Below are positions 1 through 47,701 of a stretch of 47,701 nt of DNA, piece by piece. Origin of the DNA: a virus. The stretch covers positions 1 through 47,701 of IMG/VR virus record IMGVR_UViG_3300027749_000173, one strand, 5' to 3'. Both the position numbers and the translations under genes were made by a program. Position 1 is the first letter of the stretch; the number at the start of each line of letters is the position of its first letter. A model generated the notes under the pieces. The model worked only from the letters and a program-made list of their open reading frames with translations. It did not search any database and was not told the DNA's origin.

Positions 1-2
1 TA

Positions 3-86
3 AGTAGTGGGGTCGCAGTTGTGTTTATATCTTTGTTTTTTGGATGGATGATGTGGCAACTACGAAGCTGGTCTACTGGGTTTTGA
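3..86 (+). CDS. 3' end of a small membrane protein, cut by the window edge
   Basis: The frame opening at base 3 runs without a stop to the TGA at 84-86 and encodes 27 residues. They begin with a hydrophobic stretch (GVAVVFISLFFGWMMW) and end with a short polar tail. This looks like the C-terminal membrane segment of a lysis-cassette protein whose start lies left of the window. It overlaps the next reading frame by 43 nt, so only one of the two may be real. It is too short to name. Confidence 0.35.
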   Translation, partial: SSGVAVVFISLFFGWMMWQLRSWSTGF

Positions 87-220
87 TTGGAGTCGCAATA
101 TGTATTGTGGTAGGAGTTACTTCAATGGCATACGTAGAAACCCTATACATGCGAGCACAACTCAAACAAGAAATGAAAGAGTTGCGCAAACTTAAACGTG
201 AACTAAAGGAATCAAAATGA
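44..220 (+). CDS. Small membrane protein with basic coiled tail (58 aa), lysis cassette
   Basis: The frame from ATG 44 encodes 58 residues. About ten polar residues come first, then one transmembrane segment (VYWVLIGVAICIVVGVTSM, roughly residues 10-28), then a highly charged helix rich in Lys, Arg and Glu. Its TGA overlaps the ATG of the holin gene by 3 nt. Such one-TM proteins next to holins are often spanin- or antiholin-like, but no family is recognised. An alternative start at 125 has a better ribosome site (AGGAG, 8 nt before the ATG) but would leave only the 31-residue charged tail. The order small TM protein, holin, lysozyme supports a lysis role by inference. Confidence 0.5.
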   Translation: MDDVATTKLVYWVLIGVAICIVVGVTSMAYVETLYMRAQLKQEMKELRKLKRELKESK

Positions 221-723
221 TGACACTATTCTCAACCCTACTGTCTTTCCTGATGGGTGGGTTACCGAAACTGATGGACTTCTTCCAAGACCGTGCTGAT
301 AAGAAGCATGAAATTGCCCTTGCCGCCATGCAGACGGAGAGGGAACTAACTTTACGTAAAGCTGGTTTAGAAGCGCAAGAACGTATTGAGCATATCCAAA
401 CAGAGCAGATACAGATTAACGCTGAAGTAACCAACGCGCAGACTGCTATGCAAGAGCGCCAAGCCCTGTATGCCCACGACATTGCTATTGGTCAAGGAGC
501 CAGTTTGTGGGTAATCAATGCCCGTGCTATGGTGCGCCCCGCCATAACTTATGGAATGTTTATTCTGTTTGCCTTTGTGGAAATATTTGGTTTCTGGTTT
601 GCTTATCACAAGGAAGTGCCGTTTGATGTGGCGCTAGACCTGCTATGGGATAACGAGACTCAGATCATCTGGGCATCTGTGGTGTCGTTCTGGTTTGGTA
701 CACAAGCATTTGGCAAGAAATGA
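217..723 (+). CDS. Holin, GTA-holin / 3TM type
   Basis: This protein probably permeabilises the inner membrane so that the lysozyme encoded directly downstream can reach the cell wall. It has 168 residues: a hydrophobic N-terminus (TLFSTLLSFLMGGL), a long charged and Gln-rich coiled segment (about 25-90), then two hydrophobic segments at about 107-130 (after the ARAMVRP motif) and 149-165. That layout, with an arginine/proline motif before the second membrane segment, fits the 'holin of 3TMs, for gene-transfer release' family (PF11351), as recalled rather than searched. Its stop overlaps the lysozyme start by 4 nt (ATGA), which suggests translational coupling. Confidence 0.75.
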   Translation: MMTLFSTLLSFLMGGLPKLMDFFQDRADKKHEIALAAMQTERELTLRKAGLEAQERIEHIQTEQIQINAEVTNAQTAMQERQALYAHDIAIGQGASLWVINARAMVRPAITYGMFILFAFVEIFGFWFAYHKEVPFDVALDLLWDNETQIIWASVVSFWFGTQAFGKK

Positions 724-1196
724 AAATAAGCGCCCTTTGTATTGAGGATATAAAGCACCATGAGGGGGTGAGGCAGAAGCCTTATCGGGACTCGGTGTAC
801 CTCTGGACAGTGGGCGTTGGTCATTTAATGTATGACTCACAGGCTAGGTTGCCTGTAGACCAAAGGGCGGCAATACAGTTGCTACCAGAAGATAACCGCG
901 TGTACTCGATGGAGGAAGTTGATGCAATTCTTAGAGCAGATTTGGCTAGGTTTGAGCGGGGTGTATCAACTCTATGCCCAGTTCAACTTACCCAAGGCAA
1001 CTTCGATGGTCTTGTATCTTTTAGCTTTAATGTTGGTTTGGGAACACTACAGCGCTCAACCCTCCGTCAAAAGGTTCTTCGCGGCGATATTGAAGGTGCG
1101 GCAGACGAGTTCTTGAAATACACTAAGGCAGGCGGAAAAGTGTTAAAAGGGTTAGTGACGCGACGCAACGATGAGCGTGCCCTTTTCTTGTCATAG
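720..1196 (+). CDS. Endolysin: GH24 (T4-type) lysozyme
   Basis: This is a muramidase that cleaves the glycan backbone of peptidoglycan at the end of infection. The 158 residues match the length of T4/P22 lysozymes. The family's catalytic triad is visible with its usual spacing: Glu15 (in HHEG), Asp24 and Thr30 (in LWTVGVGH). The C-terminal half has the typical 'LVSFSFNVG' and 'GLVTRRNDERALF' motifs. There is no signal peptide or SAR segment, so export presumably depends on the holin just upstream. Confidence 0.95.
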   Translation: MKISALCIEDIKHHEGVRQKPYRDSVYLWTVGVGHLMYDSQARLPVDQRAAIQLLPEDNRVYSMEEVDAILRADLARFERGVSTLCPVQLTQGNFDGLVSFSFNVGLGTLQRSTLRQKVLRGDIEGAADEFLKYTKAGGKVLKGLVTRRNDERALFLS

Positions 1197-1204
1197 GAAT
1201 AGAA

Positions 1205-3772
1205 ATGCCATTACAAAAACTACAGTTTAGACCCGGCGTTAACCGCGAAGGCACTACCCTATCTAACGAGGGCGGTTGGTTTGACTGCGACAAAATTCGT
1301 TTCCGTTCTGGCTACCCAGAGAAGATTGGTGGTTGGCAACGTGACGGCGGTTCGATTGCTACAACAGAACCCGTTACAACCCTTATATCTACTAGCGGGC
1401 TTACGACTGCCGCTACTGTAACGTCTAGTACTGGCTCGTATTGGGGTATTGCTAAGGCTATGTGGAATTGGATTAACCTGACTGGCTACAACCTTTTGGC
1501 AGTAGGAACTAACCTCAAGTATTACATCCAAAACTCTTCTGGCGGTGCGTATAACGACGTAACTCCTATACGTTTAACAAGTACAGGCGTAGCCAACGCT
1601 TTTACTACAACAAATGCTTCAACAAGTGTCATAGTTAATGACCCCGGACATGGGGCGCAGGTAGGGGATTTTGTAAACATCACTAGTGTGTCTGGTACTG
1701 TTAATGGCATACCCGCTACCGATTTAACTGGTGAGTTTCAAATTGTTACCTATGTAAGTTCTAGCCAGTACACAGTCACTGCAAAGAGTGCGGCAACATC
1801 CGGTAGCACATCTGCTGTTACCGCTACATTTAATTATCAATTAACTACGGGTAATACAACTTTTACTTATGGTACGGGTTGGGGTGTTGGCGGTTGGGGT
1901 GGCTCTAGCGGACCTTCGGCTTCATCTACGATAAATGGTGGTACGGCAGTTACTGCTAGTTCAACAACTGCAATCACGCTTGCATCTACTACAAGTTTTA
2001 ACAATGGTGCAGCGTCCATGACGACTTCTACCATCTCGGCTACGGGTGTGTTGACTGTCGGAACACTTGCCTCTGGAACTATTTACGTTGGCATGGTTGT
2101 TACTGGCACAGGTGTTGCCGCAGGTACATACATTCTTTCTAACGTGTCTGGTACAGGTACGGGTTCTATTTGGAATACTAATACAACCACTGCGGTAGCC
2201 TCTACAACCATCACGGGCGCTGGCGGAGTTGTGTTTATTGGAATTGAAACTATTACATACACAACGGTTAGCGGAAGCACGCTTGCTGGAACTATTACCC
2301 GTGGCGTAAGCAATACGCCAGCATCTGCCCATGCTAGTGGTGAATTAGTTTCTCAGTTTCCTTCTACTGCATCAGGATGGGGACTAGCTGCACCAGCGGG
2401 TCTTTCTGTGGGTATTCAGTTGCGTTTATGGAGTCAGTCTAACTACGGCGAAGACTTAGTGTTTAACCCGCGTGGCGGCGCTATGTACTACTGGGCAAAT
2501 AACGGAAGCCCTAACGTCTATGACCGTGGACAAATTGTTAAAGCAAGTACGGCTATAGTTACAAAATCTGGTTCGTTTACACCTGATACAACCTGCCCAT
2601 CCGTTGCTAACTTTGTGTTGGTATCTGATGCTTCACGTTTCACTTTTGCTTTTGGTTGTAACGACCCAACGGGTGTGTATGCGACGGTAGCCCAAGACCC
2701 TTTGCAAGTTCGCTGGTCTGACCAAAACACGCTTGTTACATGGACTCCGTCTATTACCAACCAAGCAGGTGGTATCCGTCTAAGCCACGGTTCTACTATT
2801 GTTACTGCAATACAAACACGCCAAGAAATATTGGTAGTAACTGATGCGGCTATCTACTCATTCCAATATCTAGGCGCTCCATATGTTTGGGGTAGTCAAA
2901 TTCTTGCCGACAACATTTCTATTGTTAGCCCTAATGCAATGCAAGTGGTTAACAACGTCACTTATTGGATGGGGACAGATAAGTTCTATATGTACTCTGG
3001 TCGCGTGGAAACACTACCTTGCGCGTTACGTCAGTACATCTATGGCAACATTAACTTGACAGAAGCGTTCCAAGTGCATTGCGGAACTAATGAAGGTTAC
3101 AACGAAATCTGGTGGTTCTACCCGTCTATTACAGGAACCACTTCTGATGGTGGTAATGGGACAGGGACAGCGGGTACACCCAATAGTTTGATAGACCGCT
3201 ATGTAATCTATAACCACCTTGAGCGCACTTGGTACTACGGCACATTTAACGGCACAACTGTGCGCCCACGTACTGCTTGGTTGGATAGCCCATTACGTGC
3301 CGAACCTATGGCGGCTATTGGATATAACGCTAGTGGTGCTTACACAAATGGTGCTGTTGTGTACCATGAAACTACTGTGGACAACAACGAGACTAGCACG
3401 CCCACTGCTATTGATGCCTATGTTCAATCCTCGGATTTTGATATTGGTGACGGTCATAATTTTGGTTTTGTTTGGAGACTTATTCCCGACATCACTTTTG
3501 ATGGCTCCACCTCAGCAGCGCCCTCCACTAACTTTACAGTAAGACCGCGTCAAAACCCCGGAGCAAATTACGGTTCTTCAGATAATCCCTTTGTAAACAG
3601 CGCGCAGTCTTACGCCAGTACAACAACATATAACGTCCAGCAATTTACCCAACAGGTCTATGTGCGGATTCGTGGACGTCAGATGGCATTTAAGATTTCT
3701 TCATCAGACCTTGGTACGCAGTGGCAGTTAGGCGCTCCACGTATTGATGTTCGCCCAGATGGTAGGAGATAA
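1205..3772 (+). CDS. Large tail/stabilisation-like structural protein
   Basis: An 855-residue virion protein. The N-terminus (motif EGGWFDCDKIRFRSGYPEKI) and the C-terminus (an 'RIRGRQM ... LGAPRIDVRPDGRR' pattern) resemble a family of tail or head-completion proteins common in short-tailed environmental phages, sometimes compared with the P22 gp10 stabilisation protein. That link is from memory and not certain. Residues about 160-390 are Ser/Thr/Gly-rich and look like inserted beta-sandwich repeats ('TGVLTVGTLASG', 'GTYILSNVSGTGTG', 'TITRGVSNTPASAH'). The rest is beta-rich with many aromatic residues, as in beta-propeller-like tail hubs. It lies between the lysis genes and the internal virion genes; a ribosome site precedes the start (GGAATAGAA). 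Confidence 0.6.
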   Translation: MPLQKLQFRPGVNREGTTLSNEGGWFDCDKIRFRSGYPEKIGGWQRDGGSIATTEPVTTLISTSGLTTAATVTSSTGSYWGIAKAMWNWINLTGYNLLAVGTNLKYYIQNSSGGAYNDVTPIRLTSTGVANAFTTTNASTSVIVNDPGHGAQVGDFVNITSVSGTVNGIPATDLTGEFQIVTYVSSSQYTVTAKSAATSGSTSAVTATFNYQLTTGNTTFTYGTGWGVGGWGGSSGPSASSTINGGTAVTASSTTAITLASTTSFNNGAASMTTSTISATGVLTVGTLASGTIYVGMVVTGTGVAAGTYILSNVSGTGTGSIWNTNTTTAVASTTITGAGGVVFIGIETITYTTVSGSTLAGTITRGVSNTPASAHASGELVSQFPSTASGWGLAAPAGLSVGIQLRLWSQSNYGEDLVFNPRGGAMYYWANNGSPNVYDRGQIVKASTAIVTKSGSFTPDTTCPSVANFVLVSDASRFTFAFGCNDPTGVYATVAQDPLQVRWSDQNTLVTWTPSITNQAGGIRLSHGSTIVTAIQTRQEILVVTDAAIYSFQYLGAPYVWGSQILADNISIVSPNAMQVVNNVTYWMGTDKFYMYSGRVETLPCALRQYIYGNINLTEAFQVHCGTNEGYNEIWWFYPSITGTTSDGGNGTGTAGTPNSLIDRYVIYNHLERTWYYGTFNGTTVRPRTAWLDSPLRAEPMAAIGYNASGAYTNGAVVYHETTVDNNETSTPTAIDAYVQSSDFDIGDGHNFGFVWRLIPDITFDGSTSAAPSTNFTVRPRQNPGANYGSSDNPFVNSAQSYASTTTYNVQQFTQQVYVRIRGRQMAFKISSSDLGTQWQLGAPRIDVRPDGRR

Positions 3773-3774
3773 GC

Positions 3775-4110
3775 ATGGCAAATAAAGGTGTAATAGCTCC
3801 ACGACTCCCAGCCGCTCCTGTTGAATACGACCGCGTATATATGGATGCACTTACTAGTATTTTGCGTCAATACTTTAATGGCTTAGATAACCCCGGACCA
3901 ATACTTGCATCAACACAAAGACGACCCGCAATTGGGTCTACGCCTGCTGTAGTAATCTCAGCTTTAAGTTGTACCGAGCCAAACAACGCTGGAGTCTCTG
4001 TTATTAGTTTGCCGACAGACGCAGATTTTGCTCTTTTGCGCTCAGGTGATATTTACTACGATACGTCTGGTGGTGTAGCAACAAGTTACCCATTAAGGAT
4101 TAAGGCATGA
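3775..4110 (+). CDS. Small conserved phage protein (111 aa), probably virion-associated
   Basis: I do not recognise a named family. The N-terminal half has a helix containing 'ALTSILRQYFNGLDNPGP', a pattern I associate with small structural genes next to the preceding tail protein in similar phages. The rest is a short beta-rich domain ending in 'GDIYYDTSGGVATSYPLRIKA'. It starts 3 nt after the stop of the upstream gene, with the GGAG ribosome site inside that gene, so it is co-transcribed and probably co-translated with it. There is no signal peptide and no cysteine pair. Confidence 0.6.
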   Translation: MANKGVIAPRLPAAPVEYDRVYMDALTSILRQYFNGLDNPGPILASTQRRPAIGSTPAVVISALSCTEPNNAGVSVISLPTDADFALLRSGDIYYDTSGGVATSYPLRIKA

Positions 4111-4144
4111 TAAACTCGATTAACCCCCCATCTACGAGGCAAAA

Positions 4145-5902
4145 ATGAGCCTACAACTTGCTGCCAAACATTTAGCATCCCACGGTCGTGGCAAAGACAA
4201 GATGCTCGTCCATATGGACAAAGGCGAAGTAGCCAGCCTTCAAAAAATTGCTATGGCTCATGGTGGGTCTTTAACTATCAATCCGCAAACTGGACTTCCT
4301 GAAGCGGGATTCCTTTCCGCTATTTTGCCTATGGTTGCTGGCGCGGGCCTAATGATGATTCCCGGTATGCAAGCATGGGGAGCCGCTGGTATTGTTGGCG
4401 CACTGCAAACAGCGCGTACAGGTAGTTTGAAGCAAGGCATTATGGCTGGCCTCGGCGCTTATGGTGGCGCTGGTCTGGCTGGTTCGGCTGGTGCTGCCGG
4501 TGCTTCGCAAGTGGGAGTAAATGCAACAAACGCAGGGGCATCGGCTGCTCAGGGGCTAGAGGCTACAGAAGCCGCACGTTCCGCCGCTAATATTGCCGCT
4601 CAACAAAGTGCTGTACCTTCTATAGCAGCAACAACTGGAAACGTGGCGGCGGGGGCAACGCCTCTTGCAAGTTCTACTCAAGCTTTTAATGCTGCTACGC
4701 AAGGTGGGGTCAATGGGCTTACGATGACTCCCGCAGAATCATTTGGGGCAACAAACCCGACAGCAGGTATCCAACCGGCTCAAGCAGTACAAGCAGCGGG
4801 TGGGCCACAATATAACATTGATGGCATGGGGTTAAGTTCTCCCACACCGACACCGACGGCAACACCATCATCTTTTGCAGACATGAACGCCGCCGATCGT
4901 GCTTCAGCTATTAGAAGCGGTGCATCGTTTAGTAACGCAGGTGATTTTATTTCTGCAAACCCCAAAACTTCCGTTGCTGCTCTTGGAAGCGTAGCCTACG
5001 GTATGAAAAAAGATCCCGCAGCGCCAGCCGCACCAGACAAAGATATGGGTCAGCGGTATTCATACAGCGCGGACAAAACAAACCCATTACCTGCCCCTGA
5101 CGTACCTTCGTACGATCAAATGTTATACGGAAGTGGTAATTACGGTCGTCAACAAAAGTATTTCAGCCCTTCGTACTCCCCAATTTCTGCTTCTGCGGCT
5201 AAAGACCTCTACCATTTTGCTGGTGGTGGACCTGTTGAGCAGATGTCTAACCAAGCCACGTTAGGTGCAAATACCATGTACCCAATGGCAAACATGACTA
5301 CATCGTCTTTTGCTACGCCCTATCAAGACCCCCGCTCTACTAATATGATGCAAAGCATGGCTCCGTCTGGTGGCGGCACTGTGGACGCTATGTCTGGTGA
5401 ACCTAACATGCAGGGCACTCGGTTGGCTGGGGGTGGTATTGGACGTTCAGATTTTGACGTACCTGATGATCAACCTGTTGGTCCTTTAGGCTCGTTGCTT
5501 CGCGGGTTAAGAACAAAACAACAAGACGCAAACCCCGGGCTTAAATACGCTTACAACCCTGACGATCAGCAGTATGTTCAACAGCAGGCAACAGGAGGAC
5601 TCTCCGATGCGCACTATAACTTGGGTGGTTATTCTGATGGCGGGCGCTTACTTCGCGGGCCGGGGGATGGCGTATCTGATTCGATACCTGCTGTGATTGG
5701 CAAAAAGCAACCCGCTCGTTTAGCCGACGGTGAATTCGTAGTTCCAGCCCGTATTGTTTCTGAGTTGGGCAATGGCTCCACTGAAGCTGGTGCTCGTAAG
5801 CTATACGCAATGATGGACAGAATCCAGTCAGCACGTAAGAAGACAGTAGGTAAAGATAAGGTTGCACATAACAGCCGTTCTTCTAAATATTTACCTGCAT
5901 GA
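4145..5902 (+). CDS. Putative internal virion / ejection protein A
   Basis: 585 residues, rich in Ala, Gly, Ser and Met. The N-terminus has the motif 'MLVHMDKGEVASLQKIAMAHGGSLTINP' in pieces, followed by a hydrophobic, glycine-rich stretch at about 60-125 (FLSAILPMVAGAGLMMIPG) that could insert into a membrane. The middle is low-complexity. The C-terminus has 'GPGDGVSDSIPA ... ARLADGEFVVPARIVSELG' followed by 'GSTEAGARKLYAMMDRI', a pattern I associate with virion internal proteins in many phages. The membrane-active segment, composition and position suggest a protein ejected with the DNA; this is inference. Its stop overlaps the next start by 4 nt. Confidence 0.55.
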   Translation: MSLQLAAKHLASHGRGKDKMLVHMDKGEVASLQKIAMAHGGSLTINPQTGLPEAGFLSAILPMVAGAGLMMIPGMQAWGAAGIVGALQTARTGSLKQGIMAGLGAYGGAGLAGSAGAAGASQVGVNATNAGASAAQGLEATEAARSAANIAAQQSAVPSIAATTGNVAAGATPLASSTQAFNAATQGGVNGLTMTPAESFGATNPTAGIQPAQAVQAAGGPQYNIDGMGLSSPTPTPTATPSSFADMNAADRASAIRSGASFSNAGDFISANPKTSVAALGSVAYGMKKDPAAPAAPDKDMGQRYSYSADKTNPLPAPDVPSYDQMLYGSGNYGRQQKYFSPSYSPISASAAKDLYHFAGGGPVEQMSNQATLGANTMYPMANMTTSSFATPYQDPRSTNMMQSMAPSGGGTVDAMSGEPNMQGTRLAGGGIGRSDFDVPDDQPVGPLGSLLRGLRTKQQDANPGLKYAYNPDDQQYVQQQATGGLSDAHYNLGGYSDGGRLLRGPGDGVSDSIPAVIGKKQPARLADGEFVVPARIVSELGNGSTEAGARKLYAMMDRIQSARKKTVGKDKVAHNSRSSKYLPA

Positions 5903-6381
5903 GCGACAACCGCTTAGCCCCAGAATGGGTGGAGAAACGAAACGAGCTACGTGAAAGAGCTTGTTGCGGGGATAGCAACGCTTTGGTATTCCTAAGCACC
6001 GTTATGGATGCGGTTGAGATTTGGGACGATCTTGTAGATAAGGACAAAGATGTTAAGGGTGACGACATAAATCGAGTGTTCCTAAACCTAATGTTCTTTA
6101 TGCCTCAGAATCCGTTCTTTGAACGTAACAAAGGGTACTTGTTGCCCATAATGATGACTTGTATAAACGCTTGGTTAGACTCAAACGACTTGCAGAAATC
6201 TCCTGTCAAACGTGATCTTCAAGCTGCGTGGTGGTTAAAACAAATGGGCGTTGAGCTATATGGCTCAGTCGCATTCTTAATGGGTGGCTTTAGCCACATG
6301 CGTGAAATCTCACTAGAAGCCCGTACTGTACTGGCGCACGAAGATTTCGCGGATTTCTTACAGGAGCATAACCATGCCTGA
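5899..6381 (+). CDS. Conserved alpha-helical phage protein of unknown function (160 aa)
   Basis: I do not recognise the family. The protein is almost entirely helical, with 'ALVFLSTVMDAVEIWDDLVDKDKD' (split) near residues 30-55 and 'AAWWLKQMGVELYGSVAFLMGG' (split) near 110-130. The acidic DD...D cluster superficially resembles all-alpha isoprenoid-synthase folds, but no second aspartate motif is present, so I do not propose that activity. It lies between two internal-virion-type genes with 4- and 8-nt overlaps, so it is probably a virion or assembly protein made in fixed ratio to them. It has two adjacent cysteines (CC at 22-23). Confidence 0.6.
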   Translation: MSDNRLAPEWVEKRNELRERACCGDSNALVFLSTVMDAVEIWDDLVDKDKDVKGDDINRVFLNLMFFMPQNPFFERNKGYLLPIMMTCINAWLDSNDLQKSPVKRDLQAAWWLKQMGVELYGSVAFLMGGFSHMREISLEARTVLAHEDFADFLQEHNHA

Positions 6382-8650
6382 TTTAGGTAACAGCCAACAA
6401 CCAGCCGCAGAACAAAAGGCTAGTACAGAACTGCCCGAATGGGCGAAACCGTATGCTAAAGACATACTGGCTAAAGGTCAGGCGTTAACCGACGTCACCC
6501 AAAACCCCTATCAACAATACGACCAAGCACGTATTGCAGGGTTTTCCCCAATGCAGCAGCAGGCTATGCAGAACGCCCAAGGCATGACAGTTGCCCCACA
6601 AACAGGTGAGGCTACTGCTGGCGCGACTATGGCTGGCATTGGTGGTTTAGGTGTTGCAGGTCAGGCTAACCCTTACGGATTCCAAAACCAAGTCGGTGGG
6701 TACATGAACCCCTACTTGCAAATGTCCTTGGCTCCTCAGTTAGCGGAGGCTAATCGTGCGTATGATATTGGTGCTACTAAACAGCAGAGCGCAGCTACGC
6801 AAGCCGGTGCGTTTGGCGGTTCCCGTGAAGCAATCATGGCTGCGGAGAATGAACGTAATCGTAATACGGGTCTAAACCAAATTGTCGGTCAAGGCTACAA
6901 CACTGCATTCAATAACGCTCAACAGCAATACAACCAGAATTTGCAGAATCAACTTGCAGGTTTTGGTTTGATGAACCAAGCATCGTCCAATTTAGGCCAA
7001 TTAGGTCAAAACCAGTACGGTCAAGAAATGGGTATCAATCAGTTGCAAGCTGGATACGGCGCGCAACAACAAGCCCAAGCACAAAAAGGTTTGGATACTG
7101 CGTACCAAGATTTTACCAACCAACAGAACTATCCATACAAACAGTTGGGCTTCATGTCCGACATGATTCGTGGTTTACCACTGGGTCAGCAATCTACTAC
7201 GCAGATGTATCAGGCTCCTCCTACTGGGCTGCAAGCTGCGGGTTCTTTGGGCTTGACTGCGTATGGACTTAACCAATTAAACAAAGCTGACGGCGGTTCA
7301 GTTTACGGGTACGCCGATGGTGGAGAAGTTAAACGCTATAACGGCGCTCATGATGACTCAGTAACAAGTTCGGATAACACCGAAGATATTATTGGTACGC
7401 TCAGCTTGAAACAACTACAAGACGCATTTCAAAATGCACAAGCGCGTGGTGACAAGCAAATGGCCATGTTGATTGCTCAACAGATAGAAAAAGTACAAGG
7501 GCAAGAAACAAACAAATCTATACAAAATGGTATCGCTGGCGCTATGCCACAGCAAATGGCCGATGGTGTTGTGAACGCTGCTAAGGGTGGCATATTGGCT
7601 TTTGATGGTGAAGAAGGCTCACTTGTTGATTCTTCCCAAGGGCTCGGTGCGTTGTTGCCATCTAGAGGTAATCCAACTCAGTACGCTGCACTTACTAACA
7701 TATACCCACAACTCCTTGCAAATGTGGCTGGGCAAAGACCCAAATACATGACTGATGACGAATACGATACCCGTACAAAAAAAGAAATGGCGTTGTATAG
7801 AGAAGCCGCAGGGCCAAGTTCCTACGGCAACATTGGTGATTTAGTTACCAAACTGGGTGAGCAAGGTAAAGAAAACTTATCACAAGGTAAAGGTCTAAGC
7901 GCTTTAAGGGCGGCACGTGGTATGTTAAAAGGTAACAATTTCTTGCGTGGCGTAGGCGAAGCCAGCGGAGAGTTTGCCGATGCTTATGCACCTATCCTTA
8001 AAGCCGACCAAGACCTCCAACGCTCAATGATTGGCATGAGAATTAACTTGGCCGACGCAGAGCGCAAAGAAAACATTGGCGCATTTACTCAAGCCCGTAC
8101 CGCAGCAGACGCAGCACGCAAATCTAATGATGCCGCAGAAGCCGCTCGCGGTAAGAAGGCTATGGACGTCGCTAACTTGGCGGCTCGTATGGCGTCTACT
8201 GTTAAACCGACTGGCACAGGTGGGGCTGGCGGGGCTGGCAAAGAACCTAAGTTCAACGAAGCTGCGCTTAAATTCAACATTGAAGACATGTTGAACAGAG
8301 AGAAACCAAAAGAAGGCGAATCACCGAAAGCGTTTGAGGCTCGTATTAAAGCTGCTGCTGTTGCCAAAACTGCAACACAAATTAAGAACGATCCGCAACT
8401 TAAAGCTGCGGTTGATACATTCCGTACCTCTGCAACTTCGGACACTGAGGTTGAGAAAGTAGTTAAGAGTTCTAAGTTTTCTGATCCAGATTGGACAAGG
8501 GCGTACGAAAACGGAGATACTCAAGGCATGGCTAAAGCAGAAGACGCACTTGCTGCTAATATACGGAGTCGTCAAACTGCTACAAACCCAACAAAACCGG
8601 GTGGTGGCGGTGGAGGTTCTAACATAATCAATCTCGATAACCAACGATAA
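6374..8650 (+). CDS. Putative internal virion protein B (Gln-rich)
   Basis: 758 residues. The N-terminal third has the pattern 'GFSPMQQQAM', 'GGYMNPYLQ', 'AGAFGGSREAIM', typical of Gln/Ala/Gly-rich virion proteins that I associate with the internal or ejection proteins of podoviruses. Residues about 310-430 carry the 'YGYADGGEVKRY' and 'AAKGGILAFDGEEGS' linker motifs, and the C-terminal half is a charged helical region (about 430-740) ending in a glycine-rich tail. Upstream overlap is 8 nt; the giant polyvalent gene starts 8 nt downstream. A role in DNA ejection together with the neighbouring genes is inferred. Confidence 0.5.
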   Translation: MPDLGNSQQPAAEQKASTELPEWAKPYAKDILAKGQALTDVTQNPYQQYDQARIAGFSPMQQQAMQNAQGMTVAPQTGEATAGATMAGIGGLGVAGQANPYGFQNQVGGYMNPYLQMSLAPQLAEANRAYDIGATKQQSAATQAGAFGGSREAIMAAENERNRNTGLNQIVGQGYNTAFNNAQQQYNQNLQNQLAGFGLMNQASSNLGQLGQNQYGQEMGINQLQAGYGAQQQAQAQKGLDTAYQDFTNQQNYPYKQLGFMSDMIRGLPLGQQSTTQMYQAPPTGLQAAGSLGLTAYGLNQLNKADGGSVYGYADGGEVKRYNGAHDDSVTSSDNTEDIIGTLSLKQLQDAFQNAQARGDKQMAMLIAQQIEKVQGQETNKSIQNGIAGAMPQQMADGVVNAAKGGILAFDGEEGSLVDSSQGLGALLPSRGNPTQYAALTNIYPQLLANVAGQRPKYMTDDEYDTRTKKEMALYREAAGPSSYGNIGDLVTKLGEQGKENLSQGKGLSALRAARGMLKGNNFLRGVGEASGEFADAYAPILKADQDLQRSMIGMRINLADAERKENIGAFTQARTAADAARKSNDAAEAARGKKAMDVANLAARMASTVKPTGTGGAGGAGKEPKFNEAALKFNIEDMLNREKPKEGESPKAFEARIKAAAVAKTATQIKNDPQLKAAVDTFRTSATSDTEVEKVVKSSKFSDPDWTRAYENGDTQGMAKAEDALAANIRSRQTATNPTKPGGGGGGSNIINLDNQR

Positions 8651-8658
8651 GGCGCGCC

Positions 8659-11600
8659 ATGCCTATTTATGAGTACAAAGGCCAGCAGTATGAAATGGCT
8701 ACCGAAGACCCTGCTGCGGCTAAAGCCAAGATATTAGGTTATCTAGAAAAACAATCTGCCCCTGCTGAGGAAAAACCAGCGCCCGCCGAAAGAAAATTAG
8801 GGCTTTCATCTGCGTTGGCTAAGGATGATTCGTTTTCATCAATGCTATCCCGCGACAATAGCGGTATTCGTGCGCCTATTACTGCCGAAGATTACCTAAA
8901 AATTAAAAAAGAAAAAGAACAAAGTGTCTTAGAAAAAACGCCGCTTCCACCTATTGCCTCTACGGAAGATAAACTTTTAAACCCTCAGTTTGTTAGCGCA
9001 GTAGAAGCACACCTTAATGCACTGCCCGCAGAAGAACGCGCTGGAGCATTAGCAAAACTAGCCGAATCTCCCACTGTTTATGGCCGCGCGGCTAAAGTAG
9101 TCGCTGGTAGGTATGAAGCGCTTGATAAAAATGTAAGCCCTACTCTGTCTAAATTTGATCCTCGACTTGAAGCGCAGAAACAGCGCTTTATGGAGCAAGG
9201 TAGATCGGAAGAAGACGCCACCCGCGATGCTATGGGGCAGTCTACAGGAAATTTAAAGCGCGATTACCAGCAAATGACACGCGATGTGGTTGGAGAAAAA
9301 GCTGGGTTTTATGCTGCGGAACGCGCTAAAGAACTTGAAAACGCCGACTTCTTGGACCGAGTTGGTGCTGGAGTTCGTTCACAATATACAAAATCGGGTC
9401 TAGGTTTATTAAGTGCTTACGCTGACTTAACTGGCGACAAACAGTTCAGTAAAGACTTGATGGGTGCACGCCGCATTGAGGATGCTCGTGAAGGTGCTAT
9501 CCCACAGGGTAAGAGTATTTTTGAGAAGTCGGCTCAGGGAGCGATGACTAGTTTGGCTTCCCAAGCGCCATTCATAGCCATGACTGCAATGACTGGAGGC
9601 TCAGCGCCTTTATTAGCCCAAGCAGCCATCCAACAATTTGGCGACTCTTATAGCGAAGGCCGTTCCGCTGGTTTATCTGGTCAAGCTGCCGCTACGCGAG
9701 CAGTGGCTATGGCTACTGCCGAGGTGTTCTTTGAGCGTTTCGGTATGACTAAAGCCCTTGCAGGGTTGAAAGCGCACATTGCTAAGTATGGTGTAGATAG
9801 TGTTCCAAAGTATTTAGCCAGAGCTATTGCTACAGAAATTCCACCTGAATTAGCTACCACTGCTACGCAATACCTTACTGATATGGCCCCCAAGATTGGC
9901 CTCAATAAGAACCCAAGCCTTGCCGACTTCTACAAACAGATGGAAGAAACTGTACGCCAAACAGTGTTACAGGCGGGTGTTACTGCTGGCGGAACTGTTG
10001 CCCTTACTAAAGGCGCTCAAAAAGCAGGTGAAGCACTATCTAAGATTGGTGCCCCCCGTGAAGGCGCATATCAACGTGACTCAAGTTACGAAGGCTTGTC
10101 TGAACTAATTGCTAGGCAAAAAGGATTCTTGACTCCGCAAGATCAGCAACAGCGCCAGCGACAACAAGAAGAACAGCAACAAGAACAAGCCGCGCCACCT
10201 GATACTAGCCTAGGTGAATTAGGAGAAGTGCGCCCAAGCACAGACTTACAACAGCCAGCACCACTTGCCGTAGCACCAGAAGCAAGGGAAGCTACGATTG
10301 CTCAGTTAGCCACAGAGATTGCCGAGACACAAGGCGTCCCTGATGAAGACGCACGTCGTATGGCTGAGGCTAGGATTACTGCGCAAGAGCAACAACAAAA
10401 GCGCGACACCGCCAAACTTGCAGCTAAACCACAAGACGACAGAATCAGAGCCAGAGCGCAGGAGTTACTGTCAGAAGGCTATGTGCAAGACGCTCAAGAA
10501 GCTATTGATACAGCAAAAACTCAAATACAAGACGAAGATGAAGCCGATGCGCTTGCCGAAAGTGAAGCTAAAGGAGAAACAAATGTTGGACAACCTAACG
10601 CAGCCCCAAGTGGAACAAGCGCTAAAGTGGCTGGCGCAACCAATAAAGAACCCACCGCCACAGGAGTTGGAGGAGGTGAACGACCTAGAGTGGTTCCTAC
10701 TAAACCGGATGCTACTAGCGCTAATGGAAGAGAAACTCCAAAGCCCGCTACAGTAAGTTACGAAGGGCAAGATTACCTAGATACACCCCGTATTCGTTCG
10801 CTGATTAAAAAAGCCGACAACATTAACAAGGCTGTGCCGTCTGTACCTGAGGGTATGACTCGTTTGTGGCGTGGTAACCGTCCCGGTGAAGTTGGTCAAA
10901 ACCCATCGTTTACTAATTCTTTAGTCGGTATTGCGCTCCCATTTAATGAGTCATATGGCGGCGATCTATCCTATGTGGATGTGCCAACTGCAGACTTAAG
11001 TAAGTACGAATCTGTTGGGGCAGTAGCAAAAGGCGCTGAGTTTAGAGTTACTCCAGAGATTGCCGCCACTGCGCAAGTAGTCCCAGCTAAAAAGCGTGGG
11101 CCAAAAGGTCCTCGGTTAGCCGCAGAAGAAAAAGAAAAGAAGGCGGTAGAGAAGAAAGCCACCGATGCTTTGATTGGCAGAGCACGCCGTGCGCTTACTA
11201 GTATTACAAAACTATTTGAGGAACTGCCTAAGCAGTTAGCCGAAGGTAAAACTAATGAGGCTGCTGCGCGTGCAAAGATAACTACTGAAGTTACAAAGCT
11301 ACTTAAAAACCAACAAGAGCTACGCGATGCTGGGTTGGCCGGTTCAGCAGAAGGCAAGCGCATCAAAAAGTTTTTAGAAGCCAACGCACGCGAAGTTTCA
11401 GCCGTACAAGCCAACTTAGCCGCTCAAGAAGAAAGCTTAACCGCTCAAGAATCTGGTGAAGAGGAAACTGGTGCATCTTCAACAATCAACAAAGAACCCG
11501 CCGACGAAAGAATAAGTAAGTTCACAACTGGCGCTCAAGCTGTAACGCATGTCATCAAGACAGGCTCGCCATTCCAAGCTCGGTTGGCTAAGCGCCTTCG

Positions 11601-14600
11601 CAGTTTTGTGCAGGGTGTTAAGTTTGTTGTACTGGAAGAAGGTCAAGAAATACCTGAGCAACTCAAGACTCCTAGAAATGCTAAGGCATGGGATCGTTCG
11701 ATTGCGCTCTATATTGAGAACTACAAGACAGGTGACCGCGTTATCTATGTGCGTGGCGCGTCATTTGGCAATTCTCAAGGTATCAACAACATCACTATCT
11801 TGCATGAACTCTTGCACGCTGCGACTAACCGCAAGTTGGCTATTGCATTTGAGTACATCAAAAAGGGTGTCTACCTAAACACTCCGGCAGTTAGAGCAGC
11901 GCAAGATTTAATCCGCATCATGAACAGTGCGGCTCGTACATACGAAGACCTAGCTAAGCAGAAGAAGTTGTCGATGGATATGGTTGCGCTTCGCTATGAC
12001 GGAGACATCTTCAACGACCCCCGTGAGTTTGTGTCCTATGGTTTAACCGACCCACAGATGCAGAACTTCTTGATGCAAGCGCACGGCTACGAGGCAGACA
12101 TGCCATTCTTTACTCGGTTTGTTTCTGCACTGCGTGATCTGCTTGGTATGAAAGATACCGACATCAACGCACTGACCGACCTCATTGTCGCAACCGACAA
12201 CATTTTGAAAGCGCGTGTCCCCGGAGTTCAAATAAACGGCCAGTCCGTCAGTAGCATGTTTGGATTTGGCAAAGGTAAGGATACGGAAGCTGACAGTACG
12301 TTTTCTATCAGTGGAGAAACAGTAAGTGCTAAACCAAGTGCTAACGTCCAACGTCTTGCAAAAATGCTTGGTACTAAGTTATATGGCACACCCGAAGACA
12401 TTACTACGGTATCGGTCAAAGAGCTGTTTCAAAACTCTTTTGATGCTATTAAAGAAGCTATTGAAAACGGTCAGGTTAAAAACGGTAAGGTTGCAATTAA
12501 GTTAGATAAAGATAAACGGACTATCAACATTACTGACAACGGCCTCGGTATGCCCACTAGTGTGATGGGTAATCAGTTCTTGCAGATTGCTGGTACTGTA
12601 AAAGGTACATCCCGTGCGTCAGGTGGTCTTGGTGTTGCCAAGATGTTGTTCTTGTTTGAGAACAAAAAATTAGAAGTTGTTTCTTTACGCGATGGCAAAC
12701 TGTCTCGATTGATTACTACGGGCGACGAATTAAAAGCTGCTATGGCGGCAAACCCAGCTACTCTTTTAGAACAACTAAAAGATTTTCTTTCCCCGGAAGA
12801 CATTCAAATTATTGCGCCCGCAATACAGGCAGCTATTACTCGTATGCGGGAAAATGGAGAAGTTGTACCCGAAATAAAAATTGAAACTTCTTCTGATTCA
12901 AAAGAGATTGAAAAATACAAAAACATATTCCCTGATGGGCATGGCACGTCTGTAACTGTTCAGATTCCTGAGACGTATGTTGACTCTTCCAGTGGCGACG
13001 AAAAGGATATTAAATTCCCCATTTCAGCTCATTACTATCCTGTGTTGGGGAAAAGCCCTTTATTTGACGACATAGAAGTTACGTTTGATAGAGGCTATGG
13101 TCCAGATAAATTATCTCTTGGTAAAAATTTTCCAATTGATGATTTCACACCTTTTGCAAATGTAAATTTTGCTTGGGGCACTGCGCGTGTCTATGTATCT
13201 AAAAAGATAGAAAGAAATTATGGTGATAACACCCATGTACTATCTAATGGTTTATGGCAGTTTGATAGAACTATTTCAGATCGTCCCGGATTTGGTGGTA
13301 AGGCAATTCAACGCGATTTTTATATTGATGTATCTCCTTCTCCAGACGTTAAGCCTGAAGATGCTGGCTATCCGTTTGAATTAAACCGCCAAGGATTTTC
13401 AAAACAAGCCAATTCCGACTTTGAAAAAATCTTTAATTACATCACTGCAATCTATAGCCAACTAGATTTGGCCGCAGGTATTAAAAACTTTGGCACAGTT
13501 CAGTATGTCAATCTAGACGGTAGCCTGACTACCGCAGAAATCCTTGAACCTAAAACGCCAGTATCTGATAACGCTTTTACTCTGATTAAACCCGGAGATA
13601 GCGTAGAAGTTCGTGAAGGAATTTTGTATGTCAACAATAGAAAGTTGCCGGAGCTTACTGCCGATGACTTGAAGAATACTGCGGTGCGCATTGATGAGTT
13701 GACTATTCCACAGAAAGATATCAACCCAAAGAAGGTCATGATTCATGACAACACTCGGTTCGAGATAGACGATAAAGTTTTAACGCAGCAGGGCTGGGAT
13801 GTAGTAGTAATAGACAACGCATGGGTCGCTGTTAAAAACGGTAAAAAATACACTGAACCCGGTACGATGGAAGAGTTAGTAGCTCAGATGGAAGCTGACG
13901 GGGCAATAAAAACCGAATCTCTTTCTGACCGTGCTCGTGAAAAGTTTGGCGCTCGGTACGACAAATATCTTGCTGAGATAGGCCAAACATTCCAATTACT
14001 TCGTGGTGCTCTAGTAGCCGGTGGCCGTGGCGAATATGGTGATTTAGCAAGCCAAGCAATCGGTACAAGTATTGACAACGAGTATTACGGTGTTAGTATC
14101 ATGGTCCCATTCAAGGGTATGTTCATCAATCCGACGACGACCGACATGCGCGGCAGTCCTGAGGAAATTGCCATATCAATGATTGGTACAATGATCCACG
14201 AATTGGCTCACTTTAAAGCACGCAATCACGGTGCCGAGTTTGCTAGTGAGATGCAGAGGGTAATGACCTTATTGAAGGTCTACCCTGCTATTGATTTAGA
14301 CCAAGTCGAGAAAAACTTAACTAAGCATGTCGCTAAGAACAAAGACATTTTTGACTTTTTAGATAAGGAGTTCCGTAGTGGAAATCTCAAACCTCGTGGA
14401 AACCGCTTCAAAGACGCTGGTGGGTACCAGCAAATTGAAAATGAAGGCTCTACTGAGTCAGTGGAAGGCACTAGCGGAGCAAGAGAAGGGTGGCGACCCA
14501 GCCTATCCCAAATCGCTGGGCCTAGCGATCAGAACGCTGGACAAATCGGCATCGGTGAAGGACTTGATAACGAAGCTCAAGAAGTCGGAGAGGTAGTAAG

Positions 14601-17559
14601 AAGTCAAAAGGCTATTGAGCGTGAGGCTCAGGTAGTCGGTGAAAAGTTCAATGAGTCCGTAAAGGGCTACGAGTTTGGCAAAGCTGCAACGGCTTTGCAG
14701 ATGGCACAGGACCCCCGTAAAGTTATACCTGCTTTAGCAGCGTTATGGAAGAGAGCAAACGCGGCGCAACGTAGAGCTTTGGTAGCTGCACCTACTACGG
14801 AATTCTTAGCTGATTGGGCTGGCAACAACGTCCCGCAATTAAAGACGGTTTCTAATCTGCTTCAACGCATGAACGGCATGACGCTGCAACTGTTGAGGTC
14901 AGCTGGTGAATTAACAAACGAAATTGAGCGGGCATTCCGCGCAGACAAAACTTTGCGGGCTAAGCTCGACAAGATTGCGTTCATGTCTACTTTGATGGAG
15001 ATTGATCCGTCCAACCCCAACGCAAAAGAACGTAGTCTTAACTTAGACAAGATGTACGCTGAACTTGGCACAGACGGTCAACGCGTATACAAGCGCATCA
15101 AGAATCATTTTGAAGTCCTGTCTGAGTACATGTCCCGTTTGTTGGACGATCAGATTACAAACTCCAAGTTGCCGATTGCTGAGCAAGCTAACCTGATGAA
15201 AAAAATCAGGGCAATTTACGAGACGGGGTCAAAGATTAGCCCATACTTTCCGTTGGTACGTGAAGGTGATTACTGGCTGTCTATCGGCTCAGGGAAAACC
15301 CGTAAGTTTTTTATGTACGAAACGGAAGCTCAGCGCGATGAGGCGATGCAGCAATTTGCAGACGAGCGCGTTAAAAAGAAACCCAACGAAACTACTGAAG
15401 AGTTTGAAAAGCGTAGGGCTGAAAACTTAGAAGAACTAATCGGCGACCAAGAGTACAACTTTGGTAACGATATCAGCACTCTGCGCAGAGCCTCTGGTAA
15501 TACAAGCGTGTTACTTCGTGACATCTTTGTAACGATTGACGGTGCAAGTTTAGGTGACAGTGAGGCCAAAGAACGCTTGAAAGACGCTGTGTATCAGGTG
15601 TACCTACAGTCCATGCCTGAGCAAAGTTTCCGTCGGCAGTTTATCCACCGCAAGGGAACAACTGGATTCCGTCCTGACCTCCTGCGTAACGTAGCACACA
15701 CATCTACAAAGATGGCTACTCAGCTTGCCCGTATTAAGTATGCTCCGCTGTTGCGTAATGCTATATCTGCTGCGCAGGATTCGATTGCTAACCGACCAAG
15801 TATGCAACCGTTCGTGACTGAGATGCGGGGCCGGGTTGACTCTTCTCTTTCTCCTGTTAAAGAAGGCGTAGCAGCCAGCATAGTTGGCGGTATCACTAAA
15901 GCTTCCTACATCTACTATTTGGGTGGCGCATCTTCTGCTTTGCTACAACCCTTAAGTATTTTCCAGACTGGTCTGCCTGTACTGTCTCGCTACGGCGCGT
16001 TCAATGCTACCCGTGAATTGGGTACTATGCTAAAGGTATGGCAGCAGTACGGCGTGTACAAAACCAACAAAGACGGAACTCAATCATGGGTCGCACCTTC
16101 CATTGAACACGCTAAGGATTTAACTCCGTTAGAGCGCAAGGCTATACGCGAGATGCTGGCGCGTGATGTGACTACTTCCACTTATGCGAGCGCAGTGTTT
16201 GACTATAAGAAGACGCCTACCGAGAACCTAAGCTCGCCTATCACAAACTTTGGCAAAGGTACCGTGGACTTGTTAGTGCTTGGTGGCCTGATGCACTCGA
16301 CCGAGCGCTTGTCTCGTGAGATCATGTTCATGAGCTCGTTCCGCTTAAACATAAAAGAAGGCAAATCTTTTGAAGAGGCGGTAGACCAAGCAACCTACGA
16401 TACCAACGAAGCTCTGGGCAACTATGGCGAGTACAACCGACCTACATTCATGAAGGGTTTGGGCGGCAAGTTACTGACGCAGTTCATGATGTATCCGTTG
16501 CATGTAACGCTATTCTTGCTCAAAAACTTTAAAGAGATGATTAAGCCGATGGACGGACGCACCCGTGTTGAGGCAGTGCAGAAGTTCTTTGGTACTCTAG
16601 GTACGACTTACATCCTCGGCGGCTATGTCGCTTTACCAATGTTTAGCACTATCATGGGCTTGCTTGGCTGGGCATGGGAAGCATTGAAAGATAAAGATTG
16701 GCCTGAGGATTTACGGTCTATGAGCTTTGAGTTCTGGTTCCGTACTGTTTGGATGCCTAAGCAACTTGGCGAAACTGAAATTGGTGGTAAGAAGCTGTCC
16801 GACATCCTTGAGCGCGGTCCTGTTAACGCATTGACTGGGCTTGATATTTCTGGCCGTACCAGCCTCAACAACTTATGGTTGCGAGACACTAAAGAAGCCA
16901 AGACAATCAAAGAAGAGGTCATGAACATGATGCTCGAGAAGTCTGGTGCTGGCGTGAATATGATGGTGTCTATGGCTGAAGGGCTTTCTGCTCTGGCGCA
17001 TGGGGACACGGCCAAAGGTGTGAAAAAACTATTGCCCGCTGGCTTTAGAAACTTTGTCACTGCAAATGAGTATTGGAAAGAAGGCGCTAAGGACAACAAA
17101 GGCACTCGGATTCTGTCCAAGGATGCGTTTACTACTGGTCAAATAATTGGTCAAGCTGTCGGCTTCCGTTCTGATTTACTGGCTAACACGCAATACGTAA
17201 ACTTCAAGGCGATCGGTATTCAGCAACGCATCCTCAATGAACGTCAGGCATTGCTAAACAATCTTGATCGTGAGTTTAGAAACAAAAACATGAAGAAGTT
17301 TGGCACCTACATGAAGGACATGAACGAGTTCAATCGCAAGTTCCCAACGTACCAAATCAGTGGTGACAACCTTTCAGATGCGCTCGAAGGTAATGCCGAG
17401 AAACGCGCAAAGGCTTTACGTGGGTTTGAACTCAACGAGAAGAACATGCCTCTACTTGGTAATGCACTTGCTCCGTCTCGTAAAGCGGCTAGGACGGCAG
17501 AAGCTAAAGGTCGCGTAGAAAATACAAGAGAAGTCTCTGGCCGACTAGAACGCCCATAA
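8659..17559 (+). CDS. Giant polyvalent protein (2966 aa): two HExxH protease-like sites, GHKL ATPase, ART-like module, LPD-type C-terminus
   Basis: A single open frame of 8.9 kb. Visible modules in order: a short N-terminal 'YEYKGQQYEMATEDPAAA' domain (1-33); an alanine-rich, partly hydrophobic region (about 285-455); Gln-rich linkers (about 490-700); a possible ADP-ribosyltransferase-like fold (Arg735 in RLWRG, SFTNS at 750-754, Glu794 in GAEFRV); a zincin-like HELLH at 1049-1053; a GHKL ATPase with ELFQNSFDAI (1255-1264), DNGLGM (1293-1298) and GGLGVAK (1322-1328); a second HELAH at 1847-1851 with His1857 in NHGAEF, like SprT-type or WLM-type proteins; and a long helical C-terminus (about 2400-2750) resembling large polyvalent protein-associated domains. 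Polyvalent proteins (Iyer et al. concept) are thought to be injected with the genome and to act on the host early. The position after the ejection-type genes fits that. The specific activities are inference. Confidence 0.7.
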   Translation: MPIYEYKGQQYEMATEDPAAAKAKILGYLEKQSAPAEEKPAPAERKLGLSSALAKDDSFSSMLSRDNSGIRAPITAEDYLKIKKEKEQSVLEKTPLPPIASTEDKLLNPQFVSAVEAHLNALPAEERAGALAKLAESPTVYGRAAKVVAGRYEALDKNVSPTLSKFDPRLEAQKQRFMEQGRSEEDATRDAMGQSTGNLKRDYQQMTRDVVGEKAGFYAAERAKELENADFLDRVGAGVRSQYTKSGLGLLSAYADLTGDKQFSKDLMGARRIEDAREGAIPQGKSIFEKSAQGAMTSLASQAPFIAMTAMTGGSAPLLAQAAIQQFGDSYSEGRSAGLSGQAAATRAVAMATAEVFFERFGMTKALAGLKAHIAKYGVDSVPKYLARAIATEIPPELATTATQYLTDMAPKIGLNKNPSLADFYKQMEETVRQTVLQAGVTAGGTVALTKGAQKAGEALSKIGAPREGAYQRDSSYEGLSELIARQKGFLTPQDQQQRQRQQEEQQQEQAAPPDTSLGELGEVRPSTDLQQPAPLAVAPEAREATIAQLATEIAETQGVPDEDARRMAEARITAQEQQQKRDTAKLAAKPQDDRIRARAQELLSEGYVQDAQEAIDTAKTQIQDEDEADALAESEAKGETNVGQPNAAPSGTSAKVAGATNKEPTATGVGGGERPRVVPTKPDATSANGRETPKPATVSYEGQDYLDTPRIRSLIKKADNINKAVPSVPEGMTRLWRGNRPGEVGQNPSFTNSLVGIALPFNESYGGDLSYVDVPTADLSKYESVGAVAKGAEFRVTPEIAATAQVVPAKKRGPKGPRLAAEEKEKKAVEKKATDALIGRARRALTSITKLFEELPKQLAEGKTNEAAARAKITTEVTKLLKNQQELRDAGLAGSAEGKRIKKFLEANAREVSAVQANLAAQEESLTAQESGEEETGASSTINKEPADERISKFTTGAQAVTHVIKTGSPFQARLAKRLRSFVQGVKFVVLEEGQEIPEQLKTPRNAKAWDRSIALYIENYKTGDRVIYVRGASFGNSQGINNITILHELLHAATNRKLAIAFEYIKKGVYLNTPAVRAAQDLIRIMNSAARTYEDLAKQKKLSMDMVALRYDGDIFNDPREFVSYGLTDPQMQNFLMQAHGYEADMPFFTRFVSALRDLLGMKDTDINALTDLIVATDNILKARVPGVQINGQSVSSMFGFGKGKDTEADSTFSISGETVSAKPSANVQRLAKMLGTKLYGTPEDITTVSVKELFQNSFDAIKEAIENGQVKNGKVAIKLDKDKRTINITDNGLGMPTSVMGNQFLQIAGTVKGTSRASGGLGVAKMLFLFENKKLEVVSLRDGKLSRLITTGDELKAAMAANPATLLEQLKDFLSPEDIQIIAPAIQAAITRMRENGEVVPEIKIETSSDSKEIEKYKNIFPDGHGTSVTVQIPETYVDSSSGDEKDIKFPISAHYYPVLGKSPLFDDIEVTFDRGYGPDKLSLGKNFPIDDFTPFANVNFAWGTARVYVSKKIERNYGDNTHVLSNGLWQFDRTISDRPGFGGKAIQRDFYIDVSPSPDVKPEDAGYPFELNRQGFSKQANSDFEKIFNYITAIYSQLDLAAGIKNFGTVQYVNLDGSLTTAEILEPKTPVSDNAFTLIKPGDSVEVREGILYVNNRKLPELTADDLKNTAVRIDELTIPQKDINPKKVMIHDNTRFEIDDKVLTQQGWDVVVIDNAWVAVKNGKKYTEPGTMEELVAQMEADGAIKTESLSDRAREKFGARYDKYLAEIGQTFQLLRGALVAGGRGEYGDLASQAIGTSIDNEYYGVSIMVPFKGMFINPTTTDMRGSPEEIAISMIGTMIHELAHFKARNHGAEFASEMQRVMTLLKVYPAIDLDQVEKNLTKHVAKNKDIFDFLDKEFRSGNLKPRGNRFKDAGGYQQIENEGSTESVEGTSGAREGWRPSLSQIAGPSDQNAGQIGIGEGLDNEAQEVGEVVRSQKAIEREAQVVGEKFNESVKGYEFGKAATALQMAQDPRKVIPALAALWKRANAAQRRALVAAPTTEFLADWAGNNVPQLKTVSNLLQRMNGMTLQLLRSAGELTNEIERAFRADKTLRAKLDKIAFMSTLMEIDPSNPNAKERSLNLDKMYAELGTDGQRVYKRIKNHFEVLSEYMSRLLDDQITNSKLPIAEQANLMKKIRAIYETGSKISPYFPLVREGDYWLSIGSGKTRKFFMYETEAQRDEAMQQFADERVKKKPNETTEEFEKRRAENLEELIGDQEYNFGNDISTLRRASGNTSVLLRDIFVTIDGASLGDSEAKERLKDAVYQVYLQSMPEQSFRRQFIHRKGTTGFRPDLLRNVAHTSTKMATQLARIKYAPLLRNAISAAQDSIANRPSMQPFVTEMRGRVDSSLSPVKEGVAASIVGGITKASYIYYLGGASSALLQPLSIFQTGLPVLSRYGAFNATRELGTMLKVWQQYGVYKTNKDGTQSWVAPSIEHAKDLTPLERKAIREMLARDVTTSTYASAVFDYKKTPTENLSSPITNFGKGTVDLLVLGGLMHSTERLSREIMFMSSFRLNIKEGKSFEEAVDQATYDTNEALGNYGEYNRPTFMKGLGGKLLTQFMMYPLHVTLFLLKNFKEMIKPMDGRTRVEAVQKFFGTLGTTYILGGYVALPMFSTIMGLLGWAWEALKDKDWPEDLRSMSFEFWFRTVWMPKQLGETEIGGKKLSDILERGPVNALTGLDISGRTSLNNLWLRDTKEAKTIKEEVMNMMLEKSGAGVNMMVSMAEGLSALAHGDTAKGVKKLLPAGFRNFVTANEYWKEGAKDNKGTRILSKDAFTTGQIIGQAVGFRSDLLANTQYVNFKAIGIQQRILNERQALLNNLDREFRNKNMKKFGTYMKDMNEFNRKFPTYQISGDNLSDALEGNAEKRAKALRGFELNEKNMPLLGNALAPSRKAARTAEAKGRVENTREVSGRLERP

Positions 17560-17582
17560 AAAATCCCCGCACTAGGCGGGGA
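17557..17582 (-). terminator. Rho-independent terminator for the minus-strand early region
   Basis: Read on the minus strand, a 7-bp GC stem (TCCCCGC / GCGGGGA, loop 5 nt) is followed directly by a run of six T. On the plus strand no T run follows the hairpin, so it stops minus-strand transcripts. Its T run includes the TAA stop of the giant gene, so the convergent junction is maximally compact. Confidence 0.85.
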
Positions 17583-17633
17583 CAAAGGAGGGATGGAGCT
17601 AACATCCTAGACAACTGATAAGTGGATTTTACA

Positions 17634-17828
17634 TTAGGTTCGCCAGACTCGAAGCCCTTTGATACCATCTAGCAACACTACTTTCGTAACAATATCCATC
17701 TTTAATCTTTTAGCCACACGGTTTAGTTCTTCCCGTGCGGCCTTCTCGTCTATGCAGGGTACAAAGAAGCTGTACCCTTTGCGGAACTTCTTCCACTCAA
17801 TCTGATACGACACTGTCTCGATTTGCAT
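17634..17828 (-). CDS. Small conserved phage protein (64 aa)
   Basis: Not a named family. The sequence has the pattern 'WKKFRKGYSFFVPCID', a basic helix, and a 'KVVLLDGIKGLRVWR' end, a combination I have seen in small genes of other aquatic phages. It probably folds as a beta-alpha-beta unit. It is the last gene of the primase operon, overlaps the primase-helicase 3' end by 32 nt and sits about 50 nt before the operon terminator. Function unknown. Confidence 0.65.
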   Translation of the reverse strand: MQIETVSYQIEWKKFRKGYSFFVPCIDEKAAREELNRVAKRLKMDIVTKVVLLDGIKGLRVWRT

Positions 17829-20643
17829 CTGCGGTCAATGTATCAAGTTGTAGATATTCAGACTTACCCGCGTCAAACTTTAATGTCCGTACGACTGGTG
17901 ACGACAACTTCATACCCTTAGACATACGCTTGTTGACGGTTTCCAATAGGATTTGCTGGTCGGTCATGGTTTTAAGCAGGCTCTTGTAGTTGATCTGCTG
18001 TTTAACGCAGAACTCTTTGAACTGCTTTGCAGCTACATATAGATGTTTGGTATCTGGCTCGTAGCGTATTAGTAACTCTCCACGCGGTTCCATACCCGGC
18101 ATTGCCTGCATGTTTGTCCGTGCATCAACTTCACCGTTAACCACCAATGTGTTCATTGCTAAGTGAGCGTTCACAAACTCGCCAAGGGCTGTAACTGGAG
18201 AATCTGTCGGTGGCTTAACGTCAAGGCGCATCTCAGACAACATGCTTTTCATCCACTTATAGATTTCTTTCATGTCATAGTTATGCAGACCAAGTTCTTT
18301 GGCTATTAAACCGCCAGTAATGATGGTGGCGCATACGGCTGACCAAAAACGTTCGCGTGATGTGAACTGGACTTCTTTGTCAATCTTGGCTTGAATCTGT
18401 TTATATGTATTCTTGGCTTCTTCAAGGTTGTTAACTAACCAAGTAATGTAGATTTCCCCTGCGTGGCCGTAGTTCTCGTTGAGTTGATGGTCAAACATCT
18501 CCTTGCCGTAAGCCATACCAATCACGTCGTTAGGCTCAATCTTGTACTCTAGTAGACGCACTGACTCACCATCCGGAGCGTTCTTTAACATCAGTAGCTT
18601 TTCATGGAAGCTGGCGTTAGCCGATGCCAGAGTCATGTTCTGCCAAGAAGTATTGTTAACGCGCAGTGCATTCTCTGAACCTTTAACTCGGTGTTTGCCT
18701 CGACCTTGACTGATGCCGTATGCCAAGTCGGAAAACTCCTTGGGTAGCATGTTGGTAATCTCGTCAATCGTGTTGGGCAGGTTGTTCATCACACCCAGTT
18801 GTTGCATCTTGGCGTTGAGCGTATCTTTCTCAATCGCCATCATTTCGTACGGCATTCCGTACACGCTGTTGCACATGCGCAGAATCGTTGATTTTCCTGA
18901 TCCAGCCTGCTCGTAGATTACGTTAATGATTGCACCCTTTAAGCCAGTGAACTTGAACAATGGGGCACCGAATGCCGTAAGAGCGGCAAACGCATGGGGC
19001 TCCATGCCCGGTTTTGCATACAGATTAAATACTTCTTTCCACTTCTCCATGTCGCCTTTGGTGTGAATCTTTTCTGCGAAGAAGTCTGTTGTTGATGACG
19101 GCGGGCTATAGAACGTCCCGTCTTTGGTGATCTCTTTGTCACCCATAATAAATTTGCTGTCTCCATCTACCCATCCGAATTGTGTTCTCATTAGCTCTGC
19201 TTTCTTTGTGTACTGTAAGTTTTTGACTGATGTAACGACATACGTAGCAAGGTTTTCATACTGCTTGTGGTGTGCCATCACTCCCTGTTGTGCAAGATGC
19301 TTGCGCAGCTCGTCTTTAGAAGATATAGCTGCTGTCGTAATAGCAAACTCTTTCATACCGTCGTGCGGTAGGTGATGCCTAAACAGCGCCATCTCTCCTA
19401 ACTCTTTGTCCCGCATCCGCTTAATCACATACAGATCATGTTCATAGACTAGCTTTGGCTCGCCCTCTTCATCATCTTGTTGTGGTCTGACGTAGATGCC
19501 ACCTTTTTTCCCACGAAAAAATGGGAATGGGTACTCAGGTATTTGGTGCTTGACTACACCTTGTTTGGTTTCAACTTCAACTTCGTTATCTTCTTCGGTG
19601 GCTTGCTCAATCTCCACACCTAAAACAATAGGTGACTTGAACTTACCTCGGTGTGGGCAACCCTCACAACCTCCGGGATTTCGCTCCTCAAATGTGTCGC
19701 AGTGGTGTGGCCCACCGTTCTTTCTTATATTCTTTAGTTTCTGGTTAACCTCTGCGGGGTCATACTCGGGATGCTTCTCTGACATTTTGTGGGCGGCTTT
19801 GTCTCCATCTACGCAGAAAGCGGGAATAGATAACGCAGACATCCACAGTGGTTCGCTAAGTTCTTCTTGATTCTCATAGCAGTAATTGAGTTGGGCGCAA
19901 CCCTTCTCGCCTAGCATCATGATTGTCTTGAACTTCTTAACCTTGTTACCCAGTAATGCTTCCATCATTGGGCTCATCGCTCTCGGTACAAAGTCAGGCT
20001 GTTCTTGCTCAGGCGCATCTGCACCGAGTAATTCTTTGTAGGCTTCGTACGATAGAGGCTTCGTGTGCTCGTTCCAAACTGTGACGGATTTAGGGTCATC
20101 TTTGTTCTTGAAATTAGCCGAGTGCATCGGGCGCAAGATACGTGAGGCTTCGAAGACGTGTGGGTCAACGATTAGTCCATGCTCTTTACACAATGCTTTT
20201 AGTCGCTTAGCTAACGGCGTCCACTCTTGACGAGTAACCGTGCGGTCGAGCAACCAGTAGGCGTGAATTCCGTTGCCAGAGTTCACCAGTATGGGTCTAT
20301 GCAGTCCAGCGGTTTTGCAAAACTTTTGTAATTCTGCTAGTCCAGTCTGTTGATCTAGATAGCCCTCAATAATCCCTTTGGAGTTAGGTACGCCCTTGGT
20401 GGGGCCGCAATCAATATCCATCCACAATGCGCGGAAGTATTGAGCGTTACCGTGAGTCCTGTCGTTCGCTGGTCCAAATTTAGCGCATCCGAAAAACGCG
20501 TCAATCTTCTTACCTACAAACTCTTGAATTATTTCTTCAGCTTCTTCTCTAGTATCTACAAATCTTTGATCTGGAAACGTGCCACCCCCGAATACACAGT
20601 ACCGTCCCTCCGTTGGGAGCACTGCATTGAGTAGGTCAAACAT
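17797..20643 (-). CDS. Primase-helicase: AEP primase N-terminus plus DUF927-like SF3/AAA+ helicase
   Basis: A 948-residue replication protein that should prime and unwind phage DNA. The N-terminal archaeo-eukaryotic primase fold has Asp76 and Asp78 in 'LWMDIDCG' (metal binding) and the 'SGNGIH' motif at 122-127. A cysteine cluster (C316, C326, C329 with H331) resembles a primase zinc knuckle. The C-terminal ATPase has Walker A 'EQAGSGKST' at 578-586 and Walker B 'NTIDE' ending at Asp627-Glu628, with a DUF927-like region before it. The start overlaps the stop of the HTH gene by 1 nt (TAATG). This is probably the only replicative helicase in the window besides the SNF2-type protein. Confidence 0.85.
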   Translation of the reverse strand: MFDLLNAVLPTEGRYCVFGGGTFPDQRFVDTREEAEEIIQEFVGKKIDAFFGCAKFGPANDRTHGNAQYFRALWMDIDCGPTKGVPNSKGIIEGYLDQQTGLAELQKFCKTAGLHRPILVNSGNGIHAYWLLDRTVTRQEWTPLAKRLKALCKEHGLIVDPHVFEASRILRPMHSANFKNKDDPKSVTVWNEHTKPLSYEAYKELLGADAPEQEQPDFVPRAMSPMMEALLGNKVKKFKTIMMLGEKGCAQLNYCYENQEELSEPLWMSALSIPAFCVDGDKAAHKMSEKHPEYDPAEVNQKLKNIRKNGGPHHCDTFEERNPGGCEGCPHRGKFKSPIVLGVEIEQATEEDNEVEVETKQGVVKHQIPEYPFPFFRGKKGGIYVRPQQDDEEGEPKLVYEHDLYVIKRMRDKELGEMALFRHHLPHDGMKEFAITTAAISSKDELRKHLAQQGVMAHHKQYENLATYVVTSVKNLQYTKKAELMRTQFGWVDGDSKFIMGDKEITKDGTFYSPPSSTTDFFAEKIHTKGDMEKWKEVFNLYAKPGMEPHAFAALTAFGAPLFKFTGLKGAIINVIYEQAGSGKSTILRMCNSVYGMPYEMMAIEKDTLNAKMQQLGVMNNLPNTIDEITNMLPKEFSDLAYGISQGRGKHRVKGSENALRVNNTSWQNMTLASANASFHEKLLMLKNAPDGESVRLLEYKIEPNDVIGMAYGKEMFDHQLNENYGHAGEIYITWLVNNLEEAKNTYKQIQAKIDKEVQFTSRERFWSAVCATIITGGLIAKELGLHNYDMKEIYKWMKSMLSEMRLDVKPPTDSPVTALGEFVNAHLAMNTLVVNGEVDARTNMQAMPGMEPRGELLIRYEPDTKHLYVAAKQFKEFCVKQQINYKSLLKTMTDQQILLETVNKRMSKGMKLSSPVVRTLKFDAGKSEYLQLDTLTADANRDSVVSD

Positions 20644-20876
20644 TATTGGTGCTTCAAAATCGTGATGTATTCTTTGATGGGCTCAACCATTCGACTGTTT
20701 GGAATTACCCGCCCTTCGAACCAGTTGTAAACCGTCTGACGACTGACGTCGAATCTCTCCGCAATAGAAGAAACGCTAACGCCAGTCTTTATACAAATAC
20801 GTCCCAAAGCTACACCTATATGTTTTCCGTCAGCGGATTTATTCGCCAACATCAAATTTAAGCTGTAGCCTGACAC
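20643..20876 (-). CDS. Small HTH DNA-binding protein (77 aa)
   Basis: A helix-turn-helix of the Cro/XRE type is visible at about residues 34-54 (VSVSSIAERFDVSRQTVYNW), followed by a short tail. It is the right size for a phage Cro-like regulator or a replication accessory protein. It lies between the SSB-like gene (2 nt gap) and the primase (1 nt overlap), so it is expressed with the replication proteins. It is one of two candidates for the protein that binds the repeated TAACAATGTTA palindromes; nothing in the sequence proves this. Confidence 0.75.
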   Translation of the reverse strand: MSGYSLNLMLANKSADGKHIGVALGRICIKTGVSVSSIAERFDVSRQTVYNWFEGRVIPNSRMVEPIKEYITILKHQ

Positions 20877-20878
20877 GC

Positions 20879-21790
20879 TTATTCCTCGTCAGTCCAAGCG
20901 GCAACTACAGAGTCCAAACTTTTCTTGACTGTAGGTGCGGGTGCTTCGGCTTTCTTAGACTCGCGCTTCTTTGGTTCCTCGACTGCATCGTCATCAGTCA
21001 CAGGAATTGCTTTGACCACGGGTTTAGGAGCAGGTGCTTCTAACTTAGGTCTGCCAGCAACGTCGGCTTGGTATGGTGTCATAACTACCATCTTCTGCAC
21101 TTCGGGCTTGGCCGCAACTTTGCTAGTCACTGCGTACTCACCCTTGTTGATGAAGCGAGTCGGCGTGAACAGAATAGACTGGTTGTCGTTGTCTTCGTTG
21201 AAGCTCAACTGTGTAACGACGTAGTCCAAGCTCTTGCCGTTGTTAGCCAAATACTTGGTGTAGCTCTCGAATGGGTGGGTGTTGTCGCCAACGCTTTCAC
21301 CAAACAAAGATTTAGATGCCAAGTTCATTTGATAAACCTCACCCTCGAGTGAAGAACCAAAGTCCTCTTCTAACACTACGGCAATACGACGTGAGTAACG
21401 GCAAGCCTTAGAGTTACCTTGGCCTGAGCCCTTGATGTTTTGTTGGCATGAATCGCAACGCTCTGCTTGTGGACTCGCTGAACTTTCATCAGGTGACTGA
21501 CCATTGTTTGAGAAACAGTCTGGTGCAGATGGCTCTACCTCGGGTGTCCACTGCTTAGCGTAGAAGATACGACCAACTTTAGGAGATGCACTCACAACGA
21601 TAACATTAAGGTTACCCTTGACCTTGCCCATCTCTTCACCACCAACCGTCTTACGGAAGATTCCGTTCTTCGGTACGATGCGCTTGACGCCAGCGGTTTT
21701 ACGGCCAGCTAATTGTTTTGTAAGCTCGCTGACTCCTGCTGTTTGCAAAAAGTCTGGGAGGTCTTGGTTTAAAAGTGTTAAGTCACTCAT
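20879..21790 (-). CDS. Probable single-stranded-DNA-binding protein with a Cys4 zinc site
   Basis: 303 residues. A beta-rich core (about 60-230) contains four cysteines in a C92 ... C112-x2-C115 ... C130 arrangement that could hold zinc. It is followed by a Pro/Ala/Lys-rich disordered tail and an acidic C-terminus (AAWTDEE), as found on SSB and T7 gp2.5, which use such tails to recruit replication proteins. Its position directly upstream of the HTH and primase-helicase genes supports an SSB role, which is inference because I see no clear OB-fold signature. It follows the 145-aa gene by 1 nt. Confidence 0.5.
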   Translation of the reverse strand: MSDLTLLNQDLPDFLQTAGVSELTKQLAGRKTAGVKRIVPKNGIFRKTVGGEEMGKVKGNLNVIVVSASPKVGRIFYAKQWTPEVEPSAPDCFSNNGQSPDESSASPQAERCDSCQQNIKGSGQGNSKACRYSRRIAVVLEEDFGSSLEGEVYQMNLASKSLFGESVGDNTHPFESYTKYLANNGKSLDYVVTQLSFNEDNDNQSILFTPTRFINKGEYAVTSKVAAKPEVQKMVVMTPYQADVAGRPKLEAPAPKPVVKAIPVTDDDAVEEPKKRESKKAEAPAPTVKKSLDSVVAAWTDEE

Positions 21791-21791
21791 C

Positions 21792-22229
21792 TCATTTTTC
21801 CTTTGAACGTCTAACTACCACGGTAAATTCGTTTTCGACATTAAGTCCTTTCGGGTAAATGTCTGGATTCTCTGCAAGAAACTCTTTCATGTGTGTCTGA
21901 TGAAGTCTCTTCTCTAACAGGCCATAGTCGCCAACTTCTTCAATGAAGGCGTACATAGAATCCCAATCGTTAGTCCAGTACCGTGACTTAACTGTACGAA
22001 CGATCGTGCCATGTGGGGTGCGTATGCTATCAGCGCCTTGCTCTTTGCAAGTGTCTAGCATCTGTTGTTCGAGCACTTCGAGTTGTTCTTCTAACTCTGC
22101 GTGGTCGGCTTTGTATTTTGCGGTGAGGTTGTCACGCGCATCACGAATCTTTATGTAGATCATCGTAAGTTTGTCTAGGGATATGTCGGGTCGGACGGGG
22201 GTGACTTCGTCCTGAACTTCTGCGTCCAT
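21792..22229 (-). CDS. Conserved phage protein with N-terminal coiled coil (145 aa)
   Basis: I chose the ATG at 22229 (MDAEVQ...) because GGAGC stands 5-6 nt before it; the in-frame ATG at 22241 has no ribosome site. Residues about 20-65 form a coiled coil (KADHAELEEQLEVLEQQML). The C-terminal part has 'IRTPHGTIVRTVKSRYWTND', 'WDSMYAFI' and 'LLEKRLHQTHMKEFL', a pattern common in phage genes next to SSB or recombination genes, where it has no assigned function. It is the first gene of the operon driven by the promoter at 22259-22286. Confidence 0.75.
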   Translation of the reverse strand: MDAEVQDEVTPVRPDISLDKLTMIYIKIRDARDNLTAKYKADHAELEEQLEVLEQQMLDTCKEQGADSIRTPHGTIVRTVKSRYWTNDWDSMYAFIEEVGDYGLLEKRLHQTHMKEFLAENPDIYPKGLNVENEFTVVVRRSKEK

Positions 22230-22258
22230 CGTTAGCTCCATTTTGTTTTTGGTTGGTC

Positions 22259-22286
22259 AGTATATCACAACATTTGACATTGTCAA
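22259..22286 (-). promoter_or_regulatory. Sigma70-type promoter for the SSB/primase operon, -35 inside a palindrome
   Basis: On the minus strand TTGACA (22286-22281) is followed by a 16-nt spacer and TATACT (22264-22259). The -35 box lies within a palindrome TTGACAATGTCAA (22274-22286) that shares its ACAATGT core with the TAACAATGTTA repeats, so a repressor could bind over it. The box also contains the TGA stop of the SNF2 gene. Transcription would begin near 22252, giving a leader of about 23 nt. Confidence 0.75.
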
Positions 22287-23671
22287 GTACTTTCAGAAAT
22301 AATTTCTTGTTTGTACAGGTCAATGATCTCGCTGTGGTTTGCTACGTTACCCCGTAGTAGGGAATACATCCTTCGCTCAACTTGACTACCACTGAGGTGG
22401 ACGATAGTCATTGCATTAACTTGACCGGGTCTGTCAATGCGAGCGTTGGCTTGGAGGTATGTTTCTACACTAGTACACGGAGCGTACCAGATGATTGTGT
22501 CGGCGGCAGTTAGGGTTAGTCCGTGAGATGCGGCCTGAGGCTGGATGATTAGAACCTTTGGTTGCGAGTTGTTTTGGAAGTGCGTAACTATGTCGGAACG
22601 TCTATTGACAGAGACATTCCCATTGATAATTTCATTGGTTATGCCGTGCTTAGTTAGATACTTTTGTAGCAATTCAATCGTATGCGTAAAGGGTACGAAC
22701 ACCAATACTTTATTGCTAGTCTCATCTATAACCTCATGCACCACCTTGAGTCGGCTTGATACATCAAACTCTAAGACTTCACCCGTGTCGGTATAGACCG
22801 CGCCGCCTGAGATTTGTAATAGCTTGTTGATTTTTACGGCAGCATTGACTGCGGAGATTTCTTCCCCGTCGGCCTCAATCAGCATCTCTTGCTTTAGCTT
22901 TTTGTAATACACCAACTGTTGCGGGGTTAGTGGGGCATCACGGTCAATGAATGTCACAGGCGGTAGGTCTAGGCAATCCTTCTTCTCAAACCTGATCGCG
23001 GGTTGTAGAGCTTTATGCACGATTTGCTTAGCCACGGGGCGTGGTATCCACCGATACTCGCTAACCTTCTCCATAACTAAATCTTTAAACTGCGATACAA
23101 ATATAGGCACAGCCGTTGGGTTGACTAGCTTTGCCAATCCGAAAGCATCCACAGGAGATTGAGCCGCTGGTGTTCCGGTCAACATCCATAAACCCTTGAC
23201 GACTTTCATTACGTCACGCAGGTCTTTCCACCGCACAGTCTTATTGTTCTTGTAGGCTGACGCCTCGTCTACGACAACTAAGTCAAAGCCACCATCCATA
23301 ACTTCTTTTTTAACTATGCCTACACCGTCGAAGTTGATGATGACGAACTCGTTGCCCGCATTAACAATCTCTTTACGCTTTTTGGCTGAGCCATAAGCAA
23401 TCGACACGGTGCGATGAATGGCAAACTTGAACAAGTCTTGTTGCCATGCGGACTTCATGATTGACAGCGGGCAAATCACTAACACTCGCTTCACTAACCC
23501 TAACTGCATGAGGTAATCAACTGCCCATATAACTGATGCCGTTTTACCTGTGCCCTGCTCGTTGAAGCAGAACGCTTTGCGGTTATTAACTAAAAACTCT
23601 GATGTTGTCTTCTGATGATCGAACGGGGTGAACCCGTGAGGACGGGGCCACTCATACTCTGATAATTTCAT
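22283..23671 (-). CDS. SNF2-family DNA helicase/translocase
   Basis: A 462-residue superfamily 2 ATPase. Motif I is 'NEQGTGKT' (37-44), motif II is DEAS (135-138) in place of DEAH, motif III is TGTP (165-168) and motif VI is 'QANARIDRPGQ'. These are diagnostic of the SWI2/SNF2 group that many phages carry in replication modules, usually without accessory domains, as here. Likely roles are replication-fork remodelling or recombination. It is the last gene of the polymerase/nuclease operon and overlaps the HNH-like gene upstream by 4 nt (ATGA). Confidence 0.92.
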   Translation of the reverse strand: MKLSEYEWPRPHGFTPFDHQKTTSEFLVNNRKAFCFNEQGTGKTASVIWAVDYLMQLGLVKRVLVICPLSIMKSAWQQDLFKFAIHRTVSIAYGSAKKRKEIVNAGNEFVIINFDGVGIVKKEVMDGGFDLVVVDEASAYKNNKTVRWKDLRDVMKVVKGLWMLTGTPAAQSPVDAFGLAKLVNPTAVPIFVSQFKDLVMEKVSEYRWIPRPVAKQIVHKALQPAIRFEKKDCLDLPPVTFIDRDAPLTPQQLVYYKKLKQEMLIEADGEEISAVNAAVKINKLLQISGGAVYTDTGEVLEFDVSSRLKVVHEVIDETSNKVLVFVPFTHTIELLQKYLTKHGITNEIINGNVSVNRRSDIVTHFQNNSQPKVLIIQPQAASHGLTLTAADTIIWYAPCTSVETYLQANARIDRPGQVNAMTIVHLSGSQVERRMYSLLRGNVANHSEIIDLYKQEIISEST

Positions 23672-23982
23672 TTTTTCTTTCGCTCTCTCGTGCTTACTTC
23701 TGATACAACTTTGTGGTTTGACCCACGCTTGAATGAGCGGTTAACAGATGCGCTCTCTAAGCGCACACCGTTTTTGTTTGACCCACCTTTTGATAGTGCC
23801 ATACGATGCGCGACATCTTTACCTTCTCTAACATCTGCACGACCATCTTTATCACGGTCAGGGTTCTTCTTGTCAATGTTTTCTCTAGCACGCTGACGCT
23901 CTAAGCGTTCGTCGGATTCGCCTCGAGCAACTTGTTGTTGGTATTCTTTTTTATATGGACGGGGTTTGTTCACGTATGGCAT
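23668..23982 (-). CDS. Basic HNH-like protein (104 aa)
   Basis: The start is placed at 23982 (MPYVNK...), which has AGGA 8 nt upstream and leaves a 2-nt gap to the preceding gene; a longer frame reaching 24054 would run into that gene. The C-terminal half reads 'GRADVREGKDVAHRMALSKGG' (split) then 'ASVNRSF', which resembles the D-x-x-H ... N-R core of degenerate HNH nuclease domains (Asp56, His59, Asn81). The N-terminal half is a strongly basic helix. I cannot tell whether it is an active endonuclease or only a DNA-binding remnant. Its place between a PD-(D/E)XK nuclease and a SNF2 helicase fits DNA processing. Confidence 0.6.
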   Translation of the reverse strand: MPYVNKPRPYKKEYQQQVARGESDERLERQRARENIDKKNPDRDKDGRADVREGKDVAHRMALSKGGSNKNGVRLESASVNRSFKRGSNHKVVSEVSTRERKKK

Positions 23983-23984
23983 GG

Positions 23985-24647
23985 TTAGTTCCTGTTGTAT
24001 TCGCATGATTTCACTGCACAGAACTTGCACAGCGGGCCTTGTATGGGGTTCCATACTCCATTGTCCAACGCCGCCTCAATTCTTGCAACGTCTCGTGCTG
24101 GTTTCTCTATGTACTTATCTAGCATCTCTCTGTGGTGCTCGGCACGAACGAACTCTTTAGATACGGTGAAGATCAAAGCAGACTTCACTCGCCCGATCTC
24201 CGGAAACTTGGCGAAAAGCCCACAGGCCACCAAATCCAATTGCTTTACGTCCGCATATCTCGCACTCTTGCTTGTCTTGTAGTCCGCTGAGTGCGCTAGA
24301 CCCTTCTTCCGATTGATAACTACCAAGTCGGCTATCCCATGCCACCAAACATTCGGTGCATTGAATTCGCAAGACTCCAAGTTCTTGGTCAGTCCCAGTT
24401 TCACTTCGCATAACTTCTCTCCTTCAATTCTGTTGAGGGCATCCAGTGTGTCCTTCATATACTCGAACGCGGGCGGTATAGGTTTACCGTCCTTGATGTA
24501 TTCCTCTGCCACAGTATGTGCAGTTTTGCCGTACAACGTAGCTGTTGTGTCAGGCTCAACAATGTCTTTAAGTATCTTGGTGTGGTGATACTTGCGCGGG
24601 CACTGCTGAAATGTCTTTAAGCTACTGAACGACCAAACAATATTCAT
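23985..24647 (-). CDS. PD-(D/E)XK exonuclease, RecB/Cas4-like with four-cysteine Fe-S signature
   Basis: 220 residues. The nuclease core is clear: His44 and Glu48/Glu49 (GKTAHTVAEEY), Asp107 (HGIADLVV), Asp122 and Lys124 (ADYKTSK) and Gln136 (KQLDLVA). One cysteine near the N-terminus (Cys16, QQCPRKY) and three at the C-terminus (Cys207, Cys210, Cys215) match the Fe-S staple of Cas4/AddB-type nucleases. It probably resects or trims phage or host DNA together with the SNF2 helicase and polymerase. Its ATG overlaps the TGA of the preceding 59-codon gene by 4 nt. Confidence 0.85.
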   Translation of the reverse strand: MNIVWSFSSLKTFQQCPRKYHHTKILKDIVEPDTTATLYGKTAHTVAEEYIKDGKPIPPAFEYMKDTLDALNRIEGEKLCEVKLGLTKNLESCEFNAPNVWWHGIADLVVINRKKGLAHSADYKTSKSARYADVKQLDLVACGLFAKFPEIGRVKSALIFTVSKEFVRAEHHREMLDKYIEKPARDVARIEAALDNGVWNPIQGPLCKFCAVKSCEYNRN

Positions 24648-24823
24648 CTTTTATCCTTGTATCTATCCCACAACTCTAACGCTAACTTGCGCCATAGGGC
24701 TCGAGCTTCTTTGTGTTCAGCACATCTTGGGCAGTCATGTGGCTCGTACATAGCACGCACCATCTCTTGCTTTACTTTACTTCTACGCTCAATCTCGTTG
24801 AAGGCTTCGTCTTCGGGTGTCAT
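24644..24823 (-). CDS. Small CxxC protein (59 aa)
   Basis: A short gene with a strong ribosome site (AGGAG, 6 nt before the ATG at 24823). Both ends overlap neighbours by 4 nt (ATGA at 24820-24823 and 24644-24647), which is convincing evidence that it is translated. The protein is charged and helical, with 'HDCPRCAEHKEAR' around residues 29-41: one CxxC plus His, possibly a minimal zinc site. The tail is 'LWDRYKDKR'. No family recognised. Confidence 0.75.
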   Translation of the reverse strand: MTPEDEAFNEIERRSKVKQEMVRAMYEPHDCPRCAEHKEARALWRKLALELWDRYKDKR

Positions 24824-25524
24824 CGATTGCTCCTAAAAAATAAATCAATACGTGACTTAGCCATGTCGTACAGCACAGGAAGCGTTATGCTCTTCAACCT
24901 TTTCTTTACCGAAACACATGAATTAACCATGTGTTGCACATCCTTGCTAAACGCAACGCGCTCTAACTCAACGCGGTCTTGGCATTTAAACCTAACAAAG
25001 TACAAAGGGTCACCTCGGGTTATTGTTATCGGTTTCCTGTAGTCTTTGGGCACGAAAGAAAAATCAACAGGGCGAATCCATTTACCAATATCAAAAGATG
25101 CGGGTAGAAGATGTGTATTTTCTATGGAGGGTGAATTCAACAAGAAGACAGGTAATACTTCCATCTCCAAAGATTCTTTTGCGTAGAACAAATAAGTTGG
25201 GGGTAGCCCTACTGTTTTATCTTCTCTGATATGGCTAAATGCTTCGTAATAAGTTTGGTCCCATCCGTAACCAGTAAGAGTAATACTAGCTGAACCATCT
25301 TTGTTTTCACCGATATCAATTACTCCACTCATAGGGGCAGTGATAACAAATGTATTTCTGTAAAACGCTTGTGTAGCGGGGCACTGCAAAAACACATGGT
25401 CTTTGTATGCCGTGGCTATTTCTTTGGCTAGAGACTTTGGTTCACCAAACAAAATATCTGCTTCAAACAACTCTTCTCCTTCTTTGCTTTGAGTTGTTGT
25501 TGGAGTCCAATAAACAGTAGTCAT
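24820..25524 (-). CDS. Conserved phage protein of unknown function (234 aa)
   Basis: A soluble, mixed alpha/beta protein. The motif 'FLQCPATQAFYRNTFVITAP' at about 50-69 resembles the 'CPA...kNtfvi..P' pattern I recall from uncharacterised genes in marine and freshwater phages. A 'RGDPLYFVRF' motif lies near 170 and the C-terminus is basic. No catalytic signature is visible. It sits in the polymerase operon, with 4-nt overlaps to both neighbours. A structural or regulatory role in replication cannot be ruled out. Confidence 0.65.
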   Translation of the reverse strand: MTTVYWTPTTTQSKEGEELFEADILFGEPKSLAKEIATAYKDHVFLQCPATQAFYRNTFVITAPMSGVIDIGENKDGSASITLTGYGWDQTYYEAFSHIREDKTVGLPPTYLFYAKESLEMEVLPVFLLNSPSIENTHLLPASFDIGKWIRPVDFSFVPKDYRKPITITRGDPLYFVRFKCQDRVELERVAFSKDVQHMVNSCVSVKKRLKSITLPVLYDMAKSRIDLFFRSNR

Positions 25525-25703
25525 GTGTTCTTATCCTTTAATTTGGCTTCAACTTCAAGAATCAAATCCCAACTACCTAATTTCATTTCTGAAAGTTCTA
25601 TCATTTCTCCGTTTGACAACCCAACCCAAGGCTTCTTGTAGTCTTGGATGTCATCATCTTCTTCTGCTTTTAATTCGTACTCTATTTCTATGCGACTAGT
25701 CAT
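25521..25703 (-). CDS. Small acidic protein (60 aa)
   Basis: A 60-residue acidic protein with 'EEDDDIQDYKKPWVGLSNGEM' (split) in the centre and an amphipathic helix at the end. Both ends overlap neighbours by 4 nt. I recognise no family. Small acidic phage proteins sometimes mimic DNA or bind host enzymes, but nothing here shows that. Confidence 0.6.
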   Translation of the reverse strand: MTSRIEIEYELKAEEDDDIQDYKKPWVGLSNGEMIELSEMKLGSWDLILEVEAKLKDKNT

Positions 25704-26017
25704 GCTTGTCCCCTTGCTCTGATTGCTTTGGCGTATCCATCAAGTATTGTTGCTGTGTAATTTTGAAGCCATACATCGCTTTTAAGTCCGCTCAAATCTG
25801 TTAACTCAAACAACTTTGCACACGCCTCACGCTCAAGAGCAACTGCTACATCAACTGCTTTCTCAGCCGCTTTCATTGCGGCATCAGTTAATCGCTCACG
25901 CTCTTTCTCTGCTACCAGTTTGGCAAAAGTTTCAAGTTCTTTTTTATGAAAGTCAATTACAGGACCACGAATACCCACTTGTTTAGCCATCTCAATGATT
26001 TCATCTTCTTTAGTCAT
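25700..26017 (-). CDS. Helical phage protein (105 aa)
   Basis: The start is placed at 26017 (MTKEDEIIEM...), with GGAG 9 nt upstream, rather than at 26047, which lies well inside the upstream 55-codon gene and has no ribosome site. The protein is a Lys/Glu/Ala-rich helix ('KLVAEKERERLTDAAMKAAE' region) followed by 'REACAKLFE' and a short C-terminal helix. Similar small coiled-coil genes are very common in phage early regions without a known function. It overlaps the upstream gene by 8 nt. Confidence 0.7.
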   Translation of the reverse strand: MTKEDEIIEMAKQVGIRGPVIDFHKKELETFAKLVAEKERERLTDAAMKAAEKAVDVAVALEREACAKLFELTDLSGLKSDVWLQNYTATILDGYAKAIRARGQA

Positions 26018-26177
26018 CTTCTGTTTCTCCCCACATTGCTTCGTCAATTAACTGACGCTTTACTAACTCTAATACGCCAATCACAGTAGATGTGTATAGC
26101 GTCTCGTCATACTTGTGTAGCACTTCTAGCAGTTCCTCTGCCAAACCACCCGCAATTTGTCCTTGGTTAAGAATCAT
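26010..26177 (-). CDS. Small helical protein (55 aa)
   Basis: A 55-codon gene read from the ribosome site GGAGGG, 6 nt before ATG 26177. It is two helices with a charged end (MWGETEDD). Its TAA overlaps the start of the next gene by 8 nt and it begins 2 nt after the stop of the zinc-ribbon gene. These tight junctions make it very likely a real gene; function unknown. Confidence 0.7.
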   Translation of the reverse strand: MILNQGQIAGGLAEELLEVLHKYDETLYTSTVIGVLELVKRQLIDEAMWGETEDD

Positions 26178-26179
26178 GT

Positions 26180-26596
26180 TTACCCTCCGTGCGCTACTGC
26201 GCTATCTGCGTAGTCGGCTTTCTTCTGATACTTCGGCTCGTGTACCGACAAGAAGAAACATGTGTCACCTTCAAATCGTACTGTGTCGCCACGATAAGTC
26301 CATGCCCACTTTGGTATCCCTATACCTTGCGTAATAAATGCAAAGCCCTTAGCAGTTAGTGTCCACTCACCATCTACCCTAGTTCTACTAGCCAAACCCC
26401 AGTAGCGTAGCTTTTGAAAGTTAGTCCATTGTGTTCTTGTGATACGCAAAGCACGCAAACTAACAGGGCCACCGCCCGCAGAGAATAGTTCGTACAACCC
26501 ATGCGCCAAACCTTTGTTGAACACATGCCGATACTCAACCATCTTCGCGTCGCAATGAGGGCAACGCTTCTTAACACTCGCCGTAGCTTTTTCCAT
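26180..26596 (-). CDS. Zinc-ribbon plus winged-helix-like protein (138 aa)
   Basis: The start is placed at ATG 26596 (MEKATAS...), with GAGG 7 nt upstream inside the polymerase gene; the frame also opens at a GTG four codons earlier. Cys12-x2-Cys15 (RCPHCDAKMVEY) forms half of a zinc ribbon. The central part (about 35-90) has a winged-helix character ('LRALRITRTQWTNFQKLRYW', then 'WTLTAKGFAFI'). It could be a small transcription regulator. It overlaps the polymerase 3' end by 26 nt. Confidence 0.65.
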   Translation of the reverse strand: MEKATASVKKRCPHCDAKMVEYRHVFNKGLAHGLYELFSAGGGPVSLRALRITRTQWTNFQKLRYWGLASRTRVDGEWTLTAKGFAFITQGIGIPKWAWTYRGDTVRFEGDTCFFLSVHEPKYQKKADYADSAVAHGG

Positions 26597-28391
26597 ATCC
26601 CGCCTCACAGTTTAAAGGTAACTCTTGTGCCCACTTGGGGCGTAGCCGCATACATAACTCTACGTATTCCACAGCAGTCGCAACTTCCTGCTCCGGGACA
26701 ATCAGTGCAATCGCATCATGCACTGTCATTACTACTTTATATTTCTTAGCAACCATGAGCATTTGCTCACCGATGATGATTCGGGCTAGTGCTTGGCAGA
26801 CGTTCTCGATTAACTTACCGCCATAGATTCGGTTGGGTATAACTGCTTTGCCCTTCTTGGTGTCGTATACAAGTTCGGCCTTCTCGCTGTCCTCAGCCTG
26901 ATACATACGTAAGTTGGGGTATCGAATATATAACTCGTTGGGTAGGTATACGCCTTGCTTGCCGTGAATCTGCAAAACACCGCCCCGACCTAGCTGAGTC
27001 ATTTGCCCTTGGAGTATGGCTTTGAGCGCATAGCCCGCATCTTTCCATAGTTGAGTAATTTTCGGATATGTATTTCGGTACGTATTGATAATTCGCTGTG
27101 CTTCTTCAGCCTCAACCGTAACACCAAAATTTTTAAGTTGCGCTTGAAACTTTGTCGCCCCCATGCCGTAGCCCGCTCCAAGAATCGTCGTTTTACCGAC
27201 AAAGCGCTCGTCCTTTGTAATCTCTTCGATTCTCTTGCCATAAATAGCCGATGCCATGATTTTGTATACGTCTTCGCCATCTTCAAATGCCTTTACTAAG
27301 TCGTCTTGCCCCGCTAACCATGCGAGTGTGCGGGCTTCAATCTGTGATGAATCTGAGTCAATCATCATGTAGCCTTGTGGGGCTCTGATCGCCCTCTTGA
27401 GCATTGACCCCCTCGGCAGGTTTTGTAGGTTTAGTTTGTCGTCTCCGCCCCATCGTCCAGTATGTGCCGCGTAATATCTAAGCGGGACGGGCATTGTGCC
27501 TCTGTCAGCAATACCAATGAATCGTTCTGTCCGTGTCTCTTCAATCGTAGACTTCATGCCTAGCCTTGCGGTAGCTAATGTTTGTACAACTGGGTTCACA
27601 TGGTCAAGTAACTCTTTGAACCCCTCGTCCGTCTTAGCGAAGGCATAGGTTTCTTTGCCAGTAGTAGGGCTCTTTTTCATCGGGGGCACAACGCCATTCG
27701 CAAAAAGTAACTGGGCAAACTTTGGGTTGCTCATCAAGTCATCTTTATCGTAATGGGCAAGCAACTTAATCTTTGTGGACTGAATCAGGAGTAGGTGCTC
27801 GTCAAGCAAGTCCCCATCCAACTCGAGCGTAGGTTCAGTGAACATACGGATGGTTAGGTCAATTAAACGTAACTCCGCTGCGGGGAAGTCGTTACTCATA
27901 AGCAAGAATATGGAGTAGGTCAGCTTAACGTCGTTCTTGCAATACTCCCCATAAGTGGCTAGATGCGTAGGAGTAAAGTCCTCACGGCGCAGGCCCTTGG
28001 CATCCTCTACCTCTGTGCCCTTTATGCCAACATCGTAGTGCGTAGCTAATACTTTGAGGCTACCGCCCACCTCAGTACCGTGCAATGCACGCCCCATCGA
28101 GAGAGTGTCAAGCCAACCCTTGGGTTTGATGCCGTAGACCCAGTTCAAAATTGCCCCATCAAACATTGCGTTGTGGGCTAGGGCAAGAGAATTGTCCCAA
28201 TCAAATTGGTCTAGGAACTGGTGCATGTCCTCACGGCTTCCGCTAAACCATGCTGGTTCACCATCGTTTACTTGTATTGAAACACCGATAACTTCAAAAC
28301 GCTGATCCCGCACATACTCCTCAGTGGTCTGCTTGGCGAAACCTAGGTCGGCAGAGTAGTAGGTTTCAAAGTCGATTGTGAGGATGTTCAT
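26571..28391 (-). CDS. polA: Family A DNA polymerase with DEDDy 3'-5' exonuclease
   Basis: The 606-residue replicative polymerase. The exonuclease domain has Asp7 and Glu9 (IDFETY), Asp78 (HNAMFDGA) and the Y150xxxD154 motif (YCKND), so proofreading is intact. There is no 5'-3' exonuclease domain, as in T7 polymerase. Polymerase motif A is 'DSSQIEAR' (Asp347). The O helix gives Arg396, Lys400, Leu404 and Tyr408, so the residue equivalent to E. coli Phe762 is leucine. Motif C is 'MTVHDA' (His558, Asp559). It follows VRR-NUC with a 4-nt overlap. Confidence 0.95.
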   Translation of the reverse strand: MNILTIDFETYYSADLGFAKQTTEEYVRDQRFEVIGVSIQVNDGEPAWFSGSREDMHQFLDQFDWDNSLALAHNAMFDGAILNWVYGIKPKGWLDTLSMGRALHGTEVGGSLKVLATHYDVGIKGTEVEDAKGLRREDFTPTHLATYGEYCKNDVKLTYSIFLLMSNDFPAAELRLIDLTIRMFTEPTLELDGDLLDEHLLLIQSTKIKLLAHYDKDDLMSNPKFAQLLFANGVVPPMKKSPTTGKETYAFAKTDEGFKELLDHVNPVVQTLATARLGMKSTIEETRTERFIGIADRGTMPVPLRYYAAHTGRWGGDDKLNLQNLPRGSMLKRAIRAPQGYMMIDSDSSQIEARTLAWLAGQDDLVKAFEDGEDVYKIMASAIYGKRIEEITKDERFVGKTTILGAGYGMGATKFQAQLKNFGVTVEAEEAQRIINTYRNTYPKITQLWKDAGYALKAILQGQMTQLGRGGVLQIHGKQGVYLPNELYIRYPNLRMYQAEDSEKAELVYDTKKGKAVIPNRIYGGKLIENVCQALARIIIGEQMLMVAKKYKVVMTVHDAIALIVPEQEVATAVEYVELCMRLRPKWAQELPLNCEAGYGKSYGEC

Positions 28392-28750
28392 TTGTATCTG
28401 CCGTCCTTGCCTATTGGGGGTTGTATTTGTTGTGGGTCGTATTCGGACTCTTCCCCCATGTTTGCTAATATCGCTTCCAGAATCTTGTTCTCTAAGGATT
28501 CTTCGTTAATCACAAGCGTCCAACCGCCAGCTTTGTCGATTTCTCGTAGGTTCTTTTCTTGTAGCGCAGTAGGAACACCCCTACCCGCCTTGGCTTCAAC
28601 GCCTAAGAAATATCCGTTGTGACACACAAGGAAGTCGGGCACACCGCTATTGCCTAACCCTGTGCCAATCGGCATAGCGTAGTAAGCCCCGTGTGCTTTA
28701 AGGATTGCTTTGATTTTGGCCTTGACCTTGGCCTCAGGAGTTTGTGCCAT
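28388..28750 (-). CDS. VRR-NUC domain nuclease
   Basis: A 120-residue stand-alone VRR-NUC (PF08774) endonuclease of the PD-(D/E)XK fold. Visible active-site residues are Asp39 (GVPDFL), Glu52 and Lys54 (VEAKAG) and Gln64. Related phage proteins act as structure-specific nucleases, for example on Holliday or flap structures. It is the first gene of the polymerase operon, with GAGGG 5 nt before the start, about 23 nt downstream of the start point predicted for the promoter at 28780-28808. Confidence 0.9.
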   Translation of the reverse strand: MAQTPEAKVKAKIKAILKAHGAYYAMPIGTGLGNSGVPDFLVCHNGYFLGVEAKAGRGVPTALQEKNLREIDKAGGWTLVINEESLENKILEAILANMGEESEYDPQQIQPPIGKDGRYK

Positions 28751-28779
28751 CTAACCCTCGAATTTGTTTTCAAGCGGTC

Positions 28780-28808
28780 AGTCTAACACAGTGATTTGAC
28801 TTTGTCAA
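28780..28808 (-). promoter_or_regulatory. Sigma70-type promoter for the polymerase operon
   Basis: On the minus strand TTGACA (28808-28803), 17-nt spacer, TAGACT (28785-28780). The -35 box is again part of an inverted repeat, TTGACAAAGTCAA, like that of the 22.3 kb promoter. It begins 12 nt after the T run of the preceding terminator, so the two operons are separated very cleanly. Confidence 0.7.
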
Positions 28809-28819
28809 CTACGGACAAT

Positions 28820-28983
28820 AAAAAAGCCACCGATAGGTAGCTAGGATATACCCTAACAATGTTAGGGGGGTTGGGGGGTTGATAGATTACGTGCCCCCCG
28901 TCACGCTAAAGGTTCAAGCAGAGTGAAATCTCAAGGGGGACTCTGCTTGAGAAAGACACCGTCACATCTATCGGCTAGGTCAT
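28820..28983 (-). ncRNA. Structured RNA / long terminator candidate
   Basis: Read on the minus strand. Outer arms AGCCGATAG and CTATCGG(T)GGCT (28968-28974 with 28830-28836 as core) pair over about 145 nt and are followed by six T (28825-28820). Inside are an 11-bp hairpin (28950-28940 with 28924-28914, loop 15 nt); a small CGTG/CACG hairpin whose loop is G-rich (ACGGGGGG); two C6 runs downstream that could pair with that loop as a pseudoknot; and one palindrome CCCTAACATTGTTAGGG. No gene fits. It ends the upstream operon and may persist as a stable 3' RNA. The fold is by eye, not computed. Confidence 0.5.
28854..28864. repeat. Palindrome TAACAATGTTA, copy 1 (intergenic)
   Basis: Within the structured RNA region; extended by CCC/GGG to 17 bp (28851-28867). 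Confidence 0.95.
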
Positions 28984-29009
28984 CCTCCAATTTACGATAC
29001 CCCCTTAGA

Positions 29010-29489
29010 TTAGTTCAGTTTCTCAATGGCTCGGCTGAGATACCACTGTGCCTTCTTCAAGTCTTCCAACTTGTTGCCCTTGTGGTCAGCGCGTGTTATG
29101 TATTTCACAACATTGCCAAGGTGATAGCCTAATTCTTTCGCCTCAATGAAGTCGATAGTCTCTATTCCACCTGCTTTGTAATGCGGAGGATGGTTGACCA
29201 TGTCGGTGTGATGCGTAGAAACAATGTCTCTAGGTGTAGCACTCTGCATACGCTTTTTAGGTTTCGTGTGTTGATGCACTAACTCTTTCATGCGCTCGGG
29301 TGTTATCTGCGTGACTGTATCTACTGCGGTAGGTATCTTGGCATCACCCTTCATTTTGTGGACTACCTGATGCACATACTGCGGTATCAGCTTCAGTGCG
29401 TCTGCTACCTCTCGTGCTTTCGCAGTCGGGTGCTTAGCAATGTAGGCACGGATTTGTTGTGACTTGTTTGGTTTTGTGGCTGTAGCCAT
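29010..29489 (-). CDS. DUF3310 protein with N-terminal HTH-like region (159 aa)
   Basis: The C-terminal 65 residues ('VNHPPHYKAGGIETIDFIEA' then 'GNVVKYITRADHKGNKLEDL') match DUF3310 (PF11753), often labelled 'nucleotide kinase' in phage annotation although no kinase motif is present. Residues 8-50 ('IRAYIAKHPTAKAREVADAL') resemble a winged HTH of the sort used to read DNA. It is the last gene before the structured RNA region. The start has AGGAG about 8 nt upstream. Confidence 0.8.
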   Translation of the reverse strand: MATATKPNKSQQIRAYIAKHPTAKAREVADALKLIPQYVHQVVHKMKGDAKIPTAVDTVTQITPERMKELVHQHTKPKKRMQSATPRDIVSTHHTDMVNHPPHYKAGGIETIDFIEAKELGYHLGNVVKYITRADHKGNKLEDLKKAQWYLSRAIEKLN

Positions 29490-29492
29490 GTG

Positions 29493-29696
29493 TTAACTCC
29501 TGTTGGTTTGTTGTTTAACGAATTCAGTAAGAACTTCTCTCATCTTGGCTTGCTTTGTATACGCATAGTTTGTGTTGAAGTAATCCATCACATCCTTTGG
29601 TAGACGCAAGCTCGTGCAATAGAGTGCGGGCTTCTTACCAAGACCCCTACCCTTGCGTTTTGTTATTGGTTTTAACTCTTCAATTCCTGTTGTCAT
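29493..29696 (-). CDS. Ribbon-helix-helix-like DNA-binding protein (67 aa)
   Basis: After a basic N-terminal tail, residues about 26-60 read 'YCTSLRLPKDVMDYFNT' and 'KQAKMREVLTEFVKQQ': one beta strand followed by two helices, as in BrnA/MetJ/Arc-type repressors. RHH dimers bind short palindromes, and 16 copies of one palindrome lie in the same transcription region, so this is a candidate for their ligand. That pairing is inference. The start overlaps the stop of the upstream frame by 4 nt (ATGA). Confidence 0.6.
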   Translation of the reverse strand: MTTGIEELKPITKRKGRGLGKKPALYCTSLRLPKDVMDYFNTNYAYTKQAKMREVLTEFVKQQTNRS

Positions 29697-29905
29697 AGCA
29701 GTGCATCCTTAAAATCATTCTTAGTAAATTTTCGCTTTATTTTTTCTAACACTTTTGGGTCGGCTCGCTCGAATGGATTCCAGTCGTTTTTTATTATTAG
29801 CGAGATGGTTTCGTCTCTCTTCGTCGATTTCCTCTTGCGGGATAGCGACTTCTTTGGTTGTAAATCTGTGTTCGTTTGCACATTCTCTCCTTCGTATATG
29901 CCCAA
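29693..29905 (-). CDS. Doubtful overlapping frame, C-terminus 'NPFERADPKVLEKIKRKF...'
   Basis: An open frame that overlaps the NrdR-like zinc-finger gene for 185 nt in another phase. The only early start is a TTG (29905). Its end overlaps the next gene by the ATGA arrangement used throughout this operon, and its last 35 residues look protein-like. It may be a true overlapping gene, the second half of a frameshifted zinc-finger protein (a +1 shift would join them), or chance. I keep it with low confidence. Confidence 0.3.
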   Translation of the reverse strand: MGIYEGENVQTNTDLQPKKSLSRKRKSTKRDETISLIIKNDWNPFERADPKVLEKIKRKFTKNDFKDALL

Positions 29906-29966
29906 ATGTGGGCGATGTTGTTGTTTGCTTTACTAGTGTCCATGCACCGCATGTCGGGCACTTCAT
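29721..29966 (-). CDS. NrdR-like zinc-finger protein (81 aa)
   Basis: The N-terminus 'MKCPTCGAWTLVKQT', then 'RRRECANEHRFTTKEVA', closely follows the zinc ribbon of the NrdR repressor (C3, C6 and a later Cys/His) with its 'RRRxC...RFTT.E' signature. The ATP-cone domain of NrdR is absent; instead there is a basic helix. Short proteins of this type are frequent in phages and may regulate transcription or bind host factors. It overlaps the upstream gene by 4 nt. Confidence 0.75.
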   Translation of the reverse strand: MKCPTCGAWTLVKQTTTSPTFGHIRRRECANEHRFTTKEVAIPQEEIDEERRNHLANNKKRLESIRASRPKSVRKNKAKIY

Positions 29967-30409
29967 CTCCTTCTTATCCTCACTGCGCCCTTAGTCACTC
30001 CCCAATCTGTCGCTTGGTTTCTAACTGAGCGTTGCAAAGAATTCATAGCCATTCGCTTTCTGTTGGTCAAGGTTCTATTTCTCTCGTTGTTCATCTCTTT
30101 GTCAGGATTAGTGGCTTGCTCGGTTGTTGTGTATTTAGAGGTTTGCAACTTCTTCAGTAGGGCTACGTCATGCTCAGGTGCGTAGTCCCACAGTCGTCTG
30201 CTTATCTTCTCTAAATGTTGTGCAACATACGGACGCACTCGTATTTTTAGGGGGACGCCTTCTAGAGGGGTGCGCAGTAGTGGTTCTTCTCTACCAAACA
30301 CTAAACGCCCCGTAATGCTTTTAAACATTTGCAATGCGTCCAAAAAGCATCCATCATTGCGCCATGTCTTTATCAGACACGCATCCCAGTATTCTTGGTC
30401 GGTGCTCAT
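29963..30409 (-). CDS. Phage protein of unknown function (148 aa)
   Basis: The N-terminal half has a helix 'YWDACLIKTWRNDGCFLDAL' and 'PLLRTPLEG'; the C-terminal half is strongly basic ('NRKRMAMNSLQRSVRNQATD', then 'RIRRR'), compatible with DNA or RNA binding. I recognise no family. It is coupled by 4-nt overlaps to the 56-aa gene upstream and to the NrdR-like gene downstream. Confidence 0.65.
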   Translation of the reverse strand: MSTDQEYWDACLIKTWRNDGCFLDALQMFKSITGRLVFGREEPLLRTPLEGVPLKIRVRPYVAQHLEKISRRLWDYAPEHDVALLKKLQTSKYTTTEQATNPDKEMNNERNRTLTNRKRMAMNSLQRSVRNQATDWGVTKGAVRIRRR

Positions 30410-30576
30410 TCTTCCCTCGCTTTTAACATTGCGTCTGCTACCTTGTAAGCAAAATCTACAAGTTCATCAGTTGGATATCTGATGCCTGAGTTTTCTGACA
30501 ACATCCCTTGCATAGCATGAGTAGCAAAGAAATCACGCAGGGTAATCGCAGAAATCATTTCATGGTCTTTCATCAT
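30406..30576 (-). CDS. Small conserved early phage protein (56 aa)
   Basis: The 56 residues contain 'TLRDFFATHAMQGML' and 'FAYKVADAMLKARE', the two ends of a small protein I know as very frequent in phages and prophages, always without function. The TGA overlaps the ATG of the next gene (ATGA). The ribosome site GGGGAG, 6 nt before the ATG at 30576, lies inside the small membrane gene upstream. Confidence 0.8.
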   Translation of the reverse strand: MMKDHEMISAITLRDFFATHAMQGMLSENSGIRYPTDELVDFAYKVADAMLKAREE

Positions 30577-30670
30577 CACTCCCCAACATAAATATTGCTA
30601 CACCCACAATCACTACGATTGCACCACCAAGGCACATCAGCATTACCGCCCATGCAATTGTTTCTAGCAT
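30560..30670 (-). CDS. Very small membrane protein (36 aa)
   Basis: The frame starts at ATG 30670 with GGAG 6 nt upstream. About 27 of its 36 residues form one transmembrane segment (LETIAWAVMLMCLGGAIVVI and following), ending in SDDERP. It overlaps the membrane gene upstream by 7 nt and the 56-aa gene downstream by 17 nt. Two successive tiny membrane proteins in an early operon suggest an effect on the host envelope or superinfection exclusion; this is inference. Confidence 0.6.
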   Translation of the reverse strand: MLETIAWAVMLMCLGGAIVVIVGVAIFMLGSDDERP

Positions 30671-30834
30671 AGCCAACTCCATAACCCCACGGCTGTGAGA
30701 CAAACTATTACTGCTATCCCTGCTAGGGTAGGCAAATCACTCTCTGCTCTATACGGGCCCTCTACTGTTAAGTAAGAGTCCGTGCGCCTGAGTGTTCGTG
30801 AATAGATTTCTGTTGTTTGGTTGTTATCTAACAT
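30664..30834 (-). CDS. Small membrane protein (56 aa) started inside a TAACAATGTTA palindrome
   Basis: The start is placed at ATG 30834, the central ATG of the palindrome at 30829-30839, giving MLDNNQTTE...; the palindrome's TAA is the stop of the upstream gene. The frame continues upstream (to 30885) but that would lie within the 288-aa gene. The first 36 residues are polar; the last 20 (LAGIAVIVCLTAVGLWSWLC) are one membrane helix. Confidence 0.7.
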   Translation of the reverse strand: MLDNNQTTEIYSRTLRRTDSYLTVEGPYRAESDLPTLAGIAVIVCLTAVGLWSWLC

Positions 30835-30839
30835 TGTTA
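30829..30839. repeat. Palindrome, copy 2 (stop/start junction)
   Basis: The minus-strand TAA ends the 288-aa gene and the ATG begins the 56-aa membrane gene. Confidence 0.95.
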
Positions 30840-31703
30840 TGCCCCTTCTGTTAATACTACAAAGATTTCGTCGTTGATACGACACCCTATGTCCGATACA
30901 AAGTGCTCGGCTTCAACTAACTTCAACATACCTAGCTTTCCTCGCATCTCTACGGGGAGCGTATTATCATCGTAAAGTTGCACATCTTGTCCAATCTTTA
31001 CCAAGTATTTACCCTCATCCTTGATAACAAGTGCGGCTTTGTTATCACCAAACCTTTCACGGATTGATTCAATAGTCAACATGTCATCTTTGAACTTCTT
31101 GGTCTGCTCCATCTTCTTTAGCATGGGCTTCTTCTCTGCTTCAGGTAGTCCGTTTACATGCGCTAAGAACAAGTGAAAGCCACTACCCATGATGAATTCT
31201 TGCGCAGAGTTTTGCGTATCCCTCTCGGAGTAGCGATGCTCTCTACTTTTCTCGTGCGCTTGGTTGTTCATCACTTGCTTCGCCTTGTCATACGCCTTGT
31301 CGATACGCTCGTTGGGCTTGAGACGAAAGAACATCTTCTTCGCCATGAGCACCGCCTTGTCCACATCTCCTGTGCGGTATGACTCTGTGCGTTCTCTCTT
31401 ATCACTAATGCGGTCGTTGGTAAGCGATAGTTTGAAGTCACCTCGGTAATACTGTCTACCAATCTTGCCAATAGTCTCACCACTATCAATCACACTGAAC
31501 CCCACGGGCTTGTGCCCACTCAGGGTATCGGTAACGACGAACCGCCACAATGGATTCGCCATCGCTAGATTCATTACCAGTCTGCACATATCCGTAGGTG
31601 GGTCACCTATCGACTCCTGACCCAACTTCTTAGATACATCGGGATGCAACTCCACATTGCTCAATGCAAATAGATTCATACTTACTCCTAGTGATTCACT
31701 CAT
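30837..31703 (-). CDS. Phage protein of unknown function (288 aa), MoxR-operon associated
   Basis: A soluble charged protein. The first 90 residues are mixed alpha/beta ('NPLWRFVVTDTLSGHKPVGF' region), the centre (about 115-200) is helical and rich in Lys/Arg/Glu, and the end is beta-rich ('ALVIKDEGKYLVKIGQDVQL'). I recognise no family. Its place after the VWA protein and the 284-aa gene suggests that it works with the MoxR/VWA pair. AAGGA precedes the ATG at 31703. Its TAA lies in the palindrome at 30829-30839. Confidence 0.7.
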   Translation of the reverse strand: MSESLGVSMNLFALSNVELHPDVSKKLGQESIGDPPTDMCRLVMNLAMANPLWRFVVTDTLSGHKPVGFSVIDSGETIGKIGRQYYRGDFKLSLTNDRISDKRERTESYRTGDVDKAVLMAKKMFFRLKPNERIDKAYDKAKQVMNNQAHEKSREHRYSERDTQNSAQEFIMGSGFHLFLAHVNGLPEAEKKPMLKKMEQTKKFKDDMLTIESIRERFGDNKAALVIKDEGKYLVKIGQDVQLYDDNTLPVEMRGKLGMLKLVEAEHFVSDIGCRINDEIFVVLTEGA

Positions 31704-31721
31704 ATCATTTCCTTTGTTTAA

Positions 31722-32576
31722 TTACCAATCGAACTTACCTAAGATAGCATCTACCTTAGACTTCAATGCGCTCCGTGAGTCTGCATCTTCTTTGATACTC
31801 TCTATGTCTGCCCCTAACATTGTTAGTTCTAGTTGGCGTCGTGCTTCCTCTAACTTCGGGTCGTTGGTCACATTCAGTTTAGTTAGCAGTCCACACAACT
31901 CTATGGGGTTAGAGATAAGTGTGTCGTGGTAACGCTTCTTGGAATCATCACCCTCAATATCAGTCAACTTCTCCGACATTCCTACTAGCGTCTTATGCAG
32001 ACGCTCCCACGGCTCACGCATAGCCTCGGCTAACCTGTCGCTGTATTGTTTCTCGTAGTCGTTCTTCATCTCCACTAAGTCATGCGCAGGTATATCTAAG
32101 CGGAAGTCACCAGACTCAGGTATTGGTTTAACTGCTCGTCTAAACCCGAACTTCAATCGCACCTCTTCAATCTCGGGATAGTCCTCTGCCTTATACATAC
32201 TGCCTAGGTTGTTAGGTGCATCTGCAACAAGACGCGGATACTCAACAAAGAAGTTGGTGCACATCATGTTGAATGTCTGCTCGAACCCATTCATGGTCTG
32301 TTTGTATTCCATGAACAACTTGGTCGGTAACATACGCTCACCCTTGTCTGCCCAAGGCAATGTATGCTTGTTGTGATACAGACGAACACGCGCGGCGAAG
32401 TCTGATATGTCTTTGCGTAGGCTAGTCCCCGCAAATAGATTCTTCTTGGTCTGACTCGCACCTCTGACTGCTGACGCATCTGTATTGACCTTATCAGTTA
32501 CCTCTCGGTCTAACTTAGACGCAGGCCATACGCTGATATTCAATTCCACTAATAACGCTGATGAACTAATACTCAT
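31722..32576 (-). CDS. Phage protein of unknown function (284 aa), MoxR-operon associated
   Basis: The start is placed at ATG 32576 (MSISSSALLVELN...), with AAGGAG 6 nt upstream; the longer frame to 32660 would invade the VWA gene. The protein is mostly helical with conserved-looking blocks 'GTSLRKDISDFAARVRLYHN' and 'EPWERLHKTLVGMSEKLTD'. A TAACAATGTTA palindrome is embedded in the coding sequence at 31815-31825 (read as L-T-M-L). It is coupled to a 9-residue leader peptide. The family is not recognised; association with the MoxR/VWA genes is by position. Confidence 0.75.
   Translation of the reverse strand: MSISSSALLVELNISVWPASKLDREVTDKVNTDASAVRGASQTKKNLFAGTSLRKDISDFAARVRLYHNKHTLPWADKGERMLPTKLFMEYKQTMNGFEQTFNMMCTNFFVEYPRLVADAPNNLGSMYKAEDYPEIEEVRLKFGFRRAVKPIPESGDFRLDIPAHDLVEMKNDYEKQYSDRLAEAMREPWERLHKTLVGMSEKLTDIEGDDSKKRYHDTLISNPIELCGLLTKLNVTNDPKLEEARRQLELTMLGADIESIKEDADSRSALKSKVDAILGKFDW
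31815..31825. repeat. Palindrome, copy 3 (inside 31722-32576)
   Basis: Read in frame as cta-aca-atg-tta; kept in full inside the gene. Confidence 0.95.
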
Positions 32577-32602
32577 TTGATTTCTCCTTTGTTGCCTAAC
32601 AT
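32573..32602 (-). CDS. Nine-residue leader peptide MLGNKGEIK
   Basis: It begins at the ATG inside the palindrome 32597-32607, directly after the VWA stop codon. It contains the ribosome site of the next gene (AAAGGAG reads as N-K-G-E) and its TGA overlaps that gene's ATG (ATGA). It looks like a translational relay that keeps ribosomes moving from the VWA gene to the 284-aa gene. The peptide itself need not have a function. Confidence 0.4.
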   Translation of the reverse strand: MLGNKGEIK

Positions 32603-32607
32603 TGTTA
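32597..32607. repeat. Palindrome, copy 4 (stop/leader start)
   Basis: The TAA ends the VWA gene; the ATG begins the nine-codon leader. Confidence 0.95.
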
Positions 32608-33837
32608 GTTGCTGTCGATATGAATAGTTTTGCCGTTGTCGGCATCACCGTCATACCCACCCACGATGCACCACATTACAGGTGCAGTCCACTCACTACC
32701 CCAGTCACCACCTACATAACCATCGGTCAAGACAATCACGCACTCGGGCTGGATGTTCTTCTCTTTCAGATACGCTGATACACAAGACGGGCTCGTGCCA
32801 CCACCACCCTTGGGCTTGGTAGAGTTAGGAATATCAGACGCGGTAGAACCTGAGTAAGTCTCATGCCCCGCTACCTCGCTATCCCAATACAACAAGTCCA
32901 CGCACTCAGGGTTTACCTCTTCTGCGATACCCTTAACCTCGGATAAGAACTCTGTCAACTCATCACCACCAATCGAACCTGATGTGTCGATAGCAATAAC
33001 CAAGTGACCTACCTTCTCACCTATCAGCGTAGGCATGTAGACACCAGTAGATAAGAATCTACGATTGACCTTGCGCCATGATGACTTGTCCTTTGCATTG
33101 CATGTTGACTTAACAAAGTCACGCAATACCTCACGCCAATTCACCTTGGGTTCAAGCAGTCCTTCCAACTCACGGTCTAGTCCACCACCACCAGTTCCCG
33201 CAATTTTGTTGCGTGCCATGATGCCTTGACGAATCGCTTGGTCAATCTCACGGGCTAGGTCTTTCTGTTCTTCGGCAGTCATCTCCTTCGCACCATCCCA
33301 ATCGTGGTCATCGAACTCAGGGTCACCATCGCTAGGGTTACCCGCACCACCGCTACCACCAGAACCACCTTGACCTTTCTCCTTGATTAGTATGTCGAAC
33401 ACTTCCTTGGCGTTCATTCCACGGAATCGCTCATCAACTAAGCCCATTGGTTTGCCACCTAGTTTGTGTCCTTGTGGGTAGCGTGGCATGGCTATGACTG
33501 TCTCGTTAGGGTCTAGGTCTTTCAACTGGATGTTGATTACATAGTCACATGCACTGTTCGCTATCCTGTGGTCAATGTCGTGCAACTTGCGCCATGTAGT
33601 CAAGTGTCGATACATCTTGTGATAGTTCTCATGCGCCACCACAAAGTTCAACTCTTGGTCACGCAGTTCTTTGACGAACTTGCGACCATACGATTCATCT
33701 CTACCATTGGTGCACGCAGTAGGGATGTTGTCCACTACCTTGGTCTTACCAACCATCAAGATACCCGATAGCAATGCGAACTTGGGGTTACGCATCAAGC
33801 TAATCTTGGATTTCTGAACTCTTCTTTCCTCTAACAT
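32605..33837 (-). CDS. VWA-domain protein with HENYH zincin-like motif (MoxR partner)
   Basis: 410 residues resembling DUF2201/VWA-like proteins. The N-terminal part has a protease-like 'VVAHENYHKMYRH' (His69-Glu70 ... His73), a Gly/Ser-rich acidic linker at about 155-180, and the C-terminal von Willebrand A domain carries the MIDAS motif 'DTSGSIG' (284-290) and a later 'LTDG'. MoxR ATPases work with such VWA proteins to assemble or remodel protein complexes, and the MoxR gene is two genes upstream. The start codon is the ATG in the palindrome 33832-33842, with AAGGAG just before it. Confidence 0.85.
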   Translation of the reverse strand: MLEERRVQKSKISLMRNPKFALLSGILMVGKTKVVDNIPTACTNGRDESYGRKFVKELRDQELNFVVAHENYHKMYRHLTTWRKLHDIDHRIANSACDYVINIQLKDLDPNETVIAMPRYPQGHKLGGKPMGLVDERFRGMNAKEVFDILIKEKGQGGSGGSGGAGNPSDGDPEFDDHDWDGAKEMTAEEQKDLAREIDQAIRQGIMARNKIAGTGGGGLDRELEGLLEPKVNWREVLRDFVKSTCNAKDKSSWRKVNRRFLSTGVYMPTLIGEKVGHLVIAIDTSGSIGGDELTEFLSEVKGIAEEVNPECVDLLYWDSEVAGHETYSGSTASDIPNSTKPKGGGGTSPSCVSAYLKEKNIQPECVIVLTDGYVGGDWGSEWTAPVMWCIVGGYDGDADNGKTIHIDSN

Positions 33838-33842
33838 TGTTA
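33832..33842. repeat. Palindrome, copy 5 (start of VWA gene)
   Basis: Contains the VWA start codon, with AAGGAG directly before it. Here the TAA is not a gene stop. Confidence 0.95.
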
Positions 33843-33851
33843 TGCTCCTTC

Positions 33852-34244
33852 TTAAAAATTTAATTCAATATCACGGGTCACATGCAAGATGAAGTCGGCG
33901 TTGTCTGAACGCTCTTCTTCTATATCATTCGCTTCTTCACCTAGACGCACGAACTCATACGCCCAAGATAACTGCTTGGCATCCGCCCCTTCCTTAGATT
34001 CAGCAAACCCTACGAACGCATGTGCAAACTCATTGAACTCTTGCACAAAGGTATAACTCTCATACCATTTCACGTCATCACACATAAAGTGGTAGCCCCA
34101 CGCATTGTTTGCTTTGATAGGGGTAAGACACTCCCGCAACTCTTCGTTCTTCGGGAAGTTCTCATCCACATACAGTTTCAGCAAGGGTGCTTGCTCCTTC
34201 TCTCGTGTGTAGAACACGGCTTCAACTACGCTTCGATAGCCCAT
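33852..34244 (-). CDS. Conserved phage protein, 'MGYRS' type (130 aa)
   Basis: It begins MGYRSVVEAVFYT and has an acidic, aromatic-rich body ('NAWGYHFMCDDVKWYESYTF'). Proteins with this beginning are common hypothetical genes in many phages. It may be a small alpha/beta fold similar to ferredoxin-like domains; no catalytic residues are obvious. It lies between the MoxR and VWA genes, overlapping the 70-aa gene by 1 nt. Confidence 0.7.
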   Translation of the reverse strand: MGYRSVVEAVFYTREKEQAPLLKLYVDENFPKNEELRECLTPIKANNAWGYHFMCDDVKWYESYTFVQEFNEFAHAFVGFAESKEGADAKQLSWAYEFVRLGEEANDIEEERSDNADFILHVTRDIELNF

Positions 34245-34456
34245 TACCTACTCCCTTCGTTAAGTAGTCCTGCAATCTTCTCGCACACAATCTTGCTCTC
34301 ATGTCGAAAGACTGTGTCCCCATTGAATGTGTCCATATCACGAACACAGTAACCAATCACCTTCAAGTCGCTTTGGTTTTGGTCTGTCACCCACTGCACC
34401 CAATACCTGTGCTTGCCTTGGAGTCTTACTCCGTTACTCTGTGATGTAGATAACAT
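34244..34456 (-). CDS. Small phage protein (70 aa) started inside a palindrome
   Basis: The start ATG 34456 is the centre of the palindrome 34451-34461, whose TAA ends the MoxR gene. The protein (MLSTSQSNG...) is beta-rich ('HRYWVQWVTDQN', 'LKVIGYCVRDMDTF') with a helical end. Function unknown; the coupling to MoxR suggests a joint role or simply polar expression. Confidence 0.7.
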   Translation of the reverse strand: MLSTSQSNGVRLQGKHRYWVQWVTDQNQSDLKVIGYCVRDMDTFNGDTVFRHESKIVCEKIAGLLNEGSR

Positions 34457-34461
34457 TGTTA
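34451..34461. repeat. Palindrome, copy 6 (stop/start junction)
   Basis: The TAA ends the MoxR gene; the ATG begins the 70-aa gene. Confidence 0.95.
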
Positions 34462-35535
34462 GAGCAAGTCCTGATTCTTAGCAACCCAAGCGGTGAACGC
34501 CTTGGCACTGAACGCTATGCTCTGCTTGGCTTGTGACTTCGCAATGTTGATAGCGAACACGGCTTGCCACTCAGCGTCGAACCGCTCGAGGTATTCCATG
34601 AACGCATCAATGGTGTCCTTCTCCACACGGGCAATCGCACCGAACACCACAATCGCACAAGCACCCGCACTTGTAGGTATCTTGGTATTCTTAGGGTCTT
34701 TGATAGTCGCTTCCCATGTTGGGAGTTGGTCTGAGAATTCGATATACGCTTGCATGTCTCGCGCACCTGATTCACCAATAGCACCAGTCAAAGCCGCGAT
34801 TACTGAGTCGGCATCATTCTCTTTGCGTGACCTAACAATGTTAGAGGCTGTCTCCAATGAGCGTGGTGATACGAACGCAGTCATAGGCTTCTTAGGATTA
34901 AAGATATACGGGTTATCCGCCTGTCCACCATCCGTGTAACTTGCCAATACTTGTGGGAATCGGTTAACCCAAGCAATCACCTCGGGCTCGATACCCTTGC
35001 CGATAGCCCATTCAATCCACTGTTCTGCATCAGGCTTTTGTATTGTTACGGATACCAAGCGATTCATAGAGTGCGCCTTGAGTGAGTCACCCACCCCGTC
35101 TGTCGATTGATTACCCGTGAGGAATACGATTGTTTTCTTCTCGCCTTTCTTGGGGATAGGAATGTCACCAAGTCGGGGATTTGCCTTCTCGAACATGGGG
35201 TGAAGCATGTTCTTAACTGGGTCTGCGCCTTTCGTATACTCGTCTAGCATGATGACCAACGGCTTGCCTTCATGCAATTTGAATCGTGCATTAGGGTAAT
35301 ACCTAGTTGTCTTGGTATCGTGGTCGATGACGGGCATTGCAATATCACCGAGGTCTAGGTTGGGCACATCAATGTATGCGTAGTCATAACCTAGTCCGTT
35401 AGCGATACTCTCCAATAGGGAAGACTTTCCAATTCCAGGTTCGCCACGCAATAAGAACACAGTATCGGGGTTGGTTCTGATTAGGTTTGATGCTTGCTTC
35501 AAGGTAATGGTCTTACCAAAATTAACTTCTGACAT
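34459..35535 (-). CDS. MoxR-type AAA+ ATPase
   Basis: A 358-residue AAA+ ATPase. Walker A is 'GEPGIGKS' (31-38), Walker B 'LVIMLDE' (Asp98, Glu99), and a sensor-like 'FLTGNQST' lies near 140. It pairs with the VWA protein two genes downstream, as MoxR proteins usually do, suggesting a chaperone-like system that the phage uses on virion or host complexes. It is the first gene after the promoter at 35617-35645; the leader holds an operator-like palindrome (35558-35568). Another palindrome is inside the gene (34833-34843, read as S-N-I-V-R). Confidence 0.9.
   Translation of the reverse strand: MSEVNFGKTITLKQASNLIRTNPDTVFLLRGEPGIGKSSLLESIANGLGYDYAYIDVPNLDLGDIAMPVIDHDTKTTRYYPNARFKLHEGKPLVIMLDEYTKGADPVKNMLHPMFEKANPRLGDIPIPKKGEKKTIVFLTGNQSTDGVGDSLKAHSMNRLVSVTIQKPDAEQWIEWAIGKGIEPEVIAWVNRFPQVLASYTDGGQADNPYIFNPKKPMTAFVSPRSLETASNIVRSRKENDADSVIAALTGAIGESGARDMQAYIEFSDQLPTWEATIKDPKNTKIPTSAGACAIVVFGAIARVEKDTIDAFMEYLERFDAEWQAVFAINIAKSQAKQSIAFSAKAFTAWVAKNQDLL
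34833..34843. repeat. Palindrome, copy 7 (inside MoxR gene)
   Basis: Read in frame as ct-aac-att-gtt-agg, another phase than copy 3. Confidence 0.95.
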
Positions 35536-35557
35536 ATCTAACTCTCCTGATTTGCCA

Positions 35558-35568
35558 TAACAATGTTA
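35558..35568. repeat. Palindrome, copy 8 (MoxR leader)
   Basis: Downstream of the perfect promoter; extended to CATAACAATGTTATG. Confidence 0.95.
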
Positions 35569-35616
35569 TGGGCTTGGTTGATGAAACTAACACACAAAAA
35601 TTTCTAACATGCGTAT

Positions 35617-35645
35617 ATTATACCACATTGTTACACCAATGTCAA
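35617..35645 (-). promoter_or_regulatory. Perfect sigma70 promoter upstream of the MoxR gene
   Basis: On the minus strand TTGACA (35645-35640), a 17-nt spacer and TATAAT (35622-35617): a full consensus. The spacer contains ACATTG...CAATGT arms, sharing the core of the repeated palindrome. Start point expected near 35610; the palindrome CATAACAATGTTATG (35556-35570) lies about 40-55 nt downstream of it, so a bound repressor could block elongation. Confidence 0.85.
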
Positions 35646-35666
35646 CTACTCTAGTTTGACTAGGGA

Positions 35667-36680
35667 CTAGCGCGATGCTGACTCGGGCAACCATCTGTCG
35701 TATGCCCCTTTGGATACCGAACCAATCGGTAACTCTTTGCGCACCAATACCTCTTGGGCGTGGGCTTTGAGTAACACAGTGTCGAGAGCTTTGACTATCG
35801 GCTTAGCCTTAACGATGTAGGTGTTCTCGTCTTGCCCTCGCTGATAGATGCGGTCGCCACTCAGTAGCACCGCCAACGCACCCTTGTAGAAGTTCAAGTG
35901 CTTGGTGTCCTCGGGTTGGTCACTCTTGATTAGTTCCAAGAACTGCGACATACCTTCCTTGTATTCACTCGCCCTCTGCGTGCCGTAGTTGAAATGGCGT
36001 TGTGGCAAGTCGTGCATCCACCGCATGTGCCCAATTACCTTGTCGGGGTCGTTTCCCATCTCATCTAACTGCTTCTCCACACCGAACGCCACTTGCACCT
36101 CGTGCCAAGATATGCGGATACCACTAAGGCTGTTGTTGTAGTATTGAATTTGAATCTCCTCGGTGCGTAGGTTCACCACCCCTTTGAAGTAGGTTCTGAA
36201 TTCCTTGTAGCGTGCCCTAACATTGTTAGCCTCCTGTCGGTTGAGATGCCATGCGTATTGCGTCTTAGCACCATCTACCACGCACCAGTTCCCCGCCCCG
36301 TCCAGTTTGAGCGTGAGTTTGTCCTTGCCCCGCACTGTGTAGCGTTTGTCCCCCAGTGTGATTACTGAAGTATTCCTAGATGCTTGCGCACCTACGCCAA
36401 GAACCCTGTGAAAGAATTGATGTGTGGATACTGTGCTGTATGCGTCAGGTGTGAGCACCACCCCACCATCGGGCTTGTATGTAATCACGGGTGATTTGTA
36501 TAGCATGAACACTACATCATCCCCATCCATCTTGACCCAATAGGAGTCGGCATCACGCCTGTTACCCAAGGGTCGAATCTCGGGGTCTCGCCCACGAATG
36601 GGCTTGGTGCTGTCGTGTAGATTCTTTGCTAGTGCGTAGGTCTGAACCCGTGGCACACTCATTACTGTTGCATATCCCAT
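35667..36680 (-). CDS. Phage protein of unknown function (337 aa)
   Basis: A basic alpha/beta protein; blocks 'GDDVVFMLYKSPVITYKPDG' and 'RNTSVITLGDKRYTVRGKDK' suggest a beta-rich first half and 'HFNYGTQRASEYKEGMSQFL' a helical second half. I do not recognise the family. A palindrome is embedded in the gene at 36218-36228, read as N-N-V. GGGAG lies just before the ATG. It is the last gene of the unit transcribed from 38154-38182, and no terminator hairpin separates it from the next promoter. Confidence 0.7.
   Translation of the reverse strand: MGYATVMSVPRVQTYALAKNLHDSTKPIRGRDPEIRPLGNRRDADSYWVKMDGDDVVFMLYKSPVITYKPDGGVVLTPDAYSTVSTHQFFHRVLGVGAQASRNTSVITLGDKRYTVRGKDKLTLKLDGAGNWCVVDGAKTQYAWHLNRQEANNVRARYKEFRTYFKGVVNLRTEEIQIQYYNNSLSGIRISWHEVQVAFGVEKQLDEMGNDPDKVIGHMRWMHDLPQRHFNYGTQRASEYKEGMSQFLELIKSDQPEDTKHLNFYKGALAVLLSGDRIYQRGQDENTYIVKAKPIVKALDTVLLKAHAQEVLVRKELPIGSVSKGAYDRWLPESASR
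36218..36228. repeat. Palindrome, copy 9 (inside 35667-36680)
   Basis: Read in frame as gct-aac-aat-gtt-agg. Confidence 0.95.
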
Positions 36681-36681
36681 T

Positions 36682-36837
36682 TCATTTCTCCCTTAGTGGA
36701 TAAACTTTTATCTGCTTGAGCGTGGGGTAACTCGCCAAGAATCTCTTCTTCGCAAACTCCATACTCTTGCACTCGAATACTTCGGCGTGCCAATTACCGA
36801 ATCGGGCACTCCACCCTGTTACATAGTATCTAGTCAT
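36682..36837 (-). CDS. Small phage protein (51 aa)
   Basis: The start is placed at ATG 36837 (MTRYYVTGWSARFGNW...), which overlaps the stop of the coiled-coil gene by 8 nt; the frame open to 36909 lies inside that gene. The 51 residues form a compact beta/alpha unit: 'RYYVTGWSARFGNWHAEVFE' then 'FAKKRFLASYPTLKQIKVYPL'. Unknown family. Confidence 0.65.
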   Translation of the reverse strand: MTRYYVTGWSARFGNWHAEVFECKSMEFAKKRFLASYPTLKQIKVYPLREK

Positions 36838-37072
36838 CTTTCTGCCCTTTCCACATGGCGAGCCAATCGGCTTCGCTTCCTTGTTGATGCGACTCGAGCT
36901 GGTCTTCAATCGCTTGCAACTTCTCTAAGAACTCTAGATACTTGTTGCGTGTTGTTACGATTTGCTTGGTTGTCATGTCAGGGTTGCGTAGTGCTTTGAG
37001 CACTTGCTCTTCTAGGTTTCGCTTGGTATCCATTAGTTTTACTAATGCTTCCTGTGCTTCTCTATCTAACAT
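36830..37072 (-). CDS. Coiled-coil protein (80 aa) started inside a palindrome
   Basis: The start codon (MLDREAQE...) is the ATG within 37067-37077, and the TAA there is the stop of the 65-aa gene. The protein is essentially one long Leu/Glu/Lys helix ('ALVKLMDTKRNLEEQVLKAL'). No family recognised. Confidence 0.7.
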   Translation of the reverse strand: MLDREAQEALVKLMDTKRNLEEQVLKALRNPDMTTKQIVTTRNKYLEFLEKLQAIEDQLESHQQGSEADWLAMWKGQKDD

Positions 37073-37077
37073 TGTTA
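37067..37077. repeat. Palindrome, copy 10 (stop/start junction)
   Basis: The TAA ends the 65-aa gene; the ATG begins the coiled-coil gene. Confidence 0.95.
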
Positions 37078-37272
37078 TGCTCCAATCGTTTGTTGCTTGA
37101 CCTTCACCTCATACCCTAGCATCTGTATGCGCTTTATGTCTTGAGGTAGTAGCGTCTTTGTTCCCGCTATCTCCGCAAAGATTTGCGCTTCCCCGCAGAC
37201 TGGGTATATCTTGGATTGTCCGTATACATCTCTGACTTCCACAATAATGGTATTGTTTTGGTTTTCATTCAT
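37075..37272 (-). CDS. Small conserved phage protein (65 aa)
   Basis: Beta-rich start ('NNTIIVEVRDVYGQSKIYPV') and a helix with 'KTLLPQDIKRIQMLGYEVKV', an ending common among small phage proteins. Its final codons GGA-GCA-TAA provide both the ribosome site and half of the palindrome for the next gene. Confidence 0.7.
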   Translation of the reverse strand: MNENQNNTIIVEVRDVYGQSKIYPVCGEAQIFAEIAGTKTLLPQDIKRIQMLGYEVKVKQQTIGA

Positions 37273-37468
37273 CTTCGCTCTCCTCAGGGGTGTTATCTTC
37301 CTCGACCCTAGTCAACCACGCATCCACCTCTGTGGCTACATAGTCGGGTATGTCGGTCAAAACTTCCTCAGTTCCGTCACTCCATACCACATTGATACTC
37401 CATGCGGAGATACGCTTTATGTTGCGGTTACTTTCGTGTATCCACTTGCCTTTGCTTTTATCTAACAT
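37265..37468 (-). CDS. Small acidic-tailed protein (67 aa)
   Basis: 'WIHESNRNIKRISAWSINVVW' (split) followed by 'DGTEEVLTDIPDYVATEVDA' and a very acidic tail (EEDNTPEESEDE). The start ATG 37468 lies in a degenerate palindrome (TAACATTTCTTA, 37463-37474), whose other half is the TAA of the upstream gene. It overlaps the next gene by 8 nt. Function unknown. Confidence 0.65.
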   Translation of the reverse strand: MLDKSKGKWIHESNRNIKRISAWSINVVWSDGTEEVLTDIPDYVATEVDAWLTRVEEDNTPEESEDE

Positions 37469-37471
37469 TTC

Positions 37472-37660
37472 TTACCCTTTCATTTCTTGGTAAAGTGATT
37501 CGTCTTTGATGCCTTGCTCATACGCTTGCATCCATACTTCTTCAGCGAACGCAATCAGGGATACGCTCAGGGCTTCGTCGCTTTTGAGCACTCCTGTTTT
37601 CTCGGCTAGTTCTTGGAGCATATCCATTACTTCGCTCAGGGGTTGGTCTTGTATCGTCAT
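37472..37660 (-). CDS. Small helical protein (62 aa)
   Basis: A helical 62-residue protein ('LSEVMDMLQELAEKTG', 'SVSLIAFAEEVWMQAYEQGI'). The start overlaps the stop of the zinc-ribbon gene by 4 nt (ATGA). No family recognised. Confidence 0.65.
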   Translation of the reverse strand: MTIQDQPLSEVMDMLQELAEKTGVLKSDEALSVSLIAFAEEVWMQAYEQGIKDESLYQEMKG

Positions 37661-37887
37661 GTGCGTAACTCCTTTTGGTTGGTTTGTTTGAGTGTTGTGG
37701 TTGCGCTGTTAGTAGTAACAAATTGGTAGTTGCCTTTGCCGTATTCTTGCACAATGCACCACGAACTACGCTCTGCTTTGGCTCTGTCCTCACCGCAAAA
37801 CAAACACACTTTGTATCCTAGTTGCCAACGCGAGATGTGAACATCATCACCGCAGTCGGTGCATTCTCTCCAGTCTAGGTCTAACAT
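37657..37887 (-). CDS. Small zinc-ribbon protein (76 aa) started inside a palindrome
   Basis: Two CxxC pairs (Cys9/Cys12 in ECTDCGDD and Cys28/Cys31 in VCLFCGED) make a zinc ribbon; the C-terminus 'CIVQEYGKGNYQFVT ... TLKQTNQKELR' is a block I recall as well conserved in small phage genes. The start is the ATG in 37882-37892, preceded by GAGGAGG. It may bind nucleic acid or a host factor. Confidence 0.75.
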   Translation of the reverse strand: MLDLDWRECTDCGDDVHISRWQLGYKVCLFCGEDRAKAERSSWCIVQEYGKGNYQFVTTNSATTTLKQTNQKELRT

Positions 37888-37892
37888 TGTTA
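37882..37892. repeat. Palindrome, copy 11 (stop/start junction)
   Basis: The TAA ends the 58-aa membrane gene; the ATG begins the zinc-ribbon gene. Confidence 0.95.
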
Positions 37893-38066
37893 TGCCTCCT
37901 CAGTTTCGTTGTAGTTGAGGGCTTCGGTCAGGACATTGCCGAGGTATAAACCTCCGAACAAAATGGATGCTTTGTGCAGATAGCCGTCATCAGTAAAACC
38001 GAACACAATAAAAAGAACACCAATGATGGTGAAGAAGATGAGATGAATCGGTCGAGCAGAGCGCAT
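37890..38066 (-). CDS. Small membrane protein (58 aa)
   Basis: A gene of 58 codons from ATG 38066 (AAAGG 6 nt upstream). It has two hydrophobic stretches: 'HLIFFTIIGVLFIVFGF' (about 8-24) and 'ASILFGGLYLGNVL' (about 33-46). Its TAA is within the palindrome of the next gene. It is the first gene of the early unit driven by the promoter at 38154-38182, a position typical of host-takeover or exclusion proteins (inference). Confidence 0.7.
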   Translation of the reverse strand: MRSARPIHLIFFTIIGVLFIVFGFTDDGYLHKASILFGGLYLGNVLTEALNYNETEEA

Positions 38067-38097
38067 AGATACCTTTCTGTGGTTGTTGTGTTACCCA

Positions 38098-38108
38098 TAA
38101 CAATGTTA
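38098..38108. repeat. Palindrome, copy 12 (early operon leader)
   Basis: Between the perfect promoter at 38154-38182 and the first gene. Confidence 0.95.
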
Positions 38109-38153
38109 GGGGTGCTTTGGTTGGGTGTTGTTACACTTTCCCTTCCAATATAT

Positions 38154-38182
38154 ATTATACCACGAAGTTATACCAATGTCAA
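38154..38182 (-). promoter_or_regulatory. Perfect sigma70 promoter of the early leftward operon
   Basis: On the minus strand TTGACA (38182-38177), 17-nt spacer, TATAAT (38159-38154). The sequence is nearly identical to the 35.6 kb promoter over the whole -35 to -10 region. Start point expected near 38147; palindrome 38098-38108 lies in the leader, again about 40-50 nt downstream. Confidence 0.85.
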
Positions 38183-38532
38183 GTAAACGGGTCTTGGGTC
38201 AGACTAAAGAGCAGGGTTGAATGTTATGGATGTGATGTTATGGAAATGGTGCTTTGTTACGGGTTTGGGGAATAGTGTGTAACATTAGAAATGGCTTAAC
38301 CACGCGGAAAAATGGCTAATTGTTATATTGTTATAATGTTATGAGTATATGTATATATCCCACCAAAATGAGTTTGCGTAGTATGAATTGCACTTGCTGT
38401 CCTTGACGCTCTTTTTCATTTTGGTGGACTTCCATATATGTCGTGTAACATTGTAACATATAACAATGTAGCATCCATGCGGGTTAGCGGGGAGGTGTCG
38501 TGTAACATTGCATAACATTAGGCTGAATTGCA

Positions 38533-38543
38533 TAACATTGTTA
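38533..38543. repeat. Palindrome, copy 13 (control region)
   Basis: Abuts the first 27-bp repeat. Confidence 0.95.
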
Positions 38544-38569
38544 GGGCTACCCCCGCACAGAGAACTGGT
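38543..38569. repeat. 27-bp direct repeat, copy 1
   Basis: AGGGCTACCCCCGCAC followed by AGAGAACTGGT; identical to the copy at 38616-38642, 73 bp apart start to start (about seven helical turns). It abuts the palindrome at 38533-38543. Confidence 0.9.
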
Positions 38570-38615
38570 TCACCGAATTGTCGTCAGGGTATGCTGTGCG
38601 ATGACAATTAGACTC

Positions 38616-38642
38616 AGGGCTACCCCCGCACAGAGAACTGGT
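38616..38642. repeat. 27-bp direct repeat, copy 2
   Basis: Identical to 38543-38569. The pair could be initiator- or terminase-binding sites; the small terminase gene begins 1 kb to the right. Confidence 0.9.
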
Positions 38643-38665
38643 GCAGTGGTTATTGGCGTAAGCGC

Positions 38666-38690
38666 AAAAAAGCCCTAACAATGTTAGGGC
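38666..38690 (-). terminator. Second terminator, stem made of the TAACAATGTTA palindrome
   Basis: The perfect 19-bp palindrome GCCCTAACAATGTTAGGGC (38672-38690) is followed on the minus strand by six T (38671-38666). One sequence therefore carries both the operator-like core and a Rho-independent terminator. Confidence 0.8.
38676..38686. repeat. Palindrome, copy 14 (terminator stem)
   Basis: Core of the 19-bp stem at 38672-38690. Confidence 0.95.
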
Positions 38691-38702
38691 AGGTGTAGAC
38701 GC

Positions 38703-38728
38703 AAAAAAGCCCCGACGAATCGGGGCTT
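38703..38728 (-). terminator. First terminator after the isolated gene 38748-39236
   Basis: Minus strand: 9-bp stem AAGCCCCGA / TCGGGGCTT with a TTCG loop, followed by T6. It lies 20 nt after the stop of the gene, directly before the palindrome-based terminator. Confidence 0.9.
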
Positions 38729-38747
38729 GGGTTAAGTTAGTGGATAC

Positions 38748-39236
38748 TTACTTAACTATTGCGGATAGGTCAACACCCATTGCAGTTAGTGCGGATGCCA
38801 TGTGCGTCATGGCTTGCTGTTGTTGCGTGCTCAGAGATTCCTCACGCTTACCCGCACGATACAGAGCGGTCAAGTCCTCGATTAAGCGCAACTGAAAACT
38901 GCGGGTTGATTTCTTTTTACCCGCTTCGTCAGTCGCACCTACTGCGTGAGCACGACCTTCGGCACGCACCCGTGTCCATACTACGCTAGGGTTTTTATGT
39001 CCCGCTTTGCGTAACACATCACGGAATTTTGTGGCTTCCGCAAGTGTAGGCTTTGCTTCCTCTGACAAGTCGGTATGTTCTACTTCGTGCCAGTCCTCAG
39101 GTAGTTCAGAGCACAACTTGACCGCATACATTTTGACCGCACCATACTGGCGTTTGTGTGCGTCACCGACTGCGTCACGCAGTTCGTCAAGTGTAGGGTT
39201 GCTAGGGCTAACAATGTTATGTGTGAGATTAGTCAT
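38748..39236 (-). CDS. Isolated early protein of unknown function (162 aa)
   Basis: A charged helical protein ('EATKFRDVLRKAGHKNPSVV', 'GKKKSTRSFQLRLIEDLTAL') with no recognised family. It is a transcription unit of its own: promoter-like boxes upstream (39293-39298 for the -10), AAAGG before the ATG, and two successive terminators after the stop. A palindrome lies in its first codons (39209-39219, read as H-N-I-V). Strong insulation suggests an early, independently controlled product such as a host-takeover factor or regulator; this is inference. Confidence 0.7.
   Translation of the reverse strand: MTNLTHNIVSPSNPTLDELRDAVGDAHKRQYGAVKMYAVKLCSELPEDWHEVEHTDLSEEAKPTLAEATKFRDVLRKAGHKNPSVVWTRVRAEGRAHAVGATDEAGKKKSTRSFQLRLIEDLTALYRAGKREESLSTQQQQAMTHMASALTAMGVDLSAIVK
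39209..39219. repeat. Palindrome, copy 15 (first codons of 38748-39236)
   Basis: Read in frame as cat-aac-att-gtt-agc, codons 6-10 of the gene. Confidence 0.95.
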
Positions 39237-39292
39237 TTTAAATACCTTTTAAAACAATGTGCGTCAAAGTGATTTTTGATTGGCACATATAT

Positions 39293-39321
39293 ATTATACC
39301 ACAAAGTTATATATAAAGCGT
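39293..39321 (-). promoter_or_regulatory. Probable promoter of gene 38748-39236
   Basis: The -10 TATAAT (39298-39293) is preceded by GTGG, as in the two perfect promoters, and by the AT-rich stretch TATATAACTTTGTGG that matches their spacers. The -35 is weak: the nearest, TTTACG, would need a 20-nt spacer. It may need an activator. Confidence 0.55.
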
Positions 39322-39617
39322 AAACAATAATTAAATGTGGGGTATGGCTAACATTGTTAGGCGGGACACGCTACAGCGACCCCCACCACCCCAAAATTGA
39401 GCGCAGGGGAGGTAGGGCCCCATACACAGTGTGTTGCACAATCAATTCACATTTTTGTATTTTGTATAACAATACCCCCTCCCCCCTTTGCTTTTGGTGG
39501 GATAAGTCTGAGTTACCCAACCATAGAAACACCCCCCGTCACTTTTTATTTCGCTGCACCCCCACCCCTATATTTTTTCTGTTACAGTTCGGCCATTCCC
39601 AATTCACTTTGGTGCCT
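39322..39617. other. Divergent non-coding region before the terminase genes
   Basis: It contains one palindrome (39349-39359) and several C-rich tracts (around 39380, 39475, 39531 and 39559). No convincing plus-strand promoter is seen. Its position next to the terminase genes makes it a possible packaging (pac/cos) or promoter region. The reading frame from 39354 into the terminase is rejected as coding because it is low-complexity and starts at TTG. Confidence 0.4.
39349..39359. repeat. Palindrome, copy 16 (divergent region)
   Basis: Right-most copy, upstream of the terminase genes. Confidence 0.95.
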
Positions 39618-40229
39618 ATGTTAAATATTGAGCCAACTGCGGAGCATCCAATTCCGTTTGATCTATCCGATGAGCAGCCTAAGACTCATGCGGATAGCGT
39701 AGCTATTGCTATTAACACAGCAGACCTAATCGAGCAACTCGACGGTTGTTTAGACTACGACGACAAATCGCTCGCGCAAGCGGGTAAGCTAATAGTAGGA
39801 ACAGAGAAGTCAGCTACTCCCAAGACAGTATCTATATCAGGACAGGCCAAAGCTGCGTCGGTGCTGATAAAACAATTTGATTTTCAGGCATTCAGTGACC
39901 AGCTGCAAGCCCGCAACTTCATAACAAACAAACTTATAACATTAGCGGACAGTGGCGACCCTAAGGTGGAGTTGAAAGCATTGGAGTTGCTGGGTAAGCA
40001 CTCCGATATTGGTCTATTTACTGAGCGCAGCGAGATAACAATCCACCATACAACGTCCGGTTCGTTAGAAAACAGTATTAAAGAGCGTATAAAACGCTTG
40101 ATGAATGCGGATGTTACAGATATTAAGCCAAATTTGGTCGATACACTGGACGAACTGGATGAATATGTACAGAAAACGCCAGAAAATGAACATGTGGACA
40201 ACGACGTGTCTACAAAAGAGCAAGAATGA
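39618..40229 (+). CDS. Putative terminase small subunit
   Basis: The start is placed at ATG 39618 (MLNIEPTAEHPIPFD...), the first ATG with protein-like sequence after it. The 203 residues have an acidic start, a helical middle ('SISGQAKAASVLIKQFDFQA', 'DPKVELKALELLGKHSDIGL') like the DNA-recognition domain of small terminases, and an acidic tail. The 'KALELLGKHSDIGLFTE' motif is typical of small terminases. It directly precedes the large subunit with a 4-nt overlap. There is no strong ribosome site at the start. Confidence 0.7.
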   Translation: MLNIEPTAEHPIPFDLSDEQPKTHADSVAIAINTADLIEQLDGCLDYDDKSLAQAGKLIVGTEKSATPKTVSISGQAKAASVLIKQFDFQAFSDQLQARNFITNKLITLADSGDPKVELKALELLGKHSDIGLFTERSEITIHHTTSGSLENSIKERIKRLMNADVTDIKPNLVDTLDELDEYVQKTPENEHVDNDVSTKEQE

Positions 40230-41752
40230 GCACAAATATCTCGCTCAAAGACGTCGAAGCCCTAATAAATAGCGGCAAACTGACCGATACAGACCTGCGG
40301 GTGTTAGAAGCCCAGCTCACAAAGCTAGAAAAGCTCAAAGATAGGGAGCTTTCACAGCAAAAGTTCATTAAATTTACCGAGAGGGTGTGGCCTACGTTCA
40401 TTTCTGGCGCACACCACAAGCGAATGGCCGAAGCCTTTGAAAGGGTAGCGAATGGAAAATGTAAGCGCCTTATTATCAACATGCCCCCTCGTCATACCAA
40501 GTCTGAGTTCGCTTCATATCTACTTCCAGCGTGGTTTCTGGGGAAGTTTCCGCACAAAAAGGTTATTCAAGCATCACATACTGCTGAGTTAGCCGTTGGT
40601 TTTGGTCGTAAGGTGCGTAACTTAGTAGATTCCGAGGTTTACAACGAGATATTCCCTGATCTGCACTTACAAGCGGACTCAAAAGCTGCGGGGCGGTGGA
40701 ATACATCCAAGGGCGGTGACTATTTTGCGATCGGTGTGGGTGGTGCTGTTACAGGTAAGGGTGCTGACGTACTAATAATAGACGACCCGCATTCAGAACA
40801 AGAAGCTGCGATGGCGGCGGGCAACCCAGATGTATACGATAAGGTGTACGAGTGGTATACGTCCGGTCCGCGCCAGCGTCTTCAGCCGGGCGGTGCTATT
40901 GTTATAGTTATGACTCGGTGGAGCCAGCGGGATTTGACTGGTCAGGTGATTAAAGCCGCCGCTGCACGTAACGGGGAAGAGTGGGAGGTCATTGAGTTCC
41001 CTGCAATTCTGCCAAGTGGTAACCCGTTGTGGCCTCAGTTCTGGAGTCTTGAGGAGTTGTCCGCACTCCAGCGGGAATTGCCAAATGCCAAGTGGCAGGC
41101 GCAGTACCAGCAGAACCCGGTTGGTAACGAGAGCGCGATCGTCAAGCGAGACTGGTGGAAAATATGGGACAAGCCAACACCACCGCCATGCGAGTACATA
41201 CTTCAGACATGGGACACCGCGTTTGAAAAAAACAATCGGGCTGACTATTCAGCGGGCACGACGTGGGGGATTTTTAATTACGACGAAGACCACGGGATGC
41301 CAAACATCATCTTGCTCAACACTTATAAGAAGCGAGTTGAGTACCCAGACTTGAAGCGCGATGTGTTGGCGGAGTATCACGAGTTTGAACCGGACGGGGT
41401 GCTTATAGAGAAGAAAGCATCCGGAGCTCCGTTGATCTACGACCTTAGAGCGATGGGTATACCTGTGCAGGAGTACACGCCTAGCAAGGGGCAAGACAAA
41501 ATTGCCCGTCTCAACGCAGTATCAGACATAATCGCGTCTGGGAAAGTGTGGGTGCCTGAGACGCGTTGGGCAGAAGAGTTAGTAGATGAGATCGCCGAGT
41601 TCCCCTCAGGCGCTCATGATGACTTGGTTGACGCGACAACATTAGCACTGATGAGATTCAGACAGGGTGGGTTCTTACGCTTACCGAGCGATGAGCCCGA
41701 AGATGTAAAGTACTTCAAAGGGTACTCTCGTGACAAATACTACACCGTTTAA
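40226..41752 (+). CDS. terL: Terminase large subunit
   Basis: A 508-residue packaging motor. The ATPase has Walker A-like 'MPPRHTKSE' (86-94) and Walker B 'VLIIDDPHS' (Asp186, Asp187). The C-terminal nuclease has Asp330 (TWDTAFE), Glu395 (GVLIEKKASG) and Asp465/Asp466/Asp469 (AHDDLVDA), which are the usual metal ligands of the RNase H-like fold. It translocates DNA into the prohead through the portal encoded just downstream. It fits the Terminase_6 type group. Confidence 0.96.
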   Translation: MSTNISLKDVEALINSGKLTDTDLRVLEAQLTKLEKLKDRELSQQKFIKFTERVWPTFISGAHHKRMAEAFERVANGKCKRLIINMPPRHTKSEFASYLLPAWFLGKFPHKKVIQASHTAELAVGFGRKVRNLVDSEVYNEIFPDLHLQADSKAAGRWNTSKGGDYFAIGVGGAVTGKGADVLIIDDPHSEQEAAMAAGNPDVYDKVYEWYTSGPRQRLQPGGAIVIVMTRWSQRDLTGQVIKAAAARNGEEWEVIEFPAILPSGNPLWPQFWSLEELSALQRELPNAKWQAQYQQNPVGNESAIVKRDWWKIWDKPTPPPCEYILQTWDTAFEKNNRADYSAGTTWGIFNYDEDHGMPNIILLNTYKKRVEYPDLKRDVLAEYHEFEPDGVLIEKKASGAPLIYDLRAMGIPVQEYTPSKGQDKIARLNAVSDIIASGKVWVPETRWAEELVDEIAEFPSGAHDDLVDATTLALMRFRQGGFLRLPSDEPEDVKYFKGYSRDKYYTV

Positions 41753-41760
41753 GGATTGAT

Positions 41761-44271
41761 ATGGCAACAGGAATGATGGACAAGGGTTTATATCAGGCAC
41801 CTATGGGTCTCTCCGACCTAAGCGAGCAGCCAGACTTGGAGATCGAGATTGAAGACCCAGAAGCTATGGCTATTCACGCAGGTGATATAGAGATTCAACT
41901 CAAGCCCGAGAAAGAAACAGCGGAAGACTTTGATGCCAATCTTGCCGAGTACATGGACGACGGAGAGTTGTCTGGTCTAGCGGAGGAGTTAGTAGGTGAC
42001 TTTGATAAAGATCAGATGGACCGCAGAGATTGGATCAAGACGTATGTTGATGGTCTGAAGTTACTGGGTTTGAACTACGAAGAAAGAACTGAACCTTGGC
42101 AGGGCGCGTGTGGTGTGTTCCACCCCATGTTGACTGAGTCTGTTGTTAGATTCCAGAGTGAAGCAATGATGGAGACGTTCCCAGCGATGGGTCCAGTCAA
42201 GACGCAGATTATTGGCGCTATTGATTTGCTCCGTGAAGAAGCAGCCGCGCGCGTGCGCGAGGACATGAATTACCAACTCACCGACGTAATGACTGAGTAC
42301 AGGCCAGAGCACGAGAAGATGTTGTGGTCTCTGCCCTTGGCAGGTAGTGCGTTCAAGAAAGTTTACTTCGATCCGGGTAAGGGTCGTCAAGTAGCAGTGT
42401 TCATTCCAGCAGAAGATATTGTTGTGCCGTTTGGTGCGTCCAGTATTGAGGATGCCGAGCGGGTTACGCACGTTATGCGTAAGACTGAGAACGAGGTTAT
42501 CAAGTTACAAGAAGCGGGCTTTTACTGCGATGTAGATTTAGGTGAGCCCGGTTATGAGTTAGATGATATTGAGAAGCAGAAAGCTGAAGAGACAGGCATG
42601 TCTGCGACGCAGGATGATCGCTTTCGCATCCTCGAGATGCACGTCAACATTGATCTAGTAGGCTTTGAGCACACTGATAAAAAAGGTCGTGAGACAGGTA
42701 TCGCTCTGCCGTATGTTGTTACCATAGAGAAGACCTCACGCACTATTCTTGCTATTAGAAGGAATTGGTATGAAGATGACGTACTCCACACGAAGCGCCA
42801 GCATTTTGTGCACTATCAGTACATCCCCGGTTTTGGATTCTACGGATATGGGCTTATCCATCTCATTGGAGGTTACGCCAAATCAGCAACCATGCTCATC
42901 CGTCAATTGGTTGACGCTGGCACTCTCTCAAACCTGCCCGGAGGACTTAAATCACGGGGTCTTCGCATTAAGGGTGATGACACACCGATTCAGCCCGGAG
43001 AATTTAGGGACGTAGATGTCCCTTCCGGAAGTATCCGTGACAACATCTTACCGCTTCCGTACAAGGAGCCGTCACAAGTATTGATGGCGTTGTTCCAGCA
43101 GATCGTGCAGGAAGGCCGTGCCTTCGCATCGAGTGGAGATATGAACGTGTCTGACATGAGCACAAACGCTCCTGTTGGTACAACACTAGCTCTACTAGAG
43201 CGCACACTAAAAGTGATGACGGCTGTGCAGGCTCGCTTGCACTATGCGATGAAACAAGAGTTCAAGTTACTCAAGGTAATCATTGCTGACTACACACCAG
43301 ATGAGTATGACTACAAGCCTGAAGAGGGTAACCGCAAGGCTAAGAAGTCTGACTACGACTCTACAGAAGTTATTCCTGTTAGCGATCCAAACGCCGCAAC
43401 GATGGCGCAGAAGATTGTTCAGTACCAAGCTGTTTTGCAACTAGCACAACAAGCACCGCAACTATATAACTTACCGTTACTGCACCGCCAGATGATAGAG
43501 GTGTTAGGTATCAAGAACGCTAATAAGTTAGTGCCTGTTGAAGAAGACGCAGTGCCGACAGATCCAGTGCAGGAGAACCAGAATCTGCTCATGGGTAAAC
43601 CTGTTAAAGCGTTCATTGAACAGAATCACGAGGCACACATCCAAGCGCACATGTCTGCTATACAGAATCCGAAGATTCAGCAGTTGATGCAGATGAACCC
43701 ACAAGCGCCAGCAATCATGGCAGCAGCTATGGCGCACATCAATGAGCACATTGCGTTTGAGTATCGCAAGCAGGTGGAGATGCAGATTGGTCACCCACTT
43801 CCCGGCGAAGAACAAAACAAGCACATGCCTCCAGAGTTGGCAGATCAAATTGCTATGGCCACAGCCCAAGCGTCACAACAGTTGTTACAGCGCGATCAAC
43901 AACAAGCGCAACAGAAACAAAACCAGCAACAAATGCAAGACCCAATCATTCAGATGCAGCAACAAGAGTTGCAGTTGAAACAGCAAGAATTCCAGTTGAA
44001 GCAACAGAAGCAGCAGATTGACGCCGCAGCTAAAGCCGATCAGTTGGAGATTGAGAAGTCACGGATTGAAGCACAGATGCAGATTGCAGCGATGCAGGTC
44101 AGTGCTACAGCAGCAGGTAAGAAAGACCAGCTTGCTAGACAACAAGAAACTGAAGGTGTACGCATGGGCCTTGATGCTGCTAAACACAAAGCGCAAATGG
44201 CTAATCAGCGTCTACAGACGCATATGCAGAGTAAACAGAGACAACAATCCCCTAAGAAGGAGAGTAAATGA
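41761..44271 (+). CDS. Portal protein, P22-like
   Basis: 836 residues forming the head-to-tail connector and packaging channel. Conserved blocks: 'EPWQGACGVFHPMLTESVV', 'LPLAGSAFKKVYFDPGKG', 'EDIVVPFGASSIEDAERVTH' and 'YIPGFGFYGYGLIHLIGG', which I associate with P22-type portals of short-tailed phages. The last about 130 residues are a Gln-rich coiled coil, comparable to the barrel domain of P22 gp1 but of lower complexity. AAGGA precedes the ATG; the next gene overlaps by 4 nt. Confidence 0.88.
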   Translation: MATGMMDKGLYQAPMGLSDLSEQPDLEIEIEDPEAMAIHAGDIEIQLKPEKETAEDFDANLAEYMDDGELSGLAEELVGDFDKDQMDRRDWIKTYVDGLKLLGLNYEERTEPWQGACGVFHPMLTESVVRFQSEAMMETFPAMGPVKTQIIGAIDLLREEAAARVREDMNYQLTDVMTEYRPEHEKMLWSLPLAGSAFKKVYFDPGKGRQVAVFIPAEDIVVPFGASSIEDAERVTHVMRKTENEVIKLQEAGFYCDVDLGEPGYELDDIEKQKAEETGMSATQDDRFRILEMHVNIDLVGFEHTDKKGRETGIALPYVVTIEKTSRTILAIRRNWYEDDVLHTKRQHFVHYQYIPGFGFYGYGLIHLIGGYAKSATMLIRQLVDAGTLSNLPGGLKSRGLRIKGDDTPIQPGEFRDVDVPSGSIRDNILPLPYKEPSQVLMALFQQIVQEGRAFASSGDMNVSDMSTNAPVGTTLALLERTLKVMTAVQARLHYAMKQEFKLLKVIIADYTPDEYDYKPEEGNRKAKKSDYDSTEVIPVSDPNAATMAQKIVQYQAVLQLAQQAPQLYNLPLLHRQMIEVLGIKNANKLVPVEEDAVPTDPVQENQNLLMGKPVKAFIEQNHEAHIQAHMSAIQNPKIQQLMQMNPQAPAIMAAAMAHINEHIAFEYRKQVEMQIGHPLPGEEQNKHMPPELADQIAMATAQASQQLLQRDQQQAQQKQNQQQMQDPIIQMQQQELQLKQQEFQLKQQKQQIDAAAKADQLEIEKSRIEAQMQIAAMQVSATAAGKKDQLARQQETEGVRMGLDAAKHKAQMANQRLQTHMQSKQRQQSPKKESK

Positions 44272-44462
44272 GTTCACAAGCGTTTCAGTATTTAGCCAAG
44301 GAGATTGACAAGCTCCGTGGCGATCAAGTTTCCTTCCTCGCTGGAGGAGGTGCAAAAGACTTTGCCGAGTATCGGCATGTCTGCGGGGTCATCCGGGGTC
44401 TGACTCATGCAGAGCAACTTGTCAAAGACCTCGTGCAAAAAATGGAGTATTCCGATGAGTGA
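44268..44462 (+). CDS. Small conserved head-operon protein (64 aa)
   Basis: A helical 64-residue protein with 'GGAKDFAEYRHVCGVIRGLT', a motif common to small genes found right after portal genes in many phages. Function unknown; possibly an assembly accessory. AAGGAG lies 6 nt before the ATG; it overlaps the next gene by 8 nt. Confidence 0.8.
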   Translation: MSSQAFQYLAKEIDKLRGDQVSFLAGGGAKDFAEYRHVCGVIRGLTHAEQLVKDLVQKMEYSDE

Positions 44463-44865
44463 GTTTGATGTTTCCGCTGTAGACCTGTCTGGCATTCTCA
44501 ATACGAGTAATGAAGACAAGGCGAAACAGTTGCCCGACCCATCCACCTATTACATGCTGACAGTCGTTCCCGAAGCGATCGAAGAATATGCAGATAGTGA
44601 TGTGGGTATCGTCAAGTCCAGTCAATCTATGTATTACGAAGAAGTGCTGACCCCAGTACTGTTTGTAGTAAAGATGGGACCTGATTGCTATAACGACGCT
44701 ACCCGCTTTCCAAGTGGACCTAGCTGCAAAGTTGGCGACTTCGTTGTTGTCCGCCCCAATTCAGGCACCCGCCTGAAGATTCACGGTCGTGAGTTCCGCT
44801 TGATTGCGGATACCTCAGTAGAGGCTGTTGTGGAAGACCCGCGCGGTATCACCCGTGCTGCATAA
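44455..44865 (+). CDS. GroES-like co-chaperonin (cpn10 fold)
   Basis: The start is placed at ATG 44455 (MSEFDVSAVD...), with GGAG 7 nt upstream; the frame open to 44407 lies in the previous gene. 136 residues. After an N-terminal extension, 'YYMLTVVPEAIEEY', 'GPSCKVGDFVVVRPNSG' and 'IHGREFRLIADTSVEAVVED' follow the GroES beta-barrel layout, with a loop (SSQSMYYEEVL) in the mobile-loop position. T4 gp31 and similar phage GroES substitutes let host GroEL fold the phage capsid protein; the location in the head operon fits this. Confidence 0.65.
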   Translation: MSEFDVSAVDLSGILNTSNEDKAKQLPDPSTYYMLTVVPEAIEEYADSDVGIVKSSQSMYYEEVLTPVLFVVKMGPDCYNDATRFPSGPSCKVGDFVVVRPNSGTRLKIHGREFRLIADTSVEAVVEDPRGITRAA

Positions 44866-44875
44866 GGAGTAAATC

Positions 44876-45859
44876 ATGGCATTACCTGAGTTTGAGTTAC
44901 CCGATCCTGATAAAGAGGATATTGCTGCTGAAGACGACAAGTTTGAAGTAGAAATTGAAGACGATACCCCCAAGGAAGATAGACGTCGCCGTCCAGACCC
45001 CGAAGGCCCACCTGAAGACCCAACAGAAGACGAACTTAGTTCGTACGACGAAAAGGTACAGGCGCGTATCAAGAAGTTCACCCGTGGTTACCACGATGAA
45101 CGCCGAGCAAAAGAGGAAGCCCTGCGGGAACGCGAAGCGGCAGAATCTTTTGCCAAACAAGTGTTTGAAGAAAACAAACGTCTTCAACAGCAGCTATCAA
45201 CTGGTAGTAAAGCATACATTGAGCAGTCTCAAACTTCTGCGGACATGGCTTTGGTAAATGCCAAGAAAAAGTACAAGGAAGCATATGAGAACGGTGATGT
45301 AGACGCTATCACTGATGCCCAAGCAGAAATTGCACAAGCTACTTTAAAATTAGACAAAGCCCAAGGGTTGCGTCCAATAGAAGTAGAAGAAAAGGAGTAC
45401 ACTCCTCCAAAATCAGAGACATCTCAGCTTAACCCCCGCACTCAAAAGTGGGTAAATTCCAACAATGATTGGTGGGGAATTGATGATGAGATGACTATGG
45501 CTGCGATGGGTATTGACAGGAAGTTACAAAAGCTGTATGGTCCTGACTATGTAGGTACTGAGAAGTACTTCGAAACCATCGACAAAACGATGCGCAAAAG
45601 ATTTCCTGAACATTTTGAAGATGTTCAGAGCGAAGAGGAAGATACACCGCCTCCAAAGAAAAGAGTATCAGAACCGGTTGATGAGGATGATGAACCCCCA
45701 CGCCGTGCACAAAAAATCACTACAGTTGTAGGCGCAGCCTCACGTAGTACTCCGCCTAATCGTATTAGATTAAAGGCATCCGAAGCAGCGATCGCTCGCC
45801 GTCTTGGGGTTCCGATTGAAGAATATGCGAAACAGGTTGCACAACTTAAAAGAGGTTAA
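44876..45859 (+). CDS. Scaffolding protein
   Basis: 327 residues, highly charged, with an acidic N-terminus ('DPDKEDIAAEDDKFEVEIED'), a long coiled coil at about 58-110 ('KEEALREREAAESFAKQVFE'), and a C-terminal basic region. Composition, size and position between portal and capsid genes are those of a head scaffolding protein, which is lost from mature heads. I see no protease active site. Confidence 0.75.
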   Translation: MALPEFELPDPDKEDIAAEDDKFEVEIEDDTPKEDRRRRPDPEGPPEDPTEDELSSYDEKVQARIKKFTRGYHDERRAKEEALREREAAESFAKQVFEENKRLQQQLSTGSKAYIEQSQTSADMALVNAKKKYKEAYENGDVDAITDAQAEIAQATLKLDKAQGLRPIEVEEKEYTPPKSETSQLNPRTQKWVNSNNDWWGIDDEMTMAAMGIDRKLQKLYGPDYVGTEKYFETIDKTMRKRFPEHFEDVQSEEEDTPPPKKRVSEPVDEDDEPPRRAQKITTVVGAASRSTPPNRIRLKASEAAIARRLGVPIEEYAKQVAQLKRG

Positions 45860-45861
45860 AA

Positions 45862-46350
45862 ATGGAACAGGTAAAAACTGAAAAGGCTGAAAAAGCACAG
45901 AATCGTATGACTCGTGAGTTAGATGCTGTAGAAACGCGTGTAGCAATGCAACGTCCTACATCATGGCAGGCTCCCGAAACATTACCTTCACCTAATCCGC
46001 GTCCGGGAATTACACACCGCTGGGTAAGAACCAGCATGATGGGACAGCCCGACGTACAAAACATCTCTGGCAAGTTGAGAGAAGGATATGAACCCTGTAA
46101 AGCAGAAGATTATCCTGAAATGATGATGCACGCTTCTACCGAAGGTCGCTTTATAGGCAACATTGAGGTGGGAGGTTTGGTTCTCTGTAGTATTCCAACG
46201 GAGTTCTTGAAGCAACGAGAGTCACACTTCTCGAAGATTAACAAGGCGACAATGGAGTCTGTAGATAACAATTTCATGAAAGACAACGATCCACGGATGT
46301 CGAAGTTCTCTGAAAAATCGACAAAAGTGACGTTCGGTTCTGGCACTTAA
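45862..46350 (+). CDS. Conserved head-associated protein (162 aa)
   Basis: Blocks 'HRWVRTSMMGQPDVQNISGK', 'VGGLVLCSIPTEFLKQRESH' and the end 'TKVTFGSG' belong to a protein I associate with head operons of similar phages, located just before the capsid genes. Function is not known; it may be a head-completion or minor capsid component. AGAGG precedes the start 2 nt after the scaffold stop. Confidence 0.65.
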   Translation: MEQVKTEKAEKAQNRMTRELDAVETRVAMQRPTSWQAPETLPSPNPRPGITHRWVRTSMMGQPDVQNISGKLREGYEPCKAEDYPEMMMHASTEGRFIGNIEVGGLVLCSIPTEFLKQRESHFSKINKATMESVDNNFMKDNDPRMSKFSEKSTKVTFGSGT

Positions 46351-46369
46351 CTTTTTATAGGAGTCTTAA

Positions 46370-47212
46370 ATGGCTTATCCCACGGTCTCGGCCCCCTACG
46401 GCCTAAAACCGGTCAATCTGATCGGGGGACAGGTATTTGCGGGTGGTACTCGCTCTTTACCTATCCAATACAGCTATGCGACAAACATCTTCTATGGTGA
46501 TTTCGTTGTGCTGTCTCGCGGTTTTATCACCCGTGCTTCTGTTTCGACAGGTACAGGCGTTAACCAAGTTACAGGTATTTTCTTAGGATGTTCATATACG
46601 AACCCTTTGACCAAGCAAAAGACTTTCAGTCAATACTGGCCCGCTTCAACGCTGGCTGGCGACTGTTTGGCTATTGTTTGTGATGACCCTGACACCGTGT
46701 TCAAAGCGGTTGTTACTTCATCTGGAACTACCTTGGCTTCTGGTGCTTTGGCTTTGGTGGGTACTAACCTGTCAATGGTCAACAACACAGGTAGCACTAC
46801 TACTGGTAACTCAGCAAACGCAGTTTTGGCTCCTTCTGCCACTCCTGTGACTACCATTCTTCCAGTTCGTTGTGTGGGCTTAGTGCCTGATACTTCATAC
46901 TCTGGTACAGCTACTGGTTCTTCCAGTTCGACCACTATTACCTTGACTGGTACTGGTGCGCCGTTTGCTTTGCCTGTTGGTACTGATGTGTCTTACTTAG
47001 CCGCAAATGGTCAACTGATTGAGACTGGCTCCTTCGTAGCTACTGCCGCAGCAGCAGGTGCGACTTCTGTAACAATTGACTCTGCAATTGCAGTGCCCGG
47101 TAGCGTAACAGCTATCCCTTCAAGTTCTACTGTAGTTTTCACTGTTTACAATGAAATCTTAGTTAAAGTTAACTTGTTAGTGCACGGCTATTACAGCAGC
47201 GCAACGGCTTAA
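46370..47212 (+). CDS. Capsid decoration-like structural protein
   Basis: 280 residues beginning 'MAYPTVSAPYGLKPVNLIGG', with 'VTGIFLGCSYTNPLTKQKTF' in the middle; a block common in head operons next to the major capsid gene. It is beta-rich, and Ser/Thr/Gly-rich inserts at about 135-215 resemble surface beta repeats as in the tail protein at 1205-3772. It is probably on the capsid surface. TAGGAG lies upstream of the ATG. Confidence 0.65.
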   Translation: MAYPTVSAPYGLKPVNLIGGQVFAGGTRSLPIQYSYATNIFYGDFVVLSRGFITRASVSTGTGVNQVTGIFLGCSYTNPLTKQKTFSQYWPASTLAGDCLAIVCDDPDTVFKAVVTSSGTTLASGALALVGTNLSMVNNTGSTTTGNSANAVLAPSATPVTTILPVRCVGLVPDTSYSGTATGSSSSTTITLTGTGAPFALPVGTDVSYLAANGQLIETGSFVATAAAAGATSVTIDSAIAVPGSVTAIPSSSTVVFTVYNEILVKVNLLVHGYYSSATA

Positions 47213-47228
47213 TAAGGAGTAACTTAAA

Positions 47229-47701
47229 ATGGCTATTTCACGCGCACAACTACTTAAAGAACTTCTTCCCGGCTTGAACGCATTGTTCGGTCTTGAGTAC
47301 GCCCGTTATGGTGAGGAACATAAAGAGATTTATGAAACCGAAACCTCTGAGCGTTCTTTTGAAGAGGAAACTAAACTGTCTGGCTTCTCAGCCGCTCCTG
47401 TCAAGAATGAAGGCTCTGCCATTCAGTACGACAATGCACAAGAGGCATGGACAACTCGCTATAACCACGAAACCATTGCTTTGGGTTTCTCAATCACTGA
47501 AGAAGCGATTGAAGATAACTTGTACGACAGCTTGTCTGCTCGCTACACCAAAGGTTTGGCTCGCGCTATGGCTTACACCAAGCAGATCAAGGCTGCTGCT
47601 GTTTTGAATAACGGTTATTCCGCTCAATACGTTGGCGGCGATGGCGTTCCTCTCTTCAGCACTTCGCACCCCTTGGTTAACGGTGGCACCAACGGCAACA
47701 C
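47229..47701 (+). CDS. Major capsid protein, cut by the window edge
   Basis: From ATG 47229 (AAGGAG 11 nt upstream) the frame is open to the last base, giving 157 residues. The start 'MAISRAQLLKELLPGLNALF' and blocks 'WTTRYNHETIALGFSITEEA' and 'LFSTSHPLVNGG' fit a HK97-fold major capsid protein with the N-arm, long helix region and 'STSHP' loop. It is downstream of scaffold and decoration genes, as expected. The rest lies right of the window. Confidence 0.85.
   Translation, partial: MAISRAQLLKELLPGLNALFGLEYARYGEEHKEIYETETSERSFEEETKLSGFSAAPVKNEGSAIQYDNAQEAWTTRYNHETIALGFSITEEAIEDNLYDSLSARYTKGLARAMAYTKQIKAAAVLNNGYSAQYVGGDGVPLFSTSHPLVNGGTNGN

Follow-up and report, generated by a model that had tools for sequence, protein, structure and literature searches.

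A stoperator-like palindrome array, its putative repressor, and a candidate replication origin in an uncultivated aquatic phage

The region between positions 38183 and 38690 of the window (the whole 47,701-nucleotide stretch analyzed here, an uncultivated virus record representing an aquatic phage genome) is probably a compound control hub, in which repressor operators and promoters stand beside a separate, putative origin element. Sequence comparisons further suggest that the neighboring gene (38748-39236) very probably encodes the repressor that recognizes a stoperator-like array of palindromes and regulates its own synthesis; we infer the repressing role from the position of the gene, the presence of operators at promoters, and the co-variation of operators and protein. 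Comparisons draw on 80 relatives fetched by their TerL proteins (L001-L080, 76 to 89% identity) and on 49 more loci obtained with the neighboring protein and a homologue as queries, a set that partly overlaps the first.

RESULTS

Putative palindromic operators across the early region

The initial annotation credited this region with two identical 27-bp repeats at a distance of 73 bp, an inverted repeat of 12 bp around a 44-bp loop, and at least six half or full copies of a palindrome, all of which are borne out. The 27-bp copies form an exact pair (73 bp from start to start) that remains 97% identical when widened to 30 nt, the arms of the inverted repeat (CCACCAAAATGA/TCATTTTGGTGG, at 38360-38371 and 38416-38427, with 44 nt between them) are exact, and the palindrome occurs twice in full (38533 and 38676), alongside 16 half-sites (TAACAW/WTGTTA). 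The half-site density is thus 31 per kb over the 508 bp, about 16 times the 2 per kb of the remaining window. When the whole window is tiled in 508-bp stretches, an exact repeat of 27 bp is unique to the region, the next longest being 15 bp; further short direct repeats are present in the region, the best an exact 15-bp pair at 38439 and 38496. Nor are these elements peculiar to the window: core, operators, and tandem repeats (Table 1) are all conserved in relatives.

The array is present in this interval, as proposed, but is not restricted to it. Sixteen exact copies of TAACAWTGTTA span 10.5 kb of the early region, from 28.85 to 39.36 kb (all between 28854 and 39359), with none elsewhere in the window, against 0.02 copies expected under a first-order model; in simulations, other 5+1+5 palindromes never exceeded two copies. 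The sites are palindromic except at the center base, which is found in both orientations. In five of the 16 copies the palindrome includes a gene's ATG (ORF starts at 30834, 33837, 34456, 37072, and 37887), preceded by a Shine-Dalgarno-like sequence; a stop codon falls within another copy (32597), three are intragenic, one lies in a terminator-like hairpin (38676), and one covers codons 6 to 9 of the putative repressor gene (39209); the remaining positions include promoters and gene junctions.

Table 1. Coordinates of the features discussed, in order of position in the window
Feature	Position	Strand	Remark
Operator	28854-28864	+	Intergenic
Operator	30829-30839	-	Contains start codon, ORF 30664-30834
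Operator	31815-31825	-	Within gene
Operator	32597-32607	-	Contains stop codon, ORF 32605-33837 (gene junction)
Operator	33832-33842	-	Contains start codon, ORF 32605-33837
Operator	34451-34461	-	Contains start codon, ORF 34244-34456
Operator	34833-34843	+	Within AAA ATPase gene
Operator	35558-35568	+	Between promoter 35645-35617 and ATPase start
Second sigma-70 promoter	35617-35645	-	12/12; inside early operon
Operator	36218-36228	-	Within ORF 35667-36680
Operator	37067-37077	-	Contains start codon, ORF 36830-37072
Operator	37882-37892	-	Contains start codon, ORF 37657-37887
Operator	38098-38108	+	Immediately downstream of P_L
Early promoter P_L	38154-38182	-	TTGACA-N17-TATAAT, 12/12 plus extended TG
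Left iteron set	38321-38341		TGTTA at 38321, 38329, 38337; 8-bp spacing
Dyad-symmetric core, putative replication origin	38325-38468		nhmmer, 57 distinct relatives; self-match in reverse
12-bp inverted repeat within core	38360-38427		Arms exact only in some relatives
Right iteron set	38446-38465		TAACA at 38446, 38454, 38461
Operator	38533-38543	-	Between core and 27-bp repeat 1
27-bp repeat copy 1	38543-38569	+	Exact repeat, conserved element
27-bp repeat copy 2	38616-38642	+	Exact repeat, conserved element
Intrinsic-terminator-like hairpin	38672-38690	-	Formed by palindrome copy at 38676
Operator	38676-38686	+	Inside terminator-like hairpin
Intrinsic-terminator-like hairpin, repressor gene	38707-38728	-	
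Putative cognate repressor gene, 162 aa	38748-39236	-	Adjoins array; operator co-variation
Operator	39209-39219	+	Overlaps repressor gene codons 6-9
Putative repressor promoter block TAACTTTGTGGTATAAT	39293-39309	-	Extended -10, poor -35
Operator	39349-39359	-	Upstream of repressor promoter, before terS

Of 624 operators in 50 loci, 117 (19%) include a start codon that has a Shine-Dalgarno-like sequence and an ORF of at least 40 aa, compared with about 2% of random windows of equal span. A likely reason is that operators fill the short junctions of packed genes, as stoperators do (PMC9283540). Alternatively, such copies might work in translation, the role proposed for the start-associated sequences of Cluster K mycobacteriophages, which are short asymmetric repeats found in 11 to 19 copies per genome at the starts of early non-structural genes, 3 to 7 bp upstream of the start codon (PMC3203893). 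The 19% would speak for such a role, but the palindrome includes the start codon itself and does so in only this fraction, leaving 81% of copies without one, and copies also occupy promoters, terminators, stop codons, and gene interiors. Moreover, the palindrome varies along with the repressor, and a perfect 5+1+5 palindrome would yield an RNA loop of only 1 nt. We regard a translational function as very improbable.

Two of the operator-bearing genes, 32605-33837 (DUF2201 metallopeptidase/VWA) and 34459-35535 (AAA ATPase), make up a conserved MoxR-VWA-like pair that is roughly 65 to 84% identical in most relatives covering both genes.

Both 12/12 sigma-70 promoters read leftward, and a near-operator (TAAC...TGTGG/TAAC...GTGG-like) sits directly 5' of TATAAT in the spacers of both as well as in the promoter block of the repressor gene. 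The TGTGGTATAAT promoter block is found upstream of 57 of the 90 repressor genes and in 2.5% of random windows.

A putative repressor family that co-varies with its operators

The region had been placed between the leftward early operon and the terminase operon; it does not, however, directly adjoin the latter, since the leftward 162-aa gene intervenes. The suggestion that the repeats are a repressor loading array is well supported, albeit for a system that reaches beyond the half kilobase to the whole early region and has an identifiable cognate gene next door.

The 162-aa protein has no match in Pfam, PHROG, or PDB, and no homologues were found in annotated phages or plasmids, but iterated HMM searches unite it in one family with about 90 ORFs that occupy the equivalent position in relatives. 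These relatives adjoin matching palindrome arrays, in which the spacer is 0, 1, or 2 nt or the half-site is another (TCACA, CTAACG). Operator classes in the early regions of relatives comprise TAACA-N-TGTTA, TAACA-NN-TGTTA, TCACA-N-TGTGA (L054), and CTAACG-CGTTAG (L065), with CTGACA-NN-TGTCAG, present in three copies in L041, as a possible further class. Among more distant TerL relatives on MAG contigs (L131 and L135), recurring palindromes (TTCGTA-3-TACGAA, seven copies; GTTCA-2-TGAAC, seven copies) may represent additional classes.

On the same 56 loci, the 1-nt/2-nt operator class changes 4 times on the repressor tree and 12 times on the TerL tree; in the comparison with the ATPase, the numbers are 3 on the repressor tree and 7 on the ATPase tree. 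Because fewer class changes fall on the repressor tree, the operators appear to travel with the repressor gene and not with the phage backbone, and this closer tracking is what makes the protein very probably the cognate repressor. One locus, L025, has six 1-nt TAACA-N-TGTTA operators in its early region yet a very different protein at the repressor locus, such that either the same operator is served by a different protein or the repressor is encoded elsewhere. Duplications occur in other relatives: in L005, paralogous repressor genes (7295-7786 and 8470-9045) flank the tandem 27-bp repeats, and L045 has two copies of its own different protein (7390-7899 and 8451-8960).

The predicted structure of the protein is all-helical (N-terminal domain pLDDT of 93, pTM of 0.77) and contains two helices linked by a short turn, a helix-turn-helix-like pair; neither the whole protein nor the N-terminal domain matched a solved DNA-binding domain (Foldseek, VIA). 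Weak hints point to a tyrosine-recombinase core-binding domain (Phage_int_SAM_4 at an E value of ~0.04 in three members; Z score of 3.2 to a Cre-type chain). Residue 82, predicted to lie directly before or at the start of the second helix of the pair, is Asn in the 1-nt-operator members of two clades (17/17 in one and 4/4 in the second) and Thr or Ser in all 21 members of the second clade with 2-nt operators. It is not a full code, because L027 and L033 combine Asn82 with 2-nt operators.

Among 20 records (many incomplete, several of 60 to 66 kb), we detected no tyrosine integrase, serine recombinase/resolvase, or ParA ATPase, and so found no direct sign of lysogeny. The partition-like site envisaged by the initial annotation is accordingly without support, the ParA-type ATPase (PF13614) being found in 0 of the 20. 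Possible roles of the repressor are in non-integrating lysogeny, pseudolysogeny, superinfection exclusion, and a timed shut-off of early genes. Bacterial contigs with a related TerL, mostly short MAG contigs, offered no proof of a host or prophage, and the search for a cultured close relative of the phage group found none; in the annotated distant relatives DSL-LC04, 023Pt_psg01, and HTVC027P, core, operators, and repressor are absent from the stretches fetched. Elsewhere in the window, the 2966-aa product of 8659-17559 resembles the large polyvalent protein domain LPD39 weakly, with a score below threshold.

A conserved core distinct from the operators

Between P_L and the repressor gene lies a core of about 145 bp, recovered with a profile seeded from 38320-38475, in which two inverted iteron sets flank a conserved center (TTGCACTTGCTG) such that the element matches its own reverse complement; its ends read GTTATAANGTTA on the left and GTAACAT-TAACA on the right. 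GC content is 28% in the left third, 45% in the middle, and 35% in the right third, compared with 50% for the loci.

Relatives that carry the core include those with other operators (TCACA in L054, CTAACG in L065), two in which we found no array (L020 and L039), and three whose repressor locus encodes an unrelated or very distant protein (L020, L025, L045). All of these retain the TAACA/TGTTA ends (the match in L025 is without the left end), so the core is not simply a repressor array, and, given that it keeps TAACA where operators are changed or absent, another protein should bind it. These loci also bear on the reading that half-sites and core constitute one repressor array, i.e., a long operator or enhancer for polymerization or looping that has no role in replication. 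In the window and most relatives, operators and core iterons do have the TAACA half-site in common, and half-site density is maximal in the region, but the cores of L054, L065, L020, and L039 keep their TAACA/TGTTA iterons at similar spacing, and the direct iteron spacing of 7 to 8 bp is unlike the inverted geometry of the operators. We therefore consider a single array unlikely and treat the core as a separate element.

That the core is intergenic, about 145 bp long, and dyad symmetric at its ends might also suggest a gene for a structured noncoding RNA. RNAalifold, however, predicts no conserved pairs among 39 core sequences, for which reason we rejected a structured RNA fold and take the core to be probably a DNA element, and an Rfam search of the region returned only subthreshold chance matches, with no family attaining its gathering score. 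An RNA gene is hardly credible.

The initial proposal of a replication origin is plausible for one separable part of the region, namely this core, which, as sequence comparisons indicate, 57 relatives retain irrespective of the repressor. Cumulative GC skew is lowest at 37901 and highest at 17598, and the minimum is compatible with an origin here, although skew is confounded by gene direction. A DUF927 primase-helicase is encoded in 19 of the 20 records. Directly upstream of the window's DUF927 gene, 20643-20876 encodes a 77-aa helix-turn-helix protein, a candidate binder of the core or of the 27-bp repeats. Our best guess, at roughly even odds, is that the core would be the replication origin; it could equally be an enhancer or packaging element.

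The tandem 27-bp element and the question of packaging

At least one copy of the 27-bp element occurs in 48 of the 57 core-bearing relatives, and 41 have two or three. Copies lie on the plus strand, usually 60 to 120 bp to the right of the core, with almost none on the left side or in other orientations, and are spaced 43 to 147 bp apart in all but two pairs. Their identity is 94% within one phage and 79% between phages. Each phage thus maintains a duplicated version of its own, a pattern that would be produced by selection on sites bound by a co-evolving factor or by gene conversion. The element is a candidate replication accessory site or terminase box. A mini-CRISPR (a 27 + 46 bp layout) was rejected because the spacing is variable (in most pairs 43 to 147 bp) and there are two or three copies.

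Contig starts among L001-L080 are strongly enriched at two distances upstream of TerL, 450 to 900 bp (38 per kb) and 1800 to 2250 bp (22 per kb), falling to 0 to 8 per kb beyond 2.7 kb. The two peaks coincide with both noncoding flanks of the repressor gene and could stem from immunity cassettes that vary among strains or from physical ends of the genome. The noncoding stretch before terS (39349-39617) has C-rich runs (CCCCCACCACCCCAAAAT...GGGGAGG), similar looking in L001, L023, and others, and is a possible packaging site or late promoter.

If the region were itself the packaging site (cos or pac), the 27-bp repeats would be small-terminase boxes akin to the R sites of lambda cosB. Consistent with this are the number of copies (two or three, in the same orientation), their position toward terS from the core, their spacing of 43 to 147 bp in most pairs, and the enrichment of contig starts nearby. 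But the starts form two broad peaks instead of a single sharp end, with the higher peak adjoining terS, the window record continues across the site, and the repressor gene lies between the site and terS, all of which leave packaging at this site quite improbable beside a compound control hub.

DISCUSSION

From the co-variation, we propose that the 38748-39236 protein recognizes TAACA-N-TGTTA; presumably it is dimeric, each subunit contacting one half-site. It would shut the host-sigma-70-type promoters P_L (38182-38154) and 35645-35617 through the near-operators in their spacers and the operators downstream, and would limit its own expression through the near-operator in its promoter and the copy at codons 6 to 9, while the dispersed copies at start codons, at gene junctions, and in a few gene interiors could act as roadblocks in the manner of stoperators. 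The dyad core between P_L and the repressor gene would be a separate cis element whose likeliest role is that of an origin; a phage initiator, either the DUF927 primase-helicase or a protein acting with it, would open it, and the tandem 27-bp element adjoins it. Since the half-site is common to repressor and core in most of these phages, the repressor may also occlude the origin.

More tentatively, these observations might be joined into a broader reading that we hold to be possible but doubtful: a new repressor family without a recognizable DNA-binding fold would govern large groups of aquatic phages via palindromes at start codons and promoters, immunity type would be switched mainly through half-site spacing, and, with the origin sharing the half-site, one repressor could silence both transcription and replication in phages that show no genes for integration or partition.

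Detailed knowledge of dispersed-operator immunity comes mainly from mycobacteriophages, and if the proposal is true, its use by abundant aquatic phages with a different, previously undescribed repressor family would mean that the strategy is common and has evolved more than one time. The roughly 90 repressor-operator pairs, with at least four operator classes, are a data set for the evolution of specificity and immunity groups, for which residue 82 and the spacer rule provide testable handles, and the conserved core supplies a specific candidate for the origin in a group of phages for which no cultured close relative was found.

Among known systems, phiC31 (CIRs) and P1 (C1 sites) have palindromic or repeated operators dispersed through their early regions together with autoregulation; the present system is alike in its scattered early-region repressor sites and proposed autoregulation, and its repressor is different. 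Closer in layout are the stoperators of Cluster A mycobacteriophages (L5, Bxb1), many of which are dispersed through leftward early genes in short intergenic spaces, with a subset at promoters, and whose sequence diverges together with the repressor (PMC6550527, PMC9283540). Dispersed early-region sites, a promoter subset, short junctions, and site-repressor co-divergence are features common to both. Cluster A sites, however, are asymmetric 13-mers, whereas those here are near-perfect palindromes when examined for asymmetry; the L5 gp71 type of repressor has an N-terminal helix-turn-helix, whereas no such family is detectable here; and the present specificity classes differ by spacer length, many sites contain a start codon, and no integrase or ParA was found. 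We do not file the system as an L5-type member, because its sites lack that asymmetry and the searches did not establish homology to L5-type repressors.

For the core, the nearest parallel is with P4-like primase-replicase elements, such as Gram-negative PICIs, whose origins have two iteron sets around an AT-rich stretch (PMC6092414). The arrangement of iteron sets flanking an AT-rich stretch and a primase-helicase replication protein are alike, but the putative origin here is not adjacent to the primase-helicase gene, and its iterons are 5 bp long and inverted. By analogy, then, the locus appears to function in the manner of a stoperator-type repressor system with dispersed operators, next to a putative iteron origin.
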